From a virus: a stretch of DNA of 64,000 nt. The stretch covers positions 19,954 through 83,953 of IMG/VR virus record IMGVR_UViG_3300050343_000265; one strand, written 5' to 3'. The notes below the pieces were generated by a model. That model did no database searches. It was not told the origin of the DNA and saw only the letters and a list, made by a program, of their open reading frames with translations. Below, in pieces: positions 1-64,000 of this stretch; position 1 is the first letter of the stretch, and each line of letters opens with the position of its first letter. The position numbers and the translations under genes were made by a program.

Positions 1-359
1 TTTTCATCAGCACGTTTTGACCATTGAAGATTATCTGCACGGCAATCTTTTTTGTTGCTGTTGATATGTTTAACAACGCTACAACCTTTAAGTCGCCCAT
101 ATGGAGTTGGGGGTAATCCAAGAAAAGCAAATGCAACAAGAGTATGCACAGGAATAGTTATTAACTTACGGCGTCCAATGCGTTGAGTTAAGTTTACGAC
201 TGGGTAACCACCCTTACTTATTTTCTGCTTAAGAATCCTTTCGATCCTTCCCTTAGTACTTTTAATAAGACCTTTTTGGTTTACATAGTACTCAATGCAG
301 CACTCAAAACCCGGCAATGTATGCACAGGGATCCATTCATTATTGTCTATAAAGTCCAT
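1..359 (-). CDS. HNH homing endonuclease, partial (runs off left edge)
   Basis: Reading the minus strand from ATG at 359 gives an open frame to the window edge. The start matches a NUMOD4-like entry (FIDNNEWIPV then FECCIEYYVNQKGLIKS), followed by the HNH core with IPVHTLVAFAFLG and VKHINSNKKDCRADNLQW, where the H and N residues of the nuclease are visible. Such freestanding endonucleases nick intron-less phage DNA and spread by homing. It sits divergently beside the capsid gene, a common insertion place. The C-terminus is outside the window, so intactness cannot be judged. Confidence 0.8.
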   Translation of the reverse strand, partial: MDFIDNNEWIPVHTLPGFECCIEYYVNQKGLIKSTKGRIERILKQKISKGGYPVVNLTQRIGRRKLITIPVHTLVAFAFLGLPPTPYGRLKGCSVVKHINSNKKDCRADNLQWSKRADE

Positions 360-473
360 ATAACCAAGTATTCTGGGGTATCTAAATAATATTATAGCGG
401 TAACTATTAACATCAGTATATGTGACTAGTCGAAGTCACTTATAAACCTTTTAGCTTACGGAGTTAGAAATCC
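360..473. promoter_or_regulatory. Divergent intergenic region before capsid gene
   Basis: It holds an inverted repeat GTGACT/AGTCAC (422-439, six-base loop) and a -10-like TATAAA at 441-446, 33 nt before the capsid ATG, matching the spacing seen at many other genes here. A GGAG ribosome binding site lies at about 460-463. Confidence 0.5.
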
Positions 474-1622
474 ATGTGGATTGATAATGACTTTCCTAAG
501 CTCCTTGGTGCAGAGCTTTACCGCCCTCACCCTGCCTACATCATTGAGATGGCAGTTGAGCCGGTAGTTGTCCACGATTTCAGCAAGCAACCCGGCCAGA
601 CCGTACAGCTTGATCGTTATCGTTTCTGGGGCAAGCCTGGCACTAAGGAGTCCCGTGAGCGGACCGCCGATCAAACCCTCGGCACCGCTTCAGCTCGCAA
701 CATCGTCAAGGACAAGGTCCTTGTGACTCTGCGTGAGTACACCGGCCCAGCCGATACCCGCGACACAGCACAGCCTTCTACCTTCAAAGTTGCTCGCGAA
801 ACCCTGATCACCGCTCAGCGTTTGCTGCTTGATACTGGCAACCTGAATGTGTTCCACCAGTCGATCGGTAGCTTGACGCTGCTTGACGACTATCGCCGTT
901 GGCGCGATCGCGTCTTTGCTAACGAACTGCTGAAAGCAGAAGCAAATGGCAAAGCTGACAAAGAGCAAGGTGGCTACTACCTTCCTGGCGACAAAGTCAA
1001 AGGCGCATCTGGCGGCACCTTGGGTGTTACCTATGCAACTGGCGAGTCTGCCAAGTTTGATGTAACTACTGACCTTCTCGAAGTTGTTAAGGACATGCGT
1101 AAGCGCAACGTCCCAACTTTCGCTGATGGTTACTACCGCTGCATCGTGGATCCAACTGCAATGATGCACCTGCGTCAGAACAGCGACTTCCGCGAAATCG
1201 CACGTTATCCAGGCACTGGCATGGTCAACCCCATGTCACCCAACCAGGCACCCAACGCAAACTTCTACCAAGGAATGGGTCCTGCTTACGGCCAAGCTGG
1301 CTTTGTTGCTGGTCAACCCGTAATGCCTACTGGCTTCCTCTTTGAGGGTGTCCGTTGGTTCGAGTCCACCAACCTGCCCGAGACCTCTTACAACCTTGTT
1401 GTTACCGATGCTGCTGCTGGCGCTGCTGATTACACAGCTTCCCAGTTGATCTTCTTCGGTCCTCAAGCTGTGGGTGTGGGTATTGGTGGTAACAATGCGC
1501 AGATTCTGTTGAACAACAACGACGACTTCAGTCGTTTCATCATCATGATCTGGAGCTTGTTCGCCGGTTTTGAAGTACTTAATAAGGACTTCATCACGGT
1601 TGGTTACTCTTTCGTATATTGA
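474..1622 (+). CDS. Major capsid protein, N4-gp56 family
   Basis: A 382-residue protein with the features of N4-gp56-type capsid proteins: an N-terminal section on a PGQTVQLDRYRFWG pattern, a middle VFANELLKAEANGK helix region, and a DGYYRCIVDPTAMMHLRQNSDF segment followed by a C-terminal half ending in IMIWSLFAGFEVLN. Its role is to build the icosahedral shell. Codon use is more GC-rich than its neighbours, typical of a highly expressed capsid gene. The start at 474 has a GGAG upstream. Portal and terminase would be expected to the left. The family assignment is by recall of the pattern, not by alignment. Confidence 0.8.
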   Translation: MWIDNDFPKLLGAELYRPHPAYIIEMAVEPVVVHDFSKQPGQTVQLDRYRFWGKPGTKESRERTADQTLGTASARNIVKDKVLVTLREYTGPADTRDTAQPSTFKVARETLITAQRLLLDTGNLNVFHQSIGSLTLLDDYRRWRDRVFANELLKAEANGKADKEQGGYYLPGDKVKGASGGTLGVTYATGESAKFDVTTDLLEVVKDMRKRNVPTFADGYYRCIVDPTAMMHLRQNSDFREIARYPGTGMVNPMSPNQAPNANFYQGMGPAYGQAGFVAGQPVMPTGFLFEGVRWFESTNLPETSYNLVVTDAAAGAADYTASQLIFFGPQAVGVGIGGNNAQILLNNNDDFSRFIIMIWSLFAGFEVLNKDFITVGYSFVY

Positions 1623-1638
1623 TAGGAGCTAACTAACT

Positions 1639-2208
1639 ATGTCCGTAATTTTTCCCGGTAATTATGTCGCACACTTGAACGCTTATCGCGATCAAGGTGT
1701 GTTTGCACTTCCAGGCGTTGAGTTTTATCAGGTCGTCGGTGCTGCAATTGTTGATGCCAACATTGCAAGCTCCGGTACCCTCACGCCTCAAGTCCAGTCA
1801 CCTGACCTCCGTCAGGATGACAAGCCACGCTTGAACAAGTCAGTGACTGTTCCTGCTGGTGCTGTCGTGTATCGCACGGCTATTAACACTGTCAACCTGT
1901 CCTCTACAGGCACCTCTACGGTTGCTGTTGATGGCTTGACAACCGCTGGCCTGGAAGCATCCTTGGCAGCTGTTGGTGGTGTTTATCCCGCCGCTGGTGG
2001 CAAGACAACATTCGATGGTTTCGCAACGACTTCTAGTGAGTCTTCTGCTGCCACGATCACTATCGCTCACTCAGGTGCTTTGAGCCTGATTGATACTGAT
2101 AGCTGCGCCGCTGTGATTGTTGAAGTCTGCTACTACTTGTCTGCAGACGGCCCTGATTCAGACGACCTTTCCCTCCCTTATAAGACGGAAGCTGGACAAG
2201 GTTATTGA
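1639..2208 (+). CDS. Putative capsid decoration or head protein
   Basis: This 189-residue protein starts 17 nt after the capsid gene with an AGGAG site and ends at a strong terminator, so it is probably co-transcribed with the capsid. It is rich in Thr, Ser, Ala and Val with beta-strand-like alternation (TVPAGAVVYRTAINTVNLSS) and no catalytic motif. Position and composition suggest a capsid-decorating or head-completion protein, which is inference. I do not recognise the family. Confidence 0.6.
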   Translation: MSVIFPGNYVAHLNAYRDQGVFALPGVEFYQVVGAAIVDANIASSGTLTPQVQSPDLRQDDKPRLNKSVTVPAGAVVYRTAINTVNLSSTGTSTVAVDGLTTAGLEASLAAVGGVYPAAGGKTTFDGFATTSSESSAATITIAHSGALSLIDTDSCAAVIVEVCYYLSADGPDSDDLSLPYKTEAGQGY

Positions 2209-2227
2209 TAACTTAGTCCGACATTAT

Positions 2228-2256
2228 AAGCGTCTCTTAGGGGGCGCTTTTTTTGT
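2228..2256 (+). terminator. Rho-independent terminator after capsid operon
   Basis: A nine-pair stem AAGCGTCTC/GGGGCGCTT (with G-T pairs) around a TTAG loop is followed by a run of T. It closes the two-gene capsid unit. Confidence 0.85.
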
Positions 2257-2259
2257 GTC

Positions 2260-2267
2260 TATAATAA
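2260..2267 (+). promoter_or_regulatory. -10-like promoter element TATAATAA
   Basis: TATAAT begins 29 nt before the ATG at 2289 and follows the capsid terminator directly. A second AT-rich string (TATAAATA at 2279) lies only 10 nt from the ATG. Confidence 0.5.
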
Positions 2268-2288
2268 TGGGGTACGGTATAAATAGTA

Positions 2289-2720
2289 ATGAGTAATCTT
2301 TTTCAGGATCAAAAAACAGGCAAGCTTGTTGAGTTTATTAATAAGCACGACAAAGAATATGCAATGGTCAGAGACGCTGGAGGCAATATTGCTTATGTAT
2401 GTCTTGATTCATTAGTTCCTTATGACAAGGACAAAGGTCGTCTAACTAAAGTAGCTGCACCACAAATTCAACCTGAGCCTGAAGAAGAGCTGCCAGTGCC
2501 TGTCGTACCTATTGAAGATACACGCTTAAATCTAAACATGGCACCAGCAGAACAGATTGCAAAAAGGTTGCCAGGTGTTGGCTATGCCACAGCAAAACGT
2601 ATTGTCGAACTACGGATGTCACTAAGTGGTGAGCGGTTTAACAACCTTAAGCAGCTAGAAAATATTCCTCGTGTCAACTGGGACCAGCTCATTGAAGAAG
2701 ACTTAATCTTTATTAGTTAA
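2289..2720 (+). CDS. Helix-hairpin-helix protein
   Basis: The 143-residue protein has an N-terminal KOW/SH3-like section (GKLVEFINKHDKEYAMVRD), a proline/glutamate-rich linker at about 58-75, and a C-terminal ComEA-type double helix-hairpin-helix (LNLNMAPAEQIAKRLPGVGY then TAKRIVELR). HhH domains bind DNA backbones without sequence choice. Its place after the capsid genes suggests a head or neck protein touching packaged DNA, which is inference. Confidence 0.6.
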   Translation: MSNLFQDQKTGKLVEFINKHDKEYAMVRDAGGNIAYVCLDSLVPYDKDKGRLTKVAAPQIQPEPEEELPVPVVPIEDTRLNLNMAPAEQIAKRLPGVGYATAKRIVELRMSLSGERFNNLKQLENIPRVNWDQLIEEDLIFIS

Positions 2721-2748
2721 ACTAGGGTTAGTATTATTGAGGAGATAA

Positions 2749-3147
2749 ATGCTAACAGTACAAGAAGCACTTTTGTTCCAAGCTGCTAAAGATGAGCAGG
2801 ATCGAATTGATGCGCAAGGAACTGCTGGTGTTATTGGAGGCATGACCGGTGCTGTTCTTGGAACTACCGGTGGAATGATTCCTCATAGTATTGGCAAACA
2901 GATTAATAAGGCAAGAGGACGTACACCAGCGCGATTTAAAGCGGGTCCACGTATGGCAGGTGGACTGACGGGCCTAATCCTTGGAGGAGTTTTAGGCGCA
3001 GGCACAGCAGCAGTAATGAAGCAAGATAACCCTGCTGCAAACATACTTGCCAAGATTCAAGCTAAAGGTGAACTAACCGAATACGACGAGTACGCTCTTC
3101 AGCAAGTGCTTCGTGACATCTACAGCAATCAATCGAGGATGGCGTAA
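2749..3147 (+). CDS. Glycine-zipper membrane-active protein, unknown
   Basis: The 132-residue protein has two Gly/Ala-rich hydrophobic stretches (GVIGGMTGAVLGTTGGMI and GGLTGLILGGVLGAGTAAV) separated by a basic segment. Such glycine zippers occur in phage internal proteins that insert into membranes during DNA ejection. A GAGGAG site precedes the ATG, and its stop overlaps the next start (TAATG). The function is inferred only from composition. Confidence 0.6.
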   Translation: MLTVQEALLFQAAKDEQDRIDAQGTAGVIGGMTGAVLGTTGGMIPHSIGKQINKARGRTPARFKAGPRMAGGLTGLILGGVLGAGTAAVMKQDNPAANILAKIQAKGELTEYDEYALQQVLRDIYSNQSRMA

Positions 3148-3644
3148 TGGAATTAGATGATTATCTAAAATCTAAAACTAGGTTTCATCTGGGATATAAC
3201 TCAGGTGCACAGCTTCCAGCTGGAGATCGTTCAAGGCTTGAAGAAGCAATGGCGCTTGTGCCAGATGAGCTTTGGTATAACGAGATTGTTTATCACATCA
3301 AACGTTGCGATAACGCTTGGAAGGTAAGTGCATACCTGCCTGATGACATCCTAGATCCAAGTGGTCAAGGCATCGTCAACTTCTCACGTCAAGAAATCAT
3401 TTCAGGAGATGTGCAACGAACCATCTCGCAATCAGATCCATTAAAAGGTGATGAGTATTTCCGTGAAATCTATTTACGAGAATGCGATCGATTGGCTGAA
3501 ACTTTGTATGTAGCTAATTACCGTCGTCCTGAAGTACGGCGCTATGCCTTTGATCGTTCTGGTGCTGAGTTTATTCTGGCTGTACCTGGCCCTGCAGACA
3601 CTGCAGTAGGTTCAAGAATTGTTTTACATAATACTTGGCGATAA
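3147..3644 (+). CDS. Hypothetical protein, possible head-tail connector
   Basis: The 165-residue, fairly acidic soluble protein starts at the overlapping stop/start junction with the glycine-zipper gene. No catalytic motif or membrane segment is visible. The recurring pattern of short Asp/Glu-rich helices and its place between capsid and tail genes fit a connector or neck protein, but I do not recognise the family. Confidence 0.6.
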   Translation: MELDDYLKSKTRFHLGYNSGAQLPAGDRSRLEEAMALVPDELWYNEIVYHIKRCDNAWKVSAYLPDDILDPSGQGIVNFSRQEIISGDVQRTISQSDPLKGDEYFREIYLRECDRLAETLYVANYRRPEVRRYAFDRSGAEFILAVPGPADTAVGSRIVLHNTWR

Positions 3645-3646
3645 AG

Positions 3647-3654
3647 TAGAATAT
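3647..3654 (+). promoter_or_regulatory. Phage promoter motif TAGAATAT
   Basis: The motif starts 33 nt before the ATG at 3680 and is one of the TAGTTARAATA-type set found before many genes in the left arm. Confidence 0.5.
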
Positions 3655-3679
3655 ATCTAGGATATATAGCAAGAAAGTT

Positions 3680-4030
3680 ATGACACAAAAAATCACGATG
3701 GGTCGTGATAGGCGACAAGATGCTATCGATGCTCAAAATGCAATGCGTCAGTACGGTGGATACAATCCTAATGCTGGTGATATCCCCGCAGTGATGCCAT
3801 CTGCACCATCATCAACAGCAAATGCACCTGCTGATGATCCTATGGATCGAACAGGTAGTGTTGCTCTAGGTACATCAGGTACAGAGGAACCTAATCAATC
3901 TTCTGAACAATTCCAATCATCTGCTCTTAATGATCGCCTGGCGAACATTCAAAGAGGTATTGAACGGAGTGAAGGTAATGCATATAACTCTGGCTATAAC
4001 AATCGTTCTGTCACTGGGAGCCTAAGCTAA
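3680..4030 (+). CDS. Hypothetical protein, disordered Asn/Ser-rich
   Basis: The 116-residue low-complexity protein, rich in Asn, Ser, Gly and Asp, probably lacks a stable fold except for a short C-terminal helix. The stop overlaps the next ATG (TAATG), so it is translated together with the following two genes. It is likely a minor structural or assembly protein by context. Confidence 0.5.
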   Translation: MTQKITMGRDRRQDAIDAQNAMRQYGGYNPNAGDIPAVMPSAPSSTANAPADDPMDRTGSVALGTSGTEEPNQSSEQFQSSALNDRLANIQRGIERSEGNAYNSGYNNRSVTGSLS

Positions 4031-4548
4031 TGAGTAGACGCGCAAACTCTAAAAATCTAGATCCAATGCGCTTTGCACCTGAAGCAAAGTCACTATCCAA
4101 TCTGCCTGGTTCACCGGAGAATACAAATCCAATGAACATGCGAACTGCAGGTCAAGAAGCTACTCCTCCAATTGGTGGAACAAGTATTTATAACGACTCA
4201 AACCAAAATGGTGTCTACCCACAGATGGGATCTGCAGTACTTAATCCAATGCAGTACACGCCAACTCAGATGCATAATATGCCAGTAGGACAAAAGCTGA
4301 ACGCTGGATTTAACTACGGTCTTCAACCACAACCGTCAGCAAATGCTGGTGACCCACTGGAAGGAAAGCGTTTAGGTGAAAATGCATCCATGAAAGGTCT
4401 GATGGCGCATCCTTTTCTAGGAATGACAGGATCACCTGCACTTATTCCTGGAGCATTCCCTGGGAATATGGCCCAAGGTCAACCGTTGATGCAACCCATG
4501 ATCACAGTAGACGGACAAAACAATTCTAAGAAAGGAGCTAAAGCGTAA
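4030..4548 (+). CDS. Hypothetical protein, Pro/Asn/Met-rich
   Basis: The 172-residue protein is dominated by Pro, Asn, Gln, Gly and an unusual number of Met residues (for example NPMNM and NPMQYTPTQMHNM). No domain is recognised. It is coupled by one-base stop/start overlaps to genes on both sides and lies in the virion gene run. Confidence 0.5.
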   Translation: MSRRANSKNLDPMRFAPEAKSLSNLPGSPENTNPMNMRTAGQEATPPIGGTSIYNDSNQNGVYPQMGSAVLNPMQYTPTQMHNMPVGQKLNAGFNYGLQPQPSANAGDPLEGKRLGENASMKGLMAHPFLGMTGSPALIPGAFPGNMAQGQPLMQPMITVDGQNNSKKGAKA

Positions 4549-5036
4549 TGGCTACTACAGCAACTAATAAACAACCATTGCTTGTTGATCGGGTATTTCA
4601 TAAAGCGGTCAGTGCTATGTCATTGGCATCTGGTTCGGCAACATCACTAGACATTGAAGGAACTAATCAGTCAGCAGTGCTGGTGGACTGCAGTGCTAAC
4701 GATGGGGCTGTGGTGGAAGATCTATATGTAATCGCACGAACAAGTACATCCACGGCCTATACAGCTCTCTTTTATTTGAGTTCTGCTGTTGATTACTTGC
4801 GTCCCACAGAAGGTGTATATGTAGGTAAGTTGACAAGCTCAACGACTAGCGCTGATAAAACATCATCTGCTGATCTTCCAAAAGTTCTGGCACCTCTTGC
4901 ACATGTTGGATCTAATCCACAAGTACGTGCACTGTATGTTCCCAAAGGAAATGTACTGTGGTGCACACTACAGCTAGCAGGCTCAGTAAACACAACTGAT
5001 ACGCCAATTATTGCAGCACAGGGCGGATTCTATTAA
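4548..5036 (+). CDS. Hypothetical virion protein, beta-rich
   Basis: The 162-residue protein has a beta-sandwich-like sequence (SAVLVDCSANDGAVVEDLYVI and then ALFYLSSAVDYLRP) typical of small capsid or tail decoration proteins. Start and stop overlap or abut the neighbours, suggesting stoichiometric expression in the structural operon. No family is assigned. Confidence 0.55.
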   Translation: MATTATNKQPLLVDRVFHKAVSAMSLASGSATSLDIEGTNQSAVLVDCSANDGAVVEDLYVIARTSTSTAYTALFYLSSAVDYLRPTEGVYVGKLTSSTTSADKTSSADLPKVLAPLAHVGSNPQVRALYVPKGNVLWCTLQLAGSVNTTDTPIIAAQGGFY

Positions 5037-5040
5037 GGCG

Positions 5041-6804
5041 ATGCCTAGGAAGAAGAATGGATATGGAAACTTTAATGTCAATGATATAAAGGGTGTAAAC
5101 AGTTCGTTTGACAAAGGTAAAGGATCAACCTCTGCAGGTAACTACCCTGCAGTACGGTCGTTCGGATCAACCTTAACCAGAAGTGCTATTGAGCAATACG
5201 ACTTAGAAAGCACATGGAGTAGATGGAGACGTGGACTTGAATATTATTATCAAGGTGCATACCTAGACTTCACACAAACAGATGCAGTGCTTTATCAGGG
5301 AACAAATTTTGAAGTTCCTGTGACTTTTATTGGTCAACGCTTTGCAACAAAGAATGCTGACAGTAGAACTCATTACGCAATCCGACGTGAGGTTGATCAA
5401 AATCAACAGCTAGGTGTCATTGTCCAAAGGTATAACGATGAATATGCATATCCAGAATACAGACGTGACAAAGAAATTTGGTTAAAGGTAGACACATCAG
5501 CAGGATATTCAGATGACCTGCTACTGCGTTCAGTAGGTGAGCGAGTAACTGACGGAGTCACTGCTGCAAATATTTCATGGGTACTTACATCTGCTAAGCA
5601 TCCTGCTGTGTACTTAGGTAAATCACAAGCAGAGGGAGTGGTGGCAGTAACAACTGTCTCACTGAGTGAAGTATTAGCAACTGAGTTTATCACTAACAAC
5701 AATGGAGATATTCAGTCCCTAGTTGGCGAAGCAGTCAATATGCCTGACTTCTATCAGAACAGGACGATCAGTGCATTAGATAAATTTACAGATTATCCAC
5801 ATGACTTCCGTGTGAATCTTACAGAAACAATTACTAGTACCACAATTCAAATACTAGATACAAGTACAGGACTACCTCCAACTCTAGGTGAGATAAACAC
5901 TGCAGATCAAATCTTTAGCACGACTACTGCAACCAGTACGTTGGAAGGAGACTTCGTCTACGAGAAAGAACGATACCAGCGGTTTTTTGGACAGCAATAT
6001 CTGACTGCTGATTTGGTTAGATCCGAACTTACACAACTTGCATACGGAATACTACCTTGGAGCATTCAATCAGTAAAAGCAGACGTTACAAATAATGAGC
6101 TGACTATTACTTCAGAACCATTCCAAAGCAGTCTTCAACTATATACACCAAGTGAAACATACCGATATATCATATTCCCTGAAAAAGGATTTACAACTAA
6201 AACACCAGATGTAGATGCAGATGGTAATTACAAGCATGCACCGCCAGTGCCAGGTGAGAAATTATGGGAGAAAATTAATTTAGATATAGACCCATGGATT
6301 GATGAAATATTTTCAAACAACCAGCCATTGTCTATATCAGAGATCTATACCTGTAGTTGCCCTGCGTATCTGCATGCTGTGCTGAGAAACCCAGAATCTA
6401 CAGACGATGATGGTAAAAAAATTAATAGACAACAACGTCTCCCCACACCTACTGCAAAAGGGGCCTCTACATATGAAGCCAATGGTTTGCTTAAAACAGT
6501 AGGCATTGCAGAGTCTTGGGCCACTGATGAATACAAGAAAAGTTTTAAAGTCTGCAAGCACACGATTGCTGCAATGTTTATAGATAAAGTACGAGTAATG
6601 GAACCGAATACTTTTCCGAGTGCTGATGCACGTGAAAAGTTCGAAGAAAAATTAGCCAAAGATATACAAGAAGTTGCTGAGGAATTTACAGCACAGCTTA
6701 GACGTTCAGAAATGACTCAGATAGAAGTTATATATGCGCTAGCAGAAGCTCTTAATCTTGATGATGTTGAAATTGGCTATGTGCTATTAACAAGTAAATT
6801 CTAA
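5041..6804 (+). CDS. Large virion-region protein with SWIM-type zinc motif
   Basis: The start MPRKKNGYGN at 5041, 4 nt after the previous stop, is preferred over an upstream in-frame ATG lying inside the previous gene. The 587-residue protein contains C438-x-C440 followed 64 residues later by C505-x-H507, the spacing type of SWIM zinc fingers (CxCxnCxH). The N-terminal part has repeated Tyr/Asp-rich strands. SWIM domains bind DNA or protein, but this gene lies among tail and head genes, so its role (structural, or delivered with DNA) is unclear. Confidence 0.7.
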   Translation: MPRKKNGYGNFNVNDIKGVNSSFDKGKGSTSAGNYPAVRSFGSTLTRSAIEQYDLESTWSRWRRGLEYYYQGAYLDFTQTDAVLYQGTNFEVPVTFIGQRFATKNADSRTHYAIRREVDQNQQLGVIVQRYNDEYAYPEYRRDKEIWLKVDTSAGYSDDLLLRSVGERVTDGVTAANISWVLTSAKHPAVYLGKSQAEGVVAVTTVSLSEVLATEFITNNNGDIQSLVGEAVNMPDFYQNRTISALDKFTDYPHDFRVNLTETITSTTIQILDTSTGLPPTLGEINTADQIFSTTTATSTLEGDFVYEKERYQRFFGQQYLTADLVRSELTQLAYGILPWSIQSVKADVTNNELTITSEPFQSSLQLYTPSETYRYIIFPEKGFTTKTPDVDADGNYKHAPPVPGEKLWEKINLDIDPWIDEIFSNNQPLSISEIYTCSCPAYLHAVLRNPESTDDDGKKINRQQRLPTPTAKGASTYEANGLLKTVGIAESWATDEYKKSFKVCKHTIAAMFIDKVRVMEPNTFPSADAREKFEEKLAKDIQEVAEEFTAQLRRSEMTQIEVIYALAEALNLDDVEIGYVLLTSKF

Positions 6805-6829
6805 TCAAATACAATAGATAAAGAAACAT

Positions 6830-8617
6830 GTGAGTGTAGTTGTGACCTCAAGTAATGAAAACTACCAAGGTGTATTGGATGCAATTAATGAATTACGTGC
6901 ACGTAATGGCGAGTCTGCTCAAAACAATCCACCAAACTGGAAAGGTATTATTAACGCCTTACAGTCACTAAACAAATGGGGACAGGTAGAAAACGGAGAT
7001 ACTCCACCAGGTTATACACCTGATTATGATTCAAGTGGCAACATAACTGGCAGTCACTACAATCCACAACCTGATAATGGTCGTCTATGGTTTGATATCC
7101 GATCAGGTCGTTTGCTTATTTGGCAAGACGATGGTTGGTATCAAACAAATGGTGCGGACGGTTTGCCCTTCTTTGCTACGGCAGCTCCAGGATCGGAAGT
7201 CCCAGGCGCACTTTGGTTTAATACGGCAAACTTAAATCTGTATATTTATGATGGTTCAAACTGGATTTTAGTATCAAGTCCTACAGGTGCAACAACGACA
7301 ACAGCACTACCACTAACAAGTGCAGAAAGTAATTTGTTCCCTGTACCAGGCAATGTTCAAACACAAAATCAAGCCAATACTTACTTTATTAACGCTGTCA
7401 CAACACTACAAACTGATGTAACAACGCTGGAAACAGAACAAGCTGCTCCTATTTCAGCTACAGCTCCTAGTGCAGCAACAGCAGGTGAGTTCTGGTTTAA
7501 CAGCACGACGTTAGAACTAAGAGTCTCCTACGGAGGTGCATGGGTACCTGCATCTCTTCCATTGACAGACGACACAGATTTTGTAGCTTTAAGCAATACA
7601 GTTACTAACAACTACACGACAACAACTAACTTAATTACTGCATCTAATGTTCGTATCACGGCACTAGAAAATGCACCACTACGTACGTTGACGCTTGCAG
7701 TAGACACCAATGAAAAGTCAATTGTCCTAAATGATAGTGCTGCAACTAATACTCAAGTAAAGTTTTTGGGTACAAATGGAATTGGTATAGCAGTTACAGC
7801 AACGGACATAACGATCGATGCTGCTGGTGTACTTACCTCTGCTAGTGCCTTAATTGCAGCAACTGGATGGGGAACAGCAATCACGAACCTAACCACTAGG
7901 ACTACAACACTAGAAACGGATGTGACTGCCTTGCAGAACACACCGGTTGTTTCAGTAAGTGCATTCAATACTCTAAGCACTACCGTTAGCGGCTTGCCTA
8001 CAACAGCTGACCTTAACCTGAAGGTTGACAAAAGTAGTCCATCATTCACAACCGACGTTGACTTCAACAACAATCGCCTACTTCAAGTAGGTACAGCTAC
8101 TGCATCTACAGATGGCGTAAACAAAGCGTATGCAGATGCAATTAAAACATATGCAGATAATACTTTTATTACTCAGACGACGAGTACATTAGGCAACTTA
8201 ATCATTAGTCGAACAAATCTCAGTGCCCCTGCTCTTGACTTCTCAGGTTCTCATACTAATAGTTATGAAGCATTGAAGTTTAAAACTTATGGTGGAGCAG
8301 GTAGCGTTACATTTGGTGTAACTACTTATACCAATGAATATGCCTATACATTTACTGGCGATGAAGAGTTCTCTTGGATTGGAGCTAGTGGTAAAACAGC
8401 ATTCATAGATGATACTGGGATTACTACTGAAGCATTAACTATTGCGGACATCAGTAGAAACGCAGGTGGGACACAAGTCTTGTCCAACACAATTGATGTG
8501 AAGGAACGCATTTCTACGTACCAGACTGCATTGATTGGAGTCAGGACTGCATTAAATACCTCTTCTGATTACGCCAGCTTTAAGACAGCTGCACTGACCG
8601 CATTAGCCAACATCTAA
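6830..8617 (+). CDS. Tail fibre-like protein
   Basis: GTG at 6830 is chosen because the ATG two bases earlier meets a stop at once. The 595-residue protein has three modules of the WYNT/LWFN kind common in cyanophage fibres (PDNGRLWFDIRSGRL, PGALWFNTANLNLYIY, AGEFWFNSTTLELRVS), then coiled-coil/beta segments (TTLETDVTAL) and a C-terminal section of Thr/Ser-rich strands. It is probably a trimeric tail fibre or baseplate-fibre adaptor. Confidence 0.7.
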   Translation: MSVVVTSSNENYQGVLDAINELRARNGESAQNNPPNWKGIINALQSLNKWGQVENGDTPPGYTPDYDSSGNITGSHYNPQPDNGRLWFDIRSGRLLIWQDDGWYQTNGADGLPFFATAAPGSEVPGALWFNTANLNLYIYDGSNWILVSSPTGATTTTALPLTSAESNLFPVPGNVQTQNQANTYFINAVTTLQTDVTTLETEQAAPISATAPSAATAGEFWFNSTTLELRVSYGGAWVPASLPLTDDTDFVALSNTVTNNYTTTTNLITASNVRITALENAPLRTLTLAVDTNEKSIVLNDSAATNTQVKFLGTNGIGIAVTATDITIDAAGVLTSASALIAATGWGTAITNLTTRTTTLETDVTALQNTPVVSVSAFNTLSTTVSGLPTTADLNLKVDKSSPSFTTDVDFNNNRLLQVGTATASTDGVNKAYADAIKTYADNTFITQTTSTLGNLIISRTNLSAPALDFSGSHTNSYEALKFKTYGGAGSVTFGVTTYTNEYAYTFTGDEEFSWIGASGKTAFIDDTGITTEALTIADISRNAGGTQVLSNTIDVKERISTYQTALIGVRTALNTSSDYASFKTAALTALANI

Positions 8618-8619
8618 TT

Positions 8620-8814
8620 ATGCCTTCATTCAACTTTCCATCAAACCCAACAAATGGGATGATCGTTAAAAACGATACAACAGGGGTTTCGTATTCTTGG
8701 GAAAAGACATCTAATTCATGGAACATTGTACGTACAAACGTGAATGATGCTCTCGATAATGTGACGACAGCGTTAGTATCATTAACAGGTCCGATGGGTA
8801 ATAAAAATGTTTAA
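8620..8814 (+). CDS. Small fibre-associated protein
   Basis: The 64-residue protein carries the same NGMIVKNDTTGVSYSWE / WNIVRTNV pattern that occurs as a repeated module in phage fibres. It starts 2 nt after the long fibre gene and overlaps the next gene by 8 nt. It may be a detached fibre module or an adaptor. Confidence 0.55.
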   Translation: MPSFNFPSNPTNGMIVKNDTTGVSYSWEKTSNSWNIVRTNVNDALDNVTTALVSLTGPMGNKNV

Positions 8815-9010
8815 GCCAGAAGATTTTCACTTGTCAATGGAGAAAGAACTTAAGAAGCGAGTAATCTTCGATGATATTAATTCTTGCGATAATGTTGAGA
8901 CATTGCAAAATAGTCTTCGTCAAGTTACTGATCAATTGATGAAGTACCAACAGCTACTAGATGCCACACTGCGACAGCTGTTAGACATGGAGCTAACAAA
9001 GTTAGAATAG
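8807..9010 (+). CDS. Small coiled-coil protein
   Basis: This is a 67-residue, nearly all-helical protein (KELKKRVIFDDINSCDNVE then LQNSLRQVTDQLMKYQQLL). It resembles a group of short cyanobacterial/cyanophage proteins of unknown function. It is translationally coupled to the preceding gene. No function is assigned. Confidence 0.55.
   Translation: MFKPEDFHLSMEKELKKRVIFDDINSCDNVETLQNSLRQVTDQLMKYQQLLDATLRQLLDMELTKLE
9003..9010 (+). promoter_or_regulatory. Phage promoter motif TAGAATAG
   Basis: AAGTTAGAATAG begins 32 nt before the ATG at 9035, overlapping the end of the previous gene. Confidence 0.5.
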
Positions 9011-9034
9011 ATAGAGAACGCTACTGGATGACAG

Positions 9035-9577
9035 ATGCCTAATGTTGGAGACACTAAAGCAAGATTTGGTCGTCAGTATATCTATTTAAATCCGGCCCCT
9101 AATGGTACAGGAACAATAGGTGAGTGGCGTTTGCGTATTGATGATAATGGACAACCACCTATCACACCAGGTGGTAGTACTGATTTGGGTTATCAAGCAG
9201 TTGTTGCAACTGGTCAGCCTACTATTGTTGCAGGCAACCTTGTTTACCTAGATTCAGCAGGAGAAGCAAAACTTGCAGATGCCTCAACTATCGCTGAATC
9301 TGTAGTTGTTGGTATGGCAACTACACAGGCAAGTGCTGGTGCTTTGGTTGAATTTACAAGGAATGAAATCAAGACAATCTTTAATGTATCAGCAGTTGTT
9401 GAAGGTGCACCTGCAGCATTGGTACCAGGATCTGTGTATTACTTAAGTACTGTTGCTGGAAAATGGACTACAACTCCAAATGCAACAACAGCTGGTTCAG
9501 TGATTAGATCCTGTGGCACAGCAGTTGATACAGACAAAATGTCCATTGAAATTCAAATTGTTACTTCTGCAATCTAA
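9035..9577 (+). CDS. Putative tail fibre/receptor module protein
   Basis: The 180-residue protein contains QAVVATGQPTIVAGNLVYLD and VPGSVYYLSTVAGKWTTTPN, a duplicated module found in capsid-decoration and fibre proteins of marine phages. The stop overlaps the next start (TAATG). It is probably part of the fibre complex, by context and composition only. Confidence 0.6.
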   Translation: MPNVGDTKARFGRQYIYLNPAPNGTGTIGEWRLRIDDNGQPPITPGGSTDLGYQAVVATGQPTIVAGNLVYLDSAGEAKLADASTIAESVVVGMATTQASAGALVEFTRNEIKTIFNVSAVVEGAPAALVPGSVYYLSTVAGKWTTTPNATTAGSVIRSCGTAVDTDKMSIEIQIVTSAI

Positions 9578-10026
9578 TGGCAAATCGTAAAATCACAGTC
9601 CTTAATCCAACAGGGTATCAAGAGCTATTTCAATCAGGTGACGTCCTGGTTTTAGATGGAAGTGTAGATCTTCAATCAAATGGCATTACAGGCATTCCTG
9701 ATCCAACAGCAAATTTAGATTGCTCTAACAAAAAGTACGTAGATGACACTAAAGCCTTGCTTGACAGTGACATCGCAACAATAAACACTAATATTACCAA
9801 CCTAACAAACAGTATTGGCAACGGTACTGTTAGCTTCAGTGCCTCACAGAACATGACTGTTTCTGGGAGTCTTACCACAAACCAAGCTGGTAATTCCACA
9901 ATTACATTGACAGGTCCTGATCTAACAAACTTATTGCCAAAACCATCTGCTGATGGTGTGTATGTCGTCAATAAAACAGGAGTCAATGTCACTTACGTAG
10001 AAGTGATTGACGGCGGTTCATATTGA
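9577..10026 (+). CDS. Putative short fibre protein
   Basis: The 149-residue protein includes the motif GIPDPTANLDCSNKKYVDDT, the common phage fibre signature (NKKYVD) that leads into a coiled-coil stalk (LLDSDIATINTNITNLTNSI). It is probably a trimeric fibre shaft segment or fibre adaptor. It is translationally coupled to the gene before it and followed by a hairpin. Confidence 0.65.
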   Translation: MANRKITVLNPTGYQELFQSGDVLVLDGSVDLQSNGITGIPDPTANLDCSNKKYVDDTKALLDSDIATINTNITNLTNSIGNGTVSFSASQNMTVSGSLTTNQAGNSTITLTGPDLTNLLPKPSADGVYVVNKTGVNVTYVEVIDGGSY

Positions 10027-10036
10027 TAGAATGAAT

Positions 10037-10056
10037 ACAACAGTTATTACTGTTGT
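10037..10056 (+). terminator. Perfect hairpin after fibre gene
   Basis: ACAACAGT/ACTGTTGT closes a TATT loop, followed by a weak T-rich stretch. It is a possible terminator or processing site between the fibre genes. Confidence 0.5.
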
Positions 10057-10076
10057 TATATTGCTTATTAGTCAAA

Positions 10077-12701
10077 ATGAAGCTACAATTAAAGCGCAGT
10101 AATGTTCTAGTTAGCGGTGGTGCAAAAGAACCAACAGCAGCACAACTAGATTACGGCGAATTAGCAATTAACTACAGTGCTGGAGATGCTGCTATCTTCC
10201 TGAAGGATAGTACAAATAATGTTATTCGAATCGCTGGCGTACATAATATTGCCGATGATGGTCTAACAAACGTTCCTACTACCACAAGTCCTCCAACATC
10301 TCCGACACCAGAAGCTGGAAACCTTTGGTATAACTCTGAAGATGGCCGTTTATATATTTACTACGTAGATGACAATAGCTCACAGTGGGTTGATGCAAGT
10401 CCAGATACTTGGCAAACAACAGTAATTCCAGATACAACTAATCCTGCTCATCAGGCAGGGACGTTAGACGATCGCTACGTCAATATCAATGGCGACACCC
10501 TTACAGGTGCTCTGCTGCTGGATAACGCTGCAACTTCTACAGCACCAGACCTTGCTTTTGATGGTGATACAAATACAGGCATTTACTCCCCTGGTGCTGA
10601 TCAATTATCAATCGCTACTGTTGGAGTACAGCGCGTCACAGTTGATGGATCGGGCAATGTTGGAATTGGGACATCGTCGCCAGCAAAATCCTTAGAGATT
10701 TTTAGAGACAGTTTCCCATGTTTGATGTTAAATGACGGTGGTCAATATAAATCTTATATGCAGCTAGGGGGTAACGATCTAGAGATTCGTGGTAGTTCTG
10801 GCTCAATGGAGTTTTATACAGGTTCAGCTGATGGTTTGTCATCAACCGAGCGGATGCGAATCGACAGCTCGGGCAATGTTGGGATTGGTACGCCGTCGCC
10901 TAGCTCTGCTCTTGACGTTTCTGGTGCTATTTCACTTAGTGCTGTAGCCATACCTTCTGCGGGAAAAGCAAGGATTTATTCACGAAACACTAATAACGCT
11001 CTTTATCTGCAGCCTGAAGGGGACCAAATTGCCTTTTTAGATGGATCTCAAAATACCATGGGGCTTTTTGAGCCAGATAAAATAAGATTTTTTACAAGCA
11101 ATACCGAGAAGCTGCGAATCGACAACTCGGGAAATGTTGCTATTGGTGCAGCAAGCTCTACATCAAGGCTACGTGTTATTGGCAACGAAATTCGGTTTAG
11201 CAATAGTTCCAATGCTTCGTACTACGGAACAATTACACACGATGCAGGTACTACAGGCGCGAACATTTACAACAACGTTGATGGTACAACTGCATCCCAT
11301 ATTTTGCAGCACAACGGCACCGAAACGATGCGACTCGACAGCTCGGGCAATGTCAATATAGGCGGAAAAGGCTTAACTACACATAGCAGCACTATAGATT
11401 CTTTACAGATTGGATATTCATTAAATCTATACGAAGATTCCTACTCAGGCGGTAATAGCAACTATGTAGTTCTTGCACACAACATTAACTACAACGCTGG
11501 CAATCTATATATGCGTAGCGAAGCTGCATCAAGAATAATGCAAAATGGAGGTATCATTACTTTTTCAAATGCACCAGCAGGGACAGCTGGTAGTGCTGTC
11601 GCATTGAATGAGCGGATGCGAATCTACGCCGATGGTGGCGTATCTTTAAAAAAATATCTTGAGTTTAGAGACGGAGGCGACACAACTTGGGCTGGTTACT
11701 TGGGAAGTTCAAATCATCTAATTTCTGGTACCGCTAATACTGATTTTACACTTAGAGCTGAAGCAAACTTACTCTTTGCTTCAGGTGGCAACAACGAGCG
11801 GATGCGAATCTCCAGCGTGGGCAGAGTACATATTGGTACCACAAGCGGTACCTCTAAACTAAATATTTATCCAGGAACTGGTGCTTCATCTAGGGGTTAT
11901 TGGCAACATTGTGGCCTTAGTATTGGCAACTCTACTCTTGTTGGTGACTATTCACAAATTGGTTTAGGGTATTTTAATTTAGGAAATTATGCTCCTAGTT
12001 ACATGGGGTTTCTTTCCACCAGTCAAGCAGCGTATGGGAAAGGAGCTCTTGTATTTGGAACACGCGATGTAACTACTGATGGCCAAGCAGACGAGCGGAT
12101 GCGAATCAACGCTAATGGCAGGGTTGATATTGGAGATGAATTAGGTACAGCTCATGCTGGTGAATTCCAAGTCATTAATACAAGTGGCGGTCAACAAGAC
12201 AATGACGCATTAGCATTCTTTGAAACTAATTCTCCAGACTGGATTATAATGACAAATTATAATGCTAGTGGTACTCATTACCACATGCGTTTTATGCAGC
12301 AAGGTGGTGTGAGAGGGTCAATATCTGGAAGCTCAGGTGCCGGCGTTACTTATACTGGCAGTTCTGACTATAGATTGAAGGAAAATATTGTTGAGATAAC
12401 TGGTCCTCAAGGCATTGATATATGTAAAAAGTTAAAGCCAAGTTATTTCAACTGGATTAATAATAGAATAGAAACAGGAGAGACCAACACAGTCGATGGT
12501 TTTATTGCTCATGAAGTTCAGGAGGCAGGTGTATTAGCGTCTGTTATTGGTGAGAAAGATGCAGTAAATGAAGATGGAAGTATTGCTGAACAAATGATGG
12601 ATTATGGAAAGATGACTCCTGTTCTTTCTGCTGCAATTAAAGGATTAATTGATAAAGTTGAAACTCTAGAAGCCAAAGTTGCAGCACTTGAAGCTGGTTG
12701 A
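10077..12701 (+). CDS. Long tail fibre with S74 intramolecular chaperone
   Basis: MKLQLKRSNVLVSGG is the natural cyanophage fibre start, 24 nt inside the longest frame. The 874-residue protein has an N-terminal virion-attachment module, an LWYNSEDGRLYIYY module, repeated MRIDSSGNVGIGT-type segments, and a C-terminal S74 peptidase/chaperone beginning SDYRLKENIVEI, with a terminal coiled coil (VETLEAKVAALEAG). In this family the chaperone trimerises the fibre and then cuts itself off before the Ser of the SDYRLK motif. The fibre recognises the host surface. Confidence 0.9.
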   Translation: MKLQLKRSNVLVSGGAKEPTAAQLDYGELAINYSAGDAAIFLKDSTNNVIRIAGVHNIADDGLTNVPTTTSPPTSPTPEAGNLWYNSEDGRLYIYYVDDNSSQWVDASPDTWQTTVIPDTTNPAHQAGTLDDRYVNINGDTLTGALLLDNAATSTAPDLAFDGDTNTGIYSPGADQLSIATVGVQRVTVDGSGNVGIGTSSPAKSLEIFRDSFPCLMLNDGGQYKSYMQLGGNDLEIRGSSGSMEFYTGSADGLSSTERMRIDSSGNVGIGTPSPSSALDVSGAISLSAVAIPSAGKARIYSRNTNNALYLQPEGDQIAFLDGSQNTMGLFEPDKIRFFTSNTEKLRIDNSGNVAIGAASSTSRLRVIGNEIRFSNSSNASYYGTITHDAGTTGANIYNNVDGTTASHILQHNGTETMRLDSSGNVNIGGKGLTTHSSTIDSLQIGYSLNLYEDSYSGGNSNYVVLAHNINYNAGNLYMRSEAASRIMQNGGIITFSNAPAGTAGSAVALNERMRIYADGGVSLKKYLEFRDGGDTTWAGYLGSSNHLISGTANTDFTLRAEANLLFASGGNNERMRISSVGRVHIGTTSGTSKLNIYPGTGASSRGYWQHCGLSIGNSTLVGDYSQIGLGYFNLGNYAPSYMGFLSTSQAAYGKGALVFGTRDVTTDGQADERMRINANGRVDIGDELGTAHAGEFQVINTSGGQQDNDALAFFETNSPDWIIMTNYNASGTHYHMRFMQQGGVRGSISGSSGAGVTYTGSSDYRLKENIVEITGPQGIDICKKLKPSYFNWINNRIETGETNTVDGFIAHEVQEAGVLASVIGEKDAVNEDGSIAEQMMDYGKMTPVLSAAIKGLIDKVETLEAKVAALEAG

Positions 12702-12707
12702 CAGTAA

Positions 12708-12728
12708 ACCGCCCCGTGGCAACGCGGT
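12708..12728 (+). terminator. Weak hairpin after long fibre
   Basis: ACCGC/GCGGT stem with an 11-base loop just after the stop codon, without a clear T run. It may end or process the fibre message. Confidence 0.35.
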
Positions 12729-12756
12729 GTATTAATATCTAATCATCGACAATTGT

Positions 12757-12764
12757 TAGAATAA
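12757..12764 (+). promoter_or_regulatory. Phage promoter motif TAGAATAA
   Basis: TTGTTAGAATAA begins 28 nt before the ATG at 12785, downstream of the fibre hairpin. Confidence 0.55.
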
Positions 12765-12784
12765 ATAATATCGACAACAATAAA

Positions 12785-13138
12785 ATGGCCGACACTTATA
12801 GCTGGAAAGTATCAACACTAGATCGCGAGATTTCTAACGGTACTGTATTTACAGTTCACTATACAGTTTCTGCTTCACGGACTAACCCTGGAGAAGGTGA
12901 GAACGATTACACAGCTGGTTCATATGGCACTGTAGGTGTTACTGCAGATCCTACTTCCAAGAGCTTTATTGCTTATGAAGATCTCACGGAAGACAATTGT
13001 ATCGATTGGGTCAAAGCAGATCTTGGTAGTGAATCAGTAGATGCTATTGAAGCTTCTATCTCAAGTGATTTAGATAATCAAGTGAATCCTATTGATGCAG
13101 CTGGTGTACCTTGGGCTACGGAAACTACTACTGATTAA
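12785..13138 (+). CDS. Hypothetical virion-region protein
   Basis: The 117-residue acidic protein (TYSWKVSTLDREISNGTVFTV) has a beta-rich first half and an acidic helical second half. It has its own promoter motif. A pattern of this kind is frequent in small proteins encoded near cyanophage fibres, but no function is known to me. Confidence 0.55.
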   Translation: MADTYSWKVSTLDREISNGTVFTVHYTVSASRTNPGEGENDYTAGSYGTVGVTADPTSKSFIAYEDLTEDNCIDWVKADLGSESVDAIEASISSDLDNQVNPIDAAGVPWATETTTD

Positions 13139-13162
13139 TCTCACAAAATAATAGTTAATAGC

Positions 13163-13170
13163 TAGAATAA
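13163..13170 (+). promoter_or_regulatory. Phage promoter motif TAGAATAA
   Basis: TAGCTAGAATAA begins 29 nt before the ATG at 13192. Confidence 0.55.
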
Positions 13171-13191
13171 AACCTGAGTCTAATACTTAAT

Positions 13192-13380
13192 ATGGCCTGT
13201 AAAAAATCAGAGTTGGTAGGAGCTATCAACTCGTTTGCGACTGCACGTGTAAGTGGTGATAATGCGCTACAGCAAATGTCAGCACAGTTGTTGCAAAATA
13301 CAATCGAGACACTTGAGTTTGAACCCGAAGAAGTTGCCGAAGACACTACTGAAGCAGAAGAAGAAGAAACTTCTAATTAG
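13192..13380 (+). CDS. Small acidic helical protein
   Basis: This 62-residue protein has a helical first half and a strongly acidic tail (EPEEVAEDTTEAEEEE). It is a single-gene unit with its own promoter motif. The family is unknown; the tail could interact with basic virion proteins, which is speculation. Confidence 0.5.
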   Translation: MACKKSELVGAINSFATARVSGDNALQQMSAQLLQNTIETLEFEPEEVAEDTTEAEEEETSN

Positions 13381-13387
13381 TAACCGT

Positions 13388-13395
13388 TAAAATAG
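13388..13395 (+). promoter_or_regulatory. Phage promoter motif TAAAATAG
   Basis: CCGTTAAAATAG begins 30 nt before the ATG at 13418. Confidence 0.55.
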
Positions 13396-13417
13396 GACTA
13401 TTACAAGTCTCTGAATA

Positions 13418-15907
13418 ATGGCTAAGTTAGATTTTCCTGATGCTTCTTACTCTCCTTGGGTTGCTCCAAACAATGTAATCTATACTTACATTGGAACATC
13501 ACCAAACGGGTATTGGGAAGCTAACACTGCCAATGCTGCGACAAACTTAACAGCTGTCTTTGTCGAACGCACAGGCAGTACAATGACTGGTCCGTTGATA
13601 TCTGGACTTTCTGGTGCTGGTTATGGATATCAATTAAACAATGGGAGTACAAACCTAGGAGGATTATATAGAGATACAGGATCCTCAAGACTAATACTAG
13701 GAGATGGTTCTACTACAAAGATTGATCTACAAGGATCATCAGGAGCCGCCGAATTTGCAGCAGGTTCTTTTGTTATTGAAAGCGATGGTGACATCTCTAC
13801 AAATATTAGAGGTCACGGCCATATAGAGCTTGACTCTAGTGGATCTTTTAGTAGCCCTAAGATAAAATTATTTTCTACTACAGGAGCCGCCACATTTGCT
13901 GGTGATATCACAAGCGAACTAAATGCCAATTACAAGTCCGTCATCGCAGCAAACGGTAGCATTGCTCTTTATGGTGCTGGAAATTTAGTAACTTACCTGA
14001 ATAACGATGGATCCGGCTCATTTGCGGCTGATGTAATTATTGGCGAAGGAGGTTATGCTGCTCAAGACAAAACCGGAATATATCTAGCCGCCAGTGCTGG
14101 TTTCGCTAATGTATATCATTCAGCAGCCGCTACAGCAGACTTCTTATCATTCACCAAATATGACCCAAATACTGCTCCTTATTTTAGTGTTAAGGCATCT
14201 ATTACAGACTCAGGAAATGCCACATTTGCGGGTGACGCAACCATTAACGGGCTGACTGTTGGCAAAGGTGCGGGTAATATTTCAACCAATACGACGGCTG
14301 GAGCTTATGCACTTAATAACAACACCTCTGGTAGTGGCAACACAGGTATTGGATCTTATGTTCTTTATAGCAATACTTCTGGGACTCTAAATACAGGATT
14401 AGGGTATCAAGCTCTTTATTCCAACACTACTGGTGTTGAAAACACAGCTATCGGAGTAAACACTCTAGTTTTTAACACTACTGGTCTTCAAAATACGGCT
14501 ACAGGGTATCGAACTTTATACAATAATACCACTGGTTCTTATAACACGGCATCAGGTAAAGATTCTCTTTTTTACAATACTACAGGTAGTAATAATACAG
14601 CTATTGGTTATCAGGCAAGTATATCTAACACTACAGGTGGTGGCAACACAAGTGTTGGACAAGATGCTTTATATAATAACTCTACTGGTAACTCAAACAC
14701 AGCTATGGGCTACCGAGCCCTTACTAGTAATACAACTGCTAATCAAAATACAGCAATTGGTTTTGAGTGTTTGAAAGCTAACACTACAGGCGGCAATAAT
14801 GTAGCGCTTGGGTTGCATTCATCATATGGAAATTCTACAGGTACCAATAACGTCAGCGTAGGCGTTAACGCTAGTAAAAACAATACAAGTGGTGGAGAAA
14901 ATACTGCAGTAGGTTATAAAGCAAGTGAAGGCAATAGTTCAGGTAACTACAACACATCCTTGGGAGCTACTGCCCTTATAAGTTCGACCTCTAGTTACAA
15001 TACGGTCGTCGGTTGGCGAGCTCTTTATGGTCAGACCACTGGTTCGATAAACACAGCCTTTGGTGCCGAGTGTATGTATAGCAATACAGGTGGTAATTAT
15101 AATAGTGCTTTTGGCTATGGAACCTTGAGACAGAGCACTACAGGGGATAGAAATGTAGCTCTAGGGTATCAGGCTTTGTACTCAAATACTGTTGGAGGAT
15201 ATTCCACAGCTGTGGGTATGTACGCTAACTATTACAACACCACTGGTAATGGTAATGACTCTTTCGGCTACACTGCTCTACATTACAACACTACTGGCCT
15301 TTACAATTCAGCAATCGGCTATCAAAGTTTGTATCACAATACTAGTGGCAGCCGCAACACGGCTTGTGGACTAAATACTCTATATTACAACACTACTGGC
15401 ATCCATAATGTTGGGTTAGGACACAATGGCCTCTATAACAACACTACTGGATCTGGGAATATTGGTATAGGTTTTACTACTAGTGCTGGGACATATTCCC
15501 CAGTCTTTAACCCATCAAGCCAGGACAATCGTCTGGTTTTAGGTCATAATTCAATCACAAATGCCTATGTTAGAGTCTCTTGGACTGTCACATCTGACGA
15601 GCGCGATAAGATGAACTTTGCTCCAGTGCCTTATGGTCTGGACTTTGTTAATCAACTCAAGCCAACTGCCTATCAGTTCAAGGTAGATCGTGACACTGAA
15701 ACACCCAATGGTGATGTACGTTATGGCTTCAAAGCGCAAGACATTCTTGCATTAGAAGGTGAGAATCCTGTCATCATTGACATTGAAGATCCAGATCACC
15801 TCAAGTATAAAGGTGAGCATCTCGTTCCTGTTCTAGTCAATGCAGTACAAGAACTAACTACAATGGTTAAAGAACTACAATCTGAACTTAAAACACTTAA
15901 AGGTTAA
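13418..15907 (+). CDS. Tail fibre with beta-roll repeats and S74 chaperone
   Basis: The 829-residue fibre has an N-terminal attachment module, a Ser/Gly-rich shaft, then about 25 tandem copies of a 17-residue repeat (NTTGxxNTAxGYxxLYx) from about 14.3 to 15.5 kb. These are typical of left-handed beta-roll heads in trimeric adhesins. The C-terminus (SDERDKMNFAPVPYGLDFVN) is an S74-type chaperone with a final coiled coil. It is probably a receptor-binding or alternative fibre. The repeats are similar at DNA level and can expand or contract. Confidence 0.88.
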   Translation: MAKLDFPDASYSPWVAPNNVIYTYIGTSPNGYWEANTANAATNLTAVFVERTGSTMTGPLISGLSGAGYGYQLNNGSTNLGGLYRDTGSSRLILGDGSTTKIDLQGSSGAAEFAAGSFVIESDGDISTNIRGHGHIELDSSGSFSSPKIKLFSTTGAATFAGDITSELNANYKSVIAANGSIALYGAGNLVTYLNNDGSGSFAADVIIGEGGYAAQDKTGIYLAASAGFANVYHSAAATADFLSFTKYDPNTAPYFSVKASITDSGNATFAGDATINGLTVGKGAGNISTNTTAGAYALNNNTSGSGNTGIGSYVLYSNTSGTLNTGLGYQALYSNTTGVENTAIGVNTLVFNTTGLQNTATGYRTLYNNTTGSYNTASGKDSLFYNTTGSNNTAIGYQASISNTTGGGNTSVGQDALYNNSTGNSNTAMGYRALTSNTTANQNTAIGFECLKANTTGGNNVALGLHSSYGNSTGTNNVSVGVNASKNNTSGGENTAVGYKASEGNSSGNYNTSLGATALISSTSSYNTVVGWRALYGQTTGSINTAFGAECMYSNTGGNYNSAFGYGTLRQSTTGDRNVALGYQALYSNTVGGYSTAVGMYANYYNTTGNGNDSFGYTALHYNTTGLYNSAIGYQSLYHNTSGSRNTACGLNTLYYNTTGIHNVGLGHNGLYNNTTGSGNIGIGFTTSAGTYSPVFNPSSQDNRLVLGHNSITNAYVRVSWTVTSDERDKMNFAPVPYGLDFVNQLKPTAYQFKVDRDTETPNGDVRYGFKAQDILALEGENPVIIDIEDPDHLKYKGEHLVPVLVNAVQELTTMVKELQSELKTLKG
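14290..15480 (+). repeat. In-gene tandem 51-bp repeats encoding beta-roll
   Basis: About two dozen degenerate 51-base units encode NTTGxxNTAxG-type repeats inside the fibre gene. Conservation is at the protein level with moderate DNA similarity, so these are structural repeats and not CRISPR. Confidence 0.8.
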
Positions 15908-15909
15908 TT

Positions 15910-16137
15910 ATGGATATTCTTACTATTACTCCTGAACAAATCGCAAACAACTACACTGCTGCTCTCGATAGCGTCACAGTAATCAATGAGCTAATGGCTC
16001 TAGATTCCCGCGATGACGCTCAGACATATACAGTTGCTCGTAATGTTGAGCACCTTGAGTTGATGGTTGCTAAGGACTACTGGACTACTGAAGACCTGAG
16101 TCCTTTTAATGATGCCATTACAGCTGGTAAGGCATGA
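15910..16137 (+). CDS. Small protein following fibre gene
   Basis: A 75-residue helical protein starting 2 nt after the fibre stop. It carries LTITPEQIANNYTAALDSVTVI and looks like a fibre-associated or fibre-assembly chaperone by position; family unknown. It is followed by a bidirectional terminator. Confidence 0.6.
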   Translation: MDILTITPEQIANNYTAALDSVTVINELMALDSRDDAQTYTVARNVEHLELMVAKDYWTTEDLSPFNDAITAGKA

Positions 16138-16143
16138 TCGTTA

Positions 16144-16165
16144 CCCCGTAGTAACGCGGGGTTTT
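16144..16165. terminator. Bidirectional terminator between fibre and endolysin genes
   Basis: A CCCCG/CGGGG stem followed by TTTTA on the plus strand separates convergent genes. Confidence 0.7.
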
Positions 16166-16167
16166 AC

Positions 16168-16875
16168 TTAAACCATATATTGCTTACAGATCTTGTACTT
16201 AGCAAGTCTGTCGTTATAACCATTCCAGCCACCATTGATACGGAGACAACAGGCATCAAAGCCTTCTGTCAGGCATATATTTAATAGATCATTCTCTTCT
16301 ATCCAGATGCGTGCTGATGTAAATGGGTAGGTGGTAGACACATAGTCAACACCATCCATAACCTTTGGATCATTAATACCTTCGGCTAGACGAGAGTAGT
16401 TGTATTTTCCAGTTAACTGGAGTACTCCTGCCCCTTTCCAAACCTCCCCCTCGTCTGGACCATGGCCTAAGTCAGTCCTACCACGTAAGTACATACCGTC
16501 TGATATCTCTTTCATATAAACAAAATTACAAGTCTCATGCATCATGTTTGCCATGAGCATCTGTGCTGCATCAATGTGCTCTATAAACCCTGTGTCACCA
16601 TACAAGCGATTGCAATCATTTATAAAGACTTTATCAAATGCAGATGATGGATAACCAGTTAACTGCTCCATCAGCAGAGGTGTCACCAGTTTTTTAAACT
16701 TCTTGACGTCAGCTGTTTTTCTATAAGTCTTTACCCAGTTCGCATCTTCATTGAGCTGATCACAGTTGCATTCCTGTAAGCCTTTATATAGCTCTTCTAC
16801 AGCTGCTTGTTGATGAGACTCCCCTCCGTAATACTTAAAGAAATTCTTGAACGATTCTATTGATAACGTACTCAT
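16168..16875 (-). CDS. GH19-type endolysin (chitinase/lysozyme fold)
   Basis: The 235-residue protein has an N-terminal helical section and a GH19-like catalytic core. MLMANMMHETCNFVY carries the first acid in HET, YLRGRTDLGH and GEVWKGAGVLQLTGKYNY follow, and the last segment ends with NGGWNGYNDRLAKY. The family cleaves peptidoglycan or chitin glycosidic bonds, so lysis of the host wall is the likely role. No signal peptide is seen, so a holin would be needed. It is transcribed opposite to the fibre genes from its own promoter (16898-16905). Confidence 0.75.
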   Translation of the reverse strand: MSTLSIESFKNFFKYYGGESHQQAAVEELYKGLQECNCDQLNEDANWVKTYRKTADVKKFKKLVTPLLMEQLTGYPSSAFDKVFINDCNRLYGDTGFIEHIDAAQMLMANMMHETCNFVYMKEISDGMYLRGRTDLGHGPDEGEVWKGAGVLQLTGKYNYSRLAEGINDPKVMDGVDYVSTTYPFTSARIWIEENDLLNICLTEGFDACCLRINGGWNGYNDRLAKYKICKQYMV

Positions 16876-16897
16876 AAGAACTTATATTCAATACTGT

Positions 16898-16905
16898 TAA
16901 TTCTA
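16898..16905 (-). promoter_or_regulatory. Phage promoter motif, minus strand
   Basis: TAGTTAGAATTA on the minus strand begins 30 nt before the endolysin ATG, back to back with the plus-strand motif at 16911. Confidence 0.6.
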
Positions 16906-16910
16906 ACTAG

Positions 16911-16918
16911 TAAAATAT
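16911..16918 (+). promoter_or_regulatory. Phage promoter motif TAAAATAT
   Basis: ACTAGTAAAATAT begins 30 nt before the ATG at 16941; with 16898-16905 it forms a divergent promoter pair. Confidence 0.6.
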
Positions 16919-16940
16919 AATTAGTCTCATTATTATATGT

Positions 16941-17219
16941 ATGACAATTAAAGAACGTGCAGCTTTTTGGGAGGCTATTGAAAGTGGCAATAGTCCTCTG
17001 TTATCTGTAATGCATACACTCGTTGAGAAGTGGGGATTACCTGCAATCATCATGTGTCTTGGTGATATCGGAAACGTATTATCAGAAGACGCGGAGACAG
17101 CTGCAGACCTTTCACCAAACCAGCGCGGTTTAATCCTTGGTGCATGTGCACAAGTATGCAATTTGAGTGATCAGATGCATGCAGAAATGGATCACCTTGC
17201 GGCTACTGAAAATGGATAA
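16941..17219 (+). CDS. Hypothetical helical protein
   Basis: This 92-residue protein has central hydrophobic residues (GLPAIIMCLGDIGNVL) and an acidic, Met-rich C-terminus. No clear transmembrane helix or catalytic site is visible. It overlaps the next small gene by 8 nt. Confidence 0.5.
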   Translation: MTIKERAAFWEAIESGNSPLLSVMHTLVEKWGLPAIIMCLGDIGNVLSEDAETAADLSPNQRGLILGACAQVCNLSDQMHAEMDHLAATENG

Positions 17220-17340
17220 GCAAGAAAAAGAGAACTGGAAAAAAATTAAAGAGGCTTTAGAAGAAGCCGATAAAACTGACTGCTACTTCTACAAAAGAGC
17301 AGTGGCCATCTGTGATGGTAAATCAGATCCCTTAAAATAA
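17212..17340 (+). CDS. Small charged protein (42 aa)
   Basis: ATG at 17212 opens a 42-residue frame, MDKQEKENWKKIKEALEEAD and onward, ending at TAA 17338-17340. It overlaps the previous gene by 8 nt, which supports coupled translation. It is Lys/Glu-rich and helical. Function unknown. Confidence 0.55.
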   Translation: MDKQEKENWKKIKEALEEADKTDCYFYKRAVAICDGKSDPLK

Positions 17341-17346
17341 ATTAGT

Positions 17347-17354
17347 TAAAATTA
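17347..17354 (+). promoter_or_regulatory. Phage promoter motif TAAAATTA
   Basis: TTAGTTAAAATTA begins 28 nt before the ATG at 17375. Confidence 0.55.
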
Positions 17355-17374
17355 ATATAGGTCGCATCTAATGT

Positions 17375-17641
17375 ATGTCTATACGAAAGGCTGGTGAAGT
17401 TTTTGCTGGTGAGGACAAACCTAAAAGGACACCAAATCATCCAACAAAATCACATGCTGTTGTGCATGCTGATAAGTTAATTCGTTTTGGTGAGAAAGGA
17501 GCAAAGACTGCTGGCGAACCAAAGGCTGGTGAAAGTGACAAGATGAAAAATAAACGTGCATCTTTCAAGGCACGTCACGGTAAAAATATTGCCAAAGGTA
17601 AAACCAGTGCTGCTTATTGGGCTGACAAGGTGAAATGGTGA
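17375..17641 (+). CDS. Small basic phage protein (KARHGKN family-like)
   Basis: The 88-residue very basic protein ends with RASFKARHGKNIAKGKTSAA and YWADKVKW, a pattern I recall from small conserved phage and algal-virus proteins. It starts the basic three-gene set 17375-18160. It is probably a DNA- or virion-associated protein, but no role is established. Confidence 0.6.
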   Translation: MSIRKAGEVFAGEDKPKRTPNHPTKSHAVVHADKLIRFGEKGAKTAGEPKAGESDKMKNKRASFKARHGKNIAKGKTSAAYWADKVKW

Positions 17642-17796
17642 TGGATAACGATTTTCCGACACGTATGGCAGGTCAAGCGCTACAGCCTTATGTCAACACA
17701 GGCGAAGGGTGCGCAAAAATGCCAGAAAAATATCCTGCCAAACCACGTGGTGGCATGAGTCACGGACCGGCATTATTAGGACAAAGAAATGGCTAA
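17641..17796 (+). CDS. Small hypothetical protein (51 aa)
   Basis: ATG at 17641 overlaps the previous stop (TGATG) and the stop at 17794 overlaps the next gene's start, giving tight coupling. The protein (MDNDFPTRMAGQALQPY and onward) is Gly/Pro-rich and probably flexible. Function unknown. Confidence 0.55.
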   Translation: MDNDFPTRMAGQALQPYVNTGEGCAKMPEKYPAKPRGGMSHGPALLGQRNG

Positions 17797-18160
17797 AGGT
17801 ATTGCAACAAAAAAAGATCCCAAGAAATGGGCAGCGTGTAAGTCAAAAGCCAAAGCGCGTATGGGTGGTAAACACAGTGCACGAGCAATGCAGCTAGCAA
17901 CTAAGTGCTACAAAGCTGCAGGTGGTAAGTACGAAGGGAAGAAACCATCAGCAAAAAATAATAAGATGAAACAGTGGACCAAACAAGATTGGGGTACTAA
18001 GTCAGGTAAAAATAGCGTTTTAGGTAAGGATGCTACAGGTGAACGTTATGCACCAAGAAAGAGACGCGAGGCTATGTCAAAAGCGGATTACAAAAAAACC
18101 AGCGATAAGAAACGCCGTGATACAGCTAAAGGAAAACAATATAGTAAGCAGCCTAAGTAG
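17789..18160 (+). CDS. DUF5872-like basic protein
   Basis: The 123-residue Lys-rich protein contains GGKHSARAMQLATKCYKAAG, then MKQWTKQDWGTKSGK, and ends GKQYSKQP. This order matches the DUF5872 pattern as I remember it, which occurs in phages and large algal viruses. Its high positive charge suggests nucleic-acid binding or a virion role. It overlaps the preceding gene by 8 nt. Confidence 0.65.
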   Translation: MAKGIATKKDPKKWAACKSKAKARMGGKHSARAMQLATKCYKAAGGKYEGKKPSAKNNKMKQWTKQDWGTKSGKNSVLGKDATGERYAPRKRREAMSKADYKKTSDKKRRDTAKGKQYSKQPK

Positions 18161-18161
18161 T

Positions 18162-18169
18162 TAAACTAT
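18162..18169 (+). promoter_or_regulatory. Phage promoter motif TAAACTAT
   Basis: TAGTTAAACTAT begins 28 nt before the ATG at 18190. Confidence 0.45.
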
Positions 18170-18189
18170 TAGTAATTACAGCAATAACT

Positions 18190-18375
18190 ATGGACAGACG
18201 TAAAAAAGGCAAGCGGATTACTCTCAACAATAATATCCCCGGACTGCCTGGTAATGCACCATTTAATCCTACAAATGGTGCAGGTCCTGGACGACTTGAT
18301 CCACGGTCAGCTGGGCATGATGGTCAAGCCTACATAGATCGCAATCGCTTTAACCGTAATGAACCCCTTCGATAG
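18190..18375 (+). CDS. Small Pro/Gly/Asn-rich protein
   Basis: A 61-residue basic, probably disordered protein (MDRRKKGKRITLNNNIPGLPG start). It overlaps the lysozyme start by 17 nt, so it may help control lysozyme translation. No known family. Confidence 0.5.
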   Translation: MDRRKKGKRITLNNNIPGLPGNAPFNPTNGAGPGRLDPRSAGHDGQAYIDRNRFNRNEPLR

Positions 18376-18961
18376 AAAAAGACAAGATTTAATTGTTAGT
18401 TATGAAGGATATGACCCTAATGCTTATCAGCTGCATGGTGAAGATTTTCATACCATTGGTTATGGAAGCACTGAGTATGAAGATGGTTCTCCTATCGGAA
18501 GTACCGACACAGTATCTAAAGCTCGTGCTCAAGAGTTACTAAGCCATCATATTGATCGAGCCAGAAGTGAAGTCAGCAAACTTAAGGGTTATCAGCAGTT
18601 ACCAATTAATGCTCAAATTGCTGTTGACTCGTTTGCCTATAACAGTGGTCCTAATTTTATCAACGATCCTATTGGTTATGGAACTATCAATAAGGCTATT
18701 AGAGCAGGAAATGCGGCAGGTGTTGCAAAAGCACTGCCTCTTTATGACAACGGTGGCCTAGCAGGTTTAGTTAGACGTCGAGCCGAAGAAGCAAATTTAG
18801 CCGTCACACCGGCATTTGATCCTATTGATTCGACCTTACGAAATGATCTCTCCCGTACTTTTGGGACAGAAGCTATTTTAAAAGGAGCTCCTGTCAAATG
18901 GGGTGGTAAAAATTATGGATGGCAGTCGCCTGAAAGTTTTAGCTCAATAGTTCCAAATTAA
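18359..18961 (+). CDS. GH24 phage lysozyme (T4-type fold)
   Basis: The 200-residue protein starts DLIVSYEGYDPNAYQLHGED and continues FHTIGYGSTEY, the E...T-I-G-Y-G signature of GH24 muramidases with catalytic Glu in YEG and Thr in HTIGYG. The middle INAQIAVDSFAYNSG and the late GLAGLVRRRAEEANLA match the family's helices. It would cut peptidoglycan for lysis or, as a virion enzyme, entry. No signal peptide. It is the second muralytic enzyme in the window besides the GH19 gene. Confidence 0.85.
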   Translation: MNPFDRKRQDLIVSYEGYDPNAYQLHGEDFHTIGYGSTEYEDGSPIGSTDTVSKARAQELLSHHIDRARSEVSKLKGYQQLPINAQIAVDSFAYNSGPNFINDPIGYGTINKAIRAGNAAGVAKALPLYDNGGLAGLVRRRAEEANLAVTPAFDPIDSTLRNDLSRTFGTEAILKGAPVKWGGKNYGWQSPESFSSIVPN

Positions 18962-18964
18962 GGA

Positions 18965-19261
18965 ATGAAAACCTTATATCTATATAGAAGTGGTGATAAC
19001 ACCTGTGTGTCCCATGACAGCTATATACAAATGGGTGCGATGTCCCATTCGGTTGAACATCACATCAAACTAAACCCAACGATCAACTGGATAGAAACCT
19101 ACTGGTTGCCTGATGTTTTCATGCATCGTTATAAACGTGCAACATTTCAAGCACACGAACGAGTGTCTGGTGGCAAAGACAGCATCGAAACCCGGCCACG
19201 TGACTTTCCCGACGAAGGAGCATCAAGGGGCTTACTGAGTGGCAAGCCTGTGGGAGAGTAA
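18965..19261 (+). CDS. Hypothetical protein
   Basis: The 98-residue protein has His, Tyr and Trp scattered (SHSVEHHIKLNPTINWIETY) and a basic C-terminus. It starts 4 nt after lysozyme and probably shares its transcript. No family recognised. Confidence 0.5.
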   Translation: MKTLYLYRSGDNTCVSHDSYIQMGAMSHSVEHHIKLNPTINWIETYWLPDVFMHRYKRATFQAHERVSGGKDSIETRPRDFPDEGASRGLLSGKPVGE

Positions 19262-19284
19262 CATAGGTCGTAGTTTTCGTTAGT

Positions 19285-19292
19285 TAAAATAG
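19285..19292 (+). promoter_or_regulatory. Phage promoter motif TAAAATAG
   Basis: TTAGTTAAAATAG begins 31 nt before the ATG at 19316. Confidence 0.55.
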
Positions 19293-19315
19293 TTATATTG
19301 CCGAGGATAAAGTAA

Positions 19316-20371
19316 ATGCTTAACAATGAAAATAAAAGGCTAGGGTACACCGAAGTTTATTACAATTATAAAGCTGACAAATTTTTCACAGAAGACTTTG
19401 GCAATCAATTCAAAGGATTAGATATTACGTTATCCAATGGCGGTGGTGGAGGAAGTGGTATTCAGGCTGGAGATAATATTAGTCAACTTACAAACGATGC
19501 AAACTATGTTGTTTCAGGAGCAAATATTAGTACTTTAGTAAATAATGTAGGATTTTTGACGTCCTACAGCATTCCATCTGCAGCCAGCCTACCAACTGCA
19601 AATTTAAGCTTTGGTAATCTTGCTGCGTTATCTACAGATAACAATCCATATTTTTATGATGGTACAGCTTGGCGAAGAATCTTCTTAGCAGATGTTCCAC
19701 CTCAAGCAGGAGATCCTGATACTGATTGGGACAAAGTTATTCTTCGAGTACCATTCAATACAAATACTACTGACGTTAAAATTCCTCTCTCATCTAGTAC
19801 TAATGGTTCTCAAGCAGTTATTACTGGTAGTCCAAGAAAATTTGGAGCTGGTGCACTTAAAGTCCAAAACTCAAGCTATATTGTCTACAGTGGTAATAGT
19901 CTTGGCGCATTTTTAGATAACGATTTCACAATAGAATTTTGGCTCTATATAGATTCATTTAATGCCCAAGATCAAGATACAGGTATATTACGCAAAGGCA
20001 CTACTTATTTCTATTTTGATTTCGTTGGAAATAATCAGATGATCTTTAAAATACACCTATCGAATGTAGGTGTAACGACACCCGATCTCGTCTATAACAT
20101 CGTAGGTAACATGCCAACTGGCGGTTGGCATCATATTGCTTACTGTCGAAATGCGACGTCTGGTTTGTGTCAATTGTTTGTTGATGGTACGTCAAAAGGA
20201 ACTGTTAATCTCAACAACATGGTTGATTCAACTAGTTATGATTTATTTATTGGTGACCTAATGAATTCTCAAGCGGATATGGTTATGGATGATTTAAGAA
20301 TATCTAACTTTGAACGATATACGTCTAATTTCACAGCACCAACTGCAGAGCTGCCTACAAGTGGCAGTTAA
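19316..20371 (+). CDS. LamG/concanavalin-like lectin-fold fibre protein
   Basis: The 351-residue protein has a fibre-like N-terminus with a Gly run, an NLSFGNLAALSTDNNPYFY-type module, and a C-terminal LamG domain: DFTIEFWLYID, GWHHIAYCRN, LCQLFVDGTSKGTV, MVMDDLRISNFERYT. LamG domains bind glycans or proteins; in phages they sit in fibres or head decorations. A role in host-surface binding is likely. Confidence 0.75.
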   Translation: MLNNENKRLGYTEVYYNYKADKFFTEDFGNQFKGLDITLSNGGGGGSGIQAGDNISQLTNDANYVVSGANISTLVNNVGFLTSYSIPSAASLPTANLSFGNLAALSTDNNPYFYDGTAWRRIFLADVPPQAGDPDTDWDKVILRVPFNTNTTDVKIPLSSSTNGSQAVITGSPRKFGAGALKVQNSSYIVYSGNSLGAFLDNDFTIEFWLYIDSFNAQDQDTGILRKGTTYFYFDFVGNNQMIFKIHLSNVGVTTPDLVYNIVGNMPTGGWHHIAYCRNATSGLCQLFVDGTSKGTVNLNNMVDSTSYDLFIGDLMNSQADMVMDDLRISNFERYTSNFTAPTAELPTSGS

Positions 20372-20532
20372 AACAGATATGTCATCCTGGCTAGAATCAG
20401 ATATTGAAAAATCCTAGTCAGTGACAGGGTTTTGACCCTGTGGAAAACTTTGGCCTCGATTGATAAGCAGAGCTGATTGGTTTTAGCCATATTTCGTGGG
20501 TATATTTCAGCCAACACCAAATACCGATGGAG

Positions 20533-20553
20533 CGAATCCCTCGCTCTCCGTCA
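20533..20553 (+). other. attP: Putative attP core: 3' end of a tRNA gene
   Basis: CGAATCCCTCGCTCTCCG plus TCA reads as part of a T loop, the 3' half of a T stem (CCCTC), seven acceptor bases (GCTCTCC), discriminator G and a CCA-like end. The 5' part of the tRNA is absent, as expected for an attP that restores the host tRNA on integration. The implied host tRNA starts GGAGAGC, which would fit tRNA-Ser. Confidence 0.6.
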
Positions 20554-20563
20554 CCTAACACTT

Positions 20564-20588
20564 AACCCCTCATCTGGGGGGTTATTTT
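20564..20588 (+). terminator. Terminator after tRNA-like att core
   Basis: AACCCC/GGGGTT stem followed by ATTTT, placed just downstream of the putative attP core, as a captured host tRNA terminator would be. Confidence 0.65.
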
Positions 20589-20630
20589 GCTAGATATGTA
20601 TTGGTGTTGCTTATAACCCAGAAAGATCAC

Positions 20631-21446
20631 ATGAATTACAAACAACTGATGGAATCAGTCCGCGAAACGCAGGACATTCGAGACAGCACATACAAATGTT
20701 GGTGGCAGGCTATTCGGCCTATCGCTGATGTTCCGGTGTCAGCGACGGACAAAATGTTTGTCACTCGATACTGGAAGTCGCAGCTACAGCCAATTGGCAA
20801 CTGCTCTCCCGAGACACTACGACGTCGGTTGAGCCTGCTGTCAGGCATCTGGGCTATGGCAAATGAGGAGGAGATTCTTAAGGAGCAAGCCAACTACTGG
20901 TATCACTCCAGTAAGAAGATCAAGGTCAATCGTGATCTAAATGCAGAGCGCATGGGAATGGAGTATCCCGTACGACCTTTTGAGTTCTACAAGCCGTATC
21001 ACCAAGATCCGATCTTCCTTGCAATCTGGTATCACGGGTTTCGGATTGGAGAGATCGCAGGGCTACTTAACCGGGAAATCGTTTTTAAAAATGCTATTCC
21101 GTTCTTTCAGATCAAAGATAATGACAACAGGCTCATAAAGCGCCTAGCGACAAGGCAAGTGCCTATTCATCCAGAGTTCTATCCATGGGTAGGAATGCTG
21201 ACGACTGACTTCACTCGCTACCCAGGCAAGAACTGGTCAGAGAAATTTCATGAAGACATGAAGTTGCCACCTAAAGAAGCGGCACACAGCCTTCGTCATA
21301 ACTGGAGCACCCGAGCAAGAGATGCTGGATTACAAGATTCGATGATTTCTAAAATCATGGGACATAAGGTTTCCGGCATGACCGCTCGCTATGGCTCATG
21401 GACCCTTGAAAACAAATTCGAGGCAATTAAAAAGGTCCGTCGTTAG
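20631..21446 (+). CDS. int: Tyrosine-family site-specific integrase
   Basis: ATG at 20631 is chosen over an upstream in-frame ATG because it avoids the terminator region. The 271-residue protein shows the family residues in order: Arg in YHGFRIGEIAGLL, the H-x-x-R box in HSLRHNWSTRARDAG, His in IMGHKVSGMTARYG, with the nucleophile Tyr in the last motif. The N-terminal half matches a SAM-like core-binding domain. It would join attP with the host attB, probably a tRNA gene. A strong terminator and an inverted repeat follow. Confidence 0.9.
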   Translation: MNYKQLMESVRETQDIRDSTYKCWWQAIRPIADVPVSATDKMFVTRYWKSQLQPIGNCSPETLRRRLSLLSGIWAMANEEEILKEQANYWYHSSKKIKVNRDLNAERMGMEYPVRPFEFYKPYHQDPIFLAIWYHGFRIGEIAGLLNREIVFKNAIPFFQIKDNDNRLIKRLATRQVPIHPEFYPWVGMLTTDFTRYPGKNWSEKFHEDMKLPPKEAAHSLRHNWSTRARDAGLQDSMISKIMGHKVSGMTARYGSWTLENKFEAIKKVRR

Positions 21447-21451
21447 CTACA

Positions 21452-21468
21452 GAAGCTACGTTAACTAC
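21452..21468 (-). repeat. CGTAG repeat, inverted copy 1
   Basis: GAAGCTACGTTAACTAC is the reverse complement of the copy at 21552-21568 except for one base. Confidence 0.8.
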
Positions 21469-21497
21469 CGTAGTTTTCTATATACCTGCTTTTTAAT

Positions 21498-21532
21498 CCC
21501 CTGTGGCTCTTCGCTATAGGGGTATTTTTTTA
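21498..21532 (+). terminator. Integrase terminator
   Basis: A CCCCT/AGGGG stem with an inner TGGC/GCTA pairing and a run of seven T. Confidence 0.8.
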
Positions 21533-21548
21533 TCAGTATATAGATAGC

Positions 21549-21567
21549 AGCGTAGTTAGCGTAGCTT
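21549..21567 (+). repeat. CGTAG repeat, copy 2
   Basis: AGCGTAGTTAGCGTAGCTT is identical over 19 bases to 53240-53258. Both copies are preceded at a few bases by TATATAGA. Confidence 0.85.
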
Positions 21568-21581
21568 CAGTGTTAAATAGT

Positions 21582-21589
21582 TAGAATAT
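21582..21589 (+). promoter_or_regulatory. Phage promoter motif TAGAATAT
   Basis: AATAGTTAGAATATA begins 34 nt before the ATG at 21616, just after CGTAG repeat copy 2, so the repeat could serve as an operator for it. Confidence 0.6.
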
Positions 21590-21615
21590 ATTTAGTTAAG
21601 TAAAATCGGACAACT

Positions 21616-21756
21616 ATGGCTATCTTAGAATCGGCTATCTTCTGGATCGTGCTTGCTGCTGCAAGTGAAATTATTGCGTTGACTCCACTTAAGTCAAACA
21701 GCATGATTCAGCTTGCGTTGTCGGCGCTGAATTCGTTAAAGCCAAAAAAAAGTTGA
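21616..21756 (+). CDS. Small membrane protein (46 aa)
   Basis: MAILESAIFWIVLAAASEII and onward forms one transmembrane helix followed by a short basic tail (KPKKS). Its stop overlaps the next gene's TTG start. With the following genes it resembles a holin/spanin-like membrane set, but no family is recognised. Confidence 0.6.
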   Translation: MAILESAIFWIVLAAASEIIALTPLKSNSMIQLALSALNSLKPKKS

Positions 21757-22007
21757 GCAATATTCCCGGTGATGGGAAATGGCTCTGGCAATTTGACACT
21801 CGTTCAGACTTCGAACGAGCTCAACGCTACATTCAAAAAAAGAAGTTCTACACCACCCTTACTAATAAGCTTGACCAGGCTGAGGCAGAGTGGAATCAAA
21901 CGCAGCCAACTGAGGAACCTACGTGGGAGATCTCAGAAAAAGGGACGTTTGGCACAGACGGATGGTCCATTTCAACCCGTTATAAACATCTACGAACAGA
22001 TGATTGA
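21753..22007 (+). CDS. Hypothetical protein (84 aa, TTG start)
   Basis: TTG at 21753 overlaps the previous stop (TTGA), giving MSNIPGDGKWLWQFDTRSDF and so on; no in-frame ATG exists nearby. The protein is Trp/Thr/Lys-rich and helical in the middle. The stop overlaps the next ATG (ATGATTGA). Confidence 0.6.
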   Translation: MSNIPGDGKWLWQFDTRSDFERAQRYIQKKKFYTTLTNKLDQAEAEWNQTQPTEEPTWEISEKGTFGTDGWSISTRYKHLRTDD

Positions 22008-22239
22008 AGCCGCCATCCCTGTCGTTATTGCTATTGTTACTGGCACAGCCGTGCTTTTTAACAAAGTCAACAATCGAGTTACCACATTAGATACAAGGGT
22101 AGACCGATTGGAGTTAAAACTAGCTGAGTCTTATACATCGAAGCAGGAATTTACAGCGGCCATGGGACGGATGGAAGATCATTTAATTCGCATTGAAGAC
22201 AAGATGGATATGCTGGTTACCATTAATCGCACTACATAA
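22000..22239 (+). CDS. Single-pass membrane protein with coiled coil
   Basis: ATG at 22000 gives MIEAAIPVVIAIVTGTAVLF (one transmembrane helix) followed by a long coiled coil (NNRVTTLDTRVDRLELKLAE). The longer upstream frame is rejected because it overlaps the whole previous gene. Topology resembles phage holin-accessory or spanin-like proteins; a role in lysis is inferred. Confidence 0.65.
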   Translation: MIEAAIPVVIAIVTGTAVLFNKVNNRVTTLDTRVDRLELKLAESYTSKQEFTAAMGRMEDHLIRIEDKMDMLVTINRTT

Positions 22240-22293
22240 TTACAGAAGAGACAAGTCTTAAGTAAAGTAAAGGCAGTTGCGAAAAACAACTAC

Positions 22294-22745
22294 ATGGGAA
22301 TTGCTGAAGACTGGAAGGACCTAATGTTCGACCTCACTTGCTTATCTAAGCAGAGTGCCAAGCGCAGATTTAAAAAGTCAATTAAGTATGGATGGGGTGG
22401 CCTCTGCGGATATTGCAGATGCAATCGAGCAACCACACTGGACCACATAAAGCCAAAATCCAAAGGCGGAGATAGCCGAAGAGGGAATCTTCTACCTGCT
22501 GCCTTGAGTGTAATCACTCCAAAGGAAGTGAACCTTGGTTAGTATGGTTTCAAAGGCAGTCTTTTTATAATGAAACTGCGAAAGAACTAATTGAAGAATG
22601 GATCTCAAACAAACGTTTTATAGAGGAAGAGTTAGCTGATGGAAGCACTAACAGTCGAACAACGGTTTGCCTTAACAAGAGCTCGTTACGAGGTATCTCG
22701 GATGAGCCGTCCAGCCTTAGAAAAGACTGCCTTGCGACTGCTTAA
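22294..22745 (+). pseudogene. HNH endonuclease, frame broken by one base
   Basis: The first frame (22294-22542) reads CGYCRCNRATTLDHIKPKSK then GGDSRRGNLLPA, a clear HNH core with two zinc Cys pairs begun. At about 22490 the frame breaks: skipping to another frame restores CLECNHSKGSEPW, the expected second Cys pair, N and H, continuing to a stop at 22743-22745. One base is missing relative to an intact gene. The restored frame overlaps the next gene by about 100 nt. It is either a decayed homing endonuclease or a sequence error. Confidence 0.75.
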
Positions 22746-22962
22746 GTCTCGCATGGAGCTTAAGAACGGCACACAAAATACACTACTTAAAGCAGGGATC
22801 ATGTTCAAAATTGATGAGCATCAGGCTGGTTTGCCTGAGATCATTAGTGAAGAAACCTTCATGGAACTCCTGCTAAGAGCAGACAATGATCTTCCTACAA
22901 GTATCGACGATCAAGAATATGAGAATGATGATCTCGATGATGATGGTCTTATGATTGGTTAA
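22639..22962 (+). CDS. Hypothetical helical protein
   Basis: The 107-residue protein is helical with a strongly acidic C-terminus (DDQEYENDDLDDDG). It begins in the tail of the HNH gene. No domain is recognised; it may bind basic proteins or nucleic-acid enzymes. Confidence 0.55.
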   Translation: MEALTVEQRFALTRARYEVSRMSRPALEKTALRLLKSRMELKNGTQNTLLKAGIMFKIDEHQAGLPEIISEETFMELLLRADNDLPTSIDDQEYENDDLDDDGLMIG

Positions 22963-22996
22963 AGTTAGCTAGACTTCGACTAGTTAATATTTACAT

Positions 22997-23221
22997 ATGG
23001 AATATATTTTAGGGCCAGTATTAGCTGTTGCTTTGAGTATTAAATTTACAGCTGAGAGAAGCAAGCTTATGGAAAAGCGTATTGCTGCTTTGGAAGCCAA
23101 TGTAGAGCTTGTGCAGAGTTCTTCTACAACGATGGAAACAGAAATCCCGAAACGCATGCTTGCAACAATTGTTCCTCTTGCACAGGCAGTAAAGAAATTA
23201 AATGAGCAAGTTGGTATATGA
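22997..23221 (+). CDS. Small membrane-anchored coiled-coil protein
   Basis: This 74-residue protein has a short N-terminal hydrophobic helix (YILGPVLAVALSIKFT) then a helical segment of coiled-coil type (LMEKRIAALEANVELVQSS). It resembles the protein at 22000-22239 in layout. TAGCTAGACTT 27 nt upstream may be a promoter variant. The stop overlaps the next ATG. Confidence 0.6.
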   Translation: MEYILGPVLAVALSIKFTAERSKLMEKRIAALEANVELVQSSSTTMETEIPKRMLATIVPLAQAVKKLNEQVGI

Positions 23222-23415
23222 ACGTAGGGCAAGCTAAAAAGGTTGCATTTGGAAGCCAGCCATCGAATAACTTGCAAGAATATTTTGATGCATGGCAGTG
23301 GCTATATGACAACAAGATCGAGCTAAAAGAACCAGATCATGATTACCTTGACAAACTGATCTGTGATGGCTCAGTGATCCCTAGAGAAGGATACTTCGAT
23401 ATACTAGACAAGTAG
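23218..23415 (+). CDS. Small acidic hypothetical protein
   Basis: The 65-residue protein (QEYFDAWQWLYDNKIELKEP) overlaps the previous stop by 4 nt (ATGA). It is helical and acidic, with no recognised family. Confidence 0.55.
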   Translation: MNVGQAKKVAFGSQPSNNLQEYFDAWQWLYDNKIELKEPDHDYLDKLICDGSVIPREGYFDILDK

Positions 23416-23428
23416 TCGTAAAGATACT

Positions 23429-23761
23429 GTGAAAAGTGCTGGCTTAAGAAATAAACCGCTTGATCGGCGCTACTTACGTGATGACGAACGTGAAGCTTAT
23501 GACGCAAGTGGTGATTATGGTGCACGTGCGCAGGCATTAAAAAGAACAAAGGCATACAAAGGTCAAATGGCCTATGAGCAGAATCGTCCGATCAGGACTG
23601 TTACAACACGTCCTGGTACAGGTGGTCAGAACTCAGGCATTGGTATCCAACGTCAGCGCAAAGTCAATCAAGCAATGGCTAACGAACGCTCAGCTGATTT
23701 ACGTCCAGAAATGGATAGCACACCCAATATTTATAAACAGCTTGATACACGCTACGGATAA
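23429..23761 (+). CDS. Basic hypothetical protein (GTG start)
   Basis: GTG at 23429 opens a 110-residue Arg/Gln/Tyr-rich, probably disordered protein (LDRRYLRDDEREAYDASGDY). High basic charge and position with other small proteins suggest virion association, which is inference. Confidence 0.55.
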   Translation: MKSAGLRNKPLDRRYLRDDEREAYDASGDYGARAQALKRTKAYKGQMAYEQNRPIRTVTTRPGTGGQNSGIGIQRQRKVNQAMANERSADLRPEMDSTPNIYKQLDTRYG

Positions 23762-23763
23762 AC

Positions 23764-23795
23764 AATAAAAAACCTCCGCGTTAGCGAAGGCTTAA
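23764..23795. terminator. Bidirectional terminator
   Basis: CCTCCGC/GCGAAGG stem with a GTTA loop flanked by A and T runs, between convergent genes. Confidence 0.75.
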
Positions 23796-23821
23796 GACTC
23801 TTCCTTAGATCAGCTTAGCGA

Positions 23822-24193
23822 TCAGAAGCGGTAGGTAGCACCAATCTTGGTACCCAGTGAGAGGGTATCCACGTCAAACTCTTGGTCTTCTGTGATGAAT
23901 GCAACTTCTCCGTAGAGTTCAAATGATTCTGAGACATCGGCAATAACACCAAACTTACCAGACACTTCAGTCTCAAGCTCTTCATCTTCAATGGAGATAA
24001 AAGCAGGACCTGCCTGTACATAAAGGCTAACATTTTCGCTAGCTTCAAACTCATAGCCAGCGTGGACTTCAGTCACTGCACCTTCAAAGTCATTGCCAAC
24101 CCAGCCTGCATTGTTCTCAACGTTGGCGTAGGGTCCAGCAAATGCAGGAGCTGACAGTACAGATAAAGCTGCAATAGTAATAATAGATTTCAT
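23822..24193 (-). CDS. Phage-encoded small outer-membrane beta-barrel protein
   Basis: The 123-residue protein has a signal peptide (MKSIITIAALSVLSAPAFA, cleavage before GPY) and alternating amphipathic strands (VTEVHAGYEFEA, VSLYVQAGPAFIS, FELYGEVAFIT). It ends LGTKIGATYRF, with the terminal Phe used for BAM-dependent insertion. It looks like a six- to eight-strand OmpA/OmpX-type barrel placed in the host outer membrane. Possible roles are receptor masking (superinfection exclusion) or altered permeability. It is a single gene with its own terminator region. Confidence 0.7.
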   Translation of the reverse strand: MKSIITIAALSVLSAPAFAGPYANVENNAGWVGNDFEGAVTEVHAGYEFEASENVSLYVQAGPAFISIEDEELETEVSGKFGVIADVSESFELYGEVAFITEDQEFDVDTLSLGTKIGATYRF

Positions 24194-24261
24194 AATTAAA
24201 CTAACTAGTATGGATAGCGATTTATACTTATCGCTCTCAATATTATATGTACTAAATAAAC

Positions 24262-24290
24262 AAAAAAAGACCCCCGCTGTTAAGCGAGGG
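24262..24290 (-). terminator. Terminator (minus strand)
   Basis: On the minus strand CCCTCGCTTAACAGCGGGGG is followed by TCTTTTTTT. It ends the 24312-24506 gene. Confidence 0.85.
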
Positions 24291-24311
24291 ACAGATAATT
24301 AATTGTATAAA

Positions 24312-24506
24312 TTAGTGGCAGTAACTAACACCACGGTATGTAAAACAACCATGCCGTTCTTTTGTAGCAGTGGCTTTGATAGTTGGGACACCACGGTAGC
24401 GTGTCTCAGACAGGCGATGAACACGTAGTTCGTTCTGTGCACGAAGGTACTCTTTGCGAGCATTTTCGACAGCACGTGCTTGTAATTGGGTCATTGGAAA
24501 CTCCAT
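24312..24506 (-). CDS. Small protein with DUF4278-like YRGV motifs
   Basis: Start MEFPMTQLQAR at 24506 is preferred to an upstream ATG. The 64-residue protein has a helical N-terminus and two RYRGV/TYRGVSY motifs, the latter ending HGCFTYRGVSYCH, reminiscent of the cyanobacterial DUF4278 repeat (YRG-V-Y). Function unknown in any host. If right, it is a host-derived accessory gene. Confidence 0.55.
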   Translation of the reverse strand: MEFPMTQLQARAVENARKEYLRAQNELRVHRLSETRYRGVPTIKATATKERHGCFTYRGVSYCH

Positions 24507-24590
24507 AGTGAGGTGTAGTTTCCCGTTCCTTCCCTCCATTCGTGAGGTACTTGCGTCTGCTAAATGTCAGCAGATGAACGTATTTATATT

Positions 24591-26099
24591 CTAGCGGCCT
24601 TGGAATAGTTCTGTCAATCCAAACTCAAATTTACTAGGATTAAATCTATCTCCAGCTAATCGTAGACGATGTGCTAAATCAGGAAAAGGTGCATCTTTAA
24701 CAAGCCCCCTACGAATTTGTACAGGATTAGTACCAGCACGTTGAATAACAGGTGGGTTATCTACTCGTGCAGCTTCACTAGCAATTTGTTCTTTCAGTGA
24801 ACTACCAGGAGTTGAATATCCAGTGCGTTCTTCAGTACCTATCGCTTGACGTGCTTTGGATAGTAGCGTTTCCCCTGTAGTAGCTCTTGACAACTCATTG
24901 AGAGATCTCGCGCCTTCCGTCAGTAAAAATCCGCCTGCAACACCAGGCATGACAGGAGCGATAGCAGGGACAGCTTGAGTTACTAAACCTGCTCCAGCTG
25001 CTACAGGCAGGCCCATTAAAGCCTCACCAGCAAATTGACGGGCACCTGCACCTATTCCTTCTCTTTCAGTAGCTCGGATAGTTTCTGCAGATGGAATTAA
25101 ATCCGGTAAACCAAGTGATGCGCCTTGAGCAAATGCAGCGCGGGGTGAAATTTTGGGAGGTGTAAGTTTTTGTTGCTTAAAATCTTTTATCAAGCTAGTG
25201 AGTCCGTCTGCATAAATACCTTTTGAAGCTTTTGATTTCCAATCTCTTGGACCTTGTTTAGTTACTACAGTTGCTTCAGCATCAGCACGAGGAATATCTT
25301 GATTACGTTCAGTCCAATTAACTGGATCAATGCGTTGATCAGTCATATCAACTACATCTTCACCCTGTTGTATTAAATCAGTTAAAGCAGTTTGGGATTC
25401 AACTATTGCGTCTACATTACCATTCGCTATTGCAGTGTTTTTCTCTATAAGAAGTCTGTCTGATTCTTCTTGAAAGAGTTCGAGCATGTCAATGTTGCCA
25501 GATGCTTTTAAACCCTGAGCAATATTATTAAGACGAACCGGATTAGTGTTGGCACCAGAATAACGAACCCCCTTATTATCCTTAGCTAAGCCATAATCTA
25601 AAACAACTGTTTTATTAGTTTTAGGATTAAATTTAATATTACCTCCGTGTCGATCATTATGATAAACACCCCCCTTTCTGTATAAGTCAGAAAGAGCTTT
25701 TGATTTTGATAAGCTTCTGGTTCTACTAGGTTCAGTTTCTGCAAAATCTGCTTTATCCATTTCAATAAAGCTTAAGCCTTGTGTATCACCAGCAGGTGCT
25801 TTAACACCAGAATCAGGATTAATCCACCGGTCATTTTCAGGAACAGCTTTGTCTGGGAAGAAACCTGTTTCTCCTAATTTAGGAACTTCAACGTTATCAC
25901 CCGCATCAAGAAACGCACGAAATTGCTTATCAATTTCATTGTCATAAATTGAGTAATCACCTTGTTGAATCTTGACAACTTTGCCGGGATTAAGCGGAGA
26001 TTCGTAAACACCACCAAATGCTGATGGATCTCCAATACGCTTCCAATCTTTATTTTTACCTGACTTAATAGCCTTAAGCTGTTCTTTAGTAAAATTCAC
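24591..26099 (-). CDS. Protein kinase-like fold with hydrophobic C-terminal region
   Basis: The 502-residue protein has kinase-fold landmarks: a Gly-rich loop SAFGGVYESP (26-34), Lys in VVKI (K43), the catalytic loop HNDRHGGN (H147, D149, N154) and DYG (168-170), with an Arg-rich segment before. The C-terminal half is unrelated, with a hydrophobic region (ALMGLPVAAGAGLVTQAVPA) and RAGTNPVQIRRG. Atypical Ser/Thr kinases of this kind act on proteins or small molecules. As it sits next to large unknown genes it might be a delivered effector, but that is inference. Confidence 0.65.
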   Translation of the reverse strand: MNFTKEQLKAIKSGKNKDWKRIGDPSAFGGVYESPLNPGKVVKIQQGDYSIYDNEIDKQFRAFLDAGDNVEVPKLGETGFFPDKAVPENDRWINPDSGVKAPAGDTQGLSFIEMDKADFAETEPSRTRSLSKSKALSDLYRKGGVYHNDRHGGNIKFNPKTNKTVVLDYGLAKDNKGVRYSGANTNPVRLNNIAQGLKASGNIDMLELFQEESDRLLIEKNTAIANGNVDAIVESQTALTDLIQQGEDVVDMTDQRIDPVNWTERNQDIPRADAEATVVTKQGPRDWKSKASKGIYADGLTSLIKDFKQQKLTPPKISPRAAFAQGASLGLPDLIPSAETIRATEREGIGAGARQFAGEALMGLPVAAGAGLVTQAVPAIAPVMPGVAGGFLLTEGARSLNELSRATTGETLLSKARQAIGTEERTGYSTPGSSLKEQIASEAARVDNPPVIQRAGTNPVQIRRGLVKDAPFPDLAHRLRLAGDRFNPSKFEFGLTELFQGR

Positions 26100-26157
26100 T
26101 ATAAATATAAACTTGTTATATTTATATGTTATCGATTAATGAATTTAGTTAATTACA

Positions 26158-27027
26158 CTATTTAAATGCCAAGCGCTTTAGAAAATCATATCCTTCGTTT
26201 AACTTTGATAAGCCAGGGCTAATATTGCTGGTCACTCGTTCTTCAAACGAAGCTTCTCTGGGCGTTATATCTTGCCAGTGGTTTGGTGAAATTGTTTTAT
26301 CAATATTGATAGGCTCATAAGTGCCTAAACCCTTGGCAACACTAGCAATGATAGAAGGGATATTTCCACCTTCAACTAAGTCAATTTTACGATCAAAAGT
26401 ATCTTTTGATTTAGAGCTAATTCCTGCACTCTTGTCAGCGGCTACAGTAGCTGCATCATCAATCTTCCATTGATCTTGTATATTCATTCCACCTTCTGGA
26501 GTAGGTCGCATAGATAAACCACCAAAAGTCATTTTTAGATCACGCCCATAACCACTGTGATTAGAGTTGTTTTCAGCGTAGGTAGTTATATAAGGTGAAT
26601 TAAATTTCGCAAGTCTATCGTTATCATGAGCTCGATAGTTTTTATTAAAAAAGTCTATCTCTGCTTTTTGCTGTTCAGGTGAAAGATCATAGAAAGATCC
26701 ACCATCATTTGTTGTAAATCTATCTGGCTCAAACTCTCGAACGATTGGGGTTCGTGTAGGAGCCTTTTGAATAGAATAAGCTTGCTTTAATCTTGCTAGT
26801 TGATCATCATTAAGTTCAATACCTCCAGCTGTAACGGTGTCTCCACCTGTCATAGCTTTAATAAAAGTACGCTCTGGTAAACCAATGCCAGGTGTATTAT
26901 CAACTACCGCATTACGGAGGTTTTGAAACGGTCCAGAACGTACTAATCCACCTAAGACTGCTTTAGAACCTTGAATAAAAGGATTCTGCGCAATAGCATT
27001 GGTTGCAAATCTGGATATATCACTCAT
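26158..27027 (-). CDS. Hypothetical large protein
   Basis: The 289-residue protein has no signal peptide; it contains FGGLSMRPTPEGGMNIQDQW and a long middle rich in Asp/Asn. It is transcribed toward the kinase-like gene from the promoter at 27049-27056, with 58 bases between them. I do not recognise the family; shared operon suggests a common role. Confidence 0.6.
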   Translation of the reverse strand: MSDISRFATNAIAQNPFIQGSKAVLGGLVRSGPFQNLRNAVVDNTPGIGLPERTFIKAMTGGDTVTAGGIELNDDQLARLKQAYSIQKAPTRTPIVREFEPDRFTTNDGGSFYDLSPEQQKAEIDFFNKNYRAHDNDRLAKFNSPYITTYAENNSNHSGYGRDLKMTFGGLSMRPTPEGGMNIQDQWKIDDAATVAADKSAGISSKSKDTFDRKIDLVEGGNIPSIIASVAKGLGTYEPINIDKTISPNHWQDITPREASFEERVTSNISPGLSKLNEGYDFLKRLAFK

Positions 27028-27048
27028 AACTAAATATCAAGCTTGTAA

Positions 27049-27056
27049 CTATTTTA
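27049..27056 (-). promoter_or_regulatory. Phage promoter motif, minus strand
   Basis: TAGTTAAAATAG on the minus strand begins 29 nt before the ATG at 27027. Confidence 0.6.
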
Positions 27057-27072
27057 ACTATTTATCAAGGGA

Positions 27073-27171
27073 CTTCCCCACAAATCGCAGGGAAGAGTAA
27101 TTACTCAGAGAGAAGCAGCAGAAATCTCTGAAACCTAAAGTGCACCCTGACGCTGCTCTTCTTCAGGTGCA
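27073..27171. other. Structured element: three hairpins plus palindrome
   Basis: CTTCCC/GGGAAG (27073-27095), the perfect palindrome GAGTAATTACTC (27095-27106), CAGAGA/TCTCTG (27106-27130) with loop GAAGCAGCAGAAA, and TGCAC-CTGA/TCAGGTGCA (27141-27171) with loop CGCTGCTCTTCT. AGCAGC in the third loop can pair with GCTGCT in the fourth (kissing). It lies outside both predicted transcripts. Confidence 0.6.
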
Positions 27172-27192
27172 TATTTAGTCTAATAAATTTAA

Positions 27193-27200
27193 TAGAATAG
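27193..27200 (+). promoter_or_regulatory. Phage promoter motif TAGAATAG
   Basis: TTAATAGAATAG begins 30 nt before the ATG at 27223. Confidence 0.6.
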
Positions 27201-27222
27201 TAAGAGATTTAGTATTAAACAG

Positions 27223-28983
27223 ATGGGCAAGAAGAACAAAGGTGGAAATAAAGGCGGTGGGAGAAAGGGAGGCTCATCACCTAAGCCATCACCTAAGCCG
27301 TCACGGAGTCCTTCACCTAAGCCGTCACCTAAGCCGTCACGTAGTCCATCACGCAATCCTTCACCGAGTCCTTCACGCAATCCTTCACCAAGCCCAGCAC
27401 CAGCTAGGCAGCAAGCTAAAGCAGTAGCTCAAATGAGCGTTAAAGATCGTAGGGCAGGTGCAAAAGCTGCTGGTGTAACTCTTAAGGACTTTAAACAAGG
27501 CAACACTGGATCAAAGGCTGTAGCAAGAAAAACTGCTCAAGTAAATAAAAATACTGGCGGTGGAAATACTGGCGGTGGAAATACTGGCGGTGGAAATACT
27601 GGCGGTGGATCTAGTATTAATTACAACCCCGCTGCTCGTGGAGGAGCAGCATTTGGCAATGAAGATTATAATCATTTAAAATCTCAAGGCCATAATGATC
27701 AGCAGATTAATAGCTATCTTGGTACATTAAACAACAGTCAAGTATCAAATAAATATAAAGCACAAGGGGGATTTACTCCTAATCCTACGAACACATCTAC
27801 AGGCGGCGGCATAGACTATTCAGATAAATACGACACTAGTAGTCCTAATTTTCACAGTAGTTATAAATCATTGATGGGTAATTATGATCCTGCATCACGT
27901 GGAGGAGCAGCATTTGGCAATGAAGATTATGACTACTTAAGATCTCAAGGACATACTGAAAGCAGTATTAATTCGTATCTTGGCGAATTAGATACTTCAC
28001 AAGTATCTAATAAATATAAAACCAGAGGTGGTCATACACCTAATGCCAGTATAAATAGTGGTAGAGACAGTAGTGATGGTCTGTATCAAGATAGATATTC
28101 CGTAGGTAAAGGCGGCGAAGATGATAAAGGTGATATGTATTTAAGCCAAGGCGCTCTTGGAAATATAAATAGTTATTTTAATATTTCAGGTAATACACAA
28201 GAAGACGTTGTAAATAGTTGGAATGCAAATGATTTTGAAAGGTCATACACTTCTTGGAAAGATACAGGGAATAGTGAAGTAGGAAAAGGGCACGGTGGAT
28301 ATGCTGGCGATGTTTTAAAAATGATTGATCAAAATAATTTTAAAGTTACTGACGAGCAGTATAATCGTCTTGTTAATGACGCTAAAAATCATAACTGGAA
28401 CTCTCAAATGTCGTCGGATGGTACGCAGGCTGGCAGGTCACACGCAGACTTTGATGCAAGTGGTATGTATGACGCCAGACTTGGTGGGACGATGGAAAGT
28501 CAAGGCAATATGAATGATGTAACAGGCGCAAAATATGCTGATTGGACTAACTCAGAATACTATAGTGGTGCATCTGTAGACGCAAGGAACAACAGAAGGC
28601 AGCAAGTTAATGACTCTATGGATGCAGCTGCTTTTCAGAAAAGTCTGCACGGGGGAAACGCAGATGTTTCTCATATGCATCGTGAGATGGAGCAATACAA
28701 ACCAGCAGGTTTTCAGTATGACCCGTGGAGTGGAGCCACAAATCAACAAACAATGGGGGATAATAACTTCCAAAACTTTGGAAGTCAGGAGTCAGACTTT
28801 GAAGCTCCGACTCAAGCTGCTAGTAATTTTGACATGCCTAATGTTCAACAAAGTATGGGGCCACAGTATCAAGGCTGGCAGGAACAGATGGGGAATGCAA
28901 CCCAAAGTCCATATACTTCTAGAAGTAAGTCTAGTAATATGAACTTTAATTTTAACCCCTACAAATTTCAGCAAGGGCAGTAG
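27223..28983 (+). CDS. Large protein with Ser-Pro repeats and duplicated domain
   Basis: The 586-residue protein starts with Lys/Gly and a run of KPSPKPSRSPS-type repeats (about 25-65), then NTGGG repeats (about 110-128). Two copies follow of an about 60-residue domain starting RGGAAFGNEDYNHLKSQGH / RGGAAFGNEDYDYLRSQGH. The rest is Asn/Gln/Ser/Asp-rich and probably disordered. No family is recognised. It has a single-gene promoter and is likely a virion or delivered protein. Confidence 0.65.
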   Translation: MGKKNKGGNKGGGRKGGSSPKPSPKPSRSPSPKPSPKPSRSPSRNPSPSPSRNPSPSPAPARQQAKAVAQMSVKDRRAGAKAAGVTLKDFKQGNTGSKAVARKTAQVNKNTGGGNTGGGNTGGGNTGGGSSINYNPAARGGAAFGNEDYNHLKSQGHNDQQINSYLGTLNNSQVSNKYKAQGGFTPNPTNTSTGGGIDYSDKYDTSSPNFHSSYKSLMGNYDPASRGGAAFGNEDYDYLRSQGHTESSINSYLGELDTSQVSNKYKTRGGHTPNASINSGRDSSDGLYQDRYSVGKGGEDDKGDMYLSQGALGNINSYFNISGNTQEDVVNSWNANDFERSYTSWKDTGNSEVGKGHGGYAGDVLKMIDQNNFKVTDEQYNRLVNDAKNHNWNSQMSSDGTQAGRSHADFDASGMYDARLGGTMESQGNMNDVTGAKYADWTNSEYYSGASVDARNNRRQQVNDSMDAAAFQKSLHGGNADVSHMHREMEQYKPAGFQYDPWSGATNQQTMGDNNFQNFGSQESDFEAPTQAASNFDMPNVQQSMGPQYQGWQEQMGNATQSPYTSRSKSSNMNFNFNPYKFQQGQ

Positions 28984-29169
28984 TTATTTAGATTTACGTC
29001 CAAAGTCAAATTCAAATATAGCTCCTTGTAGAAATGGCTTAAGACAGAAGAGTTCTTCTTGATCCATTTCTCCTTGACCAGTCCATTTTTCTAATGTATA
29101 TGACACAGCTGAATGGAGCGCACGAATAGCGCGCTCATCAAATACACATGAGACTGATGGTTCATCCAT
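28984..29169 (-). CDS. Small protein beside DNA polymerase
   Basis: The 61-residue protein (MDEPSVSCVFDERAIRALHS) has a helical centre and an aromatic basic tail. It lies downstream of polA on the same strand and convergent to the repeat protein, and probably shares the polymerase transcript. Unknown family. Confidence 0.55.
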   Translation of the reverse strand: MDEPSVSCVFDERAIRALHSAVSYTLEKWTGQGEMDQEELFCLKPFLQGAIFEFDFGRKSK

Positions 29170-29183
29170 AGATAATATTATAT

Positions 29184-30488
29184 CTAGTGAGTAGCAGCCC
29201 AGTTTTCACCATGATCAGCTGATGCAGCCATAGGTACTCGCAGGTTGTAGTACTTACCAGCCTCAGGTGCTGCTGCTTCTAACAACCGTTTCATTCGATC
29301 AACCTCAGCAGGTACTACAGACATCTGAACTTCATCGTGTACGTAAGCGCAGCGAGTGTAGTCACGGTCATAGGTAAGTCCCGCATCGTCTAACATCTGC
29401 TGTCCAATTACCACCCATCGCTTGGAGATGATTGCTCCGGCAGACTGAAGTAAGAAGTTGGGACTACTGTGCTCAGCACGACAGAATATAGGACGCCCAT
29501 CAAGGCCCCTAAGACGACCAGTTGAGCGAACTTTAAGTTTAACTGCATCTACTAATGGCTCCAATCCAGGGATAGCGTCAAGGAATTTGCGGCGGAGTTC
29601 ACCGCCAAGTGTTTTCTTCTGTGCATCTGATAGCTCAGGCTGCAGACTATGGCCAAGCTTTACATCACCTGCTCCATAAATGAATGCGTAGGTCAGCGTC
29701 TTGACTTGTGTACGTGTACATCCCACACGATCAGCATTTTGCTGGTGAATGTCACCGTTGACGACAACTTCAGCGAAGGAGCCCTGGTCAAAGGCGGCCA
29801 AGTAGTGCCCTAATAGGCGTAATTCCAGGCCTTCAAGGTCAGCTCCGACCATTACATGACCAGGGTGAGGTACAAATAGTTCACGTGCCCATGGTGCAGA
29901 TACAACCTGGCCCAAGTTGGGACCACGATGAATATTTCTAGATGTTTGAGTAGCAAGAATGCAGCTGTGGTGGATACAACCATCGTCTTCCATAGAGTTG
30001 AACCATGAATTGGTTCCCTCCGACAGCTGACCTAACCACTTCTGCAAGGTCAACAAACGAATAAACATCTCACATTCGTCATGCAGTTTTTGGTTACCAG
30101 CAGACAATGCAATGTCTCTTACTTCAGAGAGAGTTGCCTCATCAACTTTTGGCTTACCAGTCTCAGTAACTTTAGTGAAGCGTGCACCACGGAATGTTTG
30201 CAAAGCCCAAACAATATTTAGGCGTGACGTAGGGTTAAAGTCAGTCAAGCGCGTCATAGAAGCACCTGCTACATAGCCTTTCTTTTTATCAGCACGCTTT
30301 GGAGTAAATACTTTACCAGGTACGTACAGATAAATTGATTTGATTTTATCTGTTAAATCATCAAACTCTTGCTGCAGTTTCGTACGTACACGTACAGCAG
30401 CCTCAGTGTCAAATCTAAATCCACTTGCTTCCTGCTGAGCCATAAGCTCGGCCATCCGCATTTCAAGAGCAACGTAATCAGGCATCAT
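29184..30488 (-). CDS. polA: DNA polymerase, family A (T7-type), polymerase domain only
   Basis: The 434-residue protein carries motif A (GADLEGLELRLLGHYL), motif B (TRTQVKTLTYAFIYGAG) with conserved Lys, Tyr and Gly, and motif C (CAYVHDEVQ) with HDE. The N-terminal 90 residues are the thumb-like start. The 3'-5' exonuclease lies in a separate gene upstream (30704-31234) with a 79-residue gene between. A complete T7-type polymerase is about 700 residues, so here it is split. It replicates phage DNA. Confidence 0.92.
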   Translation of the reverse strand: MMPDYVALEMRMAELMAQQEASGFRFDTEAAVRVRTKLQQEFDDLTDKIKSIYLYVPGKVFTPKRADKKKGYVAGASMTRLTDFNPTSRLNIVWALQTFRGARFTKVTETGKPKVDEATLSEVRDIALSAGNQKLHDECEMFIRLLTLQKWLGQLSEGTNSWFNSMEDDGCIHHSCILATQTSRNIHRGPNLGQVVSAPWARELFVPHPGHVMVGADLEGLELRLLGHYLAAFDQGSFAEVVVNGDIHQQNADRVGCTRTQVKTLTYAFIYGAGDVKLGHSLQPELSDAQKKTLGGELRRKFLDAIPGLEPLVDAVKLKVRSTGRLRGLDGRPIFCRAEHSSPNFLLQSAGAIISKRWVVIGQQMLDDAGLTYDRDYTRCAYVHDEVQMSVVPAEVDRMKRLLEAAAPEAGKYYNLRVPMAASADHGENWAATH

Positions 30489-30717
30489 TATTTTTTAGCT
30501 GGTTGAATCCAAAGTTGAGATCTTTCTCTTTAGCCGCCCTGTCTGCTCGATTCTTATGACCAAGCTTTGCTACAGACTCCATAACCTTTAAGCAGTCCTC
30601 TGTAGTAGCTCCTTCTGGCATACGCGAGTGAACGATATTAAATAGCGGAAAGAAAATCTCCGCTGCCTCTGTCATTTCTTCAGAGTTGAGTGGATCTGAT
30701 TTCTTAGGAATAGTCAT
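30478..30717 (-). CDS. Small protein between exonuclease and polymerase
   Basis: The 79-residue, mostly helical protein (MTEAAEIFFPLFNIVHSRMP) overlaps the exonuclease gene by 14 nt and the polymerase start by 11 nt, so all three are coupled. It resembles short phage proteins seen near replication genes but I know no function. A subunit bridging the split polymerase is a hypothesis. Confidence 0.65.
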   Translation of the reverse strand: MTIPKKSDPLNSEEMTEAAEIFFPLFNIVHSRMPEGATTEDCLKVMESVAKLGHKNRADRAAKEKDLNFGFNQLKNNDA

Positions 30718-31234
30718 TCATTCTCCTTTGCAATAGTTCGTATAGCTTTACTGTTACTTTTGTATCTTGGATGCAATAGTCAAGCATCTCAGGAGTGTAA
30801 GTAGACCAGTCATTACTGGTGTTCTTAGCAAAGTCTCCTTTGAAGCACTTTAATCTATAGCCCCATGCCTCTAGGCTATGTGAGCCGTAGAGCCTTTGTG
30901 GCATTCCAATAGGTCTTCTTTCATAATCTCGCTCACTAATGTGAGGATAATACAAGCGAGACAGAGTAAGTGTGTCAAGGTAAGAACCTCTTGGTGCAAA
31001 CTCTGGAAACTGTTCTTTAAGAAGTGGTACATCGTATCCCAGAATATTGTGGCCAATAAGAACATCAGCACGCTCAAGGGCTTTTACACCTTGAATGACT
31101 GCACGTTCTGGTTTGCAGTCAAAAACTTCTGCTTCTTCTACATTAGCGATATCACGAATCACAATACAGTGAATTGTAGAACCGACACGCAGTAAGCCAG
31201 TACTTTCAATATCAAATAATAGTTCAGTTGTCAT
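30704..31234 (-). CDS. 3'-5' exonuclease (DnaQ/PolA exo domain)
   Basis: The 176-residue protein has ExoI FDIESTG (D8, E10), ExoII GHNILGYDVPLL and ExoIII YCIQDTKVTVKLY (Y-x3-D), the T7 polymerase exonuclease set. It would proofread for the polymerase subunit encoded downstream. Its start overlaps the deaminase-like gene's end. Confidence 0.88.
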   Translation of the reverse strand: MTTELLFDIESTGLLRVGSTIHCIVIRDIANVEEAEVFDCKPERAVIQGVKALERADVLIGHNILGYDVPLLKEQFPEFAPRGSYLDTLTLSRLYYPHISERDYERRPIGMPQRLYGSHSLEAWGYRLKCFKGDFAKNTSNDWSTYTPEMLDYCIQDTKVTVKLYELLQRRMNDYS

Positions 31235-31754
31235 AGATGGTTTCTACCGCTGGTTTGTCTGGGGATGGGTCTGGATATAATTTTTTATCAATTTTACGAT
31301 TGGCATGTTTGTTGACTGAGAGCCTCGGGTCTTCGTCTTCGAAGTGAGGTTCAATAGCAATGTCTAATTCGCGTGCTAGGCGTGCAGCTCTACGGAATTC
31401 ATCCTTGTAGTAGGGCTCCCAGTCAGATGCAAGAACAACAATCTTTCGAATACCCATGATGTGTGCTTGAAAGACAGAGGCAGAAAAGGGATATCGCGTT
31501 GAGTAAATAGTTGCACCAGTCATAGGTGTGCCTCGCTTGCATGCGCCAGCAATGGCATAGCAAACGGGATCAATCTCTACCTGAGAGTCAGTTAGCAACG
31601 AGCGTCCATCGCCCATGATCTCTCGATCACGCACAATTACACACCCGCCAGGGCATGACGGATGAGTTGAGGCAGCTCCAACAGCTTTAGCAATATCAAT
31701 AAAATGTTGCTCCTTATTTTTTATATAAGTGGGATCACCTTTAGGTGCTGTCAT
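31224..31754 (-). CDS. Deaminase-fold protein with lost catalytic residues
   Basis: MTAPKGDPTY at 31754 is the natural start. The 176-residue protein aligns by eye to dCMP deaminases (ASTHPSCPGGCVIVRDREIM and TGATIYSTRYPF, MGIRKIVVL). But the zinc motif HAE is replaced by D62-P-V64 and the PCxxC pair by P-F90-S-A-S93. It cannot bind catalytic zinc in the usual way. It may be an allosteric dCTP/dTTP sensor or a nucleotide-pool regulator for the adjacent polymerase. It overlaps the exonuclease start by 11 nt. Confidence 0.75.
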   Translation of the reverse strand: MTAPKGDPTYIKNKEQHFIDIAKAVGAASTHPSCPGGCVIVRDREIMGDGRSLLTDSQVEIDPVCYAIAGACKRGTPMTGATIYSTRYPFSASVFQAHIMGIRKIVVLASDWEPYYKDEFRRAARLARELDIAIEPHFEDEDPRLSVNKHANRKIDKKLYPDPSPDKPAVETIYDN

Positions 31755-31778
31755 ATCACATTTGGGAGTGGTTACTCT

Positions 31779-31788
31779 TATATTAGGT
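31779..31788. promoter_or_regulatory. Shared AT-rich divergent promoter element
   Basis: TATATTAG on the plus strand begins 34 nt before the ATG at 31813. The same bases in the minus strand give TAATATAAG about 30 nt before the start at 31754. Confidence 0.4.
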
Positions 31789-31812
31789 AGTGAAACACAT
31801 GATTGCGGATAC

Positions 31813-32133
31813 ATGGATTACATCAAATTCACTAAAGACATGGAAGAATATAATGATTGGAATCGTCTCGATGGACCGCACTCAGTAAACGATGCGTGGT
31901 TAGATTTTGGTACGACTGATCGTGTGCATAGCCCAAGCCATTACACATCAGGTAAGCAGGAAGTGATTGATGTTATCGAAGACACAATCAAGAATGCACC
32001 TGACGTGACGCAAGGAATGCTTCAAGGACAAGTGATGAAATATCTGATGCGACTATGGCTTAAGGACAACCCAGCTGAAGATGCTAAGAAAGCACGGTGG
32101 TATCTCGATCGCCTGATTAGCAAGATGAGTTAG
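31813..32133 (+). CDS. DUF3310 protein
   Basis: MDYIKFTKDM at 31813 is the preferred start. The 106-residue protein has the DUF3310 pattern SPSHYTSGKQEVIDVIEDTI, then GQVMKYLMRLWLKDNPAEDA and ARWYLDRLI. This family is common in phages, close to nucleotide-metabolism genes, with no proven role. It is the only plus-strand gene in a long minus-strand block, and its stop overlaps the stop of the next gene. Confidence 0.8.
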   Translation: MDYIKFTKDMEEYNDWNRLDGPHSVNDAWLDFGTTDRVHSPSHYTSGKQEVIDVIEDTIKNAPDVTQGMLQGQVMKYLMRLWLKDNPAEDAKKARWYLDRLISKMS

Positions 32134-32543
32134 CACCTTACAAATCTGAATAAACCATTTTCACAAGTAAGAGTCTCATGCTCTTGCTTGTGCTCTAGTA
32201 GTTTGTTGAAGATATGATCAGAAGCAATAGAAGTGTGCTTGAACTCAACTGTAATGCCTTGATCAAACCCTGGCAACTCTGGGTCATACCATTTAACAGG
32301 ACGTAAATATTCCCATGGGTCCAAGCCCTGAGAGACCCATGCATTCAACTCTTCTAATCGTTGTGCAGTCTTAATGATATGAGCTTCGTGAGCAATTTCA
32401 ATAGGCAAGGACTTGAATTCATTATTGCTTAGCAATGCATGCTTCCACATCAATGAACCATCCTTGTGGATCAAACGACATGGATGAACACGACTGCCAG
32501 ATGGCATTGTATAGAAAGCTTCAGGAGATATATGCCTACTCAT
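32130..32543 (-). CDS. Hypothetical protein
   Basis: The 137-residue protein has several His/Trp pairs (MWKHALLSNNEF and DPWEYLRPVKWYDPELP). Its start overlaps the stop of the methylase-like gene by one base, so it is likely co-translated. No family is recognised. Confidence 0.55.
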   Translation of the reverse strand: MSRHISPEAFYTMPSGSRVHPCRLIHKDGSLMWKHALLSNNEFKSLPIEIAHEAHIIKTAQRLEELNAWVSQGLDPWEYLRPVKWYDPELPGFDQGITVEFKHTSIASDHIFNKLLEHKQEHETLTCENGLFRFVRC

Positions 32544-33214
32544 TACACGTCTCCCCTGTGCTCTTCGTAATGTTCTAGGTCTTTGAACCAGTTATCACCA
32601 GCATACTCATTGTATATAATCCTACCGATGTCACGGAAGGTGTTATGGAATAAAGTGACCTTATCAATATCACTAATGGTTGCATCCAAAGGTGGGCCAT
32701 AGATTAATACATTCCAGGTTGAAGGGCAAACTGATTCAAAGCCCTTAGAAGTAGCTCGAAGTTGTTTAATGCGACGAAAAGGAATACAAACAGGATAATC
32801 CCATATAACCGGAGTCGCTCTGACGATTTCTGATGCACTAGTAAAAAATACAAAACTGTTTATATGGTTATTGCGATACTCATTAATAGTTTTGTTTAAC
32901 CACACACGAGTGTTTCGCACTGCACCCTTAGGTGCTACCCAGACATTTCCATGCCAGTGTTCCTGGAGTGGGTTTGTCTCCAACGATGGAACAGACGTTG
33001 CATCTACCAATACCTGCTGAACAGGATCAGATGTTGGGTCATAGTCGATAGAGCCCATGACTTGACGAGCTCTTTCGATTAATTGCGGCGTTGGATAAAG
33101 AGGTAGTTTTAAACCACTCTCTTTAAGCTTAGCTTGTAAATTCTGCTGCGAGCGCTCGGAAGCCTTCTTGGCTCCCACCTGCTTCGACTGCAAATGTTCT
33201 TGTTCCAGCATCAC
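32543..33214 (-). CDS. Dam-like DNA N6-adenine methylase fold, catalytic motif lost
   Basis: The 223-residue protein follows the phage Dam family: YPTPQLIERARQVMGSIDYD, then DPTSDPVQQ (usual DPASS), WHGNVWVAPKG and CIPFRRIKQLR, ending WNVLIYGPP. The family's catalytic N/D-P-P-Y after VW is here V-A-P-K (94-96 region). Methyl transfer is therefore unlikely; SAM-independent DNA binding or protection is possible. The start overlaps the preceding gene by 86 nt. Confidence 0.7.
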   Translation of the reverse strand: MMLEQEHLQSKQVGAKKASERSQQNLQAKLKESGLKLPLYPTPQLIERARQVMGSIDYDPTSDPVQQVLVDATSVPSLETNPLQEHWHGNVWVAPKGAVRNTRVWLNKTINEYRNNHINSFVFFTSASEIVRATPVIWDYPVCIPFRRIKQLRATSKGFESVCPSTWNVLIYGPPLDATISDIDKVTLFHNTFRDIGRIIYNEYAGDNWFKDLEHYEEHRGDV

Positions 33215-33551
33215 TGATCAAGGTAATTAGTACATTTTTTGACCAGTCATTCTCATCAATTTCTTCCAGCAGTTTACGCAGGAACTCAACTACATCGGTG
33301 TCTTCATTCGCTTCTGCAGCATTAATATCTGCTTCCAGTGAAGTGCCTGACATAAAAGTAGTAGAGTCGTTGCACAGATTAATTACCAGTGACCCTGCAC
33401 CTTCTGCAAGCACTCCATTTGAAGCGATATTAATTAGATCAGTAAGAATCAGTTCAGCAGTAGCAGCAAGAAACTTTTGCTCTTGCTCCTTCTCTTCTCC
33501 GAATTTGTCTGAATGAATTAATTGCTGAAGTAGATCTGTACGTCTAGACAT
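33129..33551 (-). CDS. Hypothetical protein
   Basis: The 140-residue acidic, alpha/beta protein (LTDLINIASNGVLAEGAGSL, then LITLISDAGTRTFAVEAGG) has no catalytic motif visible. It overlaps the methylase-like gene and lies in the replication operon. Confidence 0.55.
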   Translation of the reverse strand: MSRRTDLLQQLIHSDKFGEEKEQEQKFLAATAELILTDLINIASNGVLAEGAGSLVINLCNDSTTFMSGTSLEADINAAEANEDTDVVEFLRKLLEEIDENDWSKNVLITLISDAGTRTFAVEAGGSQEGFRALAAEFTS

Positions 33552-33583
33552 AATGTAATGACTCTTTCAATAGGATAAGTTAA

Positions 33584-34399
33584 TTAAAACTCTGATGTGG
33601 GATCTTCATCATTAGTTTCGTGATCTTCTGGTTGTTCAAACAAGCCTGGAGAATCTGGTTTCGTCTGACTGATGTGACGTCCGTTAAGCATATCTACCAT
33701 GACAGCTTCAAAACGTTCATCAAACATTGAGTTTGGATTAAGTATGAGATCTTCCCGTTGATCCAACCCTTCAGACATAGCAATCTTCTCCTGTTCTTTT
33801 ACTGCTTGCTGGATCATATACTCAGCAATCTGTTGCCTTAGTGTATGCAACTCACATGCAAGTTCAAAACTTTCTAGATAGCTATCGTGGTCTACAAATA
33901 CCCCAATATTTTGAGGAATAAGATGGAAGGGATTGCAACAATACTTGTTCCCACAAGTAGTTTTAACACCAGTGAATCCAAGATCACCCCATGTAAACCA
34001 CATCGCAACACGTTGAGGATGGTGCTGTGTCGATGATGAGATGCCATGCCTTCTCCATGCAAATTGAGGTTGCTTAGTTCTTTTATTTATGCATCCGTTC
34101 CATTCCCAGCATTCATCTGGATCAGCCATGTCTACTAATGACCAGAACCTAAGAGCTTTTACTCGATTCTTTTTTAGTAACTTTGATATATCAAAGGACA
34201 TTCGCCCTTCACGTGCACCGGCTACGCAGCGAACACAAGCCTGGTGGCTGTCATAGCGCATGCTGTGGGAAGAGAATCTCCCAAGGGAATGTCCTGAGTA
34301 AAGGCAAAGCTCTCCCTCCTCAGCTGTATTAGACATCTGTTTGACGCGCCTGCCATAAGCATGACCGCCAACTTTTTTAGAAGGTTGAGCCTCAGCCAT
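33584..34399 (-). CDS. HNH-type endonuclease or zinc-bound DNA-binding protein
   Basis: The 271-residue protein has CWEWNGCINKRTKQPQFAW, HHPQRVAMWFTWGDL, then TTCGNKYCCNPFHLIPQNIG, the Cys-Cys-NPxHL form of HNH nucleases. N-terminal Cys pairs add another zinc site. The family cuts DNA. The C-terminal 90 residues are acidic and helical, not typical. Overlapping start with the next gene suggests coupling. Confidence 0.7.
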   Translation of the reverse strand: MAEAQPSKKVGGHAYGRRVKQMSNTAEEGELCLYSGHSLGRFSSHSMRYDSHQACVRCVAGAREGRMSFDISKLLKKNRVKALRFWSLVDMADPDECWEWNGCINKRTKQPQFAWRRHGISSSTQHHPQRVAMWFTWGDLGFTGVKTTCGNKYCCNPFHLIPQNIGVFVDHDSYLESFELACELHTLRQQIAEYMIQQAVKEQEKIAMSEGLDQREDLILNPNSMFDERFEAVMVDMLNGRHISQTKPDSPGLFEQPEDHETNDEDPTSEF

Positions 34400-34635
34400 T
34401 AGAAAGATCCCTCAGGTTTTACATATGTCCCACCATGAGGTGGGTATTGATCTTCAGTGTCGAGTGATTCGAGTTGATTATTAATCATGTACTCGTAACG
34501 AGTGGAGTTCTCGTATTTGATTCGAACTAATTTTGAGCTTGGGGTGTAATACTCTGGTCGTCCAACAACCAAAGCATTCATCCCATTAGTTTGCACACGG
34601 ACACGCAGCCCAATTTTGATATCGGAAGCAAGCAT
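34399..34635 (-). CDS. Small beta-rich protein
   Basis: This 78-residue protein (KIGLRVRVQTNGMNALVVGR) looks like an SH3-like barrel and is translationally coupled to the HNH gene (start of that gene overlaps its stop). Unknown family. Confidence 0.55.
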   Translation of the reverse strand: MLASDIKIGLRVRVQTNGMNALVVGRPEYYTPSSKLVRIKYENSTRYEYMINNQLESLDTEDQYPPHGGTYVKPEGSF

Positions 34636-34664
34636 ATTAATACCTTATATATTGTTTAGTTTAA

Positions 34665-36899
34665 TTAGAAGTCGTTCAAGATATGGGATTCATCTAAAGG
34701 ATCATCCTTTGGACGTTGCCAAATACGAATCGATTTAGATTTACCATTAGCGTCTTTCCTGCTTGTTACCAAACGACGCCACCCCATTGACTGAAGTACA
34801 TCAGCAACACGGCGTCCTTCACGACGTGACTGGTTGCGAGGGTCAAGCTCCAGTGCATGTGTAAGCACATCGGCTGCAGTGACCTCTTGCTTGATTGAAA
34901 CGTAAGCTCCAATCTTGTCTAACCAAGGATCTGGATCACCAAACTCTTGGATGTATTCCGAGATTGCAGCAATCTCACCACTGTTGAATTCATATCCAAC
35001 GCCGCTACGGTAAGCATGTACCGCCGCTGCCCATAGACTATCTCGTTCTTGCTCTAATTGCTTCCAAGGAATCTGAAATCCTCCTGCAATTTCTAGTGGA
35101 ACGAATCGTCTATTGCCAGTACTGTCAACAAGAAATTGATTCCTATTGGTAGTACCAATCATCACAAAGCGACGTGGCAACTTCGATGGGAGTGATGCAT
35201 ATGGATAACGAACCTCATCTACCCGACTTGTGATTAGGTTCTTAAAGTTCTCAATGTTCCTGACATTGAAGTAGTTATCAATCTCAGGTAGCTCAAGCAG
35301 CCATGCCATATGCAGGCGGTACTGCTCTTTCATCAGAGTCTCCAAGGGAATGGTGATCTCTGCGAACAGGGCATCAGGTACCAAGTTCCTTGCGAACATG
35401 GACTTACCTACACCCTGAGCACCCACAAGAATGGGTAGCCAGGACATGGATGCACCTGGGTTGTAGGCACGAGCTACTGCACCAATCATCATGCGTTGCA
35501 TGGCAAGAGTTGCTAGCTGATGCTTGTTACCTAGGAAGACTTCTCCAATACGGTCCCAATCTTTATGTGGGATCGCATGTGCTGCACAACTATCGAGGTA
35601 CCGAGTGATCGGGCAGTAACCGTTTTTACCTGCTGCGTACTGAATAGCTGACTTGATACGCGGCTCAGGAATGAAGACCCCGTACTCACAAGCAAGCTTG
35701 GTAGTCATGATGTCTAGGTCATTACCTTCGAGCTGAACAACTTTCCCGTTGGGGTCGTCATACTCAATGGCATTCGTAAGTCTGTTCTTACGTAGACCAG
35801 TCAAGATTGCTTTGACTTTATCTACGTCAGCCTCACGTTCTTTGGCAGCATCATCACTGCTTTTCTTTGGTCGTCCACGTTTGGCAACCTTTTTGGAATC
35901 CGGTAAGGGTTCCGGTTCAAACTGCATAGTTTCTCCTTTTGCTTGTCGTATAACCTCTTCAAAACTGACCAAAGGATCAGTCTCTGTATAACCAACTGCT
36001 CCACCAGATGCACCAAAGCGCACATCACGGGGAAGCTTACTAGTCCAATTAGGATCTTGCTTTTTTGCAAGCGAATACAGTTTAGTATGCCCAGCATATT
36101 TGCCGAGACCTTTCCACTTAAACGCACGAATGTTTTCTTCTTTGTGACCGTGGTGGCCACGAATGACCCAGTCAACCCAGTCATCAAATAGAACGCCACC
36201 TACGCCAGCACAAGCTGCCATGACAGGCACGTAGTAAGACTCGTACTCATCGTCATCAGATGGACGCAGGAACTCTCGAAGGAGCCACTGACATCGTCTT
36301 ACGTCAATATCCTCACAGTCTGAATGTACAAACTCTGTAGGTTCGTCGTAATCAATGTCAGTCAGTAGGAATTCAGGAACCAATGCACCATCATTAAGAC
36401 GATGACGGGTAGCTGTATTGCCATACCAAAGGCGCTCAGGCTTTTGTCCGCAGTTATCTTTGAGATCATCGAGCTGCAGATCGGCAAGCAAACGGTTAAC
36501 GATTAACCAGTAAGCACCACGATGCTGTCTAGAAGATTCAAGATCAATTTCTAATGCAAAGATTGCACGGAATCTGTGCTCTTCTTCTGTGTGACTTGCA
36601 GAAGTATAAGTAGCAAGGCACCACTCTTTAGCAGTTGTGGTTTCCCAAAACTTATCAAGAGTAGTGTCGCCATCAAAGTCAATGACAATGATGTTGCTAC
36701 CAGCTGCATTATCTGCACGCCTGTGTCGATCAATAAAATGAGTGGCGCACCAGCCGTAGCCATGCTCCACCCATCCAAGTAGCCAGTCAATGCTGACTAA
36801 TACATTTGACCAACCACGAGCAACCAGTTGTGGGTTGCTTTTATTTTGGCAGTTCTTATTGACTGCTATCTTCAGTATCTTTTGCACTCTCCATCTCAT
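34665..36899 (-). CDS. Primase-helicase (AEP primase plus VirE/VapE-type P-loop)
   Basis: The 744-residue protein has an AEP-type primase start: IIVIDFDGD acidic motif, SASHTEEEHRFRAIF and PERLWYG. A central acidic/basic linker (KVAKRGRPKKSSDD) follows. The C-terminal P-loop has GAQGVGKSMFARNL (Walker A), LELPEIDNYF (Walker B-like), and SKLPRRFVMIGTTNRNQF (sensor), as in the virulence-associated E family. It should prime and unwind DNA for replication. The start overlaps the nuclease gene by 44 nt; a later start is possible. Confidence 0.85.
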   Translation of the reverse strand: MRWRVQKILKIAVNKNCQNKSNPQLVARGWSNVLVSIDWLLGWVEHGYGWCATHFIDRHRRADNAAGSNIIVIDFDGDTTLDKFWETTTAKEWCLATYTSASHTEEEHRFRAIFALEIDLESSRQHRGAYWLIVNRLLADLQLDDLKDNCGQKPERLWYGNTATRHRLNDGALVPEFLLTDIDYDEPTEFVHSDCEDIDVRRCQWLLREFLRPSDDDEYESYYVPVMAACAGVGGVLFDDWVDWVIRGHHGHKEENIRAFKWKGLGKYAGHTKLYSLAKKQDPNWTSKLPRDVRFGASGGAVGYTETDPLVSFEEVIRQAKGETMQFEPEPLPDSKKVAKRGRPKKSSDDAAKEREADVDKVKAILTGLRKNRLTNAIEYDDPNGKVVQLEGNDLDIMTTKLACEYGVFIPEPRIKSAIQYAAGKNGYCPITRYLDSCAAHAIPHKDWDRIGEVFLGNKHQLATLAMQRMMIGAVARAYNPGASMSWLPILVGAQGVGKSMFARNLVPDALFAEITIPLETLMKEQYRLHMAWLLELPEIDNYFNVRNIENFKNLITSRVDEVRYPYASLPSKLPRRFVMIGTTNRNQFLVDSTGNRRFVPLEIAGGFQIPWKQLEQERDSLWAAAVHAYRSGVGYEFNSGEIAAISEYIQEFGDPDPWLDKIGAYVSIKQEVTAADVLTHALELDPRNQSRREGRRVADVLQSMGWRRLVTSRKDANGKSKSIRIWQRPKDDPLDESHILNDF

Positions 36900-37608
36900 G
36901 AAATTGTTGGGCTCTTTTCAAAAACTTTGCTTCGAATCTGTCCAGCTGATCGGTATCTATAAAGATACCTTGAGAGGTTTCTGGAGTAGAGACAATAATC
37001 AAAGCTACATCACATTTATATCCTGTTCGTTCAGCTAACGCGAGGCGGTAAGCCGCCATTTGCTGAGCGCACTTTTGATACTTCCTAAATCCACCAAAAC
37101 CTAAGCGGTCTCCTTTCTCAGGAAACACAGCAGAGTAAGGAGCGTTACTGGTTTTAAAGTCAGCAATTATCTTTACCCCACCTATCTCTCCGATCAAGTC
37201 AGGACAACCAGCGTACAAATGTTCTGTTGACCAGACATATGCAACTTCGCGGTCATCGCTTCTGAGGTGATTCCAGTCAGGACGCAAAGGACGTTCCGAC
37301 CAATGAAGTGTATCAAACCAATCTAGGTATGGTGTGATTCCATTCCAGAAGTCTTGATATTCTTCAGAAACTCCGGGATCTAATCCACGGAGATAGTTTT
37401 CACAACCAAGGTGAATAGCAGAGCCACGAGTTGAGGCTGCTTCTAATGCACCAGGGTTGTTCTTCTGCCAGTTACGTAAGCCAGCCTTAGCCTTTTCAGT
37501 TTCTGTAGCAGACAGGACTGTTGTAACCGAAGGCATATACAGACCTGAACAAAGGTACTTTCTATAGCCGCTCGGAGTTTGTATCCGATACGGCTTATCA
37601 GTAGTCAC
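36856..37608 (-). CDS. PD-(D/E)XK exonuclease (Cas4/RecB-like)
   Basis: The 250-residue protein has AGCPDLIGEIGGVKIIADFK (G-x-x-D then D-x-K) with KT following, and YQKCAQQMAAYRLAL, the Q-x-x-x-Y motif of Cas4/RecB nucleases. N-terminal start IQTPSGYRKYLCSG. Such phage nucleases process DNA ends in replication or host DNA degradation. It overlaps the primase start and next gene. Confidence 0.8.
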   Translation of the reverse strand: MTTDKPYRIQTPSGYRKYLCSGLYMPSVTTVLSATETEKAKAGLRNWQKNNPGALEAASTRGSAIHLGCENYLRGLDPGVSEEYQDFWNGITPYLDWFDTLHWSERPLRPDWNHLRSDDREVAYVWSTEHLYAGCPDLIGEIGGVKIIADFKTSNAPYSAVFPEKGDRLGFGGFRKYQKCAQQMAAYRLALAERTGYKCDVALIIVSTPETSQGIFIDTDQLDRFEAKFLKRAQQFHEMESAKDTEDSSQ

Positions 37609-37975
37609 CCTCTTCTACCTGCTCTTGAAAGTTCTGCGAATACGTTGCGCCTGTATCTGTAACAGTGGTTTGCTCCTGAAACATGGCATACAGTTGCCCC
37701 ACTGCGTTACCTACTGCTTCTGTTACCTGTCCAATTGCTTCAACACGCTGAGTCATAAACGAAACTTCGTTCCTCATATCTGCAACTTCTTGACGCAATG
37801 CAATGGTGTGATCCATCAGGGAAGGCACTTTTGGAAGGGGCCTTGTTGCTAGTGGTCGTTGCGGAGCATCGGGTACAACGGGTTCAGCAGGAACGGTTGC
37901 TTGTGCTCCTGCGATGATCTGTGCAATGCGTGCCTGCATTTCAGGTGGCAAGTTATCCATATTTGAATTAGTCAT
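37598..37975 (-). CDS. Hypothetical coiled-coil protein
   Basis: The 125-residue protein has a proline-rich N-terminus (EPVVPDAPQRPLATRPLP) and a coiled coil (LRQEVADMRNEVSFMTQRVE). It overlaps genes on both sides by one to eleven bases. Unknown function in the replication operon. Confidence 0.6.
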   Translation of the reverse strand: MTNSNMDNLPPEMQARIAQIIAGAQATVPAEPVVPDAPQRPLATRPLPKVPSLMDHTIALRQEVADMRNEVSFMTQRVEAIGQVTEAVGNAVGQLYAMFQEQTTVTDTGATYSQNFQEQVEEGDY

Positions 37976-38715
37976 TAGAATTCAGTTTCCTCTTCTACTT
38001 TTTTAGTTGCAGTTGTTGTCCCTACATGGGCTCCACGTTTGTCGGTTCCACCAGCAGGAAGACCTTTCTCATCGACTTGTTTGCCATCGAAAGGATCCTT
38101 GCCTTCAAAGAAATTAGGAAGCCAGATGGTGTCCTTCTCTTTGTCCCAAGTTGACTTAATTTTATCTGGCACCTTACGGACCTTCGGTAGGATGCTGTAT
38201 GTAGTTTCCAGACCGGCTCCCTTGCGGCTAATCTTAATTGAAAAATTAGCAAGTCCGTCTTCTGTCCAAGTGTAGTCTTCAATTTCTTGAAGAATTTCTG
38301 TGAGCTGTTCTCTAAGTGATTTTTGTTCAATGAAAAGTACCTCTAAACGACCGCGAGCTGCACTAGTGCCAACCCAAGCGAGGAATCGCCGGGGCTTGAC
38401 ATAAGTTCCATCGATTTTTGGTCGATCGGGCTTGGACCAATCGGTCTCTCGTGCGATGTCTTCGGGCTGCCCAGGATGAGTGCGAGTAACAACGTAGCCG
38501 TTGAAACGCAAATCACCAGTCTTAGCATCACGGCATTCGGATGCGTACTGCCAACCCACGATTGCGTGACCTGTTTCGTAGCAGCCGAGTAGCCGGAACT
38601 CTTCTGACTCTCCGTCTTTAAGACTGCTTGGTTTCCAATAAGGTTGTGGTTCTCTTGTTTCAATTTTATCTTGGTTTTTCTCCAGCATTTCTGGAGGTAG
38701 GACTTGTAGCGCCAT
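37975..38715 (-). CDS. Hypothetical replication-operon protein
   Basis: The 246-residue protein has mixed alpha/beta sequence (EEFRLLGCYETGHAIVGWQY then KPRRFLAWVGTSAA) and a charged C-terminus ending KKVEEETEF, like the acidic tail of single-strand-DNA binding proteins. It may be a ssDNA-binding or recombination mediator protein, by position and tail only. Confidence 0.55.
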   Translation of the reverse strand: MALQVLPPEMLEKNQDKIETREPQPYWKPSSLKDGESEEFRLLGCYETGHAIVGWQYASECRDAKTGDLRFNGYVVTRTHPGQPEDIARETDWSKPDRPKIDGTYVKPRRFLAWVGTSAARGRLEVLFIEQKSLREQLTEILQEIEDYTWTEDGLANFSIKISRKGAGLETTYSILPKVRKVPDKIKSTWDKEKDTIWLPNFFEGKDPFDGKQVDEKGLPAGGTDKRGAHVGTTTATKKVEEETEF

Positions 38716-38768
38716 ATTGATGTTATTTAGACTCTACAAATATAAGTAATACAAAGGATAAATGTGAG

Positions 38769-39389
38769 CTATGAAGCTAATACTTTGTGTCCATACCAGA
38801 CAACTAAACTATACCGATTACCTTCTCTAAGCATATTGACTCGGTGCTCACATTTAGAAGGGAAGACCACGAAGTCTCCGTATTTCATTTTGAATACGCG
38901 GATATTAGAATCACTACCGTCTTTAATAAATAATTCAGCACCGTCATACATCTCAGAAGAACTCAGGCATACACTGATGCTTAGCTCCCTAACAAAATCA
39001 GTAACGTCATCATCATAATAGTCTTGATGCCAGTCATAATGATCGGTGACTTCATCGTAGATAGTAAATTGATATTCCCTAGCTGAGTCGGAGATATTTA
39101 AATTAAAGTATCCTACGTTGATTTCTTGAACCAGCTTGTCAATAAGATCAGTAGCTTCTTGAGATTTTTTTAGCCAATGTAATTTTCCTTTTCTTATAGT
39201 TAGATCAAGATCATCACCAGACTCATCATCTTCAGAGTCGCCTATACAAGCCAGGGACAGTTCGTCAACTTCAATAACTTCTTTAGCAATTATCTCATCA
39301 ATTAGTTGTGCAGTATCAAGAGATAGCCGTCCACTAACAATGTTATCTGTAACTAAATCAATATCAAAGGCAGGGTAATTGGTAAACAT
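38769..39389 (-). CDS. 2-oxoglutarate/Fe(II) dioxygenase (P4H-like)
   Basis: MFTNYPAFDIDL at 39389 is chosen since the longer frame starts inside the preceding hairpin. The 206-residue protein has iron ligands HxD in DHYDWHQDYY, then LSISVCLSSSEMYDGAELFI, the second His in VVFPSKCEHRV and an Arg in NRYSLVVWYG for 2-oxoglutarate. The family hydroxylates proteins or bases; cyanophages carry several. Substrate unknown. Confidence 0.85.
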   Translation of the reverse strand: MFTNYPAFDIDLVTDNIVSGRLSLDTAQLIDEIIAKEVIEVDELSLACIGDSEDDESGDDLDLTIRKGKLHWLKKSQEATDLIDKLVQEINVGYFNLNISDSAREYQFTIYDEVTDHYDWHQDYYDDDVTDFVRELSISVCLSSSEMYDGAELFIKDGSDSNIRVFKMKYGDFVVFPSKCEHRVNMLREGNRYSLVVWYGHKVLAS

Positions 39390-39416
39390 AAGTGTCCATT
39401 TTTTAGCATTAAAAAA

Positions 39417-39432
39417 GGTCTCACGTGAGACC
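39417..39432 (-). terminator. Palindromic terminator
   Basis: GGTCTCACGTGAGACC is perfectly palindromic; the minus strand continues with a T run from the A6 at 39411-39416. It follows the 39455-39754 gene. Confidence 0.75.
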
Positions 39433-39454
39433 ATTTTGGGTATATTCAGTTCGC

Positions 39455-39754
39455 TTAGAAAACGAATGCATTACATACAGCTTGATAGTTAACTTCTCCG
39501 CCAAAGACTTCGTCAATAGCAGTCTTCGATTCACGCTCAAGTTTGCTGTCAACTTTTGACAATGCAAAGCCATAACAAGCTTCTGCAATCTGACCTGCAT
39601 AATTATTTCTGATTTCAATTGCAGCAGCACTGCCTTGCAAATTTTGTGAAGCTGTAGTTGCAGAATTGATGAGACCACTGGTAGAGAAAGCAAGTGGTAC
39701 ACCGACAGCAGCAATAGCAGCGGAGCGGACGAGGTTGTTAATGTCTAGGTTCAT
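39455..39754 (-). CDS. Small possible secreted or membrane protein
   Basis: The 99-residue protein has a hydrophobic N-terminus (LVRSAAIAAVGVPLAFSTSG) and two Cys in the C-terminal half (EACYGF and AVCNAF), which could form a disulfide after export. Unknown family. It has its own hairpin at the 3' side. Confidence 0.55.
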   Translation of the reverse strand: MNLDINNLVRSAAIAAVGVPLAFSTSGLINSATTASQNLQGSAAAIEIRNNYAGQIAEACYGFALSKVDSKLERESKTAIDEVFGGEVNYQAVCNAFVF

Positions 39755-39789
39755 AATAAAAATAAATAAATGTGTTTGTGTTTAGATAA

Positions 39790-40449
39790 TCAATAGTCAG
39801 GTACAGGGTCTACTTCGCCGTAGCCCTTTGCTTGGCCCGTTGTTCGAGCTTGAGAATTAGATCTCTCCTTTTCTTTGCGAGTAGTGAAGTCGTTTGCAAC
39901 GATTGCACGGTAAGGGCTTGCGTCACCTTCCTTGCGGTATTCACGGAGATAGCCATGGACGCATATGCCACGTCCACTACGGATTCGATCGCTAAGTTTG
40001 GACTTCCTGCTTTCATGGAGTTCCATAAAGAGCCAGGTAGTGACGTCAGCGTTATCCAGGGTAGTCCCAATTTTGGTTGCGATTTGTCCATTCTTGCGTT
40101 CCTTAATGTCGTTAGATCCAAAGAATGCATTACCTAGGACAACCTGATTGCAATACATATCCTGTGGAATGTTGAACTCGACAGTGGTTACCATCAGATC
40201 CAATGGCTGTGCTGTGTCCTCAGAGAAAACAAGATAGCCAGTGATCAGTGCACGATTACCTTTCTTCCATTCGAGGAACGAGTCGAGCTTGGGACCGGAT
40301 CTGTCGTAACAGAGAACTCGGAGTTTGACCTCGTTGTCACCACTGCCAGCGGGGATAACAGCATCAGCCCCGCGATAGTCCAACCCATAAGCATTGATCG
40401 GATCTGAAATAATGGATCTGAGTTCAACTGTGGCTGCGATAAAATTCAT
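39790..40449 (-). CDS. OB-fold single-stranded DNA-binding-like protein
   Basis: The 219-residue protein reads as one or two OB-like modules with NEVKLRVLCYDRSGPKLD, ALITGYLVFSEDTAQP, then VTTWLFMELHESRK and GRGICVHGYLREYRKEGDASP, typical of SSB (GxVxG, Y-R-x-G). The C-terminus is Gly/Gln-rich and acidic. It is probably a phage SSB or SSB-like protein. A second OB protein lies at 59103. Confidence 0.65.
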   Translation of the reverse strand: MNFIAATVELRSIISDPINAYGLDYRGADAVIPAGSGDNEVKLRVLCYDRSGPKLDSFLEWKKGNRALITGYLVFSEDTAQPLDLMVTTVEFNIPQDMYCNQVVLGNAFFGSNDIKERKNGQIATKIGTTLDNADVTTWLFMELHESRKSKLSDRIRSGRGICVHGYLREYRKEGDASPYRAIVANDFTTRKEKERSNSQARTTGQAKGYGEVDPVPDY

Positions 40450-40485
40450 TATTGCCTATATATTTATCAGTCTTTAATATAAGCA

Positions 40486-41109
40486 TTAAGACCACATGGC
40501 GCGAGATATAGTTGGTAATTCTGTGTCAAGAATCTCTCCGATCTGTCTAGCAATTTGTGAGTGCTCGACTTGAGTCCCATGACTGGCTCGCAGATCAATA
40601 TAGTGCAGCCAACTTCGTATAGTGCCTGACATATACATCCTAGTTTTGGTACTTAGAGGAAGGACGTTACGTGCACATTCTTTAGCAACACCATAAGCGA
40701 GCAGCTTTTTGTATAAAGAGTTTGACTTATTGTTATGCAAAGTGATCATATCCTGTAATTCTTCTGATAGCTCTTCAGGAAAATCATCAATAGAATTTTG
40801 GCGATTATCTAAGTCCTGTCTACGAAGTTGGGGTACTTCTATTTCAGTGACTTCTGCATAGCGCTGAGAGAACTCTTGAAATGAGAACGATCTGTGCCTG
40901 AGGATTTGCGCTCCAATAGCTCTTGTAGTCTGAATCTCGACGCACATGGACGCCATTTCGAATGGACTCCAGTGCTTGTGCTTGATGAGATATTTGATGA
41001 GACGTTCGACATTGGGATTATCCTCGTTAGCTGGATTGGATACTCGGGCAAGTTTGCCGATTAATCTTTCGGCATCAGGTGTTACCCATACCAGTTTAGC
41101 TGTGTGCAT
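40486..41109 (-). CDS. thyX: Flavin-dependent thymidylate synthase ThyX
   Basis: The 207-residue protein carries the ThyX signature RHRSFSFQEFSQRYAE (RHR-x7-S) and a C-terminal RSWLHYIDLRASHGTQVEH with conserved substrate-binding Arg and His. It makes dTMP from dUMP with FADH2 and CH2-THF. It lies with RNR genes, and a small gene overlaps its start by 14 nt. Confidence 0.95.
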   Translation of the reverse strand: MHTAKLVWVTPDAERLIGKLARVSNPANEDNPNVERLIKYLIKHKHWSPFEMASMCVEIQTTRAIGAQILRHRSFSFQEFSQRYAEVTEIEVPQLRRQDLDNRQNSIDDFPEELSEELQDMITLHNNKSNSLYKKLLAYGVAKECARNVLPLSTKTRMYMSGTIRSWLHYIDLRASHGTQVEHSQIARQIGEILDTELPTISRAMWS

Positions 41110-41217
41110 GTATTGCTAGGAGTTGACGTAATTGTTTGACAGTTAATTTATTTGCACGCTCTCTGACGTAGAGACAGAGATCGTCTATGTAATCACTCTT
41201 CAGTTTTGATTTTGCCA
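41096..41217 (-). CDS. Small basic protein between RNR operon and ThyX
   Basis: ATG at 41217 gives MAKSKLKSDYIDDLCLYVRE and on, 40 residues ending at 41096. It overlaps both neighbours (by 25 and 14 nt), as expected for a tightly packed operon gene. Basic, helical; unknown. Confidence 0.5.
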
Positions 41218-41480
41218 TATAAATTTGGTCGTATCTTTCCGTAGCCAGATTGAATCTTTAGCAATTCACCCTTACCTTTGAGCTTATCGTAATAAGCATC
41301 AAAGATATCGGCCATTGTGTATGCACGAACTACATCATAAGCAAGATTGCCATCAATACTATAAGAAACGATATGGCAATCAGATGGTAAGTGGCTGTCT
41401 GCAAAGGTCTTAGGATTAATCTCTTGGTCTACGATTTGAATTTTAATCTTTTCTTTTACAGTAAATTCAAGGGGAGGCAT
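41193..41480 (-). CDS. Hypothetical protein next to NrdB
   Basis: The 95-residue protein (PPLEFTVKEKIKIQIVDQEI) has alternating strands and one possible helix; it starts right after nrdB. No family recognised. Location suggests a nucleotide-metabolism accessory role. Confidence 0.55.
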   Translation of the reverse strand: MPPLEFTVKEKIKIQIVDQEINPKTFADSHLPSDCHIVSYSIDGNLAYDVVRAYTMADIFDAYYDKLKGKGELLKIQSGYGKIRPNLYGKIKTEE

Positions 41481-42212
41481 TTATGCGTATTGCGGTAGAT
41501 TTTGATTAGCGGTTTCAAAGAAAGCAGGCATACGTGATGCACGAGTATCAATTAATCCCTCTGCTTTACCTCTGGAGTAGAGCGAATCTGAATTCGCCAG
41601 CCAGAAGTTTGACGACAGATGCTTATGCTCTGCTTCCCCTTTGAGGGATTGAAGGCACCAAGCAACCGTAGCTCGCCTAAGGTTATTGAGGGTTTTGTCA
41701 GACTTAAGTCCAAGCGCTTCACACACGAGTGTGTTCGCCGCGACATGGGTCTGTTCGTCTCTTGAGATGTCGGCGGATGTTGTGCGTAATCCTGTATCTC
41801 CCAGTCGTCGGAAGATGGGCAGTAAGACGAAGAAGACTGATCTCTCAAGTACCACAGCTTTGAGAACAGGATGGCGGTCCAACTCAAGCCAGGTTTTACA
41901 AATGTGTGCAGCTTCTTTCTCAAACCGAGGGGAGACTCCGTGTGCAGCAGCTGCGAAATTAAGGGCAATGTCATGTTTCTCTTCATCAACAACGTTAGAA
42001 GCAAGTAGTTCCTTACAGCCTTTAACGTCAGGCAGATCGCCCTTCATAGCGTCAGCAATAAAATCACCAACGGGAATCTCAAGACAACGTAGCGCTAATG
42101 CACGTTGAATGACTTCTTCGCCACCATCAAGTAGCTGACCAGCTGATACTTGAACTGGAGTCCAGGTACGCTTGCGCTGGTGAAGATGAATGTAAGGAGT
42201 TTCTGCTTTCAT
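41481..42212 (-). CDS. nrdB: Class I ribonucleotide reductase small subunit, no radical Tyr
   Basis: The 243-residue protein has E77-x-x-H80, E123 and E153-x-x-H156, the metal ligands of class I beta subunits. The residue four after the first His, normally the radical Tyr, is Leu84. So it should use a metal-based radical, as in subclasses Ic or Id; cyanophage RNRs of this sort have been described. It is shorter than usual beta subunits (about 320 or more). It partners NrdA upstream. Confidence 0.85.
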   Translation of the reverse strand: MKAETPYIHLHQRKRTWTPVQVSAGQLLDGGEEVIQRALALRCLEIPVGDFIADAMKGDLPDVKGCKELLASNVVDEEKHDIALNFAAAAHGVSPRFEKEAAHICKTWLELDRHPVLKAVVLERSVFFVLLPIFRRLGDTGLRTTSADISRDEQTHVAANTLVCEALGLKSDKTLNNLRRATVAWCLQSLKGEAEHKHLSSNFWLANSDSLYSRGKAEGLIDTRASRMPAFFETANQNLPQYA

Positions 42213-42229
42213 TGGATTGGGTATAGGGT

Positions 42230-43654
42230 TTATTCAGCGCAGCCAACACAGGCTGCAGGGTCATTAAAGATGTTGATAATGCCGTCATCATCGTCGTCAC
42301 CGTCGTTGAATCCGAACATAGTTCCAAAATCACCGTCTAGTGCAGCAAGTGCATCATCTTTTGCCTGGGTATTCTGCATAACTTGCAAGCTGTAGTACAG
42401 CGAAGTTTGGGGAGAATCAAGCCAAGCTTCAATAAAGTCATCGTCGTATTGAACAACGTCGCTCCATGAATTGAAACTATAGCCATGCGCCAGGCCGGTG
42501 CGTTTAAGCATTTCCATAATGCCATCGACTACACGTTTGTAGTTGTCCCAGCCAACTGAATCGGCTGTTTCAACTTCTCCGTAATCGAATGTTTCGACAC
42601 CGAATGTAGAGCTGTCCCTATCCACTGTGCGTCCGATTGGCGGTGCAATTTCGGGGGCCGTGGTATAGCCAGCTCGGTCTGTGTAACGGTAACTACATGA
42701 GGCAGTTGGAGCAATAGCAAAGCAGCGATCCATATTGGCCCGTTCTGCAATAGCTGCTGCTGAATCAACACCTAGCTGAAGTTCTTTAACTATCTTACGT
42801 GCTTCTGGAGTCGTAATGTAATCACCTTCGGGATACAAATGCGCAGTAAGTGCTTCGCCAAACTGTTCGTAAGTGACGTTCTCCAGAGCCAATAGATTTG
42901 CTAGTCCAAGCATTCCAAGTCCTACCTGACGATCCTCCTTTTGAGTGAGATACTCACCAGTCTTTTCAACACCAGTTTTTGAATGCAGATCAATAAGCTC
43001 TGACATCCCTGCAATAAATGCGGATGGAATATCTTCAGGACGACAAGCGCCCAAGTTTATATGTTCCAAAAGACAAGTGCCACGGCTCTTGAGAAAAACC
43101 TCAAGGCAAACGTTGGCATAAATACGCTCACCATGCTGATCGCTGCGGATCTTGGCAAGCCAGATGTCACCACGAGCAATGCCTTTGAGGATTGCATCTT
43201 TGACTGCAGGCTTGGCCATGTCCCACATGACGTTAGACAAGTTAATGCAACGCTTAGCCCAAGGGATTTCATGCCTAGGCATGTTTACAAACTCAAGAAT
43301 ATCCCGATGATTGCAATCTAGGTGGAGCACAACAGCGCCGTTCTTGTAGACCCCACCTCTACGTAGTTGCTCATTCAAACAGCTATAGATTTTGCCAAAT
43401 GAGCAAGGCCCCGAACTTACTAGCCCTTTACCGTTGTCATGCCCGGCAGGACGGATCTTAGAAAGATGTACAGCAACGCCTGCTCCAAAACGTAGTCCAT
43501 GACTCACGTAGCGCCAGCTGGCCTCAATTCCATTAGGTCCTTCCATGCTGTCTTCGACAACAAATACTGTGCAGCTGACAGGGAGGCGACTGGCTGGATC
43601 ATCAATCCAATTTTGTACACGACCAGTTCGTGCAATTACCTGATTATTTTCCAT
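42230..43654 (-). CDS. nrdA: Class I ribonucleotide reductase large subunit, short form
   Basis: MENNQVIARTGRVQ at 43654 is used because the upstream ATG lies in MazG. The 474-residue protein has active-site patterns: SCTVFVVEDS (redox Cys), NVCLEV (thiyl Cys and Glu), CLLEHINLGAC, IAPTASCSYRYTDRAGYTT and a C-terminal CVGC pair. It lacks the ATP-cone and is much shorter than E. coli NrdA (about 760). It reduces NDPs to dNDPs. Confidence 0.9.
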   Translation of the reverse strand: MENNQVIARTGRVQNWIDDPASRLPVSCTVFVVEDSMEGPNGIEASWRYVSHGLRFGAGVAVHLSKIRPAGHDNGKGLVSSGPCSFGKIYSCLNEQLRRGGVYKNGAVVLHLDCNHRDILEFVNMPRHEIPWAKRCINLSNVMWDMAKPAVKDAILKGIARGDIWLAKIRSDQHGERIYANVCLEVFLKSRGTCLLEHINLGACRPEDIPSAFIAGMSELIDLHSKTGVEKTGEYLTQKEDRQVGLGMLGLANLLALENVTYEQFGEALTAHLYPEGDYITTPEARKIVKELQLGVDSAAAIAERANMDRCFAIAPTASCSYRYTDRAGYTTAPEIAPPIGRTVDRDSSTFGVETFDYGEVETADSVGWDNYKRVVDGIMEMLKRTGLAHGYSFNSWSDVVQYDDDFIEAWLDSPQTSLYYSLQVMQNTQAKDDALAALDGDFGTMFGFNDGDDDDDGIINIFNDPAACVGCAE

Positions 43655-44087
43655 TGGTGTCGTAGTAATTAAGTTGAGGTTTTGGTAAACAGTCAGCCAG
43701 ATCAGGCGGTAAATACGATGGACCTTTAAGGACCTTTCCGTCTTCTCTATAAATTGGCTTTCCTTGTTCATCTAGTTTACTGAGATTAGACTCATAAACG
43801 AGTTGCATAGCCTTATCTAAATCGATGCCATAAGTAGCAGCAAATTGATAGCAAACAAAGACAAGGTCTGATAGTTCCTTTACAAGTTCTTCTCTACGAT
43901 TTGTATTTTCAGGATCAGCAAAGCATTCATCCGCAGCAGTCATAAACTCCTGGCCTTCTTCAGCTATTAATCGTAGCTGCATATCCCATAAATTCTTTTT
44001 AATAAATCCAAACCTAGAGATATTGTCAAGAGTTTCTTGATTAAAGATCTCTCTGAATTTACGTGCTTGATCAAGTAATGTCATCAT
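43644..44087 (-). CDS. mazG: MazG-like nucleotide pyrophosphohydrolase
   Basis: The 147-residue protein has the E-E-x-x-E / E-x-x-D Mg-binding pattern in LIAEEGQEFM and ELVKELSDLVFV, and the DL..K segment DKAMQLVYESNLSKLD. MazG family enzymes hydrolyse NTPs/dNTPs and possibly ppGpp; cyanophage MazG may change host growth signalling. The start overlaps IF-1's stop and its end overlaps nrdA. Confidence 0.88.
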   Translation of the reverse strand: MMTLLDQARKFREIFNQETLDNISRFGFIKKNLWDMQLRLIAEEGQEFMTAADECFADPENTNRREELVKELSDLVFVCYQFAATYGIDLDKAMQLVYESNLSKLDEQGKPIYREDGKVLKGPSYLPPDLADCLPKPQLNYYDTNGK

Positions 44088-44311
44088 TATTCCCTGAATG
44101 TGATGCGTCCTCTTGTTAAATCAAAAGGACTAAGTTCTACGGTAACTCGATCACCAACCAAGAGCTGGATCTTACGTGTTACCAATTTTCCTGATGCTCT
44201 ACACAAACACTTATGTTCTGCTGGCTCATCTAGTTCAACATTGAAGTATCCGTTGCCGCTCTCCTTAAAGATGACACCTTTCGTTTCAATGACATTTGCT
44301 TTTTTGCTCAT
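44087..44311 (-). CDS. infA: Translation initiation factor IF-1 homologue
   Basis: The 74-residue protein is an S1-type OB fold with the IF-1 pattern: GVIFKESGNGYFNVEL, then HKCLCRASGKLVTRKIQLLV and the end GDRVTVELSPFDLTRGRITF. Bacterial IF-1 binds the ribosomal A site of 30S. Compared with E. coli it has a short insertion in the middle (DEPAEH). Located between MazG and a small gene in the dNTP operon; it may redirect initiation during infection. Confidence 0.92.
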   Translation of the reverse strand: MSKKANVIETKGVIFKESGNGYFNVELDEPAEHKCLCRASGKLVTRKIQLLVGDRVTVELSPFDLTRGRITFRE

Positions 44312-44459
44312 ATTCTTTTACAGATTTGAAATATAGTTTGTTGTATTTAACGATCATCTCGTTAATTACTTCGCGGTCGTCAAGCTCATCAATAGCAATT
44401 AAGTGCTGAGAGCATCCATGAAGCTCACCAATAAGGAGTAAGTATTGTTCAGGCTGCAT
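44286..44459 (-). CDS. Small helical protein upstream of IF-1
   Basis: ATG at 44459 opens a 57-residue frame MQPEQYLLLIGELHGCSQHL and onward, ending at 44286. It overlaps IF-1 by 26 nt and the next gene by 11 nt. Helical; unknown. Confidence 0.55.
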   Translation of the reverse strand: MQPEQYLLLIGELHGCSQHLIAIDELDDREVINEMIVKYNKLYFKSVKEYEQKSKCH

Positions 44460-44664
44460 TAAAACCTTTTAATTTTTTGTGTTTCTTTTTATCTTTCTTA
44501 TACAGATTATGTGGCCCAATTTTACAAAGCTGCTCATCGCTTTCCTTAGAAAGGATAGAACACATTTGATCTACTGCCATGGCAAATATACCCGCATGAG
44601 ACAGTTTGGCAACCATGTGATGTGACAGATCAAATATAAACTCTTCACGCTCATTTTCTGTCAT
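44449..44664 (-). CDS. Small helical protein
   Basis: The 71-residue protein has a helical core (EEFIFDLSHHMVAKLSHAG) and a Lys-rich C-terminus (KKDKKKHKKLKGFNAA). It overlaps the thioredoxin-like gene by 4 nt. A similar layout appears in 46168-46395 (YERDFIFDIDAYLIDN), so the two may be related. Confidence 0.55.
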   Translation of the reverse strand: MTENEREEFIFDLSHHMVAKLSHAGIFAMAVDQMCSILSKESDEQLCKIGPHNLYKKDKKKHKKLKGFNAA

Positions 44665-45008
44665 TCTGGATGTGCGTATGTGTAGGCATCGAGTGTTGCT
44701 TGGAGGTGCTCAATAATTGAGTTAGCTCCCACGAATCGTTCAACAGATTCTTCTCGATAGTCACAGTCTTCATCGCCGTCTTCATCTAGTCGGCAGGAAA
44801 CCTCCTCATGAACGACGACGAGTGTTGGTGACAGTTCCACCGATAACTCCTCCGCCAACGCTGTAGGGCTGCCTGAGGGTGCTTTAAGAGGGACAAAGTC
44901 CAACTCAGCCGCTTCGTTTTCTGTGAGAGTTTTGACGTGGTCCTTGAGACGATCGCAAGGAGCACACCCGTCTTGGGTAAAAACATAGAGCTTGTAGTTT
45001 TTCATCAT
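44661..45008 (-). CDS. Thioredoxin-fold protein (CAPC active site)
   Basis: MMKNYKLYVFTQDGCAPCDR at 45008 is taken as the start. The 115-residue protein has the active-site C-A-P-C and the cis-Pro in LSPTLVVV, both needed for dithiol activity. It contains an unusual acidic cysteine-bearing insertion (CRLDEDGDEDCD). It may reduce the RNR encoded downstream. Confidence 0.85.
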   Translation of the reverse strand: MMKNYKLYVFTQDGCAPCDRLKDHVKTLTENEAAELDFVPLKAPSGSPTALAEELSVELSPTLVVVHEEVSCRLDEDGDEDCDYREESVERFVGANSIIEHLQATLDAYTYAHPE

Positions 45009-45012
45009 TGTT

Positions 45013-45309
45013 TTAAGCAGGATTACCATCAGTGAAATAGAAACCACCGATACAGTTCTCGTTATTTGATATTACTAAATGTCGTGCATGTTGATAACAT
45101 CTCATACCCATATGATAGGAAATCATGACGGGATCACCAACATTAACGGTATCGAGTTTGCTGCACATGATTAGACGTACAGCAGGTGGTTTACGTTTGT
45201 ACTGGATCTCTGCTTCATAAGCAAGGTGTGGGTCCTCTTCCATTGTGTTGGGGTTAAAAACTGTTCTGACTTTTGGTGCAGTCACTGGGATTGCTTCCAT
45301 TTCAGACAT
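45013..45309 (-). CDS. Hypothetical protein
   Basis: Start MSEMEAIPVTAP at 45309 is preferred because it sits in the stop overlap of the previous gene. The 98-residue protein has beta-rich sequence (KRKPPAVRLIMCSKLDTVNV) with no known motif, in the dense small-gene operon. Confidence 0.5.
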   Translation of the reverse strand: MSEMEAIPVTAPKVRTVFNPNTMEEDPHLAYEAEIQYKRKPPAVRLIMCSKLDTVNVGDPVMISYHMGMRCYQHARHLVISNNENCIGGFYFTDGNPA

Positions 45310-45457
45310 TAGTTTTTTCAAGTTCTTCTTCCTCTAAGTAAATACAAAAGTCATCAAAGTCCATTGGTCCAAGCCAGTCATCGTATAGATACTGGGGAGT
45401 GGGGTCGAAGTCGTCGAGGTATTCCTCAAACTTGACCCGCTTCTCTTGTTCAGTCAT
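45302..45457 (-). CDS. Small acidic protein
   Basis: MTEQEKRVKFEEYLDDFDPT at 45457 gives 51 residues, very acidic (YLEEEELEKTNV end). It overlaps the genes on both sides by a few bases. It could be a nucleic-acid mimic, but nothing proves this. Confidence 0.5.
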   Translation of the reverse strand: MTEQEKRVKFEEYLDDFDPTPQYLYDDWLGPMDFDDFCIYLEEEELEKTNV

Positions 45458-45653
45458 TAGTCCATTGAAATGAAATATTTGAAGCATCTTCTATAAATGC
45501 TTCTTCGAGTTCCTCATATCCCTTGTCAGAAAGGTCATCCTGTAAATGAGGTGAGTTGTCTATATAAACAGGAATGAGTTGTTCTATTTGACGCATGAGT
45601 GAGTTTGCAAGAAATGCTCGAAACCGTGTTTGTTCTTTTGCTGTAAGTGTCAT
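45450..45653 (-). CDS. Small helical protein
   Basis: The 67-residue protein (MTLTAKEQTRFRAFLANSLM) is acidic in its C-terminal half. It overlaps its upstream neighbour by 4 nt (ATGA). Unknown. Confidence 0.5.
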   Translation of the reverse strand: MTLTAKEQTRFRAFLANSLMRQIEQLIPVYIDNSPHLQDDLSDKGYEELEEAFIEDASNISFQWTND

Positions 45654-45793
45654 TTGTTTGTAATTAGACGGTATGTTGTACGACGCTTACCGTTAGCTAA
45701 ACGTCGATTCAGCAAAGCCAATTCTTTTTTGGCAAGTTCTTCATCCTCAAAGGATTCTTTGGTGACCCAGACTTGTTGTTGAATGTGAATCAT
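45650..45793 (-). CDS. Small basic protein (47 aa)
   Basis: ATG at 45793 gives MIHIQQQVWVTKESFEDEEL and on, ending at 45650. Both ends overlap neighbours by four bases, strong evidence for a real translated gene. Basic C-terminus (NRRLANGKRRTTYRL). Unknown. Confidence 0.6.
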   Translation of the reverse strand: MIHIQQQVWVTKESFEDEELAKKELALLNRRLANGKRRTTYRLITNK

Positions 45794-46011
45794 GAGTTAG
45801 GCAGGTGCAGTTTTAGCGGAGGTAGATACTTTTTCTCAGCAAGGTACACTTCGACTTCCTGGCGCTGATCGCTAGTGAGATAACCAAACATGATGTTGAG
45901 TATTTGGTTGAGATAATGGTCAGGATGTTCTGGTGAGTCTTGGGCCAATCCTGCGTGACACAGGAGTACGACATCGAGCACGTCATAGTCTGGTAACTTG
46001 TCAACGTTCAT
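45790..46011 (-). CDS. Small hypothetical protein
   Basis: MNVDKLPDYDVLDVVLLCHA at 46011 is the likely start (the longer frame overlaps the whole next gene). The 73-residue protein has YLTSDQRQEVEVYLAEKKY and unknown function. Confidence 0.5.
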   Translation of the reverse strand: MNVDKLPDYDVLDVVLLCHAGLAQDSPEHPDHYLNQILNIMFGYLTSDQRQEVEVYLAEKKYLPPLKLHLPNS

Positions 46012-46171
46012 TTGTAAATTGGATGTATTCGGTGGGATTTTCTGCAAAATAATCAAGTAGTTCTAGAAGCCGACATGCTGTAATGTGCTCCCCATCAATA
46101 GATAATTGGAGGAGCACACTGTTGAGATAACGTCTAGCAGCCAGCAGTTCGGTAACTGCCCGTGATGTCAT
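46001..46171 (-). CDS. Small helical protein (56 aa)
   Basis: ATG at 46171 gives MTSRAVTELLAARRYLNSVL and ends at 46001, overlapping genes on both sides by 4 and 11 nt. Helical. Unknown. Confidence 0.55.
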   Translation of the reverse strand: MTSRAVTELLAARRYLNSVLLQLSIDGEHITACRLLELLDYFAENPTEYIQFTNER

Positions 46172-46395
46172 TCCTCTTTTTCTTCCTCTTCTTTCTTCTG
46201 TAGTTGTAACTGTGTTCTGGAATATTCAGATACACAGTCGTCAACAATAATCTCGAGCTCTTGTGAGTCCAGCTCTTCAAGTGCCATTGCACAGACAGAG
46301 CGGCGGATGGTCATTGTCATAGATGGATAGTTGTCGATTAGATATGCGTCAATATCAAAAATGAAATCGCGCTCATAATCAGTTTTTACAGGCAT
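46168..46395 (-). CDS. Small helical acidic protein
   Basis: The 75-residue protein begins MPVKTDYERDFIFDIDAYLI and ends in a Lys/Glu-rich tail. It resembles 44449-44664 in its EEFIFDL / RDFIFDI core, so they may be paralogues. Overlaps the next gene by one base. Confidence 0.5.
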   Translation of the reverse strand: MPVKTDYERDFIFDIDAYLIDNYPSMTMTIRRSVCAMALEELDSQELEIIVDDCVSEYSRTQLQLQKKEEEEKEE

Positions 46396-47048
46396 CAGAA
46401 GTCATCCTCTTTATTTACTTCAGTTGTTGGCAAAGCACGAAGTTCATCAAGAACAGCAACTTCAGTAGGAACGCCAGAGATCTCTGCAGAAAGAATTTGT
46501 ACTGCATCTGTAACGCTGGCAATAATTCCTTCTTTATCTCTGTCAGAACGAAGATCGCGGAGCTGCTCATACATATGAGTGTCAGAAACACGCTCGCCAT
46601 CTAGGTAGATGTTGGCGAATGAAGGACGCATGCCTTGATCACCACGCTTGGACCAGAAGGTAAACGGTGTGTTGAAGTCATACATCGTTGACCCCATGAT
46701 GCCCATCAAAGCTGTGACGACAGCTTGTGACCACATGGTTTCTACACCAGAAGTGAAGCAAAGCTTGATACCACCAGGACCACGCAGCTTGAGATTTAGT
46801 TTTGATGCTTTGAATGTACCAATGTCATGAACAATTTCAATGCCATAGCAGACAACATTTTTGAATGATTGTAGTGGCTTGCCGTTTGCTTGATTAAGAA
46901 GAGCAATGGGCTTGGAGTCTTTGTAGAAGAAAAATACAGCGTCAGATTCTTTCATTACGCCAACTCCAATAAGTAGGTCGTAATCAACTGGCGCAGATAG
47001 ACCACCAGTAAACTCAGAAATAATTGAAGCAGGATTAGCGATTGTCAT
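46395..47048 (-). CDS. Hypothetical 217-residue protein
   Basis: Alpha/beta protein without signal or membrane segment (DYDLLIGVGVMKESDAVFFF and WSKRGDQGMRPSFANIYLDG). It is the first gene of the dense operon that runs leftward to 41096. The GDQGMRPSFANIYLDG pattern recalls ssDNA-binding or recombination proteins, without certainty. Confidence 0.55.
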   Translation of the reverse strand: MTIANPASIISEFTGGLSAPVDYDLLIGVGVMKESDAVFFFYKDSKPIALLNQANGKPLQSFKNVVCYGIEIVHDIGTFKASKLNLKLRGPGGIKLCFTSGVETMWSQAVVTALMGIMGSTMYDFNTPFTFWSKRGDQGMRPSFANIYLDGERVSDTHMYEQLRDLRSDRDKEGIIASVTDAVQILSAEISGVPTEVAVLDELRALPTTEVNKEDDF

Positions 47049-47090
47049 AGTAAAAAGTAAGTGAATGCCATATAGGCAATAGGAAATAAA

Positions 47091-47106
47091 GGACCCATTA
47101 GGGTCC
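47091..47106 (-). terminator. UAAY-loop hairpin terminator
   Basis: GGACCC/GGGTCC with ATTA loop (UAAU on minus), followed on minus by TTTATTTC. It follows the 47112 gene. Confidence 0.75.
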
Positions 47107-47111
47107 GTATA

Positions 47112-47276
47112 TCAGCGGTTTCGAGCAGGATCTAAAGCCATTAGCCGATTGGCTTGTGCTTGACAACGATCAGCTACTAGTTGATAAACCTCTTGTGGGT
47201 TATCAGCTTCGTGCTCTCGAATTAATTGCAGCAGGAAATGCATGAACAGTCCTGTTAGTTCGCTTGTATTTTTCAT
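47112..47276 (-). CDS. Small helical protein (54 aa)
   Basis: ATG at 47276 gives MKNTSELTGLFMHFLLQLIR and ends at 47112 just before the hairpin. It starts 3 nt after the next gene's stop. Helical; unknown. Confidence 0.6.
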   Translation of the reverse strand: MKNTSELTGLFMHFLLQLIREHEADNPQEVYQLVADRCQAQANRLMALDPARNR

Positions 47277-47279
47277 TCG

Positions 47280-47447
47280 TCAGGCAGGTGCTAGTTCTCC
47301 AGCCATCTCAGCCAACTTGGCTGTAGCGCGGCATTGAAGAACGATCCAGGCAAGCTCACCTGATAGTTGATTTGTGTCGCAGAAATATTCGATTGTGTCG
47401 TCTATCAAACCTTCCAGCTCGGACAGCTGGTCGCGTGACAATTGCAT
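47280..47447 (-). CDS. Small helical protein (55 aa)
   Basis: ATG at 47447 gives MQLSRDQLSELEGLIDDTIE and ends at 47280. Forms a two-gene unit with 47112 between hairpins at 47091 and 47499. Unknown. Confidence 0.6.
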   Translation of the reverse strand: MQLSRDQLSELEGLIDDTIEYFCDTNQLSGELAWIVLQCRATAKLAEMAGELAPA

Positions 47448-47498
47448 TCATGAGAGATATAAGTGTTCAAGCCCATCGCCGGGCACAACATAAATATA

Positions 47499-47514
47499 GC
47501 GCCCATTAGGGCGC
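47499..47514 (-). terminator. UAAY-loop hairpin terminator
   Basis: GCGCCC/GGGCGC with an ATTA loop, followed on minus by TATATTTAT. Another short stem GCCC/GGGC lies at 47471-47484. Confidence 0.7.
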
Positions 47515-47544
47515 ATATGCTTGGTAACTAATACTTATTTAATA

Positions 47545-47886
47545 TCAACGACGACGACGTGCAGCCTTACGATCCGCTTTACGCTTTTCAGCTGCATTGT
47601 ACTGTGCGCTTCCAACTATGTTTCTTTGTGTCACGCGCTTAGATGTCGAACCGTAGGTTTTGCCACCTCGCTTCATGGATTTGATTTTTCCATCAGCACC
47701 TCTACGTGTTGCTGATGTAACTCCACCAGAGGCATTACGTTGACTAGAACGTGTTGAACCGTCGGCATTAGTACGCTTACGTGAAGTAGTACCGTCCCTG
47801 TTAGCTCGTTGCTTAATCGTGGCACCCTTCTTAGTTTTCCTAGTAGCGATTTGCCCCCGGCGTCCAGAGTAAGTAGTAGTAGGCAT
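47545..47886 (-). CDS. Highly basic low-complexity protein
   Basis: The 113-residue Arg/Lys/Ser/Thr/Gly-rich protein (GATIKQRANRDGTTSRKRTN and repeats NADGSTRSSQRNASGG) ends KADRKAARRRR. It is probably disordered and nucleic-acid-binding, like small packaging or virion histone-like proteins. A TACAAT element 30 nt upstream may be its promoter. It sits beside hli and psbA. Confidence 0.6.
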   Translation of the reverse strand: MPTTTYSGRRGQIATRKTKKGATIKQRANRDGTTSRKRTNADGSTRSSQRNASGGVTSATRRGADGKIKSMKRGGKTYGSTSKRVTQRNIVGSAQYNAAEKRKADRKAARRRR

Positions 47887-47908
47887 TAGTTTAAATACAA
47901 TTCTTTTT

Positions 47909-47916
47909 AAATTGTA
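47909..47916 (-). promoter_or_regulatory. -10-like element TACAATTT
   Basis: Minus-strand TACAAT begins 30 nt before the ATG at 47886. Confidence 0.4.
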
Positions 47917-47935
47917 TCAACTAAATATTGCTTAA

Positions 47936-48127
47936 TTACCAGAGCCCTGGGATCATTTGTCCAGTTACTGCATAACTACCAAGTGCTGCGATAATACCCA
48001 GCATTGCCAAACGGCCATTCAGTTTTTCAGCTTTTGTGTTGTGGTCCATGGTGATCTCCATTACTTGCATTTGTGGTTCTTTGGCGTAGATATTTGTTCT
48101 TCCGCCGTCTTCAATTATTGTAGTCAT
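47936..48127 (-). CDS. hli: High-light-inducible protein (Hli)
   Basis: The 63-residue protein has the chlorophyll-binding helix AEKLNGRLAMLGIIAALGSY (E-x-x-N-G-R-x-A-M) and continues AVTGQMIPGLW. Cyanophage Hli proteins are thylakoid single-helix proteins that protect photosystems during infection. It overlaps the next small gene start by four bases and lies in the psbA cassette. Confidence 0.95.
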   Translation of the reverse strand: MTTIIEDGGRTNIYAKEPQMQVMEITMDHNTKAEKLNGRLAMLGIIAALGSYAVTGQMIPGLW

Positions 48128-48267
48128 TTCTGTAATGTTTTGTTAAGCATCTTAAGTATAACCTCGAATTCTTGGTAACGAGGGTTGCGAATAGAGATAT
48201 TATTTTGCATGTAGATAACTACAGCAGCGCGAACATCGTTTAATTGTTCTTGAGTCAAGTCAATCAT
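48124..48267 (-). CDS. Small protein coupled to hli
   Basis: ATG at 48267 gives MIDLTQEQLNDVRAAVVIYM and ends at 48124, overlapping the hli start by four bases. Helical, 47 residues. Unknown; possibly a translation coupler. Confidence 0.6.
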   Translation of the reverse strand: MIDLTQEQLNDVRAAVVIYMQNNISIRNPRYQEFEVILKMLNKTLQK

Positions 48268-48279
48268 GATATTAAAAAA

Positions 48280-48299
48280 GGCCCTCGTAATGAGAGCCT
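48280..48299 (-). terminator. Hairpin terminator
   Basis: AGGC-CTC/GAG-GCCT stem with a GTAAT loop preceded by A6 (U run on minus), after the basic protein gene. Confidence 0.75.
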
Positions 48300-48329
48300 A
48301 GCAAATAAATAGTTCGTAAAACAATATTG

Positions 48330-48563
48330 TCAGTGAATGCCATACCGCTTATTGTAATTCTTTTCCTTACGGCGTTCAATATCATTAACTCTTTGGGCAC
48401 GAGCAGCATTATTAGCTTGTGCTCTTTTTCCAGTACCAGAGTTAGCACTGCCTTTATTCAGTTTAGTAATTTTTTTATTGGCTGCTGTTGTGGCCCTGGT
48501 GGGATTTTTTTTAGCAACAGATTTGCGTTGAGTGCTGGTACGTCCGCCACGTCCTGTAGCCAT
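48330..48563 (-). CDS. Highly basic small protein
   Basis: This 77-residue protein (MATGRGGRTSTQRKSVAKKN) is Lys/Arg/Asn-rich, with a helical middle and no hydrophobic core. Like 47545-47886 it may bind DNA or RNA. A TATACTAT element is 30 nt upstream. Confidence 0.55.
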   Translation of the reverse strand: MATGRGGRTSTQRKSVAKKNPTRATTAANKKITKLNKGSANSGTGKRAQANNAARAQRVNDIERRKEKNYNKRYGIH

Positions 48564-48585
48564 GATAAATATATCGAATTACATA

Positions 48586-48593
48586 TAGTATAT
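48586..48593 (-). promoter_or_regulatory. -10-like element TATACTAT
   Basis: Minus-strand TATACTAT begins 30 nt before the ATG at 48563. Confidence 0.4.
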
Positions 48594-48615
48594 CAATAAA
48601 ATTCTAAAAAGTGTG

Positions 48616-48828
48616 TCAATCATTTGACAGTACTAGAAAGAACTTTGTTTGATCTGTTGGTGAGTTTTCATAACACGAAATGTCACCGTATTCTTTATGT
48701 TCTTTGTATCCAACCATCTTTCCTTTTGTATTCATGAGGGCTGGCATGAATGCAATTAAAAGGAATACAGATGGAGCACCAATAAGTAGTGCGCCGCCGA
48801 TTACGTAGTAGGTGAGAAGTTCAATCAT
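48616..48828 (-). CDS. Small single-pass membrane protein in photosynthesis cassette
   Basis: The 70-residue protein has one clear transmembrane helix (GGALLIGAPSVFLLIAFMPA) at its N-terminal half and a polar tail. It lies between the hli and psbA areas and overlaps the endonuclease gene by 8 nt. A vague likeness to small photosystem subunits exists but is not enough to name it. Confidence 0.6.
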   Translation of the reverse strand: MIELLTYYVIGGALLIGAPSVFLLIAFMPALMNTKGKMVGYKEHKEYGDISCYENSPTDQTKFFLVLSND

Positions 48829-49252
48829 TATTTATACTTTGGTTATGTTTGCTGTGCTTAAGCACATACTCAGTAAGACGTTGTAAGTGCTTTGGACTAT
48901 CTTCGACAAGTCCTAATACGATGTTGCAATCCTTGCAGAGTAGTTCTCTTACAGTTCCAGTTACATGGTCGTGATCCACACACCATTGGTTGTGCTTTCC
49001 TCTAGGTTCTGAAGTACCGCAGCAGGCGCACTTGGAGCCTTGAGCAAGCACCATCCTATTGAAAGTAGCAAGAGTGATGCCGTAATTACGCTGATAGTGT
49101 AAATCTCTTGCTCGTTCTGGGTCTCGGGTAGCCTTAACCCTTGTTTTAGTACACTCTTTACATTCATATTTATAACCGTTAGGTCGTGAGTTGTCTACAT
49201 AAAACTCTGATATTTCTTTTATTGTTTTACACTTGCAACATTTTCGTTCCAT
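48821..49252 (-). CDS. Endonuclease VII-like HNH nuclease
   Basis: MERKCCKCKTIKEISEFYVD at 49252 is the natural start. The 143-residue protein has two Cys pairs (CCKC and CKECT), then CACCGTSEPRGKHNQWCVDH followed by DHVTGTVRELLCKDCN and IVLGLVEDSPKHLQ, the endonuclease VII/HNH pattern. Such nucleases resolve junctions or act as homing enzymes. Its position directly beside psbA recalls homing endonucleases known to target psbA in cyanophages. Confidence 0.88.
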   Translation of the reverse strand: MERKCCKCKTIKEISEFYVDNSRPNGYKYECKECTKTRVKATRDPERARDLHYQRNYGITLATFNRMVLAQGSKCACCGTSEPRGKHNQWCVDHDHVTGTVRELLCKDCNIVLGLVEDSPKHLQRLTEYVLKHSKHNQSINND

Positions 49253-49257
49253 AAAAA

Positions 49258-49277
49258 AGGCCCACACTTGTGAGCCT
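49258..49277 (-). terminator. Terminator after psbA
   Basis: AGGC-CAC/GTG-GCCT around ACTT, with A6 to its left giving a U run on the minus strand. Confidence 0.8.
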
Positions 49278-49302
49278 ATCTAAACTAATTGACGCTTGTG
49301 GA

Positions 49303-50390
<1,088 letters not shown>

Positions 50391-50494
50391 TTAATTAATG
50401 CGGTGTTTTGTTTATTTGGGTTAGTACTCGCGTGTGGTTAACGCTACTTAACAATCATACCTTGAATGTTAAGGAATGAACACAGTATATATAC

Positions 50495-50626
50495 TTAAAG
50501 GTCGAGATCTTGGGTTCTAATTTTATAGTCTCGCTGGAAATCTCGTGATTGCTTACGTTCTTTAAGCTCGTGTTCGAGATGTGAGGAAAATCCTTTTGTA
50601 GTTGGATGCTTAATAGTCTTTGACAT
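50495..50626 (-). CDS. Small charged protein (43 aa)
   Basis: ATG at 50626, after AGGAGAAAA, gives MSKTIKHPTTKGFSSHLEHE and ends at 50495. Basic and helical, upstream of psbA. Similar short proteins are seen near cyanophage photosynthesis genes; role unknown. Confidence 0.6.
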   Translation of the reverse strand: MSKTIKHPTTKGFSSHLEHELKERKQSRDFQRDYKIRTQDLDL

Positions 50627-50710
50627 TCTTTTCTCCTATTTAGTTTTAGTTAGGAGCAGGGAATGCTCCCAACTATGTTTAATATATCAGCGAATCACAC
50701 ACTGGTGAGA

Positions 50711-50977
50711 TTAAATATAAGTGAAGCTTACATAATCTACACCTGGGTGCGTAAGTCCGATTGCTAATGCTGCTCCGTACGATAAGTCAAGCTCGCGAGC
50801 ACCAATAAAGGGGCCACGATCGTTGATACGTACATCCACGCATCCTTGGTAACAAACACGTAATTTTGTACCGAAAGGTAGCGTCTTATGTGCGGCGGTA
50901 TGTCCGTACATATTGTAAGTTTCGCCGTTGGCTGTGGTCCTGCCGTGGAAATAGCTACCGTACCAGGAAGAAAGCAT
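50711..50977 (-). CDS. RlpA-like double-psi beta-barrel (signal peptide out of frame)
   Basis: The visible 88 residues start MLSSWYGSYFHGRTTANGET and contain LPFGTKLRV, VDVRINDRGPF and ELDLSYGAALAI, the RlpA/expansin-like DPBB core (GxxFxGRxTANGE ... NDRGP). RlpA proteins are periplasmic lytic transglycosylases. Upstream in the same frame lie LLAAIAAAAIFSLGTSVQAG, a perfect signal peptide, but its ATG at 51056 is out of frame by one extra base at 51044. With the correction the protein would be exported and could degrade the wall. Confidence 0.75.
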   Translation of the reverse strand: MLSSWYGSYFHGRTTANGETYNMYGHTAAHKTLPFGTKLRVCYQGCVDVRINDRGPFIGARELDLSYGAALAIGLTHPGVDYVSFTYI

Positions 50978-51120
50978 GGAGCCTCCTGCCTGGACGGATG
51001 TGCCGAGGCTGAAGATTGCAGCAGCAGCGATAGCAGCTAATAGATTTAATAAACATTTAGTTCATAACATTAAACTAAACCTAGAGTTAACAAATAGGGA
51101 GCACAATTAAGTGCTCCCAA

Positions 51121-52113
51121 TTATATATCTAGCACGACAGGTTCCACTAAGGTCACGTGCGTATAGCAAAGGCTTTGCGATTTGCTGATCTGAGCACCAA
51201 TACCGAATGTGCCACGTGCAAACTGAGCACGAGTTTTGGCAGCAGTCTGATTACGAGTGCTTGTTTCTATTTGGGTAATAGCATTAAAGCCATTCCAAAG
51301 AGAGAATGAGGCATACTCTGAGCCATAGCCAGCACGGAATGCTTGCTCTAGCTTCTGACGTTTACGTAGGACATCACCTTCGTCTACGTTATATACCTCA
51401 TCAACGAACTCGTTGAACTGAGACATATTCATAGCTGTACGTGAGAACTCACGCATCAGGTCACATTCATGAGCAAAGTCTTGACGCGATACATCAATGC
51501 TGTTGATAAGAGCATCGAAGTTTGCGTTGGCAGTGCCCTTGTGAGTGATGCTTGAAGAAGCACCAGTGTCACGCAAGGCAGCAGTCAGTGTGTTCTGACA
51601 GACAACACGGATGTTGGTGAACTTTGCACCACAACCGGTCTTGCCGTCATGACCTAAGTAGCCGACGATGCGTCGTTTGACTGTGTCGCCAGGGACGATG
51701 TCCGTCTCCGCACCACGGAGTGTGGCGGTAAAGCAGACTTTGGCCCCGTCAGATAGAACGATGACGCAGTCCATGTCTGCCTCTTCGCGGATAAACTCCG
51801 CCATGCGAAGCAGCGATTCGTTTTGAACGATTTCGTACTGCTTGGTAACGACACCGAGCAAAGCTTGGGTGTCAGTACGGACAACTCCGAAGACACCTGC
51901 TGGTTCGTATGAAATACGTCCTGGCAAGTATCCATCGGTAGTTCCGTTGTCGTATTGACGGGGAACTTGAAGCTCTCGCTTCTCGACAGTAAATAGTGCG
52001 TCTGCTGTTTCAAACGCCTCTCGCGCTGGAAGCGTGCCAGGGGTGACAACCCCCTGCCCGTGCCATGCACGTTCGCCATTGCCGAGCCAGCCAGATGTGA
52101 AATTTGCGGACAT
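51121..52113 (-). CDS. DUF932 phage/plasmid-like protein
   Basis: MSANFTSGWLGNGERAWHG at 52113 is the typical start. The 330-residue protein shows GKTGCGAKFTNIRVVCQNTL, SSITHKGTANANFD and a C-terminal NGFNAITQIETSTRNQT. DUF932 proteins occur on phages and plasmids, with unclear function. A hairpin separates it from the next gene. Confidence 0.85.
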   Translation of the reverse strand: MSANFTSGWLGNGERAWHGQGVVTPGTLPAREAFETADALFTVEKRELQVPRQYDNGTTDGYLPGRISYEPAGVFGVVRTDTQALLGVVTKQYEIVQNESLLRMAEFIREEADMDCVIVLSDGAKVCFTATLRGAETDIVPGDTVKRRIVGYLGHDGKTGCGAKFTNIRVVCQNTLTAALRDTGASSSITHKGTANANFDALINSIDVSRQDFAHECDLMREFSRTAMNMSQFNEFVDEVYNVDEGDVLRKRQKLEQAFRAGYGSEYASFSLWNGFNAITQIETSTRNQTAAKTRAQFARGTFGIGAQISKSQSLCYTHVTLVEPVVLDI

Positions 52114-52148
52114 TTTGATGTAGCCATGTATTGGACACAAGTTGTAAA

Positions 52149-52167
52149 AGGCCCCGTTAGGGGTCCT
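52149..52167 (-). terminator. UAAY-loop hairpin terminator
   Basis: AGG-CCCC/GGGG-CCT stem with a GTTA loop and a short minus-strand U run. Confidence 0.7.
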
Positions 52168-52284
52168 CCAAAGTATGGCGATTAGTTTTTAAGAAACAAT
52201 GTGGTTAAATATACATTTCCTGAGTTACTTATGTCTGCATGTTTATCAGCCTAAGATTTGTTAAGTTAACAATCAAAAAAAAAA

Positions 52285-52602
52285 TTAAGCCTGAAGATCA
52301 ATGAACTGAGATATCTTCTCAGACATTTCCCAACCACCTTTATATTTCCCTGTTTTGCAAGCAACTAGATGCTCACAGGCAAAACATGGATGTCCATAAC
52401 ATTCTTTAGTAAGCCGTTTGTCAGCTTGGATACGTCTGAATGTAAATAATGAATTGATATATCCACAGTTTTCTGAATGTTTGTGCATAAAACAGCGAGT
52501 GGCTTCATACATCACTTCAGACATTGTCATGCCCCAAGCATTCGCGTAGTCCTTTAATACTGCGTGACACGGGTCAGGCATTTGAACTTGAATTTTTTTC
52601 AT
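52285..52602 (-). CDS. Ribbon-helix-helix-like protein with Cys cluster, copy 1
   Basis: The 105-residue protein starts MKKIQVQMPDPCHAVLKDYA and GMTMSEVMYEATRCFMHKH, a ribbon-helix-helix layout (strand, helix, helix). A C-terminal cluster CYGHPCFACEHLVACKTGKY could bind zinc. It is a tandem paralogue of the next gene. Likely a DNA-binding regulator. Confidence 0.65.
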   Translation of the reverse strand: MKKIQVQMPDPCHAVLKDYANAWGMTMSEVMYEATRCFMHKHSENCGYINSLFTFRRIQADKRLTKECYGHPCFACEHLVACKTGKYKGGWEMSEKISQFIDLQA

Positions 52603-52946
52603 GTCTGACAGGTGTCACAGGAACAATTATTTGGTTGTTCTTTAAGCAAGTGCTTATATTCATCAGCAATTTCCCAGTCGTTTTTGTATAGACCAGTTCT
52701 GCACGCAAGTTGATGCTTGCAGCACCGGCACAGATATCCGTAGCAAGGCTTTGCAGAACGCTTATCTGGGCTGATCCCTTGTTTTCGAAGTATTCCATCT
52801 GCTAACTCGCAGATTTGAGAAGAGGCGTGTATGTGCTGTTTCGCAGCCTCATACATCAGCTCTCCCATGGTCATGCCCCAATAAGCGCAGTACTCTTTGA
52901 GGACAGCAGCAAATTGTTCGTCAACCTTGACGTCGATCCGCTGCAT
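52599..52946 (-). CDS. Ribbon-helix-helix-like protein with Cys cluster, copy 2
   Basis: MQRIDVKVDEQFAAVLKEYC at 52946 is the start. It shares GMTM(S/G)E(V/L)MYEA with copy 1 and has CYGYLCRCCKHQLACRTGLY, plus an extra CSCDTC at the end. The stop overlaps copy 1 start by four bases. Tandem duplication is clear. The CGTAG repeat at 53.24 kb lies just upstream and could be its operator. Confidence 0.65.
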   Translation of the reverse strand: MQRIDVKVDEQFAAVLKEYCAYWGMTMGELMYEAAKQHIHASSQICELADGILRKQGISPDKRSAKPCYGYLCRCCKHQLACRTGLYKNDWEIADEYKHLLKEQPNNCSCDTCQT

Positions 52947-53239
52947 AAATGCGAATATGAGAATGATTCCTTCTTGAACATAGGGGCAATGAGCCCGATC
53001 GGACACGATTTGAGCAAATTAGTTCTCGGTAAAGTTTTATTAAGTATTCATTATTAACATAATTCTGTAGCAAGGGTACAACCGTGGTTTTTTGCTTGTA
53101 TTCAGCTGCAAGGGAAGGGAAGTGCTCATAGAGTACCCCAATAGAATTATGGGAAAACTACGTTTGCTACGCTTCTCCCTTATATATCTCTTTTTTAATG
53201 CACCTCTCCTCTATTTATTTAATGGTTATATAGAGAATT

Positions 53240-53258
53240 AGCGTAGTTAGCGTAGCTT
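53240..53258 (+). repeat. CGTAG repeat, copy 3
   Basis: AGCGTAGTTAGCGTAGCTT, identical over 19 bases to 21549-21567, preceded by TATATAGA. Confidence 0.85.
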
Positions 53259-53275
53259 TTTATATAGCAGATACT

Positions 53276-53302
53276 AAAAAACCCAGTACTTGACTGGGCT
53301 TT
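53276..53302. terminator. Terminator after 53371-54009 gene
   Basis: CCCAGT/ACTGGG stem with ACTTG loop and A/T runs on both sides. Confidence 0.75.
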
Positions 53303-53370
53303 GGATGCTACGCAATTGTTGGCGTAAATTGAAAAACGTCTTTGACGCCGCCTGTATTTGTAGCCAAATT

Positions 53371-54009
53371 TTATTGAGCAAACTCATTAACGTCGGTAGT
53401 AGCTCGATAAGGATTTGCTTCTGCAGAATCGTATGCCATATCTTGAAAACTACTCTTATAAGGAGATAGATTTCCGCCAGCGCCGTAGCCTTCTTCCCAA
53501 TTAGCAAGAATATCTTCTTGCTTACGGAGTTCAGGTGACTTTTCATATGGTTCGTCAGTTAGATCAGGTGTGATAGAAGTATTAGTTTGTTCGTCATCGT
53601 TAGTAGACAAAGCATCAATTTTATCTTTTAGTAAACGTTGAGCATCGTTAACTAAGTTGTTTGTGACACCAGTAACATCTTTAATGGAAGAGTATTTACC
53701 TCCATTACCTGCTTTCTTGTGAAGCTTGTGAGCGCCACGTTGATAGGCAACATAGTCAGATAGTTTTCCGTCGCCTTCTATATCGTCCATATGCTGAGCA
53801 CTGGTGCGATAGTCAAAGTCATTACGGATTCGATCTTCGACAGCTGCTCTTAAGGCATCATCGTCAAAGTCTTCGTAACGACTGCCACCATGTGCGTCGT
53901 TGGTGAATTGATCTTGATCAATTCCATATGAGTCTGCCAACCCACGAATGTAATTACGCTGGCCCATAAGGCCTAATTTGTCGAACTTCTGTGGCCTGTC
54001 TCTTCCCAT
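53371..54009 (-). CDS. Hypothetical acidic protein
   Basis: The 212-residue protein is Asp/Asn-rich and helical (LGLMGQRNYIRGLADSYGID) with a basic middle (KLHKKAGNGGKYSSIKD). No recognised motif. It ends at a strong terminator. Confidence 0.55.
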   Translation of the reverse strand: MGRDRPQKFDKLGLMGQRNYIRGLADSYGIDQDQFTNDAHGGSRYEDFDDDALRAAVEDRIRNDFDYRTSAQHMDDIEGDGKLSDYVAYQRGAHKLHKKAGNGGKYSSIKDVTGVTNNLVNDAQRLLKDKIDALSTNDDEQTNTSITPDLTDEPYEKSPELRKQEDILANWEEGYGAGGNLSPYKSSFQDMAYDSAEANPYRATTDVNEFAQ

Positions 54010-54033
54010 GACACAATTAAATAGCTTTTAAAT

Positions 54034-54231
54034 CTATTTTACTTGGTCTGAAGTTGACTTTTTAGGTTTGTAGTAAAGAGGCTCGTCAAGATAATCGCAG
54101 ACAAGTTCTGCTAACTCCCAATAGTGAGTAAACCAGTCGGCTATTAGTCCTGAGTGGGGTAGTGCGTGATATCGATATTCGACATCATCTATTTCGTCAA
54201 GAATTTTGTCGCGTAGTTCCTGCTTGTTCAT
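54034..54231 (-). CDS. Small acidic helical protein
   Basis: The 65-residue protein (MNKQELRDKILDEIDDVEYR) with several Trp/Tyr; starts an operon with the following gene. Unknown. Confidence 0.55.
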   Translation of the reverse strand: MNKQELRDKILDEIDDVEYRYHALPHSGLIADWFTHYWELAELVCDYLDEPLYYKPKKSTSDQVK

Positions 54232-54362
54232 TCATAGAGTCTAAGCATAAATAGTAATTAGTGCTGTCCATTAGCCCTAGTTACTTATACAAATTGCATA
54301 CAATTTATAAAGGAGAAGTTACTTATGTAAAACGTAAATAACACATAGGTATATAGATATGA
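54232..54362. other. Divergent spacer, no gene seen
   Basis: AT-rich spacer between divergent genes with AGGAGAAG at about 54311 that does not lead into a usable frame, and -10-like TAAATAAC at about 54334 before the GTG start at 54363. Confidence 0.4.
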
Positions 54363-55382
54363 GTGCCATCCGGAAAACCAAGACTTAGATTACATCAGCA
54401 AGCTGGCAGAGAATTTTCCGCTGCGAGTAATTATGAATTAATCAACAAAGCTAAGGCAATATTAGAAAATGAGCTGCAAGGCTATCGGGATGTATCCATT
54501 AATCCTAACGGTCGTCTGCATATAAGTTCAAAAGCAAATGCTCTTGATGAGAGCGAGTCCCAACAAATACTTTCACTATTGCTAGGAGCACATGCTGAAA
54601 CAGAAGCGCTAAAAGGACGTAGTATTCGGCCTAATGCCCCTGTTACGCAAGCTGAGCTTGAAGATAGAGCTGTTCTAGAGGAAATAATAGGTAGAGGGTT
54701 AATATCTGCAGAGGTAATAAATAATTTTGCAGCCAAGGGTTTTAGAGATCCTTCTAAAGTTTCTACAGATGATTTAAGTCAGAAGTTTCAAGATGACCTA
54801 TTTCAAATTGGGGCTGGGTATGAACCTGGAACAGGAGCTGCTTATACGTTGCAGCATAAACAATCAGGACATTTATTAGATGATAATTTATATCCTGAGT
54901 TAGGACATTCTATTGATAATATTGAACAACAATCAAGAAAAGTAAATCAGGTCACGGCTGATTCAGCAAAAGGCAGATCAGTAATTAATCCAAAATATAA
55001 ATCGATCGTAGATCAACGAAAAGCGGCATTAAATATGATTCGTGATCAATATCAGAAAGGGTATAAAGATACTGTTTATAATGATGATGGTGATTCAGAC
55101 ATTTACGGTAGCGCTTTGGATGAATTAATTAACGAAATTAGAATGGCTGACCCTGAAGTGTTAGCTGGTTATAACAAGTTAAAACAGAGTGCATTACAAG
55201 AAATTGATGCCAAGCGTGATGCTCAAGCTGCAGGTGCAGTGGTTGGAGAGAAGCCAACAGTAATCAATGCTGGTGAAGGATCACGTGTCTATGTTGAAGG
55301 CAGTAACGGCAATGGAAACGGACATAAAGTCGATAAAATTAAAGCAGCGATGAAGAATGGAAATGGGAACGGTAAACATTAA
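54363..55382 (+). CDS. Hypothetical protein, possible HNH-like motif (GTG start)
   Basis: GTG at 54363 is the only in-frame start. The 339-residue protein has a middle segment SGHLLDDNLYPELGHSIDNI followed by EQQSRKVNQ, resembling the His...Asn order of HNH nucleases. The C-terminus is Asn/Gly-rich and basic. It is transcribed against surrounding genes, like 57225-58388 with a DHI motif. Nuclease function is not proved. Confidence 0.55.
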   Translation: MPSGKPRLRLHQQAGREFSAASNYELINKAKAILENELQGYRDVSINPNGRLHISSKANALDESESQQILSLLLGAHAETEALKGRSIRPNAPVTQAELEDRAVLEEIIGRGLISAEVINNFAAKGFRDPSKVSTDDLSQKFQDDLFQIGAGYEPGTGAAYTLQHKQSGHLLDDNLYPELGHSIDNIEQQSRKVNQVTADSAKGRSVINPKYKSIVDQRKAALNMIRDQYQKGYKDTVYNDDGDSDIYGSALDELINEIRMADPEVLAGYNKLKQSALQEIDAKRDAQAAGAVVGEKPTVINAGEGSRVYVEGSNGNGNGHKVDKIKAAMKNGNGNGKH

Positions 55383-55383
55383 G

Positions 55384-55533
55384 TTAGTTCCAGCAACTTA
55401 GATATTCATCAGTTGAAACTAGGATTGTTTCCGTCAGAGGAAGGCGTGTCATTGATATTTGGTCTACGTCCATATAATCAACAGTCATAACGCCAGGGCT
55501 GGTTTCGATTGCACCGACGATAAACACTGACAT
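55384..55533 (-). CDS. Small hypothetical protein (49 aa)
   Basis: ATG at 55533 gives MSVFIVGAIETSPGVMTVDY and ends at 55384, two bases after the convergent gene. A beta-rich small protein; unknown. Confidence 0.5.
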   Translation of the reverse strand: MSVFIVGAIETSPGVMTVDYMDVDQISMTRLPLTETILVSTDEYLSCWN

Positions 55534-55606
55534 AAGTAATGTGCACATATTTATTGCATGAATAGATCACTAAAAAATAGGCTAGCCAATAGGCCAGCCA
55601 TATGTG

Positions 55607-55840
55607 TCAGTTGACAGGAAGGTTCGATTCGATTGTTTGAATCGCCTCGCGTAATGTTGCACCTGCATAACCAGATGCACCTGAGTAAAACTCAGTAGGC
55701 TCTGCATAGATGTCCTCTTGTGATTGAGGCCAGCTAAGAGGACGTGCCTTGCGACAGTAGCCTTCAGAGAGACGCATCATCGTGAGCAGATGATCAAGTT
55801 GATATCTAGGAATAGAGACCATCTCAAATTCGAAGTTCAT
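55607..55840 (-). CDS. Small hypothetical protein
   Basis: MNFEFEMVSIPRYQLDHLLT at 55840 is chosen because the longer frame enters the tRNA. 77 residues with SEGYCRKARPLSWPQSQEDI. Unknown. Confidence 0.55.
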   Translation of the reverse strand: MNFEFEMVSIPRYQLDHLLTMMRLSEGYCRKARPLSWPQSQEDIYAEPTEFYSGASGYAGATLREAIQTIESNLPVN

Positions 55841-55871
55841 GTGTTCCGTATAGGGGACACAAAGAACTAAA

Positions 55872-55887
55872 CCGCCCATTAGGGCGG
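55872..55887 (-). terminator. UAAY-loop hairpin after tRNA-Asp
   Basis: CCGCCC/GGGCGG with ATTA loop, 13 bases downstream of the tRNA on the minus strand. Confidence 0.75.
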
Positions 55888-55900
55888 AAGGTTGTTTAAA

Positions 55901-55972
55901 CGACCCATGCGAGATTTGAACTCGCGATACCACCGTGACAGGGTGGCGTGATAACCGCTTCACTAATGGGTC
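55901..55972 (-). tRNA. tRNA-Asp (GTC)
   Basis: Full cloverleaf on minus: acceptor GACCCAT/ATGGGTC, D stem GTGA/TCAC, anticodon stem CCACC/GGTGG with loop CTGTCAC (anticodon GTC), T stem GCGAG/CTCGC with TTCAAAT loop, discriminator G. CCA is not encoded. It could supply codon demand of phage genes or form an attachment site for mobile elements. Confidence 0.93.
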
Positions 55973-55983
55973 TAGTAGGGGCA

Positions 55984-56000
55984 TGGGGTTTAAGACCCCA
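55984..56000 (-). terminator. Hairpin after secreted zincin gene
   Basis: TGGGGT/ACCCCA around TTAAG; it follows the 56012 gene. Confidence 0.6.
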
Positions 56001-56011
56001 GTACCTAGTAA

Positions 56012-56494
56012 TCACTCTTGGAAGCAATAAGTAACCATCCAATCCATTACATGGCTGGCTGAACGTAGTTCCATCCAGAATGCTTCTAGTTCGAGGCGTT
56101 TGTGATCACCTCGGTAGCCCTGGAGTGTTGCGTAGTAATGAGGAGCCATTTCTTGCAACTCACGCAAGACACGGGGTACATGTGAATCTGCAATTACAGG
56201 ACCTGCTTGACAGGCTTGCATGACATGAGTGGCTTCATGGGAAACCACTTCCCAGACAGCGTCTGCATCTTGCATATCGACTGCGTTCTTACAGATCGCC
56301 ATTAAGTCAATGCTGTTCTGTGGGTCATAGCTGTAGTAACCCATTACTCCTTCTTGAGAACAATTTTGAATTGAGACGGTAGTACCAGTCTGTTCTACAA
56401 GTTCTACAAGTGAACTCACATCTTGCCAGGATGTTGCACTTGCAGGCAATGCAAGAGCTAGTCCAGCAAGGACAGAAAATATTTGTTTGATCAT
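56012..56494 (-). CDS. Exported zincin-like protein (HEATH)
   Basis: The 160-residue protein has a signal peptide (IKQIFSVLAGLALALPASA) and the metalloprotease motif H86-E-A-T-H90 in VVSHEATHVMQACQ. Three Cys in the mature part (NCSQ, ICKN, ACQ) and one near the C-terminus could form disulfides. It would act in the periplasm; substrate unknown. Single-gene unit with its own hairpin. Confidence 0.7.
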   Translation of the reverse strand: MIKQIFSVLAGLALALPASATSWQDVSSLVELVEQTGTTVSIQNCSQEGVMGYYSYDPQNSIDLMAICKNAVDMQDADAVWEVVSHEATHVMQACQAGPVIADSHVPRVLRELQEMAPHYYATLQGYRGDHKRLELEAFWMELRSASHVMDWMVTYCFQE

Positions 56495-56508
56495 TTTATT
56501 AATTCGCT

Positions 56509-56592
56509 TTAATGGAGTGTGGGTATAAGGATTCCAAAAATCATGCCTAGGCAGTACATAGCCAGGCCGTAAACAACAGTCGTTTCCTTCAT
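56509..56592 (-). CDS. Micro membrane peptide (27 aa)
   Basis: ATG at 56592 gives MKETTVVYGLAMYCLGMIFG and ends at 56509: a single hydrophobic helix. Small membrane peptides of this size occur in photosystem complexes and in lysis regulation. Too short to be certain. Confidence 0.4.
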   Translation of the reverse strand: MKETTVVYGLAMYCLGMIFGILIPTLH

Positions 56593-56628
56593 ATAAGACT
56601 ATACTCTACGTTATTAATTTAGCGTGAT

Positions 56629-57153
56629 TTATAGTCCATAGGGAAATACTTGTTCAGGATGTGCAGCCCAATATTCATCATTTTTTCTGAGATGCACGGC
56701 GTCGATGCCTTGCATGTGAGCGCCTTGAATGTTGTAAGGGGAGTCATCGAATAGTGTCCCAACTTGGCGGTAGTCTTCTTGTAGTTTTTGAAGCATTGCT
56801 TGCTTAGCAACACCAGATGGTTCCCCACCAGTGCTCAGCATGATTTGATCAAACGGTACGTTGTGCCGTTGAAGCCATTCGATAGTCTCTTGAAGACGTT
56901 CAGCAGGACGTGCTGTAGCGATAGCAATACGGTCGCCCTTGCTTGCAAGTAATTGCGCAAGTTCTACGACTGCTTCGTCAGCAGGAAAGTCCCGTGCAGC
57001 GTCAAAGAACTGATCTTTAGTCAGACCAGTGTTGTCAAAGCCTTCAGGCTTACGAGTAAGAGTGTCATCTACATCAAAAGCATGAACGATTGCCCGTTTA
57101 TCAGCAGGGGTTAGTTCGGCACCCTTAAAAAGATCACCGGCAAACTTTCTCAT
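56629..57153 (-). CDS. HAD-family phosphatase (PNKP/5'-nucleotidase-like)
   Basis: The 174-residue protein has HAD motif I FDVDDTLT, motif II TARPAERLQ (Thr) and motif IV FDDSPYN, with a cap-like middle. Such phage HADs dephosphorylate nucleotides or DNA 3' ends. Likely nucleotide metabolism or DNA repair. Confidence 0.85.
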   Translation of the reverse strand: MRKFAGDLFKGAELTPADKRAIVHAFDVDDTLTRKPEGFDNTGLTKDQFFDAARDFPADEAVVELAQLLASKGDRIAIATARPAERLQETIEWLQRHNVPFDQIMLSTGGEPSGVAKQAMLQKLQEDYRQVGTLFDDSPYNIQGAHMQGIDAVHLRKNDEYWAAHPEQVFPYGL

Positions 57154-57194
57154 ATCTCTATTCGAGTAGATATTATTTATTGTAGTAATGTTGA

Positions 57195-57202
57195 TAAAAT
57201 TA
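57195..57202 (+). promoter_or_regulatory. Phage promoter motif TAAAATTA
   Basis: TTGATAAAATTA begins 30 nt before the ATG at 57225. Confidence 0.5.
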
Positions 57203-57224
57203 ATAGATATAAGTCATATGTAAT

Positions 57225-58388
57225 ATGTCAAGAATAAGTCTTGCTAAACAGTTAGGAGGAGATCGTTTAGAAGCAGCTGCAGATGCACTACTTAACGACT
57301 TGACGGGGTCTACCCGTTATGGCAAGACAAGGGAAATGGATTATGTATTTCCTGGAGATCGCCTGACTGCAGATAATGTTGATGAGAGCATCACCCGTCT
57401 TGGCGCACGTAATCCTGCACAACTCACGTATGGGCTTGATGGCAGCATCGTGGGAATTGAGGGAGGAGACGTTATACGCAACAAGAAAGGAGGGATCAAC
57501 ATTGATCAAGTGCCGTCCCCCTATGGGAGGGACTACGTCAAGTACAGCCCTTCAGTAGTCGATAGCACTACAAGTGAACTAGTAGAAGCTCAGTTGTATC
57601 CAGAGCGCTTTACAGGCGCTACAGGCCAGCTAGGAGCTGCAAGAGATATGGGCTTGGCCCACAGGTACAACGACTACGAGGGATACAGGGCAATTAATGA
57701 CCGTATGGAGGTCACACCGGAAGCATTGGCGCGGTTTGGTGCAGTAGTCACCAAAGGAAAGGCAGATAAGCCTGTCGCGGCAGCAATGTCAGGTGGAGGT
57801 GCCATCCTCGGAAGCCGTGGAGACACCGTGTTGATTCCAGGGACAGACAAGGTATTCAGTTCATTACCCAGTGATGAGAAGGCTGCTTATTTAGGTGAGA
57901 GGGGAGATGTCTTTCTTAATCAGTGGCTACAGCAAAAGGGTGGTTCGATGGGAACAGCACAGTCAGTGATATTCCCTCCTGGGAGACCTAGCCATATGGA
58001 CCACATCCAATCGCTGTCAAGCAGCATTGATGCGAAAGGTCCGGCAGGGTGGGGTTATAGCGATGATCCAACTAACTTCAGCTATTTAGACGCTGACTAC
58101 AACGTCAATACAAAGCTGAACTACGACTTACAGACGGTGCATCAGCTCGGTCGTTTAGCCGACACCATGCGTCAAGACGGATATGGAGCACGGCTACCTA
58201 AGAACCTCACTGATAAGGAGTTAGGCGATCCAGACCGTAAGCGTCTGTCTCAGAATGAGGCCATTGGTGAGTTGGTCATGAAGACCATTCCACCTACGGC
58301 AGACACAAGGGAGCTGGAGTACGCCTTAGGGATGCTTCGTCAAGCAGAGCGTGAGCAAATGCAGTGGACTGGTGGGTTAGCTAGCTGA
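57225..58388 (+). CDS. Large protein with HNH-like DHI motif
   Basis: The 387-residue protein has PSHMDHIQSLSSSIDA, then NFSYLDADYNVNTKLNYD, the D-H-I-x-S-L ... N ... N-x-K order of HNH endonucleases. The N-terminal two-thirds is unrelated (beta-rich, Gly-Asp-rich). It has its own promoter motif and runs opposite to its neighbours. With 54363-55382 it may be a delivered or defence-related nuclease. Confidence 0.6.
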   Translation: MSRISLAKQLGGDRLEAAADALLNDLTGSTRYGKTREMDYVFPGDRLTADNVDESITRLGARNPAQLTYGLDGSIVGIEGGDVIRNKKGGINIDQVPSPYGRDYVKYSPSVVDSTTSELVEAQLYPERFTGATGQLGAARDMGLAHRYNDYEGYRAINDRMEVTPEALARFGAVVTKGKADKPVAAAMSGGGAILGSRGDTVLIPGTDKVFSSLPSDEKAAYLGERGDVFLNQWLQQKGGSMGTAQSVIFPPGRPSHMDHIQSLSSSIDAKGPAGWGYSDDPTNFSYLDADYNVNTKLNYDLQTVHQLGRLADTMRQDGYGARLPKNLTDKELGDPDRKRLSQNEAIGELVMKTIPPTADTRELEYALGMLRQAEREQMQWTGGLAS

Positions 58389-58584
58389 ACTCATCCATCC
58401 CTTGCATAAATTGGAGGGTAGGGCCGTATGCGGCCTGAATCTCGCGTGTTAGTGCTTTGAGCTTTAAAGCGTTGTGCACAGAACGAACAGTAGATATTGC
58501 AGATATGTCGCGAGCTTTGGCAGCAGAATTTACAGTTTGTTGAATAGAAGCTAGATCAGATAAACGTTCTCTATTGAAATTCAT
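58381..58584 (-). CDS. Small helical protein, paralogue 1
   Basis: MNFNRERLSDLASIQQTVNS at 58584 gives 67 residues ending AAYGPTLQFMQGMDEFS. The AAYG-T-x-F end is shared with 58590-58784. It overlaps the end of the plus-strand gene by 8 nt. Confidence 0.55.
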   Translation of the reverse strand: MNFNRERLSDLASIQQTVNSAAKARDISAISTVRSVHNALKLKALTREIQAAYGPTLQFMQGMDEFS

Positions 58585-58589
58585 GATCG

Positions 58590-58784
58590 TCAAATTGATG
58601 GAAAGTCAGCAGCAGTAAACGGAACAGTTTGTCCGTATGCAGCTGCCATGTCACGTTGGGTCTGACGAGCAATGATTCGTTGAGCTTCGTCTTGACGTGC
58701 TTTCATAAGTTGCTCATTTCTCAGCATTGTTTGTGACATTGCTTGGAAAATACGATTGTTTCCAGCAAAGCGTTCAATATTCAT
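58590..58784 (-). CDS. Small helical protein, paralogue 2
   Basis: The 64-residue protein (MNIERFAGNNRIFQAMSQTM) ends AAYGQTVPFTAADFPSI, like its neighbour. Promoter motif 28 nt upstream. Tandem duplication of unknown role. Confidence 0.55.
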   Translation of the reverse strand: MNIERFAGNNRIFQAMSQTMLRNEQLMKARQDEAQRIIARQTQRDMAAAYGQTVPFTAADFPSI

Positions 58785-58804
58785 AGCTAAAACACACAGT
58801 ATTT

Positions 58805-58812
58805 ATATTCTA
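58805..58812 (-). promoter_or_regulatory. Phage promoter motif TAGAATAT, minus strand
   Basis: Minus-strand CTTTAGAATATAAATA begins 28 nt before the ATG at 58784. Confidence 0.55.
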
Positions 58813-59028
58813 AAGTTTTCCCTCAACTACAGAATTATGTGGAATTGATGTATATCCGTCAAATTCACCCTTGAGGACAGGGATGTGGATATTTTCTGTG
58901 ACCCATCGGCAGTCGTCTTCTGTTGGTCCAGTGACCATGCGGTCGCCAGACTTAAGCACAGAAGTATAAAGGCCAAACCTTGACTTTTGGATTGAAAACT
59001 CATATGTCTCCTTAGTTTTTCTAGGCAT
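58810..59028 (-). CDS. Small hypothetical protein
   Basis: The 72-residue protein (MPRKTKETYEFSIQKSRFGL) is beta-rich with a DGYTSIPHNSVVEGKL end. Its stop overlaps the promoter of the next gene. Unknown. Confidence 0.55.
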   Translation of the reverse strand: MPRKTKETYEFSIQKSRFGLYTSVLKSGDRMVTGPTEDDCRWVTENIHIPVLKGEFDGYTSIPHNSVVEGKL

Positions 59029-59072
59029 TTGTATATTTAAGCTCTGTCCAGTTTAGTTAGAAACGTAAAAAA

Positions 59073-59094
59073 GTGGCCCTCATTAGAGGACCAC
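59073..59094 (-). terminator. UAAY-loop hairpin after SSB gene
   Basis: GTGG-CCTC/GAGG-CCAC with ATTA loop, A-rich on the left (U run on minus). Confidence 0.75.
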
Positions 59095-59102
59095 ATTGAT
59101 CA

Positions 59103-59528
59103 TTAAGCAACAGGTTCGAGAGCAGGAGCTTTGTCGATAACGACGTCACCTGCGTCATCTTTCTTGTAAGCACCGTAGCCACCACTCAACACAACAGCGT
59201 TGGTGAGTTTGAGCTCAGGGCGACGACGATACTCTGTTTTACCTGTCTTTTTGTCGAAGTAGGTTTCAGAGAAACCAGACAGATGACCGGTGACAGTAAT
59301 CGTACGTCCTGTCCAATCGCGATTGGATTTGATGAAGGTGTCAAGCAAACCGTTGTTGCTGTTGATCTTGACGGCAATAGCTTGTCCATCACTGACAAGA
59401 TCAGAAAGAACGGTCATGGAGAGAAACTCTCCATACTGACCGACAACGAGCTCTGCGAAGGACACTCGACCAGTGATGGTGAGAGCGTTGAAGTCCGCAA
59501 AGGTCTTCTTGTCGTTGGAAGTTGTCAT
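59103..59528 (-). CDS. Single-stranded DNA-binding-like protein (OB fold)
   Basis: The 141-residue protein has LTITGRVSFAELVVGQYGEF, IAVKINSNNGLLDTFIKSN, GRTITVTGHLSGFSETYFDK and KPELKLTNAVV-like ending, an SSB/OB pattern. The C-terminus lacks the usual DDIPF acidic tail. A 55-residue protein at 63412 carries that tail. TGTTCTTTA is 16 nt before its start. Confidence 0.7.
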   Translation of the reverse strand: MTTSNDKKTFADFNALTITGRVSFAELVVGQYGEFLSMTVLSDLVSDGQAIAVKINSNNGLLDTFIKSNRDWTGRTITVTGHLSGFSETYFDKKTGKTEYRRRPELKLTNAVVLSGGYGAYKKDDAGDVVIDKAPALEPVA

Positions 59529-59543
59529 GAGAAAAAACTCATA

Positions 59544-59552
59544 TAAAGAACA
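59544..59552 (-). promoter_or_regulatory. Leader element TGTTCTTTA
   Basis: The minus-strand 9-mer is 16 nt before the SSB-like ATG; exact copies occur at 59992, 61323 and 63592. Confidence 0.6.
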
Positions 59553-59563
59553 CGAGAAAAAAG

Positions 59564-59580
59564 AGGACCCATTAGGGTCC
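59564..59580 (-). terminator. UAAY-loop hairpin
   Basis: GGACCC/GGGTCC with ATTA loop and U run on minus. Confidence 0.8.
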
Positions 59581-59588
59581 GTAGGTTG

Positions 59589-59981
59589 TTACTCACAACA
59601 AGGTGCGGGTATGACAGTGAAATCGTCATCGCACACACTGATTGTCGTCAGGATGTTCATGACTGCCTGTAATTTACCGGCATCTTTTGCCCATCCGACT
59701 GCTACAACTGTGTCATTGCTTTCAGCAAGACGTTCTGCTGCTTTTGTGTGCCATTCCATAAGGCTATGGATGATCTCACAGGCAGCAAGCTTGTGCACAA
59801 TCGGATGATTGATCTCGTCAGTCATATCAGAGAGCTTGTCACGGACAACTTCTGAGACTTCGTCTGCAGTACGTCCGTCATAGGGAGCTGCTTCTTTATC
59901 TACAGGCTCCACTTCTTGTTGAGCATTGACCATCAGATCCGCAAGATCTTCGAAGGAAATGCTGTCAGGAGTTGCGCTCAT
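59589..59981 (-). CDS. Hypothetical helical protein
   Basis: The 130-residue protein is acidic at its N-terminus (EEVEP-type, DLADLMVNAQQEVEPVDKEA) and contains two Cys near its end (VCDDDFTVIPAPCCE). Single gene with hairpins on both sides; TGTTCTTTA lies 11 nt upstream. Unknown. Confidence 0.6.
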   Translation of the reverse strand: MSATPDSISFEDLADLMVNAQQEVEPVDKEAAPYDGRTADEVSEVVRDKLSDMTDEINHPIVHKLAACEIIHSLMEWHTKAAERLAESNDTVVAVGWAKDAGKLQAVMNILTTISVCDDDFTVIPAPCCE

Positions 59982-59991
59982 ATTTTATGCG

Positions 59992-60000
59992 TAAAGAACA
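59992..60000 (-). promoter_or_regulatory. Leader element TGTTCTTTA
   Basis: Exact 9-mer on minus 11 nt before the ATG at 59981. Confidence 0.6.
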
Positions 60001-60012
60001 TTAGAAACTTAA

Positions 60013-60028
60013 GGACCCATTAGGGTCC
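60013..60028 (-). terminator. UAAY-loop hairpin
   Basis: GGACCC/GGGTCC with ATTA loop. Confidence 0.75.
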
Positions 60029-60034
60029 AAAGTT

Positions 60035-60124
60035 CTACCTGTGAGCTACTTGCTTAGCGATACGGATGTATTGTTTGCGTTTGTTAGCAAGATAATTAGC
60101 CACAATGATGTTCATGGTCTCCAT
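60035..60124 (-). CDS. Micro protein (29 aa)
   Basis: ATG at 60124 gives METMNIIVANYLANKRKQYI and ends at 60035 between two hairpins. It fits the one-gene-per-hairpin layout. Basic and helical. Unknown. Confidence 0.45.
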   Translation of the reverse strand: METMNIIVANYLANKRKQYIRIAKQVAHR

Positions 60125-60144
60125 GTGTAGTACATGAGTAAAAA

Positions 60145-60164
60145 GAGACCCCATTAGGGGCCTC
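60145..60164 (-). terminator. UAAY-loop hairpin
   Basis: GAG-CCCC/GGGG-CTC with ATTA loop and U-rich minus side. Confidence 0.75.
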
Positions 60165-60170
60165 GTGTTC

Positions 60171-60317
60171 TTAGTGATGAGGTCGGCGGCATAGCCACTC
60201 ATCTGATTCCATCATCGCTTCACGGATGATGTATGCACGACGTGCCGCTTCTTCGGAAAGCTCTTGATATTCAAGAGTACCGGGGCAGTCATGTGGATCC
60301 AGAGGTAATTCAGTCAT
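60171..60317 (-). CDS. Small acidic protein (48 aa)
   Basis: ATG at 60317 gives MTELPLDPHDCPGTLEYQEL and ends at 60171, between hairpins. A Cys, several Arg and a His end (CRRPHH). Unknown. Confidence 0.55.
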   Translation of the reverse strand: MTELPLDPHDCPGTLEYQELSEEAARRAYIIREAMMESDEWLCRRPHH

Positions 60318-60347
60318 ACCTATATTGTTATGGACAATGGAGTCAAA

Positions 60348-60365
60348 ACCCCCTATTAGGGGGGT
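60348..60365 (-). terminator. Hairpin terminator
   Basis: CCCCC/GGGGG with TATTA loop, after the 60378 gene. Confidence 0.75.
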
Positions 60366-60377
60366 CTTATGTGTTAC

Positions 60378-60590
60378 TCAGACGAGCGCAGCACAGAAGT
60401 GTGCATGCTCAGCGTCAGAAATGAAATCACCGATTGCTTCGTTGACAAGAGGTACAGAACCATCATTTAGATGGGTGTACTCCTCTTCTTTCGTGAGGTA
60501 GCTGAAGGCGTCTTCGTTCTGAGCAACTACAAGACTGATGCCAGGTACCAGTGTGTCACTGATGATCTGGAAGTCGTAAGTAGTCGCCAT
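60378..60590 (-). CDS. Small hypothetical protein
   Basis: MATTYDFQIISDTLVPGISL at 60590 gives 70 residues. A longer frame that joins it to the upstream gene runs through the hairpin at 60624-60641 and is rejected as a frame-shift product. TGTTCTT is 13 nt upstream. Confidence 0.6.
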   Translation of the reverse strand: MATTYDFQIISDTLVPGISLVVAQNEDAFSYLTKEEEYTHLNDGSVPLVNEAIGDFISDAEHAHFCAALV

Positions 60591-60623
60591 AAAGACAGAA
60601 TGATGAAGAACATCAATTCTTAG

Positions 60624-60641
60624 AGGACCCATTAGGGTCCT
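60624..60641 (-). terminator. UAAY-loop hairpin
   Basis: AGGACCC/GGGTCCT with ATTA loop. Confidence 0.75.
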
Positions 60642-60851
60642 AGGCTGTCCATTCTTCGGAAGCTTCGGCAACAAATCGTGCTCTATTTGGAGCTCGTTGA
60701 TTGTTTCCTTAAGCTTGTCGGCAGCACGTTCATATGAGAGTAATCTATTTTGTAGGACAGCGATTTCATCCGCTGCTTGTTTCTGTCTGAGCTCTGCATA
60801 TTTGGCATCTGAGATGACATAGACATCTCCGCCAAAGGGGATTTGAGCCAT
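60640..60851 (-). CDS. Coiled-coil protein with probable one-base deletion
   Basis: MAQIPFGGDVYVISDAKYAE at 60851 leads into a coiled coil (LQNRLLSYERAADKLKETIN). As read, the frame continues through the hairpin into the next gene. Adding one A at about 60687 gives an end ARFVAEASEEWTA with a stop TAG exactly at the hairpin (60640-60642), the layout of its neighbours. So the gene probably ends there. Confidence 0.6.
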
Positions 60852-60921
60852 ATCGTTTATTAAATGGAAGGGTGAGAGGTTATAGAAGGACATCCTGCTT
60901 CTTTATATATACCGGACTTCT

Positions 60922-61185
60922 CTAAGATAGACTGTCCAGGTCTCTACGTTGGTGTGTAGAACCGTCCTGGTTCTTGGTAATTTCCCGAACCATATCGTCG
61001 TAGAAGTCGTCGCCAAACTGTCGTCGTACCTTCTTCTCTAGGTCTACTCCACCAAGTACAGATACATCGTTATAGATGATCTGATAAAGGTAGGATAGTG
61101 CCTTCTGGTGAGACATACTTTCGACTACTGCGGAAGCGTATTCTTCCTTAGCTCTCATGAGCTCTCGTCCTGTTAATGCAGTCAT
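60922..61185 (-). CDS. Hypothetical helical protein
   Basis: Start at ATG 61185, overlapping the next gene's stop (ATGA). The 87-residue protein (LTGRELMRAKEEYASAVVES) is helical, with a Glu/Asp-rich C-terminus. Unknown. Confidence 0.55.
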   Translation of the reverse strand: MTALTGRELMRAKEEYASAVVESMSHQKALSYLYQIIYNDVSVLGGVDLEKKVRRQFGDDFYDDMVREITKNQDGSTHQRRDLDSLS

Positions 61186-61310
61186 CACTGATATCGTCCG
61201 TTAGATGTACGGTTGCGCTTGAAGCTATAAGTTGCAACTGTAGCTGTAGCAAACAGTCCCAACATACCAATGATAGCCAGGATGATTGTAGATGAGTCGT
61301 ATGTAATCAT
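61185..61310 (-). CDS. Small membrane protein (41 aa)
   Basis: ATG at 61310 gives MITYDSSTIILAIIGMLGLF and a basic tail (KRNRTSNGRYQ), one transmembrane helix. TGTTCTTTA is 13 nt upstream. Unknown. Confidence 0.6.
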   Translation of the reverse strand: MITYDSSTIILAIIGMLGLFATATVATYSFKRNRTSNGRYQ

Positions 61311-61322
61311 TAGATGATGATA

Positions 61323-61331
61323 TAAAGAACA
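61323..61331 (-). promoter_or_regulatory. Leader element TGTTCTTTA
   Basis: Exact 9-mer on minus 13 nt before the ATG at 61310. Confidence 0.6.
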
Positions 61332-61343
61332 TGTATAAATAGA

Positions 61344-61359
61344 CCACCCATTAGGGTGG
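61344..61359 (-). terminator. UAAY-loop hairpin
   Basis: CCACCC/GGGTGG with ATTA loop. Confidence 0.75.
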
Positions 61360-61365
61360 ATATTC

Positions 61366-61491
61366 TTATGGTGTAACCACTGCTATATCTTCCTTAGGGA
61401 AGATGAATGGCAGTAGAACCATAGGGAATGCTAGCACTTCCATGTGGAGACCCACGGTAATTGCTGCATAGATTGGTAGTAGAACTTTCAT
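61366..61491 (-). CDS. Small membrane protein (41 aa)
   Basis: ATG at 61491 gives MKVLLPIYAAITVGLHMEVL and ends at 61366. Two hydrophobic stretches, Pro-rich end. Single-gene unit. Unknown. Confidence 0.55.
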   Translation of the reverse strand: MKVLLPIYAAITVGLHMEVLAFPMVLLPFIFPKEDIAVVTP

Positions 61492-61521
61492 AGTCTGTGT
61501 ATAGATAACACAGAAGAAAAG

Positions 61522-61540
61522 AGAGCTTGTTAATGCTCTA
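61522..61540 (-). terminator. Hairpin overlapping stop
   Basis: AGAGC/GCTCT stem with TTGTTAAT loop, overlapping the stop codon of the next gene. Confidence 0.55.
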
Positions 61541-61700
61541 GTTCATGGCAGGAGGAGAGAATCTCCACTGCTTCTTTATTAGTGATTGTTCCTTGTTGTG
61601 TGGCATATGCCAACTCCACTGCCACCTCAGTGCACATAAGTGAACTATTAGGTGGTACGGCAGTGAACAATAGGGTAGTTATAAGTATCGTCTTAATCAT
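61530..61700 (-). CDS. Small exported protein (56 aa)
   Basis: ATG at 61700 gives MIKTILITTLLFTAVPPNSS, a signal peptide-like start, then MCTEVAVELAYATQQGTITN and two Cys (C and C, near SSCHEL). Possibly periplasmic. Unknown. Confidence 0.6.
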   Translation of the reverse strand: MIKTILITTLLFTAVPPNSSLMCTEVAVELAYATQQGTITNKEAVEILSSCHELEH

Positions 61701-61712
61701 TTCTTAATAAGC

Positions 61713-62491
61713 CTAAACGTCCTCGTCGATAATGTTGCCAAGGGAGTTGCCAAGTACGGCAGCAGTAATAGGTGCGGCAAGGTAGGAAAGATATCCACCT
61801 GCCAACCGTCCTTGCTGTCCTAACCGTGCAGGACGTCCCGCATCTTCCATAAGAGCAAGTGCATTCTTACTGGCAAGAGCTTCATCAAGAAGAACAGGGG
61901 AGGCTAATGCAATAGTTCCGAGCATAGCTTCGTCAAGATCGTCATCGCCAGGGGTCATAGCAGCAGCTGCAATAGGAGTAATTCCAGTAGCAGCACCCAA
62001 GGCGACAGCGAGCTTAGGATTGCTAGAAACTAAGTCACGAAGGCGTCGAATCTTATCCCCAACAGGGGAGTTAAGAGAGGTCTGATGTCCTAATTCGTGA
62101 GCAAGATAAATCTCGTCAGCATTAGGGTTGTATTGAATAGTGCTAGGCAGACGTTGTCCTTTAGCAATATCCATTTGTCCATCAGGACCAGGTGCATACC
62201 TTGAACCATGGGAGGCATACCGCATTGCATTCAATGCATCCAATAATTCAGGATCATTAGATTCAATCATCTCCCTCAGTTTTGCACCAGTGGGAGCTTC
62301 ATTAGCGTTTAAACCAAGACTTGAATTGGATTAGAACCAGCAGCTTTCTCTGCCCGTTCACCATATGCTTTAAGCAGACTGTCACGTGCACCAGGTCCAG
62401 CAGCACGTTTGTGAGGCTTGGCCCGCATCAAGTCTCGTTGAGCAACAGCACCGGGAATTTGTGCAGCTAGTAATGTAAGTAAAGGATGCAC
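61713..62491 (-). CDS. Membrane zincin-like protein (HELGH), frame broken once
   Basis: Two frames (62309-62491 and 61713-62270) join if one A is added near 62325: ...EKAAGSNP then NSSLGLNANEAPTG. The joined protein (about 259 residues) has the zinc motif AHELGH, a hydrophobic region LAVALGAATGITPIAAAAM and a second near the C-terminus. A HExxH peptidase with membrane parts. Otherwise the two halves are separate reading units. Confidence 0.55.
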
Positions 62492-62536
62492 GGTATGATA
62501 TTAATGCAGTAATTCAATTGTAGAAGAAAACAAAAA

Positions 62537-62552
62537 CCCCCCGTAAGGGGGG
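62537..62552 (-). terminator. Hairpin terminator
   Basis: CCCCCC/GGGGGG around GTAA, with A-rich left flank; follows the 62559 gene. Confidence 0.8.
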
Positions 62553-62558
62553 GGAGAC

Positions 62559-62723
62559 TCAGAGCTCAGGGTCACAGAGATCGGCAGGCCACTGAACGTA
62601 GACCTGGGCTGGAGTACCGCAAGAGCGGTAGAACTCAGCCATGTTCTGTGCTTCTTCATAAGAAGAGAACTCTTGAGTCCGAATGTCATCCGTATAAGGA
62701 GGACGGTATTGAACAAAGTTCAT
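62559..62723 (-). CDS. Small protein, SYEEA family paralogue 1
   Basis: MNFVQYRPPYTDDIRTQEFS at 62723 gives 54 residues with SYEEAQNMAEFYRSCG. Shares SY(E/Q)EA with 62782-62955. Leader element variant upstream. Unknown. Confidence 0.55.
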   Translation of the reverse strand: MNFVQYRPPYTDDIRTQEFSSYEEAQNMAEFYRSCGTPAQVYVQWPADLCDPEL

Positions 62724-62736
62724 AATAATGTAAATG

Positions 62737-62745
62737 AGAAAGAAC
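62737..62745 (-). promoter_or_regulatory. Leader element variant TGTTCTTTC
   Basis: Minus-strand variant 14 nt before ATG 62723; preceded by TTTATTTCACTG, the same 12 bases as at 62955's leader. Confidence 0.5.
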
Positions 62746-62758
62746 ACAGTGAAATAAA

Positions 62759-62774
62759 CCCCGCGTTAGCGGGG
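62759..62774 (-). terminator. UAAC-loop hairpin
   Basis: CCCCGC/GCGGGG with GTTA loop. Confidence 0.8.
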
Positions 62775-62781
62775 TAATATG

Positions 62782-62955
62782 TCAGAAGTGAAGGTTGTTA
62801 ATTTGCTCTGTGGAGGGGACGTAGTCAAGACGAACGTCGTCCCAGTCTTCGAAAGACTTAGCAAATGACTTTGCTTCTTGATACGAGTCGAAGCATTCAC
62901 GAACAGCATCAAAGCTGTCGTTACCGCAGATCTCGTAATGAGTGACTGTGTACAT
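62782..62955 (-). CDS. Small protein, SYEEA family paralogue 2
   Basis: ATG at 62955 gives MYTVTHYEICGNDSFDAVRE and ends at 62782; SYQEAKSFAKSFEDW is the shared segment. Leader and hairpin are near-identical to those of paralogue 1, so the whole module was duplicated. Confidence 0.6.
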   Translation of the reverse strand: MYTVTHYEICGNDSFDAVRECFDSYQEAKSFAKSFEDWDDVRLDYVPSTEQINNLHF

Positions 62956-62986
62956 CGTGAAGATGTGAAGAACACAGTGAAATAAA

Positions 62987-63002
62987 CCCCCCGTAAGGGG
63001 GG
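62987..63002 (-). terminator. Hairpin terminator
   Basis: CCCCCC/GGGGGG with GTAA loop, after the 63010 gene. Confidence 0.8.
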
Positions 63003-63009
63003 AGTGAGC

Positions 63010-63333
63010 TCAAGCCGCAGCGGCGGGAGCGGGAGCAGAAGCTTCAGCAGCAGGAGCAACCTGTGCTTTGTCATCTGACTTTGCAGTGAAAGGGTTGATA
63101 GACAAGCCCTTTGATTGACGATCACCTGCGTAGATCAGTCCAGCCGAGATGCCGGAGGCAGCAAGAACTTGAGCAGGAAGCACAGCGGTAACGAGTGCAA
63201 CACCTGCGACACCGGTACCAGCGGCTACAAGCACGCCAGCGGTTGTCAGAGTGTTCTTGTCGAGCATGCCTTTAGATCCAGCAAGAAGTGCAGGACCGTC
63301 AGCTTGATCGACGAGGAAGTCAAAGTTTGACAT
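63010..63333 (-). CDS. Small membrane or virion protein
   Basis: The 107-residue protein (MSNFDFLVDQADGPALLAGS) has two hydrophobic stretches (GVLVAAGTGVAGVALVTAVL and LAASGISAGLIYAG) and an Ala/Pro-rich tail. Possibly a membrane protein of the phage late stage. Unknown. Confidence 0.6.
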   Translation of the reverse strand: MSNFDFLVDQADGPALLAGSKGMLDKNTLTTAGVLVAAGTGVAGVALVTAVLPAQVLAASGISAGLIYAGDRQSKGLSINPFTAKSDDKAQVAPAAEASAPAPAAAA

Positions 63334-63367
63334 GTTAGGAATGAAATGTAGAACATGAATAAATAAA

Positions 63368-63383
63368 GAGCGCGTTAGCGCTC
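63368..63383 (-). terminator. UAAC-loop hairpin
   Basis: GAGCGC/GCGCTC with GTTA loop. Confidence 0.8.
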
Positions 63384-63411
63384 AGCAGTTGTATGTACTG
63401 GAAAGCTGTGT

Positions 63412-63579
63412 CTAGAAAGGGATGTCGTCGAACTCAGCTTTCTCCATAGGCTGATCAAGGAAGAGTGGATACTCTTCATCGGGAGCATTACAGTCAAAGT
63501 TGTAGACAACGCCAACGTAGTTGCCGTCCTCATTTATGTACGTGTAACCGGAGTTACCGAACTGTTGAAGGAAGATCAT
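63412..63579 (-). CDS. Small protein ending with SSB-like acidic tail
   Basis: ATG at 63579 gives MIFLQQFGNSGYTYINEDGN and ends at 63412 with AEFDDIPF. The last residues match the universal SSB C-terminal tip (DDIPF) that recruits host RecQ, PriA, Exo I and others. The main OB protein at 59103 lacks this tip. It could mimic or supply the tail in trans. TGTTCTTTA is 13 nt upstream. Confidence 0.6.
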   Translation of the reverse strand: MIFLQQFGNSGYTYINEDGNYVGVVYNFDCNAPDEEYPLFLDQPMEKAEFDDIPF

Positions 63580-63591
63580 GATTTAATTATG

Positions 63592-63600
63592 TAAAGAACA
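63592..63600 (-). promoter_or_regulatory. Leader element TGTTCTTTA
   Basis: Exact 9-mer on minus 13 nt before the ATG at 63579. Confidence 0.6.
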
Positions 63601-63612
63601 TACATAATTAGA

Positions 63613-63628
63613 GAGCGCCTTAGCGCTC
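63613..63628 (-). terminator. UAAG-loop hairpin with no gene to its right
   Basis: GAGCGC/GCGCTC with CTTA loop. On the minus strand it should follow a transcript coming from the right, but no convincing gene lies there. Confidence 0.6.
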
Positions 63629-64000
63629 AATAACCCTCACGAGTTCCCTTAGTGGTAGGTGTGGTAGGTTCACACAACACAGAGGCCGAGAGACATCTAA
63701 TGTTACGCACAAGTTCTAACGTAAGTTATGAACGACAGTTATCCAACTGAAGTAACTGGTGCTTACAAATGTGAACGCAAGACGAGAACGAACACAACAC
63801 AATAGTTAACATTAAGTGTTGAACTAAAGATATTGTGTGAGTTCTACTTGCGTGAACAGAAGAATAAACGTGAGCTCAATTGCGTAAGCAATTACGAGCG
63901 AACTACAGTAGTAATGAGCGAGCGAAGCGAGCGGGTGAAACCCTTGTGCTCTACTAGTTTATTTTTTTTGTTCCACCGGCCGATCGGGAACAGAGGGTAT
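63629..64000. other. Repeat-rich right end, no convincing gene
   Basis: Contains inverted repeats ATTGC/GCAAT at about 63878-63891, GTTC/GAAC at about 63842-63858, repeated GTTCTA/GAACG units and GAGCGAGCGAAGCGAGCG near 63914. A 25-codon frame at 63729 is likely chance. Possible origin, packaging or regulatory DNA. Confidence 0.4.

Follow-up and report, generated by a model that had tools for sequence, protein, structure and literature searches.

A fixed hairpin-12-TGTTC module precedes many small genes in an S-EIV1-like cyanophage lineage and coincides with recombination breakpoints

RESULTS

A repeated module in the right arm of a cyanophage genome

The sequence analyzed, hereafter the window, comprises the 64,000 nucleotides at the right end of an S-EIV1-like cyanophage record of 84 kb. 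The closest record is S-EIV1, with a capsid protein that is 68% identical, and phages of this type are abundant among public viral contigs (>500 capsid relatives). The right arm contains on its minus strand an array of small genes, for which protein searches returned only families of unknown function. Many of these genes are preceded by the same module, consisting in this order of a 6-bp GC stem with a loop of 3 to 5 nt, a spacer of exactly 12 nt, the box TGTTCTTTA or TGTNC variants of it, 10 to 15 nt, and the ATG. The copies, all on the minus strand, are as follows.

63592..63628, minus: module, stem GAGCGC/GCGCTC, 12 nt, TGTTCTTTA; gene 63412-63579, which opens the array with no gene upstream; 39.7 bits
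63347..63383, minus: module, GAGCGC/GCGCTC, 12 nt, TGTTCTACA; gene 63010-63333
62966..63002, minus: module, CCCCCC/GGGGGG, 12 nt, TGTTCTTCA; gene 62782-62955
62738..62774, minus: module, CCCCGC/GCGGGG, 12 nt, TGTTCTTTC; gene 62559-62723; 51.5 bits
61502..61538, minus: variant module, hairpin AGAGC/GCTCT, box TGTTATCTA; gene 61366-61491; 21.5 bits
61323..61359, minus: module, CCACCC/GGGTGG, 12 nt, TGTTCTTTA; gene 61185-61310
60604..60640, minus: module, AGGACCC/GGGTCCT, box TGTTCTTCA; ATG at 60590
60328..60363, minus: variant module, CCCCC/GGGGG, 12 nt, TGTCCATAA; gene 60171-60317
60126..60162, minus: variant module, GGCCCC/GGGGTC, 12 nt, TGTACTACA; 26-codon ORF; a gene cassette lies here in relative G001
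59992..60028, minus: module, GGACCC/GGGTCC, 12 nt, TGTTCTTTA; gene 59589-59981
59544..59580, minus: module, GGACCC/GGGTCC, 12 nt, TGTTCTTTA; gene 59103-59528
55851..55887, minus: variant module outside the range first described, CCGCCC/GGGCGG, 12 nt, TGTCCCCTA; 33.3 bits
55561..55597, minus: variant module, CTGGCC/GGCTAG, 12 nt, TGATCTATT; TGTTCTATA in relative G001
52129..52165, minus: variant module, box TGTCCAATA; gene 51121-52113; 21.7 bits, weak
47077..47106, minus: mini-hairpin (TGCC) version near 47.1 kb, GGACCC/GGGTCC, 12 nt, TGCCTATATGGCA; gene 46395-47048; partial match

A covariance model yielded 16 matches on the minus strand of the window (E up to 0.051) and no module on its plus strand. 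The eight copies listed in the original prediction are all present on the minus strand, namely, four with an exact TGTTCTTTA (59544, 59992, 61323, and 63592) and four variants (60604 and 62966, TGTTCTTCA; 62738, TGTTCTTTC; 63347, TGTTCTACA), whereas the copies at 60126, 60328, 61502, 55851, and 52129 and the mini-hairpins near 47.1 kb had been missed. The idea that every right-arm gene has its own copy does not hold, since the genes starting at 59028, 60851, 62270, and 62491 lack the module. TGTTCTTTA occurs 8 times in the window, compared to 0.92 expected, and no shuffle reached 8. Its four plus-strand copies lie inside or opposite long ORFs. With one mismatch allowed, the bare 9-mer was only weakly enriched (34 versus 24.5 expected), indicating that the signal is the hairpin plus the box; the 9-mer alone was thus rejected as the signal.

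The box is locked to the hairpin

The distance between hairpin and box, initially given as 15 to 25 nt, is exactly 12 nt when measured from the end of the 6-bp stem. In the discovery genomes, TGTTC was found 36 times at gap 12 from such a stem, compared to 9 times or fewer at any other gap, and in a held-out check on four contigs outside the derivation set, 17 of 24 hairpin-linked TGTTC motifs were at gap 12. This spacing is kept across divergent relatives, and a box without a hairpin is almost never seen upstream of a gene. The sequence of the spacer is not conserved, and the CTTTA part of the box is less conserved than TGT. The box does lie close to the start codon, as had been noted, at 10 to 15 nt from box end to ATG rather than 11 to 16 nt, and this distance varies by at least 5 nt, whereas that to the hairpin is fixed.

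The stem sequence is free to vary as long as pairing is retained. Stem cells were paired in 99.1%, compared to 57.7% after shuffling and 47 to 55% when slid by one position, and two-sided changes were observed at all six pairs. This covariation shows that pairing itself is under selection. Each genome has its own stem flavor, and stem sequences also vary inside one genome. The fixed geometry and the covariation, as well as the role in recombination described below, go beyond the original prediction.

Modules of the TGCC class carry an additional hairpin at exactly +12, with the start codon lying farther downstream by approximately the length of this insert. The second hairpin around the box is strong in this class (19/19); in the TGTTC class, it is weak and without covariation. 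With AYA at +8 to +10, the pairs (2,8), (1,9), (0,10), and (-1,11) are formable at frequencies of 0.65 to 0.80, compared to 0.44 to 0.56 expected, and the folds of several window modules place the box in a loop. An outer stem, GAACAC/GTGTTC, was rejected as a general element: it is limited to the G005/G008/G010 clade and overall did not exceed flank swapping.

The module is confined to one phage lineage

Many small genes in this cyanobacterial-virus lineage carry the same joint 5' of the start codon; the module was not found in S-EIV1. Scans of the collection with three stem flavors detected no module outside the lineage: gap-12 modules were confined to contigs with several modules, and the remaining matches were isolated and had other gaps. 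A gathering-score search of Rfam 15 with window positions 45 to 64 kb matched only a tRNA and assigned the module to no known family. Among 61 genomes from the family of a Synechococcus, two had a single weak match each, which is near chance, and a host origin was therefore rejected.

Module genes form a class apart from TANAATA genes

TANAATA was present in 0 of 90 module leaders, compared to 147 of 563 among the remaining leaders with a length of 35 nt or more (p 2e-11). Part of this exclusion is forced, as the region searched overlaps the spacer and the box, which are constrained. At a HAD-like gene, TACAATA in G000 and G001 takes the place of the module in G002, and the MITYDSS, MTELPL, and MGPLRI genes are operon-internal and without the module in some phages. 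The suggestion of a promoter core thus stands insofar as transcription-unit starts are marked by the module. However, neither TTGACA nor TANNNT was found at a fixed position in the modules, so that the box is no host-type -10; a sigma-70 or cyanobacterial SigA promoter was rejected on this basis, and sigma-70 sites were below chance. The phage encodes a sigma factor of the ordinary sigma-70 type with four regions, which more plausibly reads TANAATA than the module. A Pfam search detected no T7-type RNA polymerase, a weak result that is not proof of absence because its control was also silent, and a gene for a giant virion RNA polymerase was likewise not seen in the phage. With no matching polymerase gene seen and the spacer not conserved, N4-type and T7-type promoters were rejected.

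Shine-Dalgarno-like sequences precede 4 of 90 module genes, 12 of 185 TANAATA genes, and 130 of 415 operon-internal genes. The reported absence of AGGAGG is not peculiar to module genes, as other unit-first genes in these phages also lack it. No pairing beyond chance was found between the box and the 3' end of host 16S rRNA, and the box is not fixed relative to the AUG, which led us to reject a Shine-Dalgarno substitute. An upstream ORF starting at NTGTTC was likewise rejected, as the distances to the ATG showed no frame bias.

Terminator-like features and recombination breakpoints

The stem mostly begins 5 to 8 nt beyond the stop codon of the preceding gene, and the sequence after it is TTTaNTT, as expected of a terminator; the module has the GC stem and U-tract of intrinsic terminators, and terminator-like sites numbered 24, compared to 5.5 expected. 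The tract contains 68 to 94% T at its first three positions and is then imperfect (28% T at position 4); termination may therefore be weak. The first gene of the array has hairpin and box with no gene upstream, and the hairpin likewise precedes the first gene of arrays in which nothing but noncoding DNA or a divergently oriented gene lies upstream.

Homology breakpoints fell inside modules in 6/10, 7/8, and 8/12 cases, where 13 to 14% was expected from module coverage. The module apparently takes the place of the usual promoter and would act as a seam for whole-gene swaps.

DISCUSSION

Interpretation of the module

The explanation that we favor, and to which we assign an even chance, is that the module is a composite joint, terminator and promoter-like 5' end in one, of cassettes that consist of one gene or a short operon, with a non-canonical start at the box and recombination at the joints. 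Each module would join two such cassettes and indicate where a transcription unit starts. The GC stem-loop and T-rich tract would end or strongly attenuate the upstream transcript, TG(TTCTTTA) at exactly +12 would be the core of a non-canonical 5'-end or promoter element read by a putative factor, and the next mRNA would begin at the box or close to it, its short leader (~10 to 23 nt) being devoid of a Shine-Dalgarno sequence. Homologous recombination at the joints could add, remove, and swap genes with expression left intact, because all cassettes share the starting box and the type of closing hairpin. Expression of the array is probably early, because it starts ~400 nt from the apparent genome end. 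The proposal that expression is set one gene at a time would fit such cassette shuffling. Several observations argue against this composite joint: modules have no TTGACA or fixed TANNNT, the sigma-70 is ordinary and no T7-type polymerase was detected (weak, the control being silent), the T-tract is imperfect, a pure terminator would not need the hairpin before array-first genes, the strict 12-nt spacing is unexpected if terminator and promoter were independent, and the TANAATA exclusion is partly forced by overlap.

Tentatively, the module may represent a new class of structure-dependent gene start, in which hairpin pairing (not sequence) together with TG at exactly +12 would set the mRNA start, the same module serving as recombination seam of the cassette array. 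Such a start could conceivably arise by initiation in which a phage factor assists the host enzyme, by re-initiation coupled to termination, or by cleavage at a fixed distance. If the hairpin truly sets the 5' end, the mechanism would be unusual.

We consider it rather unlikely that the module punctuates a long polycistronic RNA whose transcription starts in the noncoding DNA of the genome end and which a host or phage endonuclease cuts at or near TG, always equally far from the hairpin, to yield hairpin-protected 3' ends and uniform 5' leaders. Such processing would agree with the behavior of hairpin and box as one unit at a constant single-stranded spacing, the retention of the hairpin before the first gene, the TGCC-class hairpin exactly at +12 with the start codon displaced by about its length, and the lack of a promoter motif. 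However, no nuclease was identified and no known consensus fits, the T-rich tract directly after the stem is more terminator-like, and the exclusion and replacement of TANAATA better suit an initiation signal.

Translational control, in which the box would recruit ribosomes or serve as an operator bound by an RNA-binding protein of phage or host, appears improbable. The position of the box 10 to 15 nt 5' of the AUG, the lack of a Shine-Dalgarno sequence, the folds with the box in a loop, and an often formable weak second hairpin near the AUG (TGT-TCTTT-AYA, with its elevated frequency of AYA-based pairs) are in its favor, but the box is tied to the hairpin and not to the ATG, operon-internal orthologues lack it, pairing with the 16S 3' end does not exceed chance, the second hairpin does not covary in the TGTTC class, and TANAATA genes equally lack Shine-Dalgarno sequences. 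The novel ribosome-recruiting element of the original prediction is thus disfavored; its RNA-binding protein site is a candidate reading, and the covarying stem shows selection for pairing.

A module that is mainly a recombination site, i.e., a single-stranded DNA hairpin cassette comparable to the attC of integrons that takes no direct part in expression, is very unlikely: breakpoint concentration, genome-specific stem flavors, and a phage-encoded tyrosine recombinase would be compatible with it, but ordinary homologous recombination between near-identical joints accounts for the breakpoints, stem sequences differ within one genome, and the fixed relation to start codons and the exclusion of the TANAATA class show selection tied to expression.

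Least credible is boxA-like antitermination, in which the hairpin and UGUUCUUUA would recruit NusB-S10, as in rrn operons, so that polymerase passes the many hairpins: although the order of elements matches that in rrn and TGTTCTTTA contains GYTCTTTA, the core of the gammaproteobacterial boxA consensus GYTCTTTAANA (PMC5725501), two Synechococcus genomes have GAACCTTGACAACT and not TGTTCTTT in their rrn spacers, TGTTCTTTA occurs 1 to 3 times per host genome and in none of the rRNA leaders and spacers read, CTTTA is less conserved than TGT, and the site follows each hairpin rather than preceding it. Host boxA was therefore rejected.

Comparison with known systems

The promoters of the N4 virion RNA polymerase are short GC hairpins at a fixed distance from the start, with a conserved sequence. 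The module resembles them in its short GC hairpin and the fixed placement of this hairpin relative to a start, but its stem is variable and farther from the start than that of N4, and no giant virion polymerase gene was seen. In rrn operons, the hairpin comes first and boxA follows (boxB-boxA), the order also found in the module. BoxA, with boxB, is known from rrn operons, lambdoid nut sites, and suhB, where it lies just upstream of a start region (PMC5725501); the module shares its GYTCTTTA core but occurs as one copy per gene with rigid spacing, and the Synechococcus rRNA spacer box differs from it. In halovirus HF2, intergenic repeats were tested with reporters and reported to carry promoters (PMC8707807). 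Both are short intergenic repeats before many phage genes, but HF2 is an archaeal virus with AT-rich promoter motifs, and a search of that article for the terms "hairpin" and "stem-loop" found neither.

The promoter early stem-loops (PeSLs) of T4-like myoviruses (Arbiol 2010; Comeau 2014), as outlined in PMC4503421, are likewise repeated composites of stem-loop and unit start, located in the intergenic gaps of regions where small unknown genes abound, and are recombination joints that shuffle genes; here, breakpoints were found at the copies. In contrast to the PeSLs of that outline, the present phage is not T4-like (nearest to S-EIV1), and the module has an exact 12-nt spacer and the TGTTCTTTA box instead of a host-type early promoter, with a stem free in sequence but paired and of genome-specific flavor. 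The module may thus be read as working like the PeSLs, but without a host-like -10 and with a rigid geometry. The hairpin-12-TGTTC joint provides an annotation marker for gene starts, sets genes that lack a host-type promoter apart from the TANAATA class, and would be a second case, outside the T4-like phages, of expression signals that double as gene-swapping seams.

Phage record and compared genomes

The full virus record comprises 83,953 bp, of which the window covers bases 19954-83953. At the capsid protein, identity to Synechococcus phage S-EIV1 is 68%, and IMG/VR contains more than 500 relatives of this capsid. We compared the phage's own record, the relative phage records G001-G013, and S-EIV1, using our own simple gene predictions. 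The record also contains a psbA-like gene, and because its best matches were scattered over many cyanobacteria, the use of Synechococcus genomes as host stand-ins is an assumption. This gene appears broken: its homology to host psbA ends near residue 285-310, its C-terminal part lies in a separate frame, and an HNH-type ORF is found just past it. The break may reflect a frameshift, the remnant of an intron, or faulty assembly. Furthermore, the same conserved block (ACCCTCTGTtCCCG...GGTGGAACAAAAAAAATA) terminates two related records and is followed by ~400 nt of noncoding DNA and then by the array of small genes; this has the appearance of a physical end of the genome.

Features of the record (window coordinates unless stated)
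17806-18744 of the record, outside the window (L004): sigma-70 family factor, complete by Pfam (regions 1.2, 2, 3, and 4 present)
20601-21446, plus: tyrosine recombinase (Phage_integrase family)
29184-31234, minus: polA-type DNA polymerase, whose polymerase (29184-30488) and exonuclease (30704-31234) parts seem to occupy separate ORFs
48821-49267: HNH-type ORF
49303-50390, minus: psbA-like gene
55901-55972, minus: tRNA-Asp (gtc), directly upstream of the 55851 module
63628-64000 (G001, 72000-72332; equivalent regions in G002, G005, and G008): conserved terminal block and noncoding stretch

Hairpin, spacer, and box form one unit

The original prediction had reported a hairpin, a short TGTTC-type box, and an ATG as a repeated module at 59103-63628; its coordinates for the box copies proved correct when rechecked on the sequence. 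The module consists of the upstream stop codon, mostly 5-8 nt, a 6-bp GC stem (loop of 3-5), a T-rich tract (TTTaNTT), TGTTCTTTA at +12, 10-15 nt, and the ATG, which rarely lies <18 nt from the box T. The most constant part of the box is TGT, with TGTCC, TGTAC, and TGTAA variants. In a second class, a small hairpin (TGCC-NNNN-GGCA) begins exactly at +12 and the start codon is displaced downstream by about the length of this hairpin; all 19 sites of this class fold to -3 kcal/mol or better.

Across all genomes, measuring from the hairpin puts TGTTCT 12 nt past the stem end; where pairing extends the stem by another one or two bases, the offset is 10-11. In the discovery genomes, TGTTC occurred at gap 12 in 36 cases, followed by gaps 6 (9 cases) and 11 (6 cases), and no control word had a comparable peak except the overlapping GTTCT. 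Gap 12 was also found in 17 of 24 cases in four later contigs, which came from pattern scans and played no part in setting the rule; three of them were retrieved with one stem flavour plus TGTTCTTT at a free gap of 4-30, so that one site in each was preselected for some hairpin, not for the gap.

When sites were chosen solely by TGTTC[TA] ahead of an intergenic ORF start, the full set of six pairs was formed in the fixed register at 43 of 77, and another four had the 3-nt loop of G002. Among 38 distinct modules, the stem was paired in 99.1% of cells, versus 57.7% when shuffled and at most 55% when slid; these modules were preselected for at least 5 pairs, and the covariation and variety of pair types therefore weigh more than this percentage. 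Two-sided changes were seen at all six pairs. A box before a gene was hardly ever found without a hairpin. Taken together, pairing, spacing, and box form one unit.

In the G005/G008/G010 clade, GAACAC upstream of the hairpin can pair with box GTGTTC into a larger outer stem.

Regions with the GAACAC outer stem
G005, 32262-32960
G008, 18633-19607
G010, 7995-8934

Gene shuffling at modules

Homology breakpoints fell inside modules in 6/10 (G000/G001), 7/8 (G008/G010), and 8/12 (G008/G005) cases, with modules making up 13-14% of the sequence compared; reciprocal views of the same array pairs gave 6/10, 4/8, and 7/13. In a variant module (60126..60162, minus), the space between hairpin and box is exactly where G001 has a gene that the window lacks. 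Each genome prefers its own stem flavour, which its hairpins match, and boxes move with the downstream gene.

Proposed role as a transcription-unit start

Three lines of sequence evidence point to the module as a putative transcription-unit start. The first concerns TANAATA, a -10-like element that many other genes (in this phage mostly structural ones) carry ~25-30 nt ahead of the start codon; it likely defines a separate promoter class. TANAATA was present in 0/90 module leaders versus 147/563 of the remaining leaders ≥35 nt long, an exclusion that is partly forced since the search overlaps the module itself. CTTATATT before replication genes is possibly a further class.

TANAATA sites
12785, 13192, 13418, and 27223 (examples), plus: TAGAATA/TACAATA/TAAAATA, ~25-30 nt before the ATG of late/structural genes

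Secondly, Shine-Dalgarno-like words are rare at module genes (4/90) and at TANAATA genes (12/185), whereas operon-internal genes often have them (130/415). Thirdly, orthologues swap leaders: the leader of a HAD-like gene carries TACAATA in G000 and G001 but a module in G002, and the module is absent from three small genes where these are operon-internal.

The hairpin is not just the terminator of the previous gene, because it is kept at the start of arrays, where what lies upstream is either a divergent gene or nothing but noncoding DNA. Nor is the module a host-type promoter, since no TANNNT was found at a fixed position in it. We infer that transcription would terminate at the module hairpins and initiate at the box, with the array expressed early.

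Elsewhere, a hairpin and T-run are followed by TGCCTATAATA, whose -10-like hexamer lies 12-14 nt from the stem, close to the spacing of the module; these sites are putative terminator-promoter junctions with a canonical -10.

Hairpin/T-run/TGCCTATAATA sites (strand coordinates)
G002, 6963, minus
G003, 64704, plus
G005, 70649, minus
G007, 16487, plus

Comparison with known systems

No Rfam family matched the module, which was not found in S-EIV1 and gave at most chance matches in 61 genomes from the family of a Synechococcus. The box resembles boxA at the sequence level (GYTCTTTA), but the rRNA spacers of two genomes of Synechococcus, the assumed host stand-in, carry GAACCTTGACAACT. The nearest known concept is the promoter early stem-loop (PeSL), to which PMC4503421 attributes gene shuffling in T4-like phages. 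The module would act much as a PeSL does, but two defining features of the PeSL are missing: no early promoter of host-like type can be recognised in it, and the phage is not T4-like.

Follow-up and report, generated by a model that had tools for sequence, protein, structure and literature searches.

A small acidic cyanophage protein ending in an SSB-type C-terminal tip: a possible decoy of the host SSB

Near the right end of an S-EIV1-like cyanophage genome we identified a gene for a 55-residue protein whose C-terminus, EFDDIPF followed by a TAG stop, is an exact SSB C-terminal tip. Judged from sequence, this tip is well supported as genuine and is very probably functional. The reading that we prefer, and to which we give about an even chance, is that of a small accessory cyanophage protein, probably expressed early, acting as a decoy by mimicry of the C-terminal tip of the host SSB. 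Host-type tips were also found on unrelated phage proteins, and this is a more interesting result than the single 55-mer.

The phage record has 83,953 bp and carries an exact 304-bp direct terminal repeat at both ends; the window, that is, the whole 64-kb stretch of DNA that was analysed, corresponds to its right part (bases 19,954-83,953). The record is that of an S-EIV1-like cyanophage; the best match of its terminase was found in Synechococcus phage S-EIV1 (54% identity), and 250 relatives of this terminase were present in viral contigs. Judging by their sequences, it also has genes for a sigma-70-type factor and a ThyX-like protein, as well as psbA. The psbA-like gene (window 48900-50390, minus strand) has one frame intact for about 280 residues, followed by two frame changes and a normal-looking end, and these two indels imply either a pseudogene or assembly errors. 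The features relevant to the tip protein are collected in Table 1.

Table 1. Positions of the tip gene, its leader, the SSB candidates and the terminal repeat in the window
Feature	Position	Strand	Remarks
246-aa protein	37975..38715	-	weak gp32 match; acidic tail ending ETEF
219-aa tandem-OB SSB candidate	39790..40449	-	private tail ending DPVPDY
141-aa OB-like protein	59103..59528	-	named in the initial annotation; ends APALEPVA, no PF tip
55-aa tip protein	63412..63579	-	ATG to TAG; orthologue L002 637-804
Codons of terminal FDDIPF (SSB-type tip)	63415..63432	-	sequence read and tip statistics
TGTTCTTTA element	63592..63600	-	12-20 bases before the ATG of the 55-aa gene
Leader hairpin GAGCGC-TAAG-GCGCTC	63613..63628	-	typical of right-end gene cassettes
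Right copy of the 304-bp terminal repeat	63697..64000	.	exact repeat comparison

The initial annotation had described a 55-residue protein ending in FDDIPF, and this was borne out: the open reading frame has an ATG start and closes with EFDDIPF and the stop codon, thus placing two acidic residues and [IV]PF at the very C-terminus. The gene is the nearest to the right terminal repeat in the window, and the replication genes lie elsewhere. The protein contains 11 acidic residues, one basic residue and one cysteine (net charge about -10.5, pI 4.05). A Pfam scan gave no match, and hence no OB-fold domain (PF00436) was recognised; a PHROGs search returned nothing below an E-value of 0.17, a match to families other than phrog_23504, and a sequence search of the PDB gave chance matches only. 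With its single cysteine and no profile match, the 55-mer falls outside the four-cysteine family phrog_23504 discussed below. The AlphaFold model, built on a two-sequence alignment, reached a pLDDT of 54.5, too poor to judge a DNA-mimic fold.

The whole record has four minus-strand copies of the 9-mer TGTTCTTTA, all of them in its last 4.5 kb and a short distance 5' of an ORF start; they precede the 55-aa gene and three other right-end genes, one of which encodes the 141-aa OB-like protein. The segment of the window between 58800 and 63640 (minus strand) is an array of small orphan genes, many with a hairpin and a T-rich leader and several with TGTTCTTTA shortly 5' of the start; as the order of this array is changed in the relative described next, its genes look as if they were exchangeable cassettes.

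A single relative of the 55-mer was found, encoded in a 72,332-base contig (G001); in this one comparison the two proteins are 91% identical and the relative ends in EFDEIPF, that is, with DEIPF as its tip. The genes differ at nine codons, four of them silently (dN/dS 0.27), and within the tip the changes at D51 and I53 are silent, D52 is replaced by E, and P and F are unchanged. In G001 the tip gene is placed after a homologue of the 57-aa gene of the window, in a neighbourhood that differs from that of the window, and its TGTTCTTTA element is altered; the hairpin leader is present 5' of both copies. The ORF thus behaves like a real gene, with a single relative as the evidence for its conservation. 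No match to the 55-mer was seen in 48 plus 48 further related records, S-EIV1 included and many of them fragments, and the two positive controls for this query both recovered matches. The looser pattern [DE][DE][IV]PF-stop was present in 1 of 49 related records, namely G001. Neither a tblastn search of 50,697 phage records (E up to 10) nor a genome-contig search with the two-sequence alignment found any homologue, and a second scan of viral contigs with the alignment recovered the already known relative alone. The lack of a match in the 96 related records suggests that the 55-mer is a recent or rare acquisition within this phage group, to which it would not be essential.

From the residue composition of the record, 1.6e-4 DDIPF ends and 2e-3 [DE][DE][ILV]PF ends are expected among its 496 ORFs of at least 40 aa. 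When a broad tip expression was applied to 14,743 ORFs of at least 25 aa from the window and related loci, it retrieved the 55-mer, its orthologue copies and four unrelated PF endings, none of the four being IPF. In the viral collection, the back-translated pattern EFD[DE]IPF-stop (TAA or TAG stops only) matched 44 stretches, and a control with I and P exchanged matched none. Of these stretches, 43 close an ORF with a start codon; the remaining one, L109, looks like chance, as it lies in a 23-codon frame without a start codon. A second permuted-ending count, made on the collected loci, gave 11 versus 0 and was set aside because the 11 include repeated copies. The result of 44 versus 0 indicates that such an ending on a viral ORF is nearly always selected, and therefore raises the prior for the window protein.

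We then compared the tip with the endings of cyanobacterial SSBs. In the WH 5701 family (Synechococcus sp.), 55 of 61 genomes gave a PF00436 match at the threshold used, and the short SSBs that were the best 30 of the 56 matches in the 61 genomes all ended in PF (EIPF 14, EVPF 11, DIPF 3, EAPF 1 and DVPF 1). Across 20 named cyanobacterial genomes a short SSB was called at 23 of 30 loci, 12 of those calls having the PF end, and the short SSBs of several other cyanobacteria have different ends (DEF, NANF and others). For the long cyanobacterial SSB, 14 out of 18 regions ended in DDIPF (8) or DEIPF (6), and the rest comprised one DFIPF, two other PF ends and one region without a call. We infer that these long SSBs are of the All4779 type, reported as the typical SSB of Anabaena (PMC3976300). 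The endings of the 55-mer and its relative are therefore the two that occur most often on the long SSB, in sampled cyanobacteria that may not include the host.

As regards the SSBs of the phage itself, a PF00436 search of the whole 83,953-bp record found nothing. The initial annotation had contrasted the 55-mer with the SSB-like protein at 59103, said to end without an acidic tip. The contrast stands in that the 141-aa protein indeed has no acidic-PF tip, but it is incomplete, since further SSB candidates are encoded by this phage, each with its own conserved tail. The 141-aa protein gave no convincing match to SSB families (best SSB profile, E = 0.34), and it and its relatives end in LEPVA, ASAEY, SEAAF and EPVAF. 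From their sequences, both this protein and the 246-aa protein appear to be OB-like or SSB-like; the gp32 match of the latter (E 0.026) falls below the curated cut-off, and an EF ending is found in 5 of 5 sequences.

The better candidate, and according to its predicted structure the likely main SSB of the phage, is the 219-aa protein. It had no Pfam or PHROG match. Its model (pLDDT 76.7) contains two tandem OB-like beta units followed by a low-confidence tail, and the two OB folds of this single chain match those of SSBs with solved structures. Foldseek ranked SSBs of Thermus and Deinococcus first (E 2e-7 to 1.2e-6), and VIA-align superposed the model on these SSBs with Z 12.8-13.5 over 177-183 residues (rmsd 3.6-5.0); the top of the VIA-align list, which leaves other folds possible, was an editosome OB protein (Z 15.9). 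The tail ends in P[DE]Y in 74 of 75 relatives of the protein (L317-L391, the exception being L378), and is perhaps a phage-specific SSB tip. The P[DE]Y and EF tails suggest that the phage uses tails of its own, none of its candidates having a host-type tip. The annotated ssDNA-binding protein of S-EIV1 ends in DEPF and showed no homology to the 219-aa candidate by BLAST or profile comparison. The proposal that the tip had been separated from the OB protein at 59103 was not sustained, since an IPF end was seen on none of the relatives of that protein and since the 219-aa protein, which has its own conserved tail, is the likely main SSB. We also dropped the idea of a tip split off from an SSB of its own lineage, as no IPF end occurred among the relatives found for the three OB-type proteins.

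In the decoy reading, the free DDIPF end would dock in the tip pocket of at least one host SSB-interacting protein, and the 55-mer would keep such proteins off SSB-coated DNA. This step is drawn from the lack of a recognisable DNA-binding part in the 55-mer: by itself a free tip of this kind would not deliver partners to DNA, and it can fill their pockets, which favours a decoy or regulator. The phage SSB, having a different tail of its own, would not recruit the tip-binding host proteins. Expression early in infection is suggested by the position of the gene. The best general targets in picocyanobacteria would be the RecO and RecG candidates, with tip binding extrapolated from E. coli. In a survey of 76 cyanobacteria (PMC5101192), recF, recO and recG are reported from every one, recBCD is reported from marine Prochlorococcus and Synechococcus, and recQ is reported as missing from most Prochlorococcus, which makes RecQ, one of the targets initially named, doubtful for many hosts. 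According to the respective reports, small molecules that block SSB-protein contacts stop replication and recombination in B. subtilis (PMC3594151), and the last SSB residues decide the contact in the cases of E. coli YbcN (PMC4118853), DinG (PMC11981726) and the SSB of phage HK620 with Sak4 (PMC5928155).

In favour of the decoy we counted the host-identical ending, the permuted control, the charge, the repeat-adjacent position, the private tails of the SSB candidates and the tips of the four-cysteine proteins (10 of 10); against it we counted the existence of one relative only, the absence from the 96 related records and the poor model.

The main rival is an adaptor, a reading that we consider rather unlikely. 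Here the N-terminal part of the 55-mer would bind one of the proteins of the phage, be it the polymerase, the helicase-primase, the exonuclease or an OB protein. Its tip would attract host enzymes of repair or replication to phage DNA in trans, and would so make up for the host-type tip that the phage SSB candidates do not have. The lack of such a tip on these candidates is itself a point for the adaptor, and so is the TGTTCTTTA element shared by the genes of the 55-mer and the 141-aa OB-like protein. A further point comes from the stand-alone tip proteins of phrog_23504, which are encoded in the replication operons of phages that have no SSB of the PF00436 type.

The phrog_23504 proteins have about 65-85 aa and four conserved cysteines, and [IV]PF is the ending of 10 of 10 sequences (eight from cultured-phage records, L309-L316, plus L107 and L110). 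Eight of the 16 matching records were read, belonging to phages of Erwinia, Escherichia, Salmonella, Sphingomonas (two), Paracoccus, Sulfitobacter and Variovorax, and a PF00436 SSB was found in none of these eight phages. In an alignment of seven members, identity to the first was 25-40% and the final P and F were invariant. The tip gene lies directly 3' of a helicase gene in five of six annotated records; in the sixth, that of E. coli phage fHy-Eco03, the preceding gene is labelled as encoding a structural protein. In Erwinia phage AH03, Sphingomonas phage Kharn and Paracoccus phage R3 the exonuclease gene comes first, followed by those for the helicase, the tip protein, the sliding clamp and the polymerase, with one extra small gene ahead of the clamp in AH03 and R3; the four-cysteine tip gene of R3 is unannotated. 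Located beside replication genes, this family may be of the adaptor type.

For the 55-mer, however, the adaptor has to contend with the location of the tip gene outside the replication genes and with the fact that other phages of the group manage without the protein. Moreover, the 55-mer has no DNA-binding feature or family match, its charge is strongly negative with one basic residue, and its gene sits beside the terminal repeat, so that, as far as its sequence tells, a decoy or inhibitor fits better and is likelier than recruitment to phage DNA.

Another rival, which we regard as improbable, is that the 55-mer is an acidic DNA mimic or some other inhibitor that reaches its target through its acidic body, the IPF end being incidental. 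Small early-type phage genes often encode inhibitors, and 11 acidic residues against one basic in a total of 55 would suit this role, but the ending is exactly of the host type and the permuted control shows that such ends are rarely accidental in viral ORFs. Least probable is a chance resemblance without SSB-tip function, which might be invoked because many windows were scanned for many motifs and because the one close relative has one of the two tip aspartates changed, but which is opposed by the minute expectation per record, by the permuted control and by the silent changes within a tip that keeps I, P and F.

Beyond the 55-mer, the 43 tip ORFs formed 22 sequence clusters (blastp without the last 7 residues), or about 20 families, as L107 and L110 share one PHROG and L096 and L097 another; the Pfam scan covered 20 of the 22 cluster representatives (L104 and L133 were left out). 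Tips were carried by SSB-type proteins, namely PF00436 at six loci, T7/Enc34-type ssDNA-binding proteins at three and, at four, a group of roughly 80-residue proteins that matched SSB families of PHROGs, and also by non-SSB proteins, namely helicase-primases (Toprim + DnaB_C) at five loci, AAA_5 ATPases at two and an SF2 helicase at one; further carriers were several orphans and a pair of proteins, each about 55 aa long, that matched no family. The T7-like helicase-primase of 551 aa (L092, L093, L102, L113 and L116) is thereby a helicase with a host-type SSB tip, its last residues being EFDDIPF. We found no report of a stand-alone SSB tip on a phage protein in the open-licence literature. Tentatively, and with somewhat less than an even chance, free-standing SSB tips may constitute a general phage device, so far unnamed, whereby phages without a host-type SSB tail carry the docking tag on separate, unrelated proteins, redirecting or blocking host SSB-interacting proteins. 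The carriers would be tiny acidic decoys, four-cysteine replication-operon proteins, helicases and AAA+ proteins.

SSB tips organise bacterial replication restart and repair. If our reading is true, a near-bare free tip would naturally inhibit or redirect the SSB hub and would provide a genetically encoded probe of this hub in cyanobacteria, and a class of small orphan phage genes would be explained by the last five residues of their products.

When compared with known systems, the 55-mer shares with the SSB C-terminal tip (DDDIPF in E. coli, and that of the cyanobacterial All4779-type long SSB) the same free terminal pentapeptide preceded by acidic residues; it differs in that it has no recognised OB fold, just 55 residues, a charge of about -10.5 and no attached DNA-binding protein. 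With the phrog_23504 proteins it shares its small size, its occurrence as a separate phage protein, an [IV]PF end and the lack of a PF00436 SSB in the phage, whereas those proteins have four conserved cysteines, are helicase-adjacent and show no sequence similarity to the one-cysteine 55-mer. The HK620 SSB (NDYPPF), acting with Sak4, is another instance of an acidic-aromatic C-terminal docking tail used by a phage, but that tail is part of an SSB and has a phage partner, while the tail of the 55-mer is of the host type and free. The acidic tails of T7 gp2.5 and gp4 are likewise acidic-aromatic docking tails, on an SSB and a helicase and with phage partners, in contrast to the free, host-type tail described here. 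Finally, the 55-mer resembles acidic inhibitors and DNA mimics such as T7 Ocr in being small, strongly acidic and likely an accessory early protein; no fold or sequence link to them is known, and the 55-mer carries a specific docking end.
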